This document shows, one piece after another, positions 1-23,025 of a stretch of DNA of 23,025 nucleotides. Below the pieces are notes generated by a model. That model had not been told where the DNA came from. It searched no databases and saw only the letters and a list, made by a program, of their open reading frames with translations. A program made the position numbers and the translations under genes. Each line of letters opens with the position of its first letter. The first letter of the stretch is position 1. Source of the stretch: a virus; IMG/VR virus record IMGVR_UViG_3300042894_000404, positions 1-23,025 of that record; one strand, written 5' to 3'.

Positions 1-33
1 AACTTCTGGTTTCTCTTTGGTTTCATCACTCAT
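1..33 (-). CDS. Partial gene, N-terminal 11 residues only
   Basis: An ATG at 33 opens a frame reading MSDETKEKPEV that leaves the window. It follows a perfect TATAAATA late-type promoter six bases upstream. The product cannot be identified from so little sequence. The charged, Lys/Glu-rich start suggests a soluble protein. An alternative start at the second ATG (position 26) would not lie within a different frame's overlap, so the first is preferred because of its promoter spacing. Confidence 0.5.
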   Translation of the reverse strand, partial: MSDETKEKPEV

Positions 34-39
34 AGTAGC

Positions 40-47
40 TATTTATA
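40..47 (-). promoter_or_regulatory. T4-type late promoter (TATAAATA)
   Basis: The minus strand reads TATAAATA, an exact match to the T4 late promoter consensus recognised by the phage sigma factor gp55 with gp33 and the clamp. It lies just 6 nt before the ATG at 33, so the expected start of transcription falls at or next to the start codon. Late-class assignment is by known consensus only. Confidence 0.55.
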
Positions 48-486
48 ATAATCGAGTTAATTCTTTTTCTGTTTTTACAGCATCTATTTCCCAAGGTAGT
101 TGATCATATTCGACTAATCGACTATCAACCTTTTCACCTTTCCAGATAGAAATTTCTGAATCACCAGAGAAGAATCTTAATGTGCCAGTTGCGTATTGTC
201 TCACATGACCTAATTCATGTGCTAACGTGGTCAGAATAATTTGTCTATCTGGATTGTTATTCAGTCGAATAATGAATTCATAATGCTTACCTTTCTCTGG
301 GCAATCATCAGCAAGACAGTCTCCGTCAACGCCTTCATTCTCAAGTAACTTATCGATCACTTGGATTCGGATGAAGAGCCGTCTTTTCCTTGGCATCAGT
401 TCACGAATAAAGAGCTTGGCGGTTTCCTTTAGAATCACACCAAGCTCCCTATTCTTTGAACAGCCGTTTACTCTTACTTCAATCAA
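43..486 (-). CDS. Small Zn-dependent metallopeptidase-like protein (HExxH)
   Basis: A 147-aa protein with a clear zincin signature HELGHVRQYATG around residues 90-101, in which two His and one Glu form the zinc and catalytic site. A later PWEIDA segment (about residues 131-136) could supply a third, acidic ligand, as in the SprT/IrrE-like and related short phage metallopeptidases. The substrate is unknown and there is no signal peptide, so it probably acts in the cytoplasm. The frame opens with TTG at 486, because an in-frame TAA lies 12 nt upstream and the next ATG is at residue 31. A CATAAATA element (493-500) ends 6 nt before that TTG. The gene is separated from the upstream 203-aa gene by about 20 nt. 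The metallopeptidase fold is well supported; the biological role is not. Confidence 0.75.
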   Translation of the reverse strand: MIEVRVNGCSKNRELGVILKETAKLFIRELMPRKRRLFIRIQVIDKLLENEGVDGDCLADDCPEKGKHYEFIIRLNNNPDRQIILTTLAHELGHVRQYATGTLRFFSGDSEISIWKGEKVDSRLVEYDQLPWEIDAVKTEKELTRLL

Positions 487-505
487 TAGAAGTATTTATG
501 TAATT

Positions 506-1117
506 TCATTTCTCCCAAATAATCACTTCTATTCCCTTGCCTCTGGTAGAAGATTCAGTATTGATAAGTTCTTCACGGTCATAAAAAACTCCATCGATAT
601 AGTCATGTCCATTTGGACCTTCTTTAACAACGATACTCAACTTGGAAATGTCAAAATCTTCTGTCTCAATCTCAGCGCCAAAGATGATTCCCTTTTCTGA
701 AGAATTAATCTCCATGACTTGTTCTGGAACATCTTCATAATCGATTAGTGATCCAACATGTAGAATGCATTCAGAAATATCAGACAAATTATCGTTATAG
801 ACTTCTTTATTGTAATAACCATCTTCACCTAATTCTTCAACGATGATATGGCATGTATCCAAATCTGGTGTCGATGCTTGACAGAAAATCCAATCATTGT
901 CATCCCAAGATTGATATTCAGAATCATCATCGACAAGTAGGAAATCAAACTCCTTCGGGACTTCGTGTTTGAATTCTTCTGGATCAGTAATATATTCAGT
1001 AATATCAAAATCTTCATCTTGAGAATTCTGGAACCACCAAGAATAGGACTCTGGTTTCAATTGGATGAAGACAGTTTCAACTCCCCATCCTCCAAGCGAT
1101 ATTAGGTATTTTTTCAT
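506..1117 (-). CDS. Hypothetical acidic protein, 203 aa
   Basis: I do not recognise this protein. It begins MKKYLISLGGWGVETVFIQL and is very rich in Asp and Glu, with acidic clusters such as EYITDPEEF and LLVDDDSEYQSWDDND. There is no membrane segment or signal peptide. It contains Trp-rich stretches (SYSWWFQN, YQSWDDNDW) of the kind seen in small phage proteins with beta-rich folds. It starts 1 nt after the thyX stop codon and so is probably translated from the same uvsX-gp41-thyX transcript. The acidic character would suit a DNA-mimic or protein-binding role, but that is speculation. Confidence 0.75.
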   Translation of the reverse strand: MKKYLISLGGWGVETVFIQLKPESYSWWFQNSQDEDFDITEYITDPEEFKHEVPKEFDFLLVDDDSEYQSWDDNDWIFCQASTPDLDTCHIIVEELGEDGYYNKEVYNDNLSDISECILHVGSLIDYEDVPEQVMEINSSEKGIIFGAEIETEDFDISKLSIVVKEGPNGHDYIDGVFYDREELINTESSTRGKGIEVIIWEK

Positions 1118-1118
1118 A

Positions 1119-1775
1119 TTATTTCAGTCTATTTTCAAACGCTTTTAGCGTGTGCTGAAATGGATTATTATCGATATTCTCAACCAAGTAAAGCATTTTC
1201 GACGCAACTTCACGAATTTCTTTTTGGGCGTGTTCGCTGTTACGAAGCTTTAAGAAGTTGGCGAATGATCGCATATTGAAAGAAATGTCTGCCTGAATCT
1301 GACTATTGTAAAGTTTAAAGAATCGAGCTGATTCCTTAGCACGTTTCCGTCCGATAATCGGTGTCAGTTCTTCAAGTGCCTGATGATACATCTTATTGCT
1401 GAGACAAGAGAAATCTTCAAGACGTTCAGCCCATGTTCGACTTTCATGATCGGAGACAATAACATCACACCAATCTTCTGGAATATAATACTTGTCTTCT
1501 TTGAGTTCTTTATATCGAGCAGACTCGGCATTCATAGAAGAAATGCGATGCTTGATTAAGTGAATATGCGAAGCAATCTCGGTATCAACCAAGAAGTGAA
1601 CCATTCCTTTTTCAAATGGTGTCTCATGACCATCTCTCCATAGCATGTTGATTAATGCTGGAATTCGATTCTTCTTATCTTCACTCAAATCTCTGGACGT
1701 TGAGGTCCATGCTGAACAAGCGATGATTTCATCACTTCCATAATATCCTAATAGTTCTACTTTGTTTTCACTCAT
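1119..1775 (-). CDS. thyX: Flavin-dependent thymidylate synthase ThyX
   Basis: ThyX methylates dUMP to dTMP using methylene-tetrahydrofolate, with FAD and NADPH, and so supplies thymidine nucleotides for phage replication. The 218-aa length is typical. The family motif RHRxxSxNxxSxR is present at residues 75-87 as KHRISSMNAESAR; the first Arg is replaced by Lys. The upstream HETPFE (residues 50-55) matches the conserved HxSPFE-type segment. The start overlaps the gp41 stop by 4 nt (ATGA), implying translational coupling to the helicase. The conservative R-to-K change at the first motif position is the only oddity, and all other motif residues are intact, so I expect an active enzyme. Confidence 0.95.
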   Translation of the reverse strand: MSENKVELLGYYGSDEIIACSAWTSTSRDLSEDKKNRIPALINMLWRDGHETPFEKGMVHFLVDTEIASHIHLIKHRISSMNAESARYKELKEDKYYIPEDWCDVIVSDHESRTWAERLEDFSCLSNKMYHQALEELTPIIGRKRAKESARFFKLYNSQIQADISFNMRSFANFLKLRNSEHAQKEIREVASKMLYLVENIDNNPFQHTLKAFENRLK

Positions 1776-3172
1776 ACTTTAAATCCGCTAAAATTTGGTT
1801 TCTTGTTTGATGCAAATGGTGTTTGTGCTACTGGTGCCGCCGATGCGCTTGAATCATTAGTGATATTGGCCATCGGATCTGCAAGATCATACAGTCTCAT
1901 CTTGGGTCTGTCAAGACCTATTGTAAATCTTTTGTTTTGACTCAGATCATTGTAACGGTTCTTGAGTTGCTTTACCATTAACTGATTCATCTTCTCAAGT
2001 TGCTCAGTAGAGATTAGGGCGATCATCAAGTCACAAGTGGCTGGAAGTCCGAATGATTCCGATGTATCTGTAATCTCAACGTCGGAGTTTCCGAATCCAG
2101 ATCTTGTTAGCTGAGTCGCACTCCAGATCGGAACATTGAATTCGACTGCTAATCCACGAATCTCTTCTGCAATCGATTTGATTAGACTGTAAGTATTAAC
2201 TCCACCAGATAACCCCTTCATTCTTGACGAAGCACAGATATTGAGATAGTCAATGTAGATGATGTCAGGAGCAAAGTTCTTCTTCATCTTCAGCTCATTC
2301 AGCAATGCTCTAAAATGTCCCGTATGAGCGGCAGCAGTTGGATATTCTTTAATGATCAACTTACCATGTGTCTTTTCGGAGATCTTCTTTACTTTATTTG
2401 TAAAGGTATCTTTCGATAGTTTAATAAGTTGATCAATATTTGTATCGAATAGATTGGCATCAATACGTTCAGCGATTCTCTCTTCAGACATTTCCATCGT
2501 AATGTAAAGAACATTTCGACCTTGAGCCAGAGCTGCTGCTGCTAGATGACACATCGCCAGAGATTTACCAACGCCTGTGCCCGCTAGAATAACATTAAGA
2601 GTCTTTCGAGGAATACCACCATTAGTAATCACATTGAGCATCTCAATATCGAATGGAATCTTATCCTCTTTCTTATGATAAAATTCATATCGCCCTTCGG
2701 AGTTTTCCAGATAATCATGTCCCACATTGGTATCAAAGGTGACACTTAATGCTTTAGATAGAATCTCTGGAATAACTCCTTCAGCTTTATCTGATACCCC
2801 GCCATCAATAATGGAAATAGATTCCATGATGGCAAGATATACCGCTCGGTCTTTACACCATTTTTCAGTAGAATCAACTAGCCAATCAAATTCAACAACG
2901 TCTGGTGTTTCGATTGTCTTGATGCATTCTGCGATAGCGATGCAATTAGAATCTGATCCATAATTCGATGATTGAAATTCAATATCAAGAACAGTAGCAT
3001 TGGGAAGTTTATTATACTTTCCAATGAACTTGAGGATCAATTCATATACTGATTTGAAATGACCTTCAAAATATTCTGGTTTTATGTGGGGTAGTGCTTT
3101 ACGACAAAAGACCTCGTTCTGAATTAGATTCTTTATGATGATCGATTGAAGATTCTGTTCCATCTGTTCCAA
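1772..3172 (-). CDS. gp41: Replicative DNA helicase, T4 gp41 family (DnaB/RecA fold)
   Basis: This is the hexameric 5'-3' helicase that unwinds the phage fork with the primase. The 466-aa protein has the T4 gp41 layout: an N-terminal helical domain (residues 1-150), including an AL.V.FD.NVGHDYLE segment close to T4's ALSISFDSYVGHDW, then a RecA-like ATPase with Walker A GTGVGKS at 198-204, followed by LYITMEMSEE and the Walker-B-type IIYIDYLNIC. The start is uncertain between two ATGs (MEQMEQNLQ), since bases around it repeat as ACAGATGGAACAGA. The first ATG overlaps the preceding gene by about 74 nt. The gene is intact, with no intein, unlike uvsX. The stop overlaps the thyX start. Confidence 0.95.
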   Translation of the reverse strand: MEQMEQNLQSIIIKNLIQNEVFCRKALPHIKPEYFEGHFKSVYELILKFIGKYNKLPNATVLDIEFQSSNYGSDSNCIAIAECIKTIETPDVVEFDWLVDSTEKWCKDRAVYLAIMESISIIDGGVSDKAEGVIPEILSKALSVTFDTNVGHDYLENSEGRYEFYHKKEDKIPFDIEMLNVITNGGIPRKTLNVILAGTGVGKSLAMCHLAAAALAQGRNVLYITMEMSEERIAERIDANLFDTNIDQLIKLSKDTFTNKVKKISEKTHGKLIIKEYPTAAAHTGHFRALLNELKMKKNFAPDIIYIDYLNICASSRMKGLSGGVNTYSLIKSIAEEIRGLAVEFNVPIWSATQLTRSGFGNSDVEITDTSESFGLPATCDLMIALISTEQLEKMNQLMVKQLKNRYNDLSQNKRFTIGLDRPKMRLYDLADPMANITNDSSASAAPVAQTPFASNKKPNFSGFKV

Positions 3173-3455
3173 TTTTAAATTCGCTTTCTGTAATAATATT
3201 TGCTAACACGTTACCTAGATAGTCCCTAAACTTAGGATCACTCTCAAAAGAAATGTCCAGATTAGTTGGATATTCCTCAATCTTGTAATCGAATGAAAGT
3301 GTAGCACAATCATTCTTAGGATCTTCTTTTAGTTGAACCTTACCATATGTATAGACTAGATTTGACCAATCTCCACTCAATAACTTGATTGAATAGAAAT
3401 CGGATGTCTCTTTCTCTACGAAAATGTAATCTTTTCCCTCAGTTATGTCAAGCAT
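3099..3455 (-). CDS. Small protein in the gene-40 position
   Basis: A 118-aa protein from the ATG at 3455 (MLDITEGKDYIFVEKE). An earlier in-frame start at 3479 is possible but would overlap uvsX more deeply. The chosen ATG overlaps the uvsX-C stop by 8 nt (ATGCTTGA). It sits between uvsX and gp41, where T4 has gene 40, a small head-vertex assembly chaperone of similar size. Assignment is by position and size, and I cannot confirm sequence homology. The protein is beta-rich and soluble with a charged Ser/Glu-rich tail (HHKESNSERGLLS). The tail is encoded in the 74-nt overlap with gp41, so its composition may be constrained by the helicase N-terminus. Confidence 0.65.
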   Translation of the reverse strand: MLDITEGKDYIFVEKETSDFYSIKLLSGDWSNLVYTYGKVQLKEDPKNDCATLSFDYKIEEYPTNLDISFESDPKFRDYLGNVLANIITESEFKIGTDGTESSIDHHKESNSERGLLS

Positions 3456-3999
3456 TTTGTTCGGTGGTTTCGAGTTCAACTACATCTTCAACAACGCTTT
3501 CGGTCAACATCTCGCGTTGACCGATCTGGAATGTGTCTTCAATATACTTTGCGAATTTAGTCTTGGTAAAGATGGTTTCCCAAAAGTCTTTGGTCATGGT
3601 CTGAGCTTCACGAAGATTTCCAGTCAATTCTTCTTTAGTCTCTGGATTGAATGCTGTATACCAACCATTCTTTGGCTTAACGACATAACCACCATTCAAT
3701 GCAACCTGAAGTAATCCAGACCATTTCTGAATACCGCCATTCCAAGAAACACTGATTGGAATCTTTGATTTCTCCTTGACAAATCGAGACTTCTCAACAT
3801 TAATTACGAAATGGTAACCTTGAATTTCGGTTCCGTCTTTATCTTGTTGACGACCAATGATCCAGATATTGTCAGCGGAGTATGTAATACCAGTATTCGA
3901 CACAACCAATCCATTACTCAATACATATTCATGATTACCAGCGACTGTAATATCATAAACCTTCTTCTTACCAACTTTCTTAATCGACTTTAGTTTCAT
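3448..3999 (-). CDS. uvsX: UvsX recombinase C-terminal half fused behind a C-intein
   Basis: The first 35 residues form a C-intein: MKLKSIKKVGKKKVYDITV, block F (VYDITVAGNHEYV, with Asp16 and His23) and block G ending LVVSN, whose terminal Asn35 would cyclise. The penultimate residue is Ser rather than His, as in the Npu DnaE intein (ASN). Residues 36-183 are the UvsX C-extein, beginning TGITYSADNIWIIGRQQ and continuing through GYHFVINVEKSRFVKEKSKIP to KPKNGWY, which aligns readily with T4 UvsX. Thr36 is the +1 nucleophile. The ORF has its own ATG with no strong ribosome-binding site and overlaps by 20 nt the homing-endonuclease remnant in another frame. Splicing with the N-half gives 210 + 148 = 358 residues, close to normal UvsX length. 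Confidence 0.93.
   Translation of the reverse strand: MKLKSIKKVGKKKVYDITVAGNHEYVLSNGLVVSNTGITYSADNIWIIGRQQDKDGTEIQGYHFVINVEKSRFVKEKSKIPISVSWNGGIQKWSGLLQVALNGGYVVKPKNGWYTAFNPETKEELTGNLREAQTMTKDFWETIFTKTKFAKYIEDTFQIGQREMLTESVVEDVVELETTEQNA
3895..3999 (-). mobile_element. C-terminal half of split intein (35 aa)
   Basis: This covers codons 1-35 of the downstream uvsX ORF. It carries intein blocks F and G: the hydrophobic VYDITV strand, NHEYVLSNG, and the terminal SN before Thr. Length and architecture match natural C-inteins such as Npu DnaE and the phage gp41-type split inteins, including a basic N-terminal segment (KLKSIKKVGKKK) that could pair with the acidic N-intein (LEFEDG, EGEPD). Charge pairing is a known assembly feature of split inteins; that it applies here is inference. 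Confidence 0.9.
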
Positions 4000-4303
4000 T
4001 TAGTAGTTTTCTAACTTGTGTTTGTGTTAAATTTAAATCTATTCCAGCTTGTCTCAATGAACTATATTGCTTATTGTTAATTGTTACTGGTATTTTTCTT
4101 TTTCCAGTTTTTCTGAGTCTAGCTGTATCTATATAAATTCCAGATTCTTTGTATTTACAATTATCATTATGCCATCTAATGATATTTTGTTTATTTTTAG
4201 AAGTGAGTTTGCAATGAACACATTCATAAATTTCATCAGATTGTTCAGATGCTATTTTAAATGGATTCTTCCAGATGTCTGGATCATATACTAAAGAACT
4301 ACT
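3980..4303 (-). pseudogene. Remnant of homing endonuclease (zinc finger plus NUMOD-like tail)
   Basis: After the TGA that ends the N-intein ORF, the same frame stays open for 107 codons to a TAA at 3980, and it has no ATG or GTG. Its translation includes YECVHCKLTSK followed by IIRWHNDNCK. This C-x2-C ... H-x4-C zinc-finger pattern, with the RWH.DNC core, is typical of phage homing endonucleases. It is followed by KRKIPVTINNKQYSSLRQA and LTQTQVRKLL, resembling NUMOD/IENR-type helix-turn-helix repeats that bind the homing site. No nuclease catalytic motif remains. The likely origin is a free-standing or intein-embedded endonuclease that lost its 5' catalytic part. The last 20 nt overlap the C-intein start in another frame. 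Confidence 0.75.
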
Positions 4304-5215
4304 TCAACTGATAATATCGCAATCGGTACCAATAGTAAGCTCTTGCGCTTGAACCCATTGACCATTTACAGCAAATGGATGAGTATCGGAGCATACGACT
4401 TTGTGGCCATCTTCAAACTCAAGTTCAAGGCAATCAGGTTCGCCCTCAAGTAGAGTATCTGGATTCCATGTGTGAGTTACATCTCTAACTCCGTCACGTG
4501 TGATTACAAGATCTCCAACTTCAATCTTATCGATTGCTTTAGAAGAACCATCAGCAAGTTGAATTAAAGTTCCTTCTTCGAAACAACCACCAGAAACAAC
4601 TGCCTTACTGAACATCTCTTGAGTCTGGTAAGTATGGTTAATAGCAAGCAATGGAATGTTCTTCATGGTAAGATACGGAGTCACCATACGGAATAGACCC
4701 TTCAGAGACTTTGCTCGGGTCATATCTGCGACACTCTTTTCATTCAGAGCATCTTCCATTTCTTTCTTCGATGCAAGGTTACCAACAGAATCGATGATCA
4801 TAATAACGTGATCTTTACGATCAATATCATTAAGTTGATTCACGATGTCAAACTTCAGTTCTTCAATATCTGTAATAGGAGTATGAAGAACACGAGTGAT
4901 GTCAATACCAAATGATTCAAAGTAGGACTGTGGTGAGCCAAACTCCGAATCATAGAACATGAGAACAGCATCTGGATATTTCTTCATATACGAAGCTGCC
5001 ATGAGCAGAGCAAATGAAGTCTTAAAGTGCTTCGATGGTCCAGCCAATACTGTGAGACCAGAAGTCATACCACCATCGATTGATCCAGATAGTGCCACGT
5101 TGATCATGGGAACTGGTGTCGAGGTAATATCTTTAGTTGCATAAAAGATACTTTCAGAGAGGACAGCACTTTCTTTGATACGGGAATTCTTTTTTAGTTT
5201 TTCGAGTAATGACAT
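4304..5215 (-). CDS. uvsX: UvsX recombinase N-terminal half fused to an N-intein
   Basis: UvsX is the T4 RecA homologue: it forms filaments on ssDNA and drives strand exchange in recombination-dependent replication. Residues 1-210 are the N-extein, with Walker A GPSKHFKTS (59-67), Walker-B-type IMIIDSVGNLAS (about 138-149) and the L2-adjacent INHTYQTQEMFSKAVVSGG. Residues 211-303 are an N-intein starting at Cys211 (CFEEGTLIQLADG, block A) and containing block-B-like CSDTHPFAV. It ends DIIS-TGA. RecA function needs the rest, which is encoded in a separate downstream ORF. The start codon sits about 20 nt after a TTGACA-N16-TAGAAT promoter and an ACACACACC leader. N-extein codons run 4586-5215. 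Confidence 0.95.
   Translation of the reverse strand: MSLLEKLKKNSRIKESAVLSESIFYATKDITSTPVPMINVALSGSIDGGMTSGLTVLAGPSKHFKTSFALLMAASYMKKYPDAVLMFYDSEFGSPQSYFESFGIDITRVLHTPITDIEELKFDIVNQLNDIDRKDHVIMIIDSVGNLASKKEMEDALNEKSVADMTRAKSLKGLFRMVTPYLTMKNIPLLAINHTYQTQEMFSKAVVSGGCFEEGTLIQLADGSSKAIDKIEVGDLVITRDGVRDVTHTWNPDTLLEGEPDCLELEFEDGHKVVCSDTHPFAVNGQWVQAQELTIGTDCDIIS
4307..4585 (-). mobile_element. N-terminal half of split intein (93 aa)
   Basis: This covers codons 211-303 of the N-terminal uvsX ORF. Block A begins with the nucleophile Cys directly after VVSGG. N2-like EVGDLVITRDG and block B (GHKVVCSDTHPFAVNGQWV) follow, with the His of the TxxH-type motif at residue 279. Length agrees with natural N-inteins. 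The segment is acidic around LLEGEPDCLELEFEDG, complementary to the basic C-intein start. No endonuclease domain lies before the TGA. Confidence 0.9.
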
Positions 5216-5233
5216 AATTGTTTCGGTGTGTGT

Positions 5234-5261
5234 ATTCTATCAGATTAAAATGATTTGTCAA
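5234..5261 (-). promoter_or_regulatory. Promoter for uvsX
   Basis: The minus strand shows a perfect -35 TTGACA (5261-5256), a 16-nt spacer and -10 TAGAAT (5239-5234), followed by an ACACACACC leader and the uvsX ATG at 5215. The block TGAATAAAGTTC directly upstream of the -35 is shared with the promoters at 12978 and 8980. It overlaps the end of the upstream gene. Confidence 0.75.
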
Positions 5262-5266
5262 GAACT

Positions 5267-5512
5267 TTATTCATAATAGTTCTGAATCTCAAGTAGATGC
5301 TCAGTTAGATCTGCAACCTGTTGGTCACAGAAGATAACTTGATCAATATATGGTTTGCCCTTTAGACAAGCCCATGCAAGTTTAATTCGATTTAGCCATG
5401 ATCGATTCTGTGGATCATGAGAGAATAAGGCAATTTCTGTTCCAAAATTACGATCATATTCAACCCAAAGACCATCGGCACTACAATCGCATTTAAAGAA
5501 TTTGCCTTTCAT
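5267..5512 (-). CDS. Conserved-type small phage protein, 81 aa
   Basis: The N-terminus MKGKFFKCDCSADGLWVEYD has a CxC pair followed by a beta-strand pattern seen in short phage proteins of unknown function. A middle segment WLNRIKLAWACLKGKPYIDQV is amphipathic, not clearly transmembrane, and ends in a short helical tail (DLTEHLLEIQNYYE). Two further cysteines (about residues 48 and 62) could complete a metal site, but the spacing is not diagnostic. The start overlaps the stop of the second TAGT glycosyltransferase by 4 nt, so it is the last gene of that operon before the uvsX promoter. No function can be assigned. Confidence 0.75.
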   Translation of the reverse strand: MKGKFFKCDCSADGLWVEYDRNFGTEIALFSHDPQNRSWLNRIKLAWACLKGKPYIDQVIFCDQQVADLTEHLLEIQNYYE

Positions 5513-6288
5513 AATTGTTCCAATATACTATCTAAATTTTTAAGTTTCAGCTCTTGTTTGTATTTTCCCCAAACTCGGCTAGGCTTGATAGTAGTTCTTC
5601 CGTATTTGTTTACGAGTTCAAATACACCAGGCCATTGAGCTTGAAGTCCTCTCATATTATTTGCTCTTCCGTCTCCAACATATTCACTATCTGTACATCC
5701 ACCTTTGAGACTCATCGTCTTTGCTTTTTCTATAAGCAAAGTGTTAAACATAAGTGTGCAATATTTGAGTTCTAATACCTGTAATGCATAATCTGTATCT
5801 TCGACTAAAGCTGGTCTCCACCATATATCTAGCGCATTATTAAATAAGAAGCAGCTTGAGATTTGAACATTATTTGAATAATATTTTTTATAAGAGAATG
5901 CGAATAGATCATATCTCATACCAGCAATACCGATATTAGTATATTTGTCTACCTCTTCTTCAATCTCGTCAAATAATGGCGATGGAGAACATTTGATATT
6001 CTTTCCATCGACACGTCTCTTAAAGTTCTTGATATTATCATCCAGCTGCCAATGATATGACTCACGCCTAGAGATTGAATATTGTTTAATCCAATTTCTG
6101 ACGTAAGCCATGCCCTTGTTATTTTCAGTCATAACAAGAACTTTATCATCGCCATACTTTTCAATATACAATTTAGCATCCTGAGGTTCTACAACAACAC
6201 GGAAATCCATATTGTCTTTAAGTAGGTGTTCAGCAGTTAGGCATGTATCATGTCTACCCTTCGATGGTATATAAATTGTATATTTCAT
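5509..6288 (-). CDS. TET-associated glycosyltransferase-like protein (TAGT, copy 2)
   Basis: A 259-aa GT-A-like protein: IYIPSKGRHDTCLTA at the N-terminus binds the sugar nucleotide, NKGMAYVRNW follows, then YHWQLDDNIKNF (acidic DDN at residues 83-85, the metal-binding DxD equivalent), GIAGMRYD, and VEDTDYALQVL with the EDTD motif. The family was defined by association with TET/JBP dioxygenases in phages, where it is thought to glycosylate hydroxymethylated bases. No TET/JBP gene is visible here, so the acceptor is unknown. It is a diverged paralogue of the gene at 11598-12461, with the same motif order. The ATG overlaps the stop of a 30-aa membrane peptide (ATGA), and its own stop overlaps the next gene. 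Confidence 0.8.
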   Translation of the reverse strand: MKYTIYIPSKGRHDTCLTAEHLLKDNMDFRVVVEPQDAKLYIEKYGDDKVLVMTENNKGMAYVRNWIKQYSISRRESYHWQLDDNIKNFKRRVDGKNIKCSPSPLFDEIEEEVDKYTNIGIAGMRYDLFAFSYKKYYSNNVQISSCFLFNNALDIWWRPALVEDTDYALQVLELKYCTLMFNTLLIEKAKTMSLKGGCTDSEYVGDGRANNMRGLQAQWPGVFELVNKYGRTTIKPSRVWGKYKQELKLKNLDSILEQL

Positions 6289-6377
6289 AGTTTACCTGTA
6301 TACATCAGGAATGTTGCACATAGTATTCCAGTGATTGCTACGAGAGTTGCACAAATAAGCATTATGTATTCAGTCAT
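6285..6377 (-). CDS. 30-aa single-pass membrane peptide
   Basis: The ATG at 6377 reads MTEYIMLICATLVAITGILC and ends LMYTGKL-TGA at 6285. It is almost entirely one hydrophobic helix flanked by Glu at the start and Lys at the end. It fills the gap exactly: it begins in a TAATG junction with the MazG-like stop and ends in an ATGA overlap with the TAGT start. This perfect tiling is the main evidence that it is a real gene. Function is unknown. Confidence 0.65.
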   Translation of the reverse strand: MTEYIMLICATLVAITGILCATFLMYTGKL

Positions 6378-6730
6378 TATGCATCCTTTTTGAATTGACC
6401 ATCTACCATTTTACCAGTGCGTTTGCTGATAACATCATAAGCAGAAGCAAGGCAATCTTCACCAGTAAGACCTAACAAATCGGCAAGGAGAATCAACGTG
6501 ACAAATGAATCACCAATACCATCTTCGATTGCTTCCATTGTGCCAGAACCACTCTGATAAGCAATGATTGCATCTTGTGTTTCTTTGATTTCCTCAAGCA
6601 CTTTATCCCATTGAGCTGAGATTGTTCCTTTACCTTGAGGTCCGATGATACCTTTCTCTAATCCCCATTGACGAACATTGTTGAATAGATCGTGGGCATT
6701 ATTACTATTTTGTTTAATGTTTACTTGCAT
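6377..6730 (-). CDS. MazG-like nucleotide pyrophosphohydrolase
   Basis: A 117-aa all-alpha NTP-PPase. The metal-binding signature appears as EEIKET (about residues 47-52) followed by EDGIGDSFVTLILLA (about 68-82), matching the EExxE...ExxD arrangement of MazG/dUTPase-like enzymes. The C-terminal KRTGKMVDGQFKK is characteristic of phage MazG-like proteins. The enzyme would hydrolyse nucleoside triphosphates, possibly altering dNTP pools or, as proposed for cyanophages, (p)ppGpp-linked host physiology; the substrate is not deducible here. It follows the phosphoesterase gene at a short gap and joins the 30-aa peptide by TAATG. The leader ATAGAACACAGATAAACAC is CA-rich, with no clear Shine-Dalgarno. 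Confidence 0.85.
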   Translation of the reverse strand: MQVNIKQNSNNAHDLFNNVRQWGLEKGIIGPQGKGTISAQWDKVLEEIKETQDAIIAYQSGSGTMEAIEDGIGDSFVTLILLADLLGLTGEDCLASAYDVISKRTGKMVDGQFKKDA

Positions 6731-6738
6731 ATTAGTGT

Positions 6739-7422
6739 TTATCTGTGTTCTATAATTTCGAGTTCATCTAAGATTCTTGCAGAACATCCGTTATATCTAA
6801 GTGACACGCTCTGGTGAAAGTGACCTGCATAACTATATAGCGGCTTTGCTACTGAGAATAAAATGTTATGATCGTCACGCTCATTGAGACAATCCCTCCA
6901 GAGAAATTCATCTTTTTCGCACCAGTTAATAATACCAGCTTTATCGAATGGACCGAGCCAGCTAGGTGCTGAATGAGTAATCAGGACATCACATTTTTGA
7001 ATAAGATCATCCTTCAAATCGAATCTCTCATTCTTCCAATAGGACTTCCCTTCAATTCTGATCTTACGATCAATTGAAATTGCTCCACCAACGAATAAGA
7101 ATCTCTGATCATTAATATCAGTGCAATAATAATCGGGAAGAAGCTTGAAATGACTTAGTGAGATATTACTGAATTCGTCATTGAAGAATTTAGGATCATC
7201 ATGGTTTCCACGAATAGACATGAATTCAATATCACGGGCCTCTAGGAAACCATTGAACAATTCGCATATGTATCTTTCACGAGATTCATCGTATTGAAAT
7301 CCGATACCTAAATCTCCAACACATATGAGATAACAATCATGTATATCAAGTTGTTTGATTCTCTCTTTGAGATTAGCGAATTTTCCATGAATGTCTCCGA
7401 TAATGTAAATCGGTTTTTTCAT
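6739..7422 (-). CDS. Calcineurin-like metallophosphoesterase (PP-like)
   Basis: A 227-aa protein with the full metallophosphoesterase motif series: GDIHG (residues 9-13), VGDLGIGF (about 36-43), SIRGNHDDP (GNHD block), LITHSAPSWLG, and GHFHQS near the C-terminus. These residues bind the dimetal centre and act on phosphoesters. It most resembles short Ser/Thr-phosphatase or nucleotidase-type phage enzymes; the substrate is unknown. It lies directly after a second, larger phosphoesterase gene (1-nt gap), so the two may act on related substrates. All catalytic residues look present. The start codon follows TTCGCATAAT with no ribosome-binding site. Confidence 0.88.
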   Translation of the reverse strand: MKKPIYIIGDIHGKFANLKERIKQLDIHDCYLICVGDLGIGFQYDESRERYICELFNGFLEARDIEFMSIRGNHDDPKFFNDEFSNISLSHFKLLPDYYCTDINDQRFLFVGGAISIDRKIRIEGKSYWKNERFDLKDDLIQKCDVLITHSAPSWLGPFDKAGIINWCEKDEFLWRDCLNERDDHNILFSVAKPLYSYAGHFHQSVSLRYNGCSARILDELEIIEHR

Positions 7423-7423
7423 A

Positions 7424-8473
7424 TTATGCGAATAGAGTTTTGCCTAGAGTACAGATAGATGATTTACCATTAGAGATTGATACGAGTTCAACGCCAAATG
7501 TATTGTCACTTAATGAGACAATGGCGAAACCATTCTGCCAGTTAGGTGCGGATGCATAAACGGGATTCAAGTCGCACATACATCCGATTTCATATCCCAT
7601 GTGCTGAACATCGGTTTTACCAGCGATGGCTGGACGACGGATTGCTGTTGCACCGAGACGATGAACATGGCCGATCATAACGGATGCGCTGAACTTCTGA
7701 ATCATACCAAGAGCAGACGCGCCTGCATTAGAACGAACAACATCGCCGTGCATGACTAACAAACCATTAAGATCTACATAATCGACAGTTTCAATGATGC
7801 CAGCAAAGTCTCCCATGAATACCTTCTCATAAGTGCAGTTATCCCAGAATTCAGAAAGACAAGCTAGTGAACCAAGCTTCTCCGACAGATACCGTCTCCA
7901 ACGTCCCTGAATACCTTGGGACGAATGGTTTGCATGAGTTTCATAGATCTTAGCTCCACCAGAGATAGAGACAAGAGTTTGTAGAAATTTCTGGTATGCA
8001 ATGCGCTCTTCATTAAGATTCCAGCTAGTAAGAATATCTGCTGGATACTTTGAGATGGCTAACATATCACATGTATCTCCATTAAGAATAATTGTGGATG
8101 GCTTCAGTTCAATAATTGTCTGGAATAGAATATCAACAGACTTCTTACACTCCGTTGGGAAGTGCATATCTGAACAAACAATGGCAAAGTTGCTAAGTTC
8201 AGATTTTACCTTTAGAATCTCTGGCAACGGAAAGACTAATGGAACAAGATTTTCCATAAACTCTTCTGGTGATACCTGAGTGTCTTTCTTCGTAGGTTTA
8301 ATGCGTCGAAGGTTATCATTAACATATCCAATCGGAATGTTTTCATTTGCATTAAATGCTCCTACCCAACCCTGAGCTGTTGATTTTGCTACACCATAAT
8401 CAGTAAAGATTTGGGTATAGGTAGCACCATTAAGTCGGGCATCGATTACTTTCCGTTTGATTTCGTTTAACAT
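7424..8473 (-). CDS. HTH plus metallophosphoesterase protein
   Basis: The 349-aa protein has two parts. Residues 1-50 (MLNEIKRKVIDARLNGATYTQ and GVAKSTAQGWV) form a helix-turn-helix resembling those of transposases and terminase small subunits. From about residue 95 there is a metallophosphoesterase domain with SDMHFP, LNGDTCDM, ETHANHSSQG, VMHGDVVRS and GHVHRLGA. This supplies the expected metal ligands, although the first motif is DMH rather than DxHG. Phage homologues with HTH-phosphoesterase fusions suggest a DNA-targeted nuclease or phosphatase, but activity is not deducible. It starts 1 nt after the preceding stop and is followed by another phosphoesterase, making a tandem pair. Confidence 0.85.
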   Translation of the reverse strand: MLNEIKRKVIDARLNGATYTQIFTDYGVAKSTAQGWVGAFNANENIPIGYVNDNLRRIKPTKKDTQVSPEEFMENLVPLVFPLPEILKVKSELSNFAIVCSDMHFPTECKKSVDILFQTIIELKPSTIILNGDTCDMLAISKYPADILTSWNLNEERIAYQKFLQTLVSISGGAKIYETHANHSSQGIQGRWRRYLSEKLGSLACLSEFWDNCTYEKVFMGDFAGIIETVDYVDLNGLLVMHGDVVRSNAGASALGMIQKFSASVMIGHVHRLGATAIRRPAIAGKTDVQHMGYEIGCMCDLNPVYASAPNWQNGFAIVSLSDNTFGVELVSISNGKSSICTLGKTLFA

Positions 8474-8474
8474 G

Positions 8475-8669
8475 TTATTTTAATAATTCCTTTACTTCAT
8501 TTATCATAAAATTAACGTCTTCTAAAGTGGCAGGAGAATTGAGTTTTTCCAGAGCAAGTATTGCTTCAAGTCTTGTATCATAGCTTGAGTGGACAGATAA
8601 ACTGTTCCTGTGCTCAATCTGAATCTGATAGGAATTATCAGCGAAGTTGTGGTGGATCAGATACTTCAT
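8475..8669 (-). CDS. Small hypothetical protein, 64 aa
   Basis: I do not recognise a named family. MKYLIHHNFADNSYQIQIEH suggests a short beta-hairpin, followed by a helical half (TRLEAILALEKLNS and LEDVNFMINEVKELLK). No cysteines, membrane segments or nucleic-acid motifs are visible. It is placed 1 nt before the phosphoesterase gene and directly after a weak terminator-like hairpin, so it may begin a transcript or be read through from the promoter at 8980. Confidence 0.65.
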   Translation of the reverse strand: MKYLIHHNFADNSYQIQIEHRNSLSVHSSYDTRLEAILALEKLNSPATLEDVNFMINEVKELLK

Positions 8670-8672
8670 ATT

Positions 8673-8709
8673 AAAAGGCGAGCAGTTTAGTGTCTTGCTC
8701 AGGACTTTT
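8673..8709 (-). terminator. Weak terminator-like hairpin
   Basis: The minus strand reads AAAAG-TCCT-GAGCA, an 11-nt loop, then TGCTC-GC-CTTTT followed by AAT. Two 5-bp stems are separated by an internal loop, and the second ends in a T-run. It lies between the 69-aa and 64-aa genes and would attenuate rather than fully stop transcription. Confidence 0.35.
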
Positions 8710-8715
8710 AAATTA

Positions 8716-8925
8716 TTAGGCGTACATCAGGAACGTGCGATCACGAATATCAGCAGCGCATTGATTGGCAACTCGAATGATTATGTCTTCGTCAACATTA
8801 AATTCGATTAATATCGCAATAGTCTTGATCACATCATGAATCAACTCAGTGGAAGGAATTGCGCTAAGGTCCATACGGGTAATAGCTTTGAATTCAGTCG
8901 CAAGGTAATCAATCGGTGTTTTCAT
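8716..8925 (-). CDS. Small hypothetical helical protein, 69 aa
   Basis: The sequence (MKTPIDYLATEFKAITRMDL, then ELIHDVIKTIAILIEF and IIRVANQCAADIRDRTF) predicts an all-helical soluble protein. I do not recognise the family. It is the first gene after the promoter at 8980-8953 and has a leader of about 25 nt that contains no clear Shine-Dalgarno. The downstream hairpin may separate it from the phosphoesterase operon. Confidence 0.65.
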   Translation of the reverse strand: MKTPIDYLATEFKAITRMDLSAIPSTELIHDVIKTIAILIEFNVDEDIIIRVANQCAADIRDRTFLMYA

Positions 8926-8952
8926 AATGTAGTAGCAGTTAGCTATGAAACC

Positions 8953-8980
8953 AAATTAGCACGTTAGGCTTAAATGTCGA
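8953..8980 (-). promoter_or_regulatory. Promoter for the 69-aa gene and downstream operon
   Basis: -35 TCGACA (8980-8975), a 16-nt spacer and -10 TAATTT (8958-8953). The upstream block AAAATAGTTGAAAATAATTC is nearly the same as that before the promoter at 12978 and has the same alignment to the -35 as the uvsX promoter. The hexamers are individually weak; the conserved upstream block is the stronger evidence. Confidence 0.55.
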
Positions 8981-8999
8981 GAATTATTTTCAACTATTT

Positions 9000-9122
9000 T
9001 CAATCGCGGTCGAAATCTGTAAAAATAGACAGTAAAGCGAATAAGAACAAACAGATAGACACTACTGCAACAGCAGCGATTTTAGGGTCATGGTCAACAA
9101 TTTGATTCCAGAGATTTACCAT
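9000..9122 (-). CDS. 40-aa single-pass membrane peptide
   Basis: The ATG at 9122 reads MVNLWNQIVDHDPKIAAVAV and continues through SICLFLFALLSIF to TDFDRD-TGA. One hydrophobic helix (about residues 15-34) is followed by an acidic tail. The start overlaps the stop of the 56-aa ORF by 7 nt, and the gene closes the DUF1003 cassette just before the next promoter. It is too short to assign. Its position and composition suggest a membrane accessory protein. Confidence 0.6.
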   Translation of the reverse strand: MVNLWNQIVDHDPKIAAVAVVSICLFLFALLSIFTDFDRD

Positions 9123-9286
9123 AATTTTAAGTTTCTTCCAGCACTAGCAATAATGAAAAAGCACGTAACGATATGAACGAACCACCAAAAAGTTCGTATT
9201 ACTGCTGCAATATCAGACTCACGATCATGATCGGAAATCTTTTGTCCCATGGATTTAGCCCATATTTTCCAGATTTTTTTCGTCAT
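9116..9286 (-). CDS. 56-aa membrane protein of T4-like phages
   Basis: It reads MTKKIWKIWAKSMGQKISDH, then DRESDIAAVIRTFWWFVHIV with TCFFIIASAGRNLKLW. There is a basic amphipathic start and one membrane helix (about residues 32-50). The IWK.WAKS.G.K..D.D...D..A.IRT pattern is familiar from small proteins of marine T4-like phages, but I know no function for it. The start overlaps the DUF1003 stop (ATGA), and it overlaps the next small ORF, so the three form a compact membrane-protein cassette. Confidence 0.7.
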   Translation of the reverse strand: MTKKIWKIWAKSMGQKISDHDRESDIAAVIRTFWWFVHIVTCFFIIASAGRNLKLW

Positions 9287-9786
9287 TTACTCTCGGTGAC
9301 CTTAGCATGAACCTCTTGGGTGAGAATTTCGATTCTCTGGTTCATCTCTCTAATCGCCTTCATAACACTTGAGTTTTGCTTTGTCAACTTCATGATTGCT
9401 GCTGTTTGCTCACTGATGAGTGCTTGTCTATTTGCGCTTTCGATAGCCAAAGAATCTCTGTGTTGTGCATCGGCAGCGGCGTGTGCTTTGTCTCGGTCAG
9501 CTTGTCTAGTCTGTGCAAGTAGAATTAGTGGTGCTGCATATGCAGCTTGGGTTGAGAAGGCGAGATTAAGAAGAATGAATGGATAAAGGTCAAAGTTAAA
9601 AATTCCAAAAACATTCAAGAGAATCCAAACTGTAACAAAGATGGTTTGTGCGATAATGAAGATTGGTGTGCCGAAGAATCTTGCAAACGCTTCTGCCTTC
9701 AGTGCAAACCAATCATTACCAAAGACAGGTGTTAAATGAAGATGCTCTTCAAGAAATCTTTTATGGTCTTTATTTTCGGTTGTCAT
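9283..9786 (-). CDS. DUF1003 inner-membrane protein
   Basis: The chosen start is the ATG at 9786 (MTTENKDHKRFLEEHL), which follows a GATAAATACACGA element; a longer version from 9813 would run back into a hairpin region. The 167-aa protein has two membrane helices (about residues 40-60 and 68-92) and the DUF1003 hallmark DLYPFILLNLAFSTQAAYAA then PLILLAQTRQADRDK. The C-terminal 70 residues (SANRQALISEQTAAIMKLTK and IREMNQRIEILTQEVH) are coiled-coil-like and cytoplasmic. The family is widespread in bacteria with unknown function. In a phage it could act on the host membrane, for example in superinfection exclusion, but this is conjecture. Confidence 0.85.
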   Translation of the reverse strand: MTTENKDHKRFLEEHLHLTPVFGNDWFALKAEAFARFFGTPIFIIAQTIFVTVWILLNVFGIFNFDLYPFILLNLAFSTQAAYAAPLILLAQTRQADRDKAHAAADAQHRDSLAIESANRQALISEQTAAIMKLTKQNSSVMKAIREMNQRIEILTQEVHAKVTESK

Positions 9787-9814
9787 TCGTGTATTTATCA
9801 ACATGAGTAACAAC

Positions 9815-9849
9815 CATCTTCCAGATCGAGCATTAAGATCTGGAAGATG
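9815..9849. repeat. Perfect 13-bp inverted repeat / hairpin
   Basis: CATCTTCCAGATC and GATCTGGAAGATG pair perfectly around a 9-nt loop between the cREC gene and DUF1003. Neither strand has a proper T-run after the stem. It may still act as a terminator or RNA-processing or stability element at the operon boundary, or as an operator. Confidence 0.7.
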
Positions 9850-9859
9850 AATTTAATCA

Positions 9860-10285
9860 TTACTTAATTTCGTCTAGGACTTTTTGAATATTAGCGGCAC
9901 CATAAGAATTCGCCGAATGAACATATGTCTTAATTGGTGGCTTACCAGCTTCAATCCATTTCTTTACAAGATATTCTGCACACGATTTCCCAGTCTTGTT
10001 TTTGAGATTTCCATATTCGATCACACCCTTAGTGAGTGCAGTTACCTTAAAGTAATATTCGATATGCTCTTGGTGAAGATCATGGTCAAAGGATATAATC
10101 GAAGGTAATCCGTTCTTTTCGATATAGCGAACAAACGAATCGTATGTACGGACAATTTGCCATTGGTTATTAGGAATGCCAGTAGAATCAATCAATGATT
10201 CATGAGTATCGCTCAGATATGCATCTTTGGGATAACGAAGATCATCCAAGAATAAGTTATAAGGATCGTGTGTGTCTGTTTTCAT
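9860..10285 (-). CDS. cREC (cyclic-phosphate processing receiver) domain protein
   Basis: A 141-aa single-domain protein. NLFLDDLRYP (residues 10-19) carries the paired Asp of receiver-like folds, followed by WQIVRTYDSFVRYI, LPSIISFDHDLH (second acidic motif), KTGKSCAEYLVKKW and YVHSANSYGAANI. This motif order matches the cREC family, a receiver-like domain predicted in comparative studies to process cyclic phosphates such as 2',3'-cyclic ends in RNA-repair or conflict contexts. It lacks a conventional phosphorelay partner. It follows the thioredoxin-like gene with a few nt spacing and is the last gene before the hairpin at 9815. Family assignment is from memory of its motifs. Confidence 0.75.
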   Translation of the reverse strand: MKTDTHDPYNLFLDDLRYPKDAYLSDTHESLIDSTGIPNNQWQIVRTYDSFVRYIEKNGLPSIISFDHDLHQEHIEYYFKVTALTKGVIEYGNLKNKTGKSCAEYLVKKWIEAGKPPIKTYVHSANSYGAANIQKVLDEIK

Positions 10286-10287
10286 GT

Positions 10288-10527
10288 TTATTGTTTGATT
10301 CGTTTAATGATTTCGTCGGTACCAGTAATAATCTCGGTAACATCTTCATTATTCATTACAAGTAAGCGAGGAACTCCCTTAATCTGATGCTTTTGGAAGA
10401 AATCTGCAGTTTGATCAGCATCCATGTAGGTTACTTTATCATTAAGACCTTCTGCGATAAGTCTAGATTTAAGAACGCGGCAGGGGCCGCACCACGATGC
10501 TGTTGCTAGTATTAGTGTTTGTGTCAT
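10288..10527 (-). CDS. Thioredoxin/glutaredoxin-like protein
   Basis: A 79-aa mini-thioredoxin fold: LILATASWCGPCRVLKSRL has the classic WCGPC redox site at residues 12-16, followed by VTYMDAD and the cis-Pro segment IKGVPRLLVM. It is shorter than E. coli thioredoxin (about 108 aa), lacking the first helix, and is close to T4 NrdC in size. It would reduce disulfides, for example in ribonucleotide reductase, although no reductase gene lies in this window. The start forms a TAATG junction with the preceding gene. Confidence 0.88.
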   Translation of the reverse strand: MTQTLILATASWCGPCRVLKSRLIAEGLNDKVTYMDADQTADFFQKHQIKGVPRLLVMNNEDVTEIITGTDEIIKRIKQ

Positions 10528-10763
10528 TATAGTAATTCTGCTGAGACTCTTTTGTAAAATTCTAATTTACTGATTAATGTTTCTGGCGTAATGCCTTCGG
10601 AATCATAACAATAATTATCAGATATGTCAAGACTTAAATTAAGTTCTTTTAACCATTCTGAGGAGGTCTTCTTTCGGAAAATAGTATCCCAGTTTGACCT
10701 TCCATCAGAAGATAAGATTCGTGATTGAATTGAATCTCCAGTAATATCATTCTTCGCTGCCAT
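10527..10763 (-). CDS. Small hypothetical protein, 78 aa
   Basis: I do not recognise it. MAAKNDITGDSIQSRILSSD and WDTIFRKKTSSEWLKELNLSL indicate a soluble, mixed-charge protein with C-terminal helices (PETLISKLEFYKRVSAELL). The start lies inside the end of the preceding ORF (17-nt overlap), and its stop joins the thioredoxin-like start, consistent with tight operon packing. No ligand or catalytic motif is seen. Confidence 0.65.
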   Translation of the reverse strand: MAAKNDITGDSIQSRILSSDGRSNWDTIFRKKTSSEWLKELNLSLDISDNYCYDSEGITPETLISKLEFYKRVSAELL

Positions 10764-10995
10764 AAACGTATTCTCTTAAATAGTCGAGATATGATTCGGA
10801 TCGTCCTCCGGAGTTGTAAACATAATCAAAGATGAATGATACAAGGGTCGGATCTTCTTCTTCCTCCAATTCAAGTTGACCTATTAAATGATCGAATTTT
10901 CGTTCTGACTCAACACTGTTTTGAGTCTCGATGATGCGAAGATTCTCAATTAGATTCTTTTGCTCTTCAGTTAGTTTTTTCATAGTATCTGTCAT
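10747..10995 (-). CDS. Small hypothetical acidic helical protein
   Basis: The start is taken as the ATG at 10995 (MTDTMKKLTEEQKNLIENLR); the next ATG at 10983 is equally possible, and a longer start at 11016 would overlap the upstream gene by 50 nt. The product is helical and acidic (LIGQLELEEEEDPTL), ending in a Tyr-rich segment (SYLDYLREYVYGSEE). No family is recognised. The overlaps on both sides suggest co-translation with its neighbours. Confidence 0.6.
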   Translation of the reverse strand: MTDTMKKLTEEQKNLIENLRIIETQNSVESERKFDHLIGQLELEEEEDPTLVSFIFDYVYNSGGRSESYLDYLREYVYGSEE

Positions 10996-11611
10996 GTAAC
11001 TTACGGTATTCATCAATCAAAGACGTAATTTCAGTATTGTCATTCGCAAGTTTATATATCGTATCGATTAACTTTTCATGTGGAGAAGGGTAATCACGCC
11101 TATTTTTAATGCAGTATCGATTAAACTCTTTACGCTTTTCTTCATATCGAATAGTGGATTCATTCACTTCATCATCTGTGAATTTAATCGGTGGCTCATC
11201 TTTAATTAATTCAATGTCTCCATGTAATTTTCCCTTGACGAATATGGCTCGATATTCAATCCAACCATACTGGAATCGTGAAGGACCACCAAAAGATGAT
11301 TCATACTCTGGATGCTTATATGAATCATAAAACGAAATGTCTCCAGTAAATGAACATTCATCTAAAGTTTCGCTAACAACTTCAGTGTGTCCTTTTAGAA
11401 TAGAATCATCTTCTGGCGTTGATACCCATTCAAGTTCTTGAATTCGATGATAAAGTTGGCCTTTGTCATTGATGATATACAAATCCATGCTTTGCGAATC
11501 TGTATCTTTAGTTTGAAAGTAAATTGCATCCACTGAACCCCAAGTCTCAATAAGACCTGCGGGAACTGAATGTAGTGGCATTTCGCATTTAATATAGTCA
11601 AACATCCCCAT
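10967..11611 (-). CDS. Conserved-type phage protein beginning MGMFDYI
   Basis: A 214-aa protein starting MGMFDYIKCEMPL, an N-terminus shared by a broad group of uncharacterised phage proteins (MFDYI.C..PLP). It is beta-rich in the first 130 residues (WGSVDAIYFQTKDTDSQ, LYIINDKGQLYHR, YGWIEYRAIFVKGKLHGDIEL) with a helical C-terminal tail. A GAGG Shine-Dalgarno-like sequence sits about 9 nt upstream, one of the few clear ones in this window. The start overlaps the end of the TAGT gene by 14 nt, so it belongs to the same operon. Function is unknown. Confidence 0.7.
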   Translation of the reverse strand: MGMFDYIKCEMPLHSVPAGLIETWGSVDAIYFQTKDTDSQSMDLYIINDKGQLYHRIQELEWVSTPEDDSILKGHTEVVSETLDECSFTGDISFYDSYKHPEYESSFGGPSRFQYGWIEYRAIFVKGKLHGDIELIKDEPPIKFTDDEVNESTIRYEEKRKEFNRYCIKNRRDYPSPHEKLIDTIYKLANDNTEITSLIDEYRKLHDRYYEKTN

Positions 11612-12461
11612 CTTCGTATACCTCGTTAAATTTTGATTCCTTCGTTACTAATACCATGCCGTGATTGTTAACACCAGGTTTGATGTCATAATCGGGTTTG
11701 CGTATCAGCTTGTTCTTTTTGAATTTGCTGTAATCAACATGATGCTGCCAGCGGTTCCACTTCCATGTGATCGAAGCAATGTCTGGATGTTGCTCAACTA
11801 ATGATTGAGCCATTAGCAGACGACCATCGCCTTGATAAAGAACATCTGTATTACCGCCACCCATTCGCATTGTCGCCATCTTACCAGCAAGGAAGATGTT
11901 AAACAGAATTGTGCAATCACCGTCTCTCAATACTCGGATCGACAAATCGGTGTCTTCATTGTATCTTCCGCGCCAGCGATGTTTGCAGGTATTTTCAATT
12001 AGAATGCAAGAGTAAACACGAGCATTTAGATAATATGGAGGTGCCTTCGCATCACTAGGGCAAAAGAAATCATAATTGAATCCAGCGATTGGAACATTCT
12101 CATATCGATCAACGAACATCTCCGCAACTCTAAAGATAGTTCCAGAGTCAACACGAAGTTTTCGATTGTTATTCAATCGCTCAAAGTATCGAATGTTATC
12201 ATCGAGGATCCAATGGCGTTTCGCTCCGATAGAAATCGAATGATCCCAAACCCAGTTTCGAGCTGGAATAGAACCTTGACCTAGATTACTGAACGGCAAT
12301 ACAAGGATCTTTTTAGGATCGATTACTGCCGCATAAGCATCATATTCTTGCGGTTCAATTACGATGTGATAAGGAATGTTGCGCAACTCAAGAGCCTTAC
12401 TGGTATATCTTGAATCAGCCCGACCCTTAGAAATGATATAGACGGGATACTCAGGATTCAT
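11598..12461 (-). CDS. TET-associated glycosyltransferase-like protein (TAGT, copy 1)
   Basis: The ATG at 12461 (MNPEYPVYIISKGRADSRYT) is chosen because it overlaps the stop of the 88-aa gene by 11 nt and begins the conserved domain; the upstream in-frame extension is not family-like. The 287-aa protein shows SKGR at the nucleotide-sugar end, GQGSIPARNWVWD, RHWILDDNIRYF (acidic DDN at 87-89), IAGFNYDFFC, RWRGRYNEDTDLSIRVLRDG with the EDTD motif, and MRMGGGNTDVLYQGDGR. TAGT enzymes are predicted to add sugars to modified bases in phage DNA. A second, diverged copy lies at 5509-6288. The acceptor base and sugar are unknown. Confidence 0.85.
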   Translation of the reverse strand: MNPEYPVYIISKGRADSRYTSKALELRNIPYHIVIEPQEYDAYAAVIDPKKILVLPFSNLGQGSIPARNWVWDHSISIGAKRHWILDDNIRYFERLNNNRKLRVDSGTIFRVAEMFVDRYENVPIAGFNYDFFCPSDAKAPPYYLNARVYSCILIENTCKHRWRGRYNEDTDLSIRVLRDGDCTILFNIFLAGKMATMRMGGGNTDVLYQGDGRLLMAQSLVEQHPDIASITWKWNRWQHHVDYSKFKKNKLIRKPDYDIKPGVNNHGMVLVTKESKFNEVYEDGDV

Positions 12462-12717
12462 CGGTATAGAATGTATTAATACGAACATCCCGCACAAGCT
12501 GAGGATGCCAAATAGCTTTAGTTTTTGGAGTAATTGATTGTCCAAGTAATTTGGCGAAATCTTGAACCTCTTCTTCGGTATTAAACCGAACATTAATCAT
12601 GCGGTAAGCTTCTTTTGCTTTTTGTTTAAAGTCTGGCATTCCAATCCATTCTTCTTCCCAAGCTTCATCTGCGCCTAGTTTGCCTTCGCTACCTTCGTAA
12701 AATCCTTCTAAATTCAT
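12451..12717 (-). CDS. 88-aa protein upstream of TAGT
   Basis: It begins MNLEGFYEGSEGKLGADEAW and carries a compact C-terminal domain, MINVRFNTEEEVQDFAKLLG followed by KTKAIWHPQL. The helix plus KTKxIWxP ending recurs in small phage proteins that I associate loosely with DNA-modification neighbourhoods, though no activity is known to me. The first 25 residues are acidic. The start overlaps the stop of a 46-aa ORF (ATGA) and the stop overlaps the TAGT start, suggesting the pair is co-translated and perhaps interacts. Confidence 0.75.
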   Translation of the reverse strand: MNLEGFYEGSEGKLGADEAWEEEWIGMPDFKQKAKEAYRMINVRFNTEEEVQDFAKLLGQSITPKTKAIWHPQLVRDVRINTFYTDES

Positions 12718-12854
12718 TTATTATCTTTTGTTGGTTTGAGTGTGTATCGGTCTTTTGATTGATTTAATGCGAGCGCATAGTTTAGTATAATAACACGCTG
12801 CTTTGTGCTTTGGAGTTCTTTGCCTCTGAATATATATGTCTGTGTTTGTTCCAT
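12714..12854 (-). CDS. 46-aa hypothetical basic protein
   Basis: It reads MEQTQTYIFRGKELQSTKQR, then VIILNYALALNQSKDRYTLK and PTKDNK. It is basic and soluble, with no known motif. It begins in a TAATG junction with the 25-aa peptide stop and ends in an ATGA overlap with the 88-aa gene. This exact tiling, plus an uninterrupted frame, supports it as coding. Confidence 0.6.
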   Translation of the reverse strand: MEQTQTYIFRGKELQSTKQRVIILNYALALNQSKDRYTLKPTKDNK

Positions 12855-12931
12855 TACTGAAAGTTTGTTAAAAGGACATAGCCCCAAATAGGAATCTGGA
12901 GACCAATAATTATTGCAAGTGTGGTTTTCAT
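12854..12931 (-). CDS. 25-aa hydrophobic peptide
   Basis: It reads MKTTLAIIIGLQIPIWGYVL then LTNFQ-TAA: a basic start and a single membrane-spanning stretch. It is the first ORF after the promoter at 12978-12951 and joins the next ORF as TAATG. It could be a real membrane micropeptide or a leader ORF that couples translation of the operon. Confidence 0.5.
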   Translation of the reverse strand: MKTTLAIIIGLQIPIWGYVLLTNFQ

Positions 12932-12950
12932 ATGTATCGGTTACGTGAAG

Positions 12951-12978
12951 ATACTAGCATATTTTGAGGCTATGTCCA
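12951..12978 (-). promoter_or_regulatory. Promoter for the TAGT-thioredoxin-cREC operon
   Basis: -35 TGGACA (12978-12973), a 16-nt spacer and -10 TAGTAT (12956-12951). The preceding TTGAACAAAGTTC matches the uvsX promoter block TGAATAAAGTTC, and the AAAATAGTTGAA further up matches the promoter at 8980. It begins right after the stop of the 73-aa gene. Confidence 0.65.
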
Positions 12979-12997
12979 GAACTTTGTTCAACTATTT

Positions 12998-13219
12998 TTA
13001 AATAGTTCCGCTAACGTACTTGTCAAATTCCTTTGCTCTTTCGATGATTTGATTTGTAGTTGGATACAATTCATCTACTAGCTTAGGTTCAAGTGTGGTC
13101 GATGTATCGATTGCCTTTTGCCGATTTAGTTCCAACTTTTCGTGGAACTGCGACTGCATATCACTATGTGCGATACTCAGGATGTCAAGGCGGATTTCAT
13201 ATGCATTTTTATTACTCAT
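12998..13219 (-). CDS. Small conserved-type T4-like phage protein, 73 aa
   Basis: The ATG at 13219 (MSNKNAYEIRLDILSIAHSD) is chosen over the longer frame because it gives a protein matching a pattern I know from marine T4-like phages: KNAYEIRLD.L.IAH, a helical middle (MQSQFHEKLELNRQ), and LVDELYPTTNQIIERAKEF. All-helical and soluble; function unknown. The leader has the CA-rich string ACACATACACGAAA and no Shine-Dalgarno. It follows the AEP gene after a 43-nt gap containing a weak GATGAA/TTCATC hairpin and precedes the promoter at 12978. Confidence 0.75.
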   Translation of the reverse strand: MSNKNAYEIRLDILSIAHSDMQSQFHEKLELNRQKAIDTSTTLEPKLVDELYPTTNQIIERAKEFDKYVSGTI

Positions 13220-13262
13220 TTTCGTGTATGTGTTTCGATGAACCTTTATTGATTCATCTATT

Positions 13263-14210
13263 TTACTTATACGATGATTTAAATGCATACTGAATTGCTC
13301 TGCTTGCTTCCACTTCCAATGGTCGGTTCTTATACCAACCGCCAGTATCATTATCAATACTATGACAAAGTTCTGAAATCTCTTTTGGAGTAATAGGATA
13401 ACCTTTCTTAATCGCGGATGAAGCAATACTCAACATGATGGCATACATCTTTGAATACCACCCAGTCTCTTGAATCGATTGATATTCAGCCACAAGGTTT
13501 CGATTAATGAAAGGGCAATCGGTATATGAATTCCAACTGAAACCACGATTGGTCAACTTCTCTCTTTGCATTGAAATAAACTTCTGTTGAAATGCTGATG
13601 GAAGTTTATCAAGTAAAGTATTACCAGAAGTTGAATCAGCAAAGGTGTGCTTCTTCATCAATTCATCAGGATCTAAAAATGGAGCATCTTTATGAGAGAA
13701 AATGAACTGATATGAATCTGGATATTTCGCTGGAACATAATACATCCGAGAAAGATCCTTTGTCTGTGGATCACCTAGAGAGTTGAACTGTTTATTCAGA
13801 GCATACCAGAAATGCTTAATCTTATCTGCTGGAATAGTCTTTGTGAGTGGAAAGATGATTCTGAATTTAGGATGCTCTTCAGTCGAAGAAGCCGAGGAAT
13901 AACAAATGAATCGATTTGATTTAAAAGTATTGACTGCTTCCTCGAATGTCGAATCATAGTCATCGACATCCATCGCACACCATCCACCCCATTCGATCAC
14001 GTTCACATTTCGACGGAGATCGTTATTCTTGAAGACTGCTGGAGAAATCAATGGTGAACCTTGCTTGTGTTCTCCTCTCTTTGGTTTATAGCCTTGCTGA
14101 GTGCTTAACGAATAAAACAAATCTTCCATCTTATCCCAAGAGTCAAACTCCATAGAACGATGCGTTTTGTTATCGAAAATCGATTGAAAAATAGTGAGTG
14201 AGTATTTCAT
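13263..14210 (-). CDS. AEP-type primase (PrimPol-like) protein
   Basis: A 315-aa protein resembling the catalytic half of archaeo-eukaryotic primases found in phage and plasmid replication proteins. Motif I is GWCAMDVDDYD (paired acidic residues, about residues 77-87), motif II is CYSSASSTEEHPKFRIIFPL (S-x-H-like, with the HP.FRI..PL string typical of the family), and motif III is DLSRMYYVPAKYP. After KDAPFLDPDELM, a helical C-terminal region (GYPITPKEISELCHSIDN with GGWYKNRPLEVEASRAI) resembles PriCT-type domains. No helicase is fused. It starts just after the gp43 stop, so it is co-expressed with the polymerase. It may prime replication in place of, or in addition to, a gp61-type primase, which is not seen here. 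Confidence 0.7.
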   Translation of the reverse strand: MKYSLTIFQSIFDNKTHRSMEFDSWDKMEDLFYSLSTQQGYKPKRGEHKQGSPLISPAVFKNNDLRRNVNVIEWGGWCAMDVDDYDSTFEEAVNTFKSNRFICYSSASSTEEHPKFRIIFPLTKTIPADKIKHFWYALNKQFNSLGDPQTKDLSRMYYVPAKYPDSYQFIFSHKDAPFLDPDELMKKHTFADSTSGNTLLDKLPSAFQQKFISMQREKLTNRGFSWNSYTDCPFINRNLVAEYQSIQETGWYSKMYAIMLSIASSAIKKGYPITPKEISELCHSIDNDTGGWYKNRPLEVEASRAIQYAFKSSYK

Positions 14211-14211
14211 A

Positions 14212-16752
14212 TTAACAGAAAAAGTCTTCTAGTGATGCTCGCGGTTCGACACTCCAGTTGATCGCATCTAAGATCAGGTTGAGAGGATCAATGAATGTCT
14301 TCTCAAACTGTTTATCATAGTCTATGTACTTATGTAAACCTAATTCTTTTGGAAGTTCACCAGAGAAGGAAATAACATTCTCGTTGATCGAGTTTGGAAC
14401 CTTCAGATAGCAGAACCAAATACGATCACCAGATTGAATTTTATGGATCCTTTTATCAAGTCCCGCGTCTTTTAGCGCACGATTAAATACAAGCGATCCT
14501 CTAACGTGAATAGGAGTTCCCTTAGAGTATATAGTTGATTTGCTTGTCCACTTTTTAAGATTTGAAACACTTCTAGGAAATGAGATCTTCTCTGGAGATA
14601 ATGTGTTGAAGTAGATTCTGAAGTCATTGATTGCTTTCTGAGTCTTAGTCTCATCTCCAGTCATGATTACTTTGAATAGATTCTTAAATGCATCCCGACA
14701 AACTGCTGGTGTGGAACTTTTGATTGCTTCAATACCAACCATCTTGATCTTCGGTTCTGCGTATTGAACACCCTCGTTGTTGTGAACATTGAGAATATAC
14801 CGCTTCTTGGCTGTCCAGATTGCACGATCTGCAATAGCTTCCCGCTTCATTACCATCGTGTTCTTATACGCATTTGTAATCTTAGCAAGTTCGGCGAATG
14901 ACTTTGCAAGTAGAGGTTCGACAGCTTTCGATCCGAATTCATCTAGGAATGCGACTGGATTCACTGGATTGAACTTCTTAATAACATCTTCAACCGAGAC
15001 ATAAAGTGAGTCAGTATCGATTGCAATGATTCGATCCTTTACTGTATCTTCTTTAATGAAGTTTGAAATCCAATCGTTCAGATGTTTTTCACCCCAACGG
15101 ATAACAAGCTGTCCTGTATTGGTAATAGCAGAAGCAATATCAATATCGTAATGTCTAAAGTGAAGATTGGCCATCGCGCCATAAAGACTATTCATCAGTG
15201 TCTTAATTGCCATCTGCTCCGTCTCAAACTTAGCAATCGATGATTCGATAACGCTTCTTTCTTTAATGTTCTTCTTATCGATTGTTTCAAGTTTTGCTTT
15301 TGCATCAAGCATTGATCTTTTGATTACAACTCGCTTGTTATAGTATTCCTCAATGATCGATGGAATAACACCCATCTTATCTCTACGGAAACAAACTCCA
15401 TTCGCTGCAGTAGCCAGATTTGGTTCTGGTGAAATGTTCTGCTTATTCTCAAGGATCGTATCTTGATTAACATTATGCACTTGCATATGTTTTACGATTG
15501 TCTCTGGACTCATGTTATACTGAATAATCAGAGATGGATACAGCGAATTAATGTCGAATGACATAATCCAATCATACATACCAGGATCTGGATCCTTGAC
15601 ATATCCGCCTGGATATTCTTCTTTGCTGTGATGATTACCTTGAGGTACCGCGATGTGATCTTTGGCTAATCGTCGGAAGATAATACAATCCCAAATCGAT
15701 GTAGTCCCTAGAGTGTCTCCGTAGTTCACACCACCAAGATATGCCATGCTCAATACAAGATCGATTAGAGCAATCTCATTTTCCATTCTTTCGATTAGAG
15801 CGGTATCTTGAATGTTGTAATCGATGAACTTCTGGAAGTCATTCTCATAAAGCTTTGCGAGTGTTCCGTGTTCGCCATAGTCAACTTTACGTTCACCCAG
15901 AACCACGTTGGCGATGTGATCGAGTTTATATGACTCTTGTTTTCCGTACTTGTATGTACCGAACTTTTGAAACAACTCCAGATAATCCAGAGACTGAATT
16001 CCCATGATGTCGTAATATGTTGATTCTCTTCCTTGAATCGTAACATTTCGTTGTTCGATAGAACCCCATGGAGAAAGTTGCTTTGTCTTATCTGCTCCCA
16101 ATACTCTGGACAATCGATTAACGATATATGGAATATCAAACATTCGAGTATTCCATCCAGTGATAATATCTGGGGTATTTGCAAGGTCACTCCACCAGAT
16201 GATGAAGTCATTTAACATCTCAGTCTCCGTCTCAAATTCACGATAATCTACATAGATTCCTTCTGGTGATCTACTTGTATCATATTCCTTTAATCCCCAG
16301 ACACGATAGACTGTATCCTTACTGGATTTAAGTGCGATAGTCAGAATGCGATTATTCGCACTACTAGGCTCAGCCCAACCATCTGATGTGTATTCAGTCT
16401 CAATATCGATTGAACAAATATCGATCAATCGTTTATCGTATTTGATTTCATCTGGAAACTCTGCCTGAATAAAAGCTGGAATATGTCTATCATTACCATA
16501 GATCTTAAAAGAGTCAACTTCTTCATAAGTCTTCATAAATTGGCGACAATCTCCCATGGATTCAAACCGCATCGGTTCGACTGGAATTCCATCCAGCGAT
16601 TTCCACTTCGTGTCTTTAGTCTTTGATTCAAGATACATCACTGGACGAAACTTGAATTTCTCATAAACCTTGCGACCGTGTTCGTCATACCCGCGATAAA
16701 GCAGGTTGTTCATTTTTCTGTCAATGCATGTGTAAAAGCCGCTGTTCAACAT
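14212..16752 (-). CDS. gp43: Family B DNA polymerase, T4 gp43
   Basis: The replicative polymerase, 846 aa (T4: 898). The 3'-5' exonuclease carries SIDIETEY (residues about 115-122), ITGWNTRMFDIPYI and YNIQDTALIERM. The polymerase domain shows motif A SFDINSLYPSLIIQYN, motif B QMAIKTLMNSLYGAMAN and motif C IIAIDTDSLYVS. All catalytic carboxylates are present, and I see no intein or intron. The clamp-binding C-terminus ends PRASLEDFFC, where the LEDFF resembles the C-terminal clamp-interaction peptide of T4 gp43. The start is next to a promoter whose -10 ends only about 6 nt upstream, implying an almost leaderless message. The stop is 1 nt from the primase-like gene. Confidence 0.97.
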   Translation of the reverse strand: MLNSGFYTCIDRKMNNLLYRGYDEHGRKVYEKFKFRPVMYLESKTKDTKWKSLDGIPVEPMRFESMGDCRQFMKTYEEVDSFKIYGNDRHIPAFIQAEFPDEIKYDKRLIDICSIDIETEYTSDGWAEPSSANNRILTIALKSSKDTVYRVWGLKEYDTSRSPEGIYVDYREFETETEMLNDFIIWWSDLANTPDIITGWNTRMFDIPYIVNRLSRVLGADKTKQLSPWGSIEQRNVTIQGRESTYYDIMGIQSLDYLELFQKFGTYKYGKQESYKLDHIANVVLGERKVDYGEHGTLAKLYENDFQKFIDYNIQDTALIERMENEIALIDLVLSMAYLGGVNYGDTLGTTSIWDCIIFRRLAKDHIAVPQGNHHSKEEYPGGYVKDPDPGMYDWIMSFDINSLYPSLIIQYNMSPETIVKHMQVHNVNQDTILENKQNISPEPNLATAANGVCFRRDKMGVIPSIIEEYYNKRVVIKRSMLDAKAKLETIDKKNIKERSVIESSIAKFETEQMAIKTLMNSLYGAMANLHFRHYDIDIASAITNTGQLVIRWGEKHLNDWISNFIKEDTVKDRIIAIDTDSLYVSVEDVIKKFNPVNPVAFLDEFGSKAVEPLLAKSFAELAKITNAYKNTMVMKREAIADRAIWTAKKRYILNVHNNEGVQYAEPKIKMVGIEAIKSSTPAVCRDAFKNLFKVIMTGDETKTQKAINDFRIYFNTLSPEKISFPRSVSNLKKWTSKSTIYSKGTPIHVRGSLVFNRALKDAGLDKRIHKIQSGDRIWFCYLKVPNSINENVISFSGELPKELGLHKYIDYDKQFEKTFIDPLNLILDAINWSVEPRASLEDFFC

Positions 16753-16758
16753 AGATGT

Positions 16759-16787
16759 AATTTAGCACAAAAAACCGCATCTGTCAA
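16759..16787 (-). promoter_or_regulatory. Promoter for gp43 overlapping a terminator
   Basis: A perfect -35 TTGACA (16787-16782), 17-nt spacer and TAAATT -10 (16764-16759). The -35 lies in the loop and the spacer in the 3' arm of the preceding terminator. Transcription should begin at or beside the gp43 ATG (16752). Confidence 0.65.
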
Positions 16788-16807
16788 GTGATAAATGCGG
16801 TTTTCGT
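16768..16807 (-). terminator. Rho-independent terminator after the Ntn-hydrolase gene
   Basis: On the minus strand AAAACCGCAT, a 14-nt loop, then ATGCGGTTTT continuing TTG: a 10-bp stem with an A-tract before and T-tract after, so it may work both ways. It ends transcription of the 16830-17747 gene and hosts the gp43 promoter. Confidence 0.85.
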
Positions 16808-16829
16808 TTTGTTTGTAGTGAATGATCGG

Positions 16830-17747
16830 TTAGATCATATCACCGGGTGGTTTGAAATATTCCAAAAAGGTCAAGAGTGATCGGGATGAGATAATCTCGA
16901 AGAATGTCTTGGCTTCTGGATGATTAATTTTGTTATACTCGAAATCAATCTTACTTTCGATTGGTCGATAATGAAGTGTTCTAGTTTTTGGAACAATCAG
17001 AAGTTGTCCAGTAGTAACCATGTCTTTCTTATCTGGATTACCTGTACGAATAGGATTCATAAAGGTATCTTTATTCGGTTGGTCCGACATAGCTTTTAAC
17101 AAATCTCGTGGTTCTTTAACATTAGTAATGTTAGTAACTACAACTTTATATCTCTCTTCTGAACTCTTTCTTGCTTTCTTACCTTCGTCAGTATCTGAGT
17201 TAGGTTGATAACCAAGATTTGGAAGATCAATTCCATGATTAGTTCTTACACAGTGACCATCTTTCTTTTTGATTTCTTTAATATGATAGAAGTATTCACG
17301 AGGATTTTCCTTCGTTGATTTGCTCTTCTTTACATTAAATCCACCTTCCAGAAGGAAGCACTGTTCTTGATTGAAAATGAATGTTGCTCCAGCAAGTTCG
17401 GCTTTAATCAAATGATCGATAGCTTCCTTAATGGTTTTGAATTTAAGGGCCTCACGGATGTCACGTCCATCTGGAGAGAAGTATCCTTGACGATCACGGT
17501 GAGAACCTTTAACCATCTTAGCGCCTTCTTTTTCATCATTCTTTACGCTGAATGCCGCTGATAGAATACTAATGCCATACTCATTAATACCTTCAGTCCA
17601 TCTACTCAATTTGTCATCGATGTACAATCTTTGGGTCTCATATCGATTAGATTGAGTGATGCCGATTGTTGTTTCGTAATTGCGGTCACGATTTTTCGCC
17701 CCGATCCATCCAAATTTAGGTAAATATTTAACTACTATGCAACACAT
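16830..17747 (-). CDS. Ntn-hydrolase-like protein (Cys2 amidohydrolase/acyltransferase type)
   Basis: The 305-aa protein begins MCCIVVKYLPKFGWIGAKNR then DRNYE. Removal of Met would expose Cys2 as the N-terminal nucleophile, and the following G....KNRD motif is typical of Ntn hydrolases such as the C45/AAT acyltransferases, TANGO2/NRDE and bile-salt hydrolase relatives. Later, HCVRTNHGIDLPNLGYQ resembles the RTNH motif of the AAT/C45 group. The substrate would be an amide or acyl bond; the phage role is unknown. It stands alone between a TATAAATA promoter (17786-17793) and a strong terminator (16768-16807), so it is probably expressed late, unlike the replication genes around it. Alternative explanation: a maturation or lysis-linked peptidase. 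Confidence 0.7.
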   Translation of the reverse strand: MCCIVVKYLPKFGWIGAKNRDRNYETTIGITQSNRYETQRLYIDDKLSRWTEGINEYGISILSAAFSVKNDEKEGAKMVKGSHRDRQGYFSPDGRDIREALKFKTIKEAIDHLIKAELAGATFIFNQEQCFLLEGGFNVKKSKSTKENPREYFYHIKEIKKKDGHCVRTNHGIDLPNLGYQPNSDTDEGKKARKSSEERYKVVVTNITNVKEPRDLLKAMSDQPNKDTFMNPIRTGNPDKKDMVTTGQLLIVPKTRTLHYRPIESKIDFEYNKINHPEAKTFFEIISSRSLLTFLEYFKPPGDMI

Positions 17748-17785
17748 GGTTTTATATTATTAGAGAGGTTTGTGGTATACCAATC

Positions 17786-17793
17786 TATTTATA
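17786..17793 (-). promoter_or_regulatory. T4-type late promoter (TATAAATA)
   Basis: An exact TATAAATA, 38 nt upstream of the Ntn-hydrolase-like ATG at 17747, located just after the stop of the 91-aa gene. Matches the T4 late consensus. Together with the terminator at 16768 it delimits a one-gene unit. Confidence 0.6.
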
Positions 17794-17800
17794 TTAAACT

Positions 17801-18076
17801 TCATTTTGTGCCAAGAACAACTTTATATGAGATTTCCTTGTCAGCATTATCTTGAACAATGAACCATTTCATTAGCTGCTTTTCAGTAATCTTAGGTTTA
17901 TCGTATGTATATTTGACCGCTTCTCCCAACATTATAGTTGCTTTGACTAAATGTTTGCTTTTCATCAGCGAAGTTGTAAAATCGATTGGACGATTATTAA
18001 CAACGGCTAGGCATTTTGCATTTTCAACGAAATATACAAACAGATAGTCTTTAGCAAATATCTCTTTAGGTGTCAT
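17801..18076 (-). CDS. Hypothetical protein, 91 aa
   Basis: It reads MTPKEIFAKDYLFVYFVENA, then KCLAVVNNRPIDFTTSLMKS and KPKITEKQLMKWFIVQDNAD. A small soluble alpha/beta protein I cannot place. The start overlaps the regA stop (ATGA), so it is translated with regA. It is the last gene of the gp45-regA transcript before the late promoter. Confidence 0.7.
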   Translation of the reverse strand: MTPKEIFAKDYLFVYFVENAKCLAVVNNRPIDFTTSLMKSKHLVKATIMLGEAVKYTYDKPKITEKQLMKWFIVQDNADKEISYKVVLGTK

Positions 18077-18501
18077 TGCCTATTACCTTTAACTTTGCCG
18101 ATCTGATATTTAACACGTAAATCCCAACTAGGCTTTTCTTTATGCGAAATGATCTTGATCGATTTCAAAGAGCAGGTATCCTTGACATCGCTCAGATTAG
18201 GTATTGTTAATAATCCCCAATCAGCCAATAGAGTAGCAATGGTATTCCTGCGGCACATATCGTCATATGTAAATGTAGATGGTTTACCGTCCAGAAGGAA
18301 CAACTCCTTGAAGTGAACGATTTTATATCTACCTTGCTTATGAAGAATGTGGCAACTCTGATATAGAGTATTTGCTTCACGTTGTGATGCAACGCCAATC
18401 CGAGATAGTGTTTCCTTAACCTTAAGGAAGTCATCAGGCTCATTCAATACCACTTCAAGCATAGAAGCTGGTGTCCAATCAATAATATCTTCTTTATTCA
18501 T
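18073..18501 (-). CDS. regA: RegA translational repressor
   Basis: RegA binds the ribosome-binding regions of phage early mRNAs and represses their translation, including its own in T4. The 142-aa protein matches T4 RegA across DFLKVKETLSRIGVA, TLYQSCHILHKQGRY, IVHFKELFLLDGK, RRNTIATLLADWGLL and a final SWDLRVKYQIG. It has about 18 extra residues at the N-terminus (MNKEDIIDWTPASMLEVVLN) compared with the T4 protein (which starts MIEITLKKPEDFL); the internal ATG of SMLEVVLN would restore T4-like length, so the true start is uncertain. The T4 gene order 45-44-62-regA-43 is kept, except that two genes separate regA from gp43. Confidence 0.95.
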   Translation of the reverse strand: MNKEDIIDWTPASMLEVVLNEPDDFLKVKETLSRIGVASQREANTLYQSCHILHKQGRYKIVHFKELFLLDGKPSTFTYDDMCRRNTIATLLADWGLLTIPNLSDVKDTCSLKSIKIISHKEKPSWDLRVKYQIGKVKGNRQ

Positions 18502-18517
18502 AATATGCTAATGAAGT

Positions 18518-18525
18518 TATTTATA
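18518..18525 (-). promoter_or_regulatory. TATAAATA element before regA
   Basis: An exact TATAAATA directly after the gp62 stop and 16 nt before the regA ATG. Could be a late promoter giving regA late expression, but chance occurrence in AT-rich spacer DNA is possible. Confidence 0.35.
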
Positions 18526-18963
18526 TTATTTACCAGTTCCGCCCTTATTAGATTTAGCACGAATAGCTTCCAGATCATCTGAACTAAGAAGATCAATTAT
18601 CTCTCTGGCTTTATCAGATGAATAATTGTAATAGCTCATAACAACCTTAATGTCTGAACTATCATCTTCTTTCTTTGCCCACTTACTGAATCGCTTACGA
18701 GGTCGAATGATATTCCGATAGAAATCATACTGCATCTTTGCTGGTAGAGTATGATTGATATTCATTTCATTCGCATAGTGGATTGTATCCGAGAAGTATG
18801 AAAGACCACGATTGATCATGAATGACACATACTGCTTATCTAACGAATCTGGATTGGCACCCTCATCGTCATTATTCGCATAACAATCTTTCAGTAGGTT
18901 TGGCGATTTCTTGGCATCATTAATGTTGTTCAAGAAATCGAACGGAGATAATTTAGCACTCAT
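18526..18963 (-). CDS. gp62: Clamp-loader small subunit gp62
   Basis: gp62 joins gp44 in the clamp loader (gp44 4: gp62 1) that opens gp45 onto DNA. The 145-aa protein is shorter than T4 gp62 (187 aa) but has the family core: SPFDFLNNIN, YVSFMINRGLSYFSDTIHYANEM, QYDFYRNIIRPRKRFSKW and a helical C-terminus (DLLSSDDLEAIRAKSNKGG). It overlaps the gp44 stop by 4 nt (ATGA), the same coupling seen in T4-like phages, which helps fix the 4:1 subunit ratio. Confidence 0.93.
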   Translation of the reverse strand: MSAKLSPFDFLNNINDAKKSPNLLKDCYANNDDEGANPDSLDKQYVSFMINRGLSYFSDTIHYANEMNINHTLPAKMQYDFYRNIIRPRKRFSKWAKKEDDSSDIKVVMSYYNYSSDKAREIIDLLSSDDLEAIRAKSNKGGTGK

Positions 18964-19901
18964 TTGAAATTAACTGCACTCATTAGTTCCGTCATACAAG
19001 CAACCAGATTAAGTTCCTTATCAGCTACGAATGCGGACTTGTACGAATAGTCAGCAAGGATCAACACTGCTGATGGAATAGTATCTGGAGTAGCAATATC
19101 GGATAGTGAATCATAAATCTTTCGGAACATTACAGTTCCATCCAGAGATGTATTATTCGCAACCCAACCTCGCATACTCTTGAAGTCTTTGGTCTTTAGA
19201 TAACCAACGATTTCTTTCATGCTATCGTCTGACATACCAATTAGAGCAGTTGGAGTCAATTCACCACCAGCGCTGTGACGTTGGCACTCATTGATAACAC
19301 GTCTCCAATCTGGAGCATACTGGATAATTAGTTCAGCAATGACTTGTTCCTTATATGTAACATTCTCACTCTTGAGAATGAACTGAAGTCTCTTCATGAA
19401 CTGACCTGCTAGTTGAGCCAGTTGCTTCTTCGTTGTATTGAACTCAATAACTGCACAACGTGAATGCAATGGTTCGATCAGCTTGTTCTTGAAGTTGCAA
19501 GTGAGGATGAATCGGCAGTTATTACTGAATTCCTCAATGAAACCACGAAGAGCTGGTTGAGTGCTAGATGCATTTAGGTAGTCGGCTTCGTCAAGAATAA
19601 CAACACGATAACCACCAGTTAGTGAAACACTAGAAGCAAACTGTTTGATCTTACTACGAAGAACATCAATGCCGTTTTCTTCCGATCCGTTAATTAGAAT
19701 ATAATCAAGATTCAGTTGATTGCACAATGCTCGGGCAACAGTAGTCTTACCAAGTCCAGCTGTTCCAGTCAGTAGCATATTATGCATTTGACCAGTCTTG
19801 ACAATCTCATTGAATACCTTCTTCAGATCATCTGGAAGAATACAATCATCGATTGTCTGTGGACGCCATTTCTCAACCCATAAAAAGTCATTTTTACTCA
19901 T
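18960..19901 (-). CDS. gp44: Clamp-loader ATPase subunit gp44
   Basis: A 313-aa AAA+ ATPase (T4: 319). WVEKWRPQTIDDCILP opens the protein as in RFC subunits. Walker A is GTAGLGKTT (46-54), Walker B VVILDEADYL (DEAD-type), sensor 1 FILTCN, and the arginine finger lies in the SRC motif LHSRCAVIEF. It loads the gp45 clamp using ATP with gp62. It is followed immediately by gp62 and preceded by dsbA with a short AT-rich gap (ATATATT before ATG) and no Shine-Dalgarno. Confidence 0.97.
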   Translation of the reverse strand: MSKNDFLWVEKWRPQTIDDCILPDDLKKVFNEIVKTGQMHNMLLTGTAGLGKTTVARALCNQLNLDYILINGSEENGIDVLRSKIKQFASSVSLTGGYRVVILDEADYLNASSTQPALRGFIEEFSNNCRFILTCNFKNKLIEPLHSRCAVIEFNTTKKQLAQLAGQFMKRLQFILKSENVTYKEQVIAELIIQYAPDWRRVINECQRHSAGGELTPTALIGMSDDSMKEIVGYLKTKDFKSMRGWVANNTSLDGTVMFRKIYDSLSDIATPDTIPSAVLILADYSYKSAFVADKELNLVACMTELMSAVNFK

Positions 19902-19926
19902 AATATATTTCGGTTAGGTGGTTATC

Positions 19927-20196
19927 TTATCTAATTGTGATCTGATTGTAAAGATCTTTTACATCATTTGTTTCATTCTCAAACTCATGAATATTCTGCT
20001 TATGGTAAAGCTTAGAGACTTTACGAAGCATTGGCTTCTCAATATCGAATGCATCATGAGCGGCATTGATAATCTCTTTAATCTGATCCCTAGAAGCCTC
20101 AATTTTGGAGAGTTCTTCTGAGATTTCTTTCATAATACCAAGCATTGCTGTCTTGGCTTTTTCGTCTTTCAATTCAACTGTTGTGTTATTCATCAT
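19927..20196 (-). CDS. dsbA: dsDNA-binding protein DsbA
   Basis: The start is placed at the ATG pair at 20196/20193 (MMNNTTVELKDEKAKTAM), giving 89 aa, the length of T4 DsbA. The longer upstream frame runs into a hairpin and is unlikely. The C-terminal match is good: DIEKPMLRKVSKLYHKQNIH then EFENETNDVKDLYNQI, against GKMFNRLLALYHKDNRDVFE and EVVELYD in T4. T4 DsbA binds double-stranded DNA near late promoters and affects late transcription. It is placed between the acidic protein and gp44. The leader AAATACACACACAT lacks a Shine-Dalgarno. Confidence 0.85.
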   Translation of the reverse strand: MMNNTTVELKDEKAKTAMLGIMKEISEELSKIEASRDQIKEIINAAHDAFDIEKPMLRKVSKLYHKQNIHEFENETNDVKDLYNQITIR

Positions 20197-20220
20197 ATGT
20201 GTGTGTATTTGGAAAGTGGT

Positions 20221-20258
20221 AATGAGTGGGGCAAACAACTACGAATGCCCCACTCATT
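20221..20258. repeat. Perfect 13-bp inverted repeat / hairpin
   Basis: AATGAGTGGGGCA and TGCCCCACTCATT pair around a 12-nt loop, in the gap between the acidic protein and dsbA. A T-run follows only in the plus direction (TTTTTTATTTA); on the coding strand the stem is preceded by an A-tract. It may be a terminator, a processing site or a stability element that sets the dsbA message level. Confidence 0.75.
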
Positions 20259-20264
20259 TTTTAT

Positions 20265-20564
20265 TTACGCTTCAGTCTCTGGCTCAAGCTCAAGCTCAAG
20301 CTGTCCGTCATCTTCGACTTCTTCAGTCTCTTCTGCTGGAGGGGTGTTCTCCTTGATGAATGCATCGAGTCGTGTTACAAGGTCACCGACCACGGTGAAT
20401 TCCTTAGACTCAAATGCACCTCGTTTAGCAGCGATTGCAATGATGTTTGACATCAATACAAAATCGTTGAGGCTGATGTTTGCCGTATTACTAACGGCGC
20501 TTTGTTCTTCTGGTTGTGTTTGTGTTTCGCTCATAGGAAAGGTTACGATATTATCAATATTCAT
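20265..20564 (-). CDS. Acidic phage protein downstream of gp45, 99 aa
   Basis: The ATG at 20564 (MNIDNIVTFPMSETQTQPEE) lies 1 nt after the gp45 stop; MSETQ is another possible start. The middle domain (ISLNDFVLMSNIIAIAAKRG then AFESKEFTVVGDLVTRLDAF) is a helical fold I recognise from T4-like marine phages near gp45, with no assigned function. The tail is highly acidic (EETEEVEDDGQLELELEPETEA), and its repeated GAG/CTT-type codons give a low-complexity DNA stretch (CTCAAG repeated on the plus strand around 20281-20300). The acidic tail may contact basic DNA-binding partners such as DsbA, but this is a guess. Confidence 0.75.
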   Translation of the reverse strand: MNIDNIVTFPMSETQTQPEEQSAVSNTANISLNDFVLMSNIIAIAAKRGAFESKEFTVVGDLVTRLDAFIKENTPPAEETEEVEDDGQLELELEPETEA

Positions 20565-20565
20565 A

Positions 20566-21240
20566 TTAGTTATCGAAAGTGGAAGTCTTTTCAAGTGCGA
20601 TGAAATACTCAATCGGGAAATTCTCATTCGTCCAGCGAGTAATCAGCTTAGAAGAAATCTGAACTTTATAATTGCCGTTCATCAACTTGAGATTTGAAAT
20701 CAGAAGCTGAAAGTCAAACGATGCTTTTTGCTCATTAGCATCGTCGATAACCATGCTGAAAGTATTCGCAGTAGTATTCTTTGGATCAACAATCGAAAGA
20801 GACACAACGCCATCCTCACCATTAATCGAAACAATGCTATGACCAAGAGCACTAGCTGCCTTACGAATCTGGTTTAGTGTATCAACCGAAAGATCGATCT
20901 CCAGATCAGCAACTGGCATATTCACCGTTTTAGTTGGTGAAGTAAGAATGCTTTGATCAGCAAAGCGATATTTGACTTTGGACTTTCCAGATTCTAGAAG
21001 AACACTATCTTCAGAGAAATCGAGAGAAGGAGTTCCGAGTAGTGTGAAAACCGAAATGAATTCATTAAGGTCATAAACACCAAAGCCTGTTTCAAACTTC
21101 TCTTCAATCTTTGCGACTGCCATGATGTTCTTTGCTTCCGAGATGGTCGAAAGATGCTCACCAGGCTTGATAACCAGATTGGAATTAATTGTTGCGAAGT
21201 TCTTCAGAACATTCAGTGTGTCATTTGATAGTTTGGTCAT
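20566..21240 (-). CDS. gp45: Sliding clamp gp45
   Basis: The trimeric processivity clamp of gp43 and co-activator of late transcription; 224 aa (T4: 228). MTKLSNDTLNVLKNFATINS then NLVIKPG resembles the T4 start (MKLSKDTTALLKNFATINSG), and GFGVYDLNEFISVFTLL, NGEDGVVSLSIVD and LKLMNGNYKVQISSKLITRW follow the clamp pattern. The last residues are FIALEKTSTF. The ATG lies about 7 nt after the -10 of a TTGACA-N16-TATAAC promoter, so it could be translated leaderless. Here gp45 starts the cluster gp45-acidic-dsbA-44-62-regA. Confidence 0.97.
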   Translation of the reverse strand: MTKLSNDTLNVLKNFATINSNLVIKPGEHLSTISEAKNIMAVAKIEEKFETGFGVYDLNEFISVFTLLGTPSLDFSEDSVLLESGKSKVKYRFADQSILTSPTKTVNMPVADLEIDLSVDTLNQIRKAASALGHSIVSINGEDGVVSLSIVDPKNTTANTFSMVIDDANEQKASFDFQLLISNLKLMNGNYKVQISSKLITRWTNENFPIEYFIALEKTSTFDN

Positions 21241-21247
21241 GGATGTA

Positions 21248-21275
21248 GTTATATACTGTTTTTATTATTTGTCAA
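21248..21275 (-). promoter_or_regulatory. Promoter for gp45
   Basis: -35 TTGACA (21275-21270), a 16-nt spacer and -10 TATAAC (21253-21248), followed by TACATCC and the ATG at 21240. The -35 overlaps the last codons of the upstream gene. Closely parallels the gp43 promoter (TAAATT-ACATCT-ATG). Confidence 0.75.
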
Positions 21276-21579
21276 GAGAAAAGTTATGAAGATCGGCATC
21301 AAATTCAAAATAAAACATCATGCAACAGATTGCATGGATTGAGTGATGAATTCCAGTTTCCGAATCTAATTTCTCACCACGCATTAAAGCCCACATGTGG
21401 CGCATAGCTGCAGAGAAGTAACGAAGCTTACCGTTTTCAACGTGTCTCCAGTTATCTCTAGCATATTTGTTTTTTCCATATGTTAAAACCTTTGCAATCT
21501 CATCAAGAGCAAATGGTGGTATCAGGCTATAATCTGGTTTTTCACCATCGTATTTGACTCCAGAGGCAAGTTTCTTCAT
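21265..21579 (-). CDS. DUF5664 / dATP-dGTP diphosphohydrolase-like protein
   Basis: The start is the ATG at 21579 (MKKLASGVKYDGEKPDYSLI), since the longer frame lies inside the terminator hairpin. The 104-aa protein has the family signature KYDGEKPDYSLIPP, then LTYGKNKYARDNWRHV, and a metal-binding helical region with His residues (MRHMWALMRGEKLDSETGIHH, HAICCMMFYFEF). Relatives in phages that use 2-aminoadenine have an N-terminal dATP/dGTP diphosphohydrolase annotation, and HD or MazG-like folds hydrolyse dNTPs. Here the substrate is uncertain and no PurZ-type gene is visible. It directly precedes the gp45 promoter. Confidence 0.8.
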   Translation of the reverse strand: MKKLASGVKYDGEKPDYSLIPPFALDEIAKVLTYGKNKYARDNWRHVENGKLRYFSAAMRHMWALMRGEKLDSETGIHHSIHAICCMMFYFEFDADLHNFSLDK

Positions 21580-21584
21580 AATAG

Positions 21585-21623
21585 AAAAGGGAGGGACGCA
21601 GCTCAATTTACAACGTCCCTCCC
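21585..21623 (-). terminator. Rho-independent terminator
   Basis: On the minus strand GGGAGGGACG, a 15-nt loop, then CGTCCCTCCC followed by TTTTCTATT: a perfect 10-bp GC-rich stem with a T-run. It ends the transcript of the 99-aa HTH gene and lies only a few nt before the next ATG. Confidence 0.85.
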
Positions 21624-21633
21624 TATGTTTTTA

Positions 21634-21933
21634 TTAGCCTTGCTTCTTAGCTGTACGCTTTGTCTTAGGAGCTGCAGCAACTTCAACTGGTGCCTTAACA
21701 GCGAGTTGATATTGAGTCAGACGATTTCCTTCGCGTGTAACAATTTGATTAGCTTCGATACCAAATCCCGATGCACGAAGGTAGTTGATCACCCGACGGG
21801 GATCAGCGATACCAGCTTGACGTGCGCCAGTAGAAGTCAGTGTGTGTTGTCCGCTAAGGAACGTAAGCACTGCTTCATTTTGGGTGTTGTTTTTAAGGAG
21901 CGATGTCAGTTTTTGTGTCAGTTTCTTGGTCAT
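21634..21933 (-). CDS. Small winged-helix/HTH phage protein
   Basis: A 99-aa protein: basic start MTKKLTQKLTSLLKNNTQNE, then AVLTFLSGQHTLTSTGARQA, GIADPRRVINYLRASGFGI and a beta-wing NQIVTREGNRLTQYQL. The helix-turn-helix plus wing matches small HTH proteins common in T4-like marine phages. The Ala/Lys-rich tail (APVEVAAAPKTKRTAKKQG) could bind DNA non-specifically. It lies alone between a hairpin and a terminator, after a TATATAAC-ACACAC leader. It probably binds DNA, but targets are unknown. Confidence 0.75.
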   Translation of the reverse strand: MTKKLTQKLTSLLKNNTQNEAVLTFLSGQHTLTSTGARQAGIADPRRVINYLRASGFGIEANQIVTREGNRLTQYQLAVKAPVEVAAAPKTKRTAKKQG

Positions 21934-21962
21934 ATTATGTTTGTGTGTTATGTTATATAGTC

Positions 21963-21987
21963 GGGATCAAATTAACGGTGTGATCCC
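21963..21987. repeat. 7-bp inverted repeat after the CobS-like gene
   Basis: GGGATCA ... TGATCCC with an 11-nt loop, 15 nt past the CobS-like stop. No T-run follows, so it is either a weak terminator or an operator for the TATATAAC-led transcript of the next gene. Confidence 0.5.
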
Positions 21988-22001
21988 TTTCACCAGATTG
22001 T

Positions 22002-23025
22002 TTACACTGCGGCAATATAATCTACTTTCAATGTATCTTCAACCGGAAGTTCAACTGGCTTTGGTTCAGCGTCAATCTTGGTGTAAAGATCGATGAAAGC
22101 GGATCGAGTTTCATCATCGAATCGAGAGATGCACATCATGATCGATTTCATTCGGTCATTAAAGATGGAGTGAGCCTTGACGATATGGCACAGACGGCGA
22201 GTTGAAACAACTTCATCTACTCCGTCACCTTCATAAGTCTTACGAATGACCTGAGACCAAGCAATGAGCTTGTCGCAGAATTCTGAATCATCGACATCGA
22301 AAGCTTCCATGTGTTTCGAGATGATCTTATGTTCGATAGTATTCCCTGGATATGGTTGATCGATGGTAGCCACAAACCGCTCAATAAAGGCTTCATCGAT
22401 CATGTTAGCTGCTGAATATCGACCGTCTTCGGAACCACGTCCCTTAGTGTTTGCAGTGGCGATTACATTGAATCCTGCTGCTGGTCGAATTACTTCACCG
22501 ATCTTCTTAATTAGAACCGGCTTGCCTTCAAGAACACCTTGGAGACACATGATCTTGTTTGAACCACGATCAAGCTCATCGATCAGAAGAATACAACCAC
22601 GTTCCATCGCTTTGATTACTGGCCCTTTATGGAAAACTGTTTCGCCATTAATAAGGCGGAAACCGCCGATGAGATCATCTTCATCTGTCTCTGGAGAAAT
22701 CTGAACTCGGATGTATTCACGCTTGGCTTTGGCACAAGCTTGTTCAACCATCATGGTCTTGCCGTTACCGCTCATGCCGCTAATATATAGCGGGAAGAAA
22801 ATATTGGAATCAATGATTTTCTTTACTGTAGCATATTCACCCCATTGGACAAATGTGCGGTCAACCTCGGGGATATAAACATTTTCATTTACGGAAGATG
22901 AGATGAAGTTTAATTTAGTTGATTCGACTTTGGTTTGGTGGAGTGCCATCATTAGTGTAGTTTCATTATTTTCATATATTGCATCTTGCTTTGCAATCGG
23001 AGTCACTTCGTTTAGACTAACTGCT
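22002..23025 (-). CDS. CobS-like AAA+ ATPase (MoxR/CobS group), 5' end open
   Basis: A MoxR/CobS-type AAA+ protein: Walker A SGMSGNGKTMMVEQAC, ETDEDDLIGGFRLINGETV (a characteristic CobS segment), Walker B GCILLIDELDRGS, sensor NVIATANTKGRG and the arginine-finger region MIDEAFIERFVATID. T4-like marine phages often carry such a gene, named after the cobaltochelatase subunit, but its role there is unknown. The frame is open up to the window edge, so the N-terminus may continue beyond 23025; a GTG at 23006 or an ATG pair near 22950 are other candidate starts. It would work with a partner VWA/CobT-like protein, which is not in view. Confidence 0.85.
   Translation of the reverse strand, partial: AVSLNEVTPIAKQDAIYENNETTLMMALHQTKVESTKLNFISSSVNENVYIPEVDRTFVQWGEYATVKKIIDSNIFFPLYISGMSGNGKTMMVEQACAKAKREYIRVQISPETDEDDLIGGFRLINGETVFHKGPVIKAMERGCILLIDELDRGSNKIMCLQGVLEGKPVLIKKIGEVIRPAAGFNVIATANTKGRGSEDGRYSAANMIDEAFIERFVATIDQPYPGNTIEHKIISKHMEAFDVDDSEFCDKLIAWSQVIRKTYEGDGVDEVVSTRRLCHIVKAHSIFNDRMKSIMMCISRFDDETRSAFIDLYTKIDAEPKPVELPVEDTLKVDYIAAV

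Follow-up and report, generated by a model that had tools for sequence, protein, structure and literature searches.

Two intact, diverged TAGT (PF20691) glycosyltransferases, GT1 and GT2, are encoded in the 23,025-nucleotide stretch of viral DNA analysed here (the window, a 23-kb genome fragment of a T4-like phage), and it is estimated, with a probability of about 0.5, that they glycosylate phage DNA in sequence, GT1 acting first and GT2 extending its product. The features on which the analysis draws are collected in Table 1.

Table 1. Features of the window relevant to GT1 and GT2
Feature	Position	Strand	Basis and remarks
GT1, GT1-class TAGT glycosyltransferase, 287 aa	11598-12461	-	PF20691, GT-A model, GT1 clade; proposed base-proximal (first) transferase
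GT2, GT2-class TAGT glycosyltransferase, 259 aa	5509-6288	-	PF20691, GT-A model, GT2 clade, T6 ggt position; proposed second-sugar transferase
Conserved GT1 partner of ~90 aa (88 aa)	12451-12717	-	Corresponds to the C-terminal region of longer proteins with ParB_N from other phages
Primase-like protein within island	13263-14210	-	phrog_9765 DNA primase, 190.9 bits
T4 gp43-like DNA polymerase of family B, bordering the island upstream	14212-16752	-	45-48% identity to Kyanoviridae and cyanophage polymerases
Nucleotide pyrophosphohydrolase (MazG-like), immediately upstream of GT2	6377-6730	-	phrog_715, 76.4 bits; under Pfam MazG cut-off
81-aa ORF, overlaps GT2 end	5267-5512	-	ORF overlap
UvsX N-terminal part and N-intein, downstream border of island	4304-5215	-	PF00154 RecA; Hint families from residue ~203
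C-intein and UvsX C-terminal part	3448-3999	-	PF21134 T4_UVSX_C, 45.4 bits; C-terminal part of Intein_splicing
gp41-like DnaB helicase	1772-3172	-	PF03796, 63 bits
ThyX flavin-dependent thymidylate synthase	1119-1775	-	PF02511, 114 bits; NCBIfam thyX equivalog 106.1, cut-off 87.9
dATP/dGTP diphosphohydrolase N-terminal-type protein (dGTP_diPhyd_N; earlier called DUF5664)	21265-21606	-	PF18909, 107.2 bits

A first-pass annotation had proposed two diverged TAGTs at these positions and this was borne out. PF20691 (cut-off 27.5 bits) was matched over its full length (model positions 1-204 of 205) by both GT1 (145.2 bits, E 3.3e-42) and GT2 (131.6 bits, E 4.7e-38), and both also matched phrog_842. 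The two proteins are 34% identical over 256 aligned residues, carry the motifs SKGR, (A/V)RNW, LDDN, IAG and EDTD in identical order and find each other at ~143-145 bits, a likeness beyond chance. GT1 also has a longer ORF reaching 12593, but the near relative L004 begins at an identical MNPEYP. Residues D87, D88 and N89 together with E169 and D170 are almost invariant among 56 GT1-class sequences, as are D83, D84, E163 and D164 among 35 of the GT2 class, and these acidic DD and ED pairs correspond to the metal-binding and catalytic motifs of GT-A enzymes. Class-specific residues lie towards the C-terminus (R237, H240 and V242 in GT1; W219, P220 and W240 in GT2); net charge did not tell the classes apart. 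AF2 models of GT1 (pLDDT 90.9) and GT2 (pLDDT 92.6) have the GT-A fold, with GalNAc-T2 (6nqt) as the best PDB match of each (Z 14.9, rmsd 4.3, 222 aligned for GT1; Z 15.4, rmsd 3.8, 221 aligned for GT2); cellulose synthase BcsA was a further match of both and SpsA of GT1, and searches of solved structures by sequence gave no credible match. Comparison with near relatives indicated purifying selection on GT1 (omega 0.04) and GT2 (omega 0.08). The two fall in separate clades of the tree; on this ground, and given their low identity and the omega of GT2, the idea that GT2 is a recent or decaying duplicate of GT1 was rejected.

The genes lie in an island with the order 43-primase-142aa-88aa-GT1-...-MazG-GT2-81aa-uvsX-126aa-41-ThyX, in which GT1 and GT2 are not adjacent, being 5.3 kb apart. 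Their earlier assignment to two operons was not upheld, as all the intervening genes are on one strand and promoter- or terminator-like sites occur there no more often than shuffling of the sequence would give. The end of GT2 and the next start share 4 bp; the 81-aa ORF that follows had no Pfam or phrog family match. TAGTs occupy the slot between gp43 and uvsX in most T4-like relatives, and it is the slot in which T-even phages carry gene 42 and bgt/ggt; a DNA-modification role for GT1 and GT2, as read from this location, is therefore well supported. The gene order in T6 is 43-imm-42-ggt-uvsX-40-41, so that ggt, like GT2, is immediately upstream of uvsX. Ggt of T6 and T2 (beta-glucosyl-HMC alpha-glucosyltransferase) is itself a PF20691 member and has been stated or proposed to extend cytosine that is already glucosylated (PMC13216743, PMC13390438). 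It is far off in sequence (35.8-39.4 bits to PF20691), and T6 Ggt scores 27.5 bits with the GT2-class profile compared to 14.2 with that of GT1, a weak and distant match. T6 combines a single TAGT with an alpha-GT and gene 42, whereas two TAGTs are present here and searches of the window and of near-complete relatives found neither an alpha-GT nor gene 42. The partner of GT1 overlaps its start by 11 bp. In 92 of 95 GT1 locus groups it adjoins a TAGT or is fused to one, and since longer forms include ParB_N it suggests that the substrate may be DNA.

The two classes are paired in a one-sided way in environmental phages. Among 33 informative locus groups with GT2-class genes, 26 had a GT1-class gene adjacent, always on the same strand, and four had the two fused, while GT2 was nearby in only 3/16 for GT1-class genes (26/29 vs 3/16, Fisher p = 3e-6); the records are mostly fragments, and absences outside complete isolates and the near-complete relatives G015 and G055 weigh little. 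Three GT2 groups (L114, L121 and L123) had no GT1 within 5.5 kb. The fusion proteins (L129, L139, L132/L133 and L150/L151) are 558-601 aa long. Divergence of paired copies is correlated (r 0.57, permutation p 5e-4), and the GT1 tree requires at least 14 changes of pairing state. A GTDB scan of host genomes for GT2-class homologs gave pattern matches and no relative, hence no clue to the host. The one-sided dependence fits an order in which GT1 would act first and GT2 would extend.

On the sequential model GT1 and GT2 would be GT-A glycosyltransferases acting on phage DNA once it has been synthesised. GT1, with its ParB-related partner, would place a first sugar on a base or pre-modified base and GT2 would add a second to that product, as T6 Ggt turns glucosyl-hmC into gentiobiosyl-hmC; the linkage may be inverting (beta), and the purpose is probably to shield the DNA from restriction, CRISPR and modification-specific nucleases or glycosylases. 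The first-pass annotation had left the choice between two sugars and a disaccharide added sequentially, of which the disaccharide is favoured, short of proof, by the dependence of GT2 on GT1, the fusions and the T6 ggt precedent. Searches for alpha-GT (PF11440) and beta-GT (PF09198), positive in T4/T6 controls, found neither in the window (a fragment), in G015 and G055 or in seven other TAGT phages, and the lack of an enzyme able to place the first sugar in the relatives tested was counted for GT1 acting first. Against the model stand the three GT2 groups without a nearby GT1, the distance between the genes in the window, the weakness of the T6 Ggt match and the failure to find an enzyme able to create the first acceptor hydroxyl; some other functional pairing could also produce both co-occurrence and fusion. 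Nonlabens phage P12024L also counts against it, in that the single TAGT match of its genome (tblastn), within the TET/JBP-TAGT-methyltransferase operon gp26-gp28, is placed in the GT2 clade, so that a GT2-clade enzyme presumably can be the first transferase.

It is less probable that GT1 and GT2 act in parallel on two acceptors, either different bases or one base with different donors, giving two modified nucleosides. The clear separation of the classes, their differing C-terminal residues and the P12024L enzyme, which accompanies a TET oxygenase without GT1, would all accord with parallel action, but it does not predict that GT2 is nearly always found with GT1 while GT1 is often alone, and it neither predicts nor forbids the fusions. 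That the acceptor is instead a protein or other phage or host molecule, as for many GT-A enzymes, is considered quite improbable. In its favour, the nearest solved folds are enzymes that glycosylate proteins or polysaccharides, the terminase large subunit gene adjoins the TAGT in many contigs, and searches of G015 and G055 turned up neither a base hydroxylase or hydroxymethylase nor a C5-methyltransferase; against this, GT1 and GT2 sit beside replication genes in the T-even DNA-modification slot, the T6/T2 members are credited with glucosylating DNA, the neighbours of the P12024L TAGT are TET and a methyltransferase, and the ParB_N-type partner points to DNA.

The origin of the acceptor is a partly independent question. 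As had been noted before, the window has no TET/JBP oxygenase (PF12851) or thymidylate-synthase-family hydroxymethylase (PF00303), nor was a C5-methyltransferase or T4-type glucosyltransferase found in it. G015 and G055 (199 and 178 kb), which share this island and encode, respectively, 23 and 24 out of 25 T4 core genes, likewise gave no PF00303 or PF12851 match, although PF12851 matches P12024L and PF00303 detects T6 gp42 at 57.5 bits; a C5-methyltransferase or a 2OG-FeII_Oxy_3 oxygenase was also rejected as the missing step, neither being found in the two genomes. Such family searches may miss divergent enzymes, including divergent oxygenases. It is rather unlikely that a T-even-like hydroxymethylase or TET enzyme elsewhere in the genome supplies a 5-hydroxymethylpyrimidine to GT1 and GT2, a proposal that gains from the window being only a fragment and from unusual thymidylate-synthase homologs in isolates with GT1-class TAGTs, as judged by rough alignment: those of Kuja and phage 65 are diverged near the active site and a second copy in PTm1 has Asp at the dCMP-type position. 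The results for G015 and G055 count against it, as does the ordinary Asn of the Aeh1, phiAS5 and henriette enzymes in the same rough alignment. A further proposal, considered unlikely, is that GT1-class TAGTs and their ParB-related partner would glycosylate a base without hydroxymethylating or TET steps, acting on a canonical base directly or through an unrecognised hydroxylase family, GT2 then extending to a disaccharide.

The suggestion that ThyX and the DUF5664 protein hint at nucleotide-pool adjustment holds in so far as both genes are real (PF02511, PF18909), but the link is weak, ThyX scoring as ordinary; there was no evidence that it is a disguised hydroxymethylase, as it clears the ordinary thyX equivalog cut-off. 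Of more relevance to the pool is the MazG-like protein beside GT2; in relatives MazG-like genes also adjoin GT1. Genes for a UDP-glucose-dehydrogenase-like protein and for an epimerase/dehydratase are present in G055 and G015, a combination that would suit a uronic or pentose sugar. Attempts to identify the sugar from such neighbours were dropped, as the window has neither gene and both occur in this island in phage C48C1, where no TAGT was found.

Several known phages offer comparisons. P12024L has one TAGT, of the GT2 clade like GT2, beside Tet_JBP, whereas the window and its T4-like relatives have no Tet_JBP match. Vibrio phage Kuja, like the window, has two TAGTs, which are adjacent (HWC83_gp032 and gp033), but both are of the GT1 class, and its thymidylate-synthase-family gene is the one mentioned above. 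Aeromonas phage Aeh1 (Aeh1p093) and its relatives 65 and phiAS5 have a GT1-class TAGT whose N-terminus is fused to the small partner domain and, unlike the window, no GT2-class gene; searches of them for Tet_JBP and T4-type glucosyltransferases found none. An Aeh1 glucosyltransferase has been listed as presumed DNA-modifying, with the base unknown (PMC8056088). In RB69-type arabinosylation of 5-hydroxycytosine two transferases have been hypothesised to work in sequence, and RB69 is described as using a thymidylate-synthase-family 5-hydroxy-dCMP synthase (PMC13390438); unlike the window, RB69 has no PF20691 match.

A 2026 survey found TAGTs without a T4-type glucosyltransferase in 288 of 753 phage genomes and termed them potential novel transferases (PMC13216743). 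The two classes, the one-sided dependence, the fusions and the near-constant partner domain provide a concrete model, for the testing of which Aeh1, phiAS5 and 65, with the GT1 class only, and Kuja, with two GT1-class copies, are suited. If their genomes bear glycosylated bases without a known hydroxylase, a step is missing in phage DNA chemistry. The GT1/GT2 pair, at times fused, recurs across many environmental phages, and such modifications also determine how well phages withstand restriction, CRISPR and DNA-glycosylase defences; if true, glycosylation by GT1 independent of hydroxymethylase and TET would add another way into DNA glycosylation, one that is common among T4-like phages of the environment.

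The window is a complete IMG/VR record of 23,025 bases and a fragment of a T4-like phage whose DNA polymerase shares 45-48% identity with Kyanoviridae and cyanophage polymerases. The first-pass annotation took two of its genes, here GT1 and GT2, for TAGTs with common motifs in the same order; the motif order is borne out by an alignment of both (34% identity across 256 aligned residues) and the assignment by scores to Pfam PF20691, TET-associated glycosyltransferase (cut-off 27.5 bits; see table). The acidic residues required of GT-A enzymes are kept in alignments of 56 GT1-class and 35 GT2-class proteins. AlphaFold2 models are confident (pLDDT 90.9 for GT1, 92.6 for GT2), with GalNAc-transferases and cellulose synthase, and for GT1 also SpsA, as best structural matches; a sequence search of the PDB found no TAGT structure. 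From fold and ED motif, an inverting, beta-forming mechanism would be expected. Omega against the near relatives L003 and L004 is 0.08 for GT2 and 0.04 for GT1, and thus both are maintained.

Coordinates of the features discussed (L-numbers, relative contigs or loci; G015 and G055, near-complete relative genomes)
Feature	Location	Strand	Remark
GT1	window 11598-12461	-	PF20691, 145.2 bits
GT2	window 5509-6288	-	PF20691, 131.6 bits
88-aa ORF	window 12451-12717	-	overlaps GT1 start by 11 bp
UvsX, two ORFs	window 3448-5215	-	N-intein ends N part at 4304; C-intein opens C part at 3999
cREC_REC receiver-type protein	window 9860-10285	-	67.6 bits
DUF1003 protein	window 9283-9813	-	
TAGT-TAGT two-domain fusions	L129 9020-10753; L139 2444-4117; L132 4284-6050; L150 8972-10774		558-601 aa; groups L129, L139, L132/L133, L150/L151
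NDP-sugar epimerase/dehydratase and UDP-glucose-dehydrogenase-like genes	L175 9942-11852 (G055); L181 10612-11568, L180 1016-1819 (G015)		
ORFs opening with C-intein-like sequences	G015 52861-53793 (L179), 71874-72899 (L180)		
Terminase large subunit with intein	L046 6858-9269		Intein_splicing, 61 bits
TAGT near terminase	L147 5703-7037		
TAGT frame at ggt	T6 MH550421 22359-22970		
Second thymidylate-synthase homolog	L205 (Tenacibaculum phage PTm1 123000-124100)		

In a tree of 150 representatives the GT2 clade holds 41 tips (support 0.96) and the GT1 clade 104 (support 0.99). Starting from dereplicated GT2-class contigs, a GT1-class gene lay within 5.5 kb in 26 of 29 informative locus groups, always on the same strand and in many cases overlapping, whereas from GT1-class contigs a GT2-class gene was found in only 3 of 16 (Fisher p = 3e-6). 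In four further groups GT1-like and GT2-type domains form one protein, and with these fusions GT2 is accompanied by GT1 in 30/33 locus groups. Paired GT1 and GT2 diverge in a correlated manner (r 0.57, p 5e-4); changes of pairing state on the GT1 tree number at least 14, fewer than the mean of 24 with shuffled labels. One-sided pairing, fusion and correlated divergence are expected of an enzyme that needs the product of another, and sequential addition, with GT1 and its small partner first and GT2 second, is given a probability of about 0.5. However, Nonlabens phage P12024L, in which a single TAGT was found, encodes it in one operon with a methyltransferase and a Tet_JBP oxygenase, and this TAGT falls in the GT2 clade; the clade is therefore not tied to a second step, which is counter-evidence to GT2 as second enzyme. 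Action of the two transferases in parallel is somewhat unlikely.

An acceptor other than DNA is distinctly improbable, and the small partner of GT1 probably brings the transferase to DNA. Relatives of this 88-aa ORF adjoin or are fused to TAGTs in 92/95 GT1 locus groups, and in Aeh1, 65 and phiAS5 the TAGT protein begins with the partner domain. The window protein matches no Pfam family. In several phages (L159, L098, L156) longer forms carry a ParB_N domain (PF02195), to which the ~90-aa domain (core ..VRFrnEEDleeFAkliGQkit.KTKsIWyP..) stands C-terminal. As to the modified base, the window lacks both Tet_JBP (PF12851) and a thymidylate-synthase-family hydroxymethylase (PF00303), as first reported. 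Neither was found in G015 (198,785 bp, 24 of 25 T4 core genes tested) or G055 (177,535 bp, 23/25), both with the same island between gp43 and uvsX, nor were a C5-methyltransferase, 2OG-FeII_Oxy_3 or T4 alpha-GT or beta-GT. The same models find T6 gp42 (PF00303, 57.5 bits), the P12024L oxygenase and the glucosyltransferases of T4 and T6. That a hidden hydroxymethylase supplies the base, a proposal partly independent of the sequential, parallel and non-DNA readings, is unlikely. Among complete GT1-class isolates, thymidylate synthase retains the ordinary Asn in Aeh1, phiAS5 and henriette and diverges in Kuja and 65, as judged by rough alignment. A divergent second homolog in PTm1, a GT1-class TAGT phage, has Asp at the dCMP-type position in rough alignment and is a candidate dCMP hydroxymethylase or 5-hydroxy-dCMP synthase. 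Solitary TAGTs have been termed potential novel transferases (PMC13216743), and for a glucosyltransferase of Aeh1 the target base is given as unknown (PMC8056088).

Nucleotide-sugar genes, UDP-glucose-dehydrogenase-like and epimerase/dehydratase, are present in G055 and G015, all within the island except the G015 dehydrogenase; phage C48C1 has both in its island, yet tblastn found no TAGT there. Inteins were noted alongside. The window encodes UvsX in two ORFs, which a probable split intein would join by trans-splicing; the ~300 bp between the ORFs, past the stop, resembles a zinc-finger/NUMOD-type homing endonuclease remnant. Elsewhere an intein interrupts a terminase large subunit ORF, and two G015 ORFs, one apparently preceding a ribonucleotide reductase part, may represent further split inteins.

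TAGTs, including one adding a second sugar, are already known, and Iyer et al. (2013) reportedly predicted such enzymes. In the literature covered, which did not include that paper, no description was found of a division of TAGTs into two classes, one dependent on the other, of GT1-GT2 fusions or of the small partner.

The gene order of T6 is 43-imm-42-ggt-uvsX-40-41, in which 42 encodes dCMP hydroxymethylase and ggt the TAGT; that of the window is 43-primase-142aa-88aa-GT1-several small genes-two metallophosphoesterases-MazG-GT2-81aa-uvsX-126aa-41-ThyX, so that GT2 sits at the ggt position. Most other T4-like TAGT contigs holding polymerase and uvsX also have their TAGTs between these two genes. 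The island of the window further encodes receiver-type and DUF1003 proteins. In many contigs where no T4-like replication island is seen (39 TAGT locus groups), the TAGT gene has the gene for the large terminase subunit nearby, at a median distance of 504 bp. The T6 Ggt sequence is a very remote match to PF20691 (35.8-39.4 bits) but scores higher with the GT2-class profile (27.5 bits) than with the GT1-class profile (14.2 bits); its TAGT frame can be read on beyond the annotated ggt start, upstream across an in-frame TAG, and the annotated protein thus lacks the usual N-terminal strand. Ggt of T2 and T6 is described as adding a second sugar, the first being placed by an enzyme other than a GT1 (PMC13216743, PMC13390438). 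GT2 may be likened to it in this role: in the sequential model, the most probable of the readings, GT1 with its partner would place the first sugar, and GT2 would add the second.
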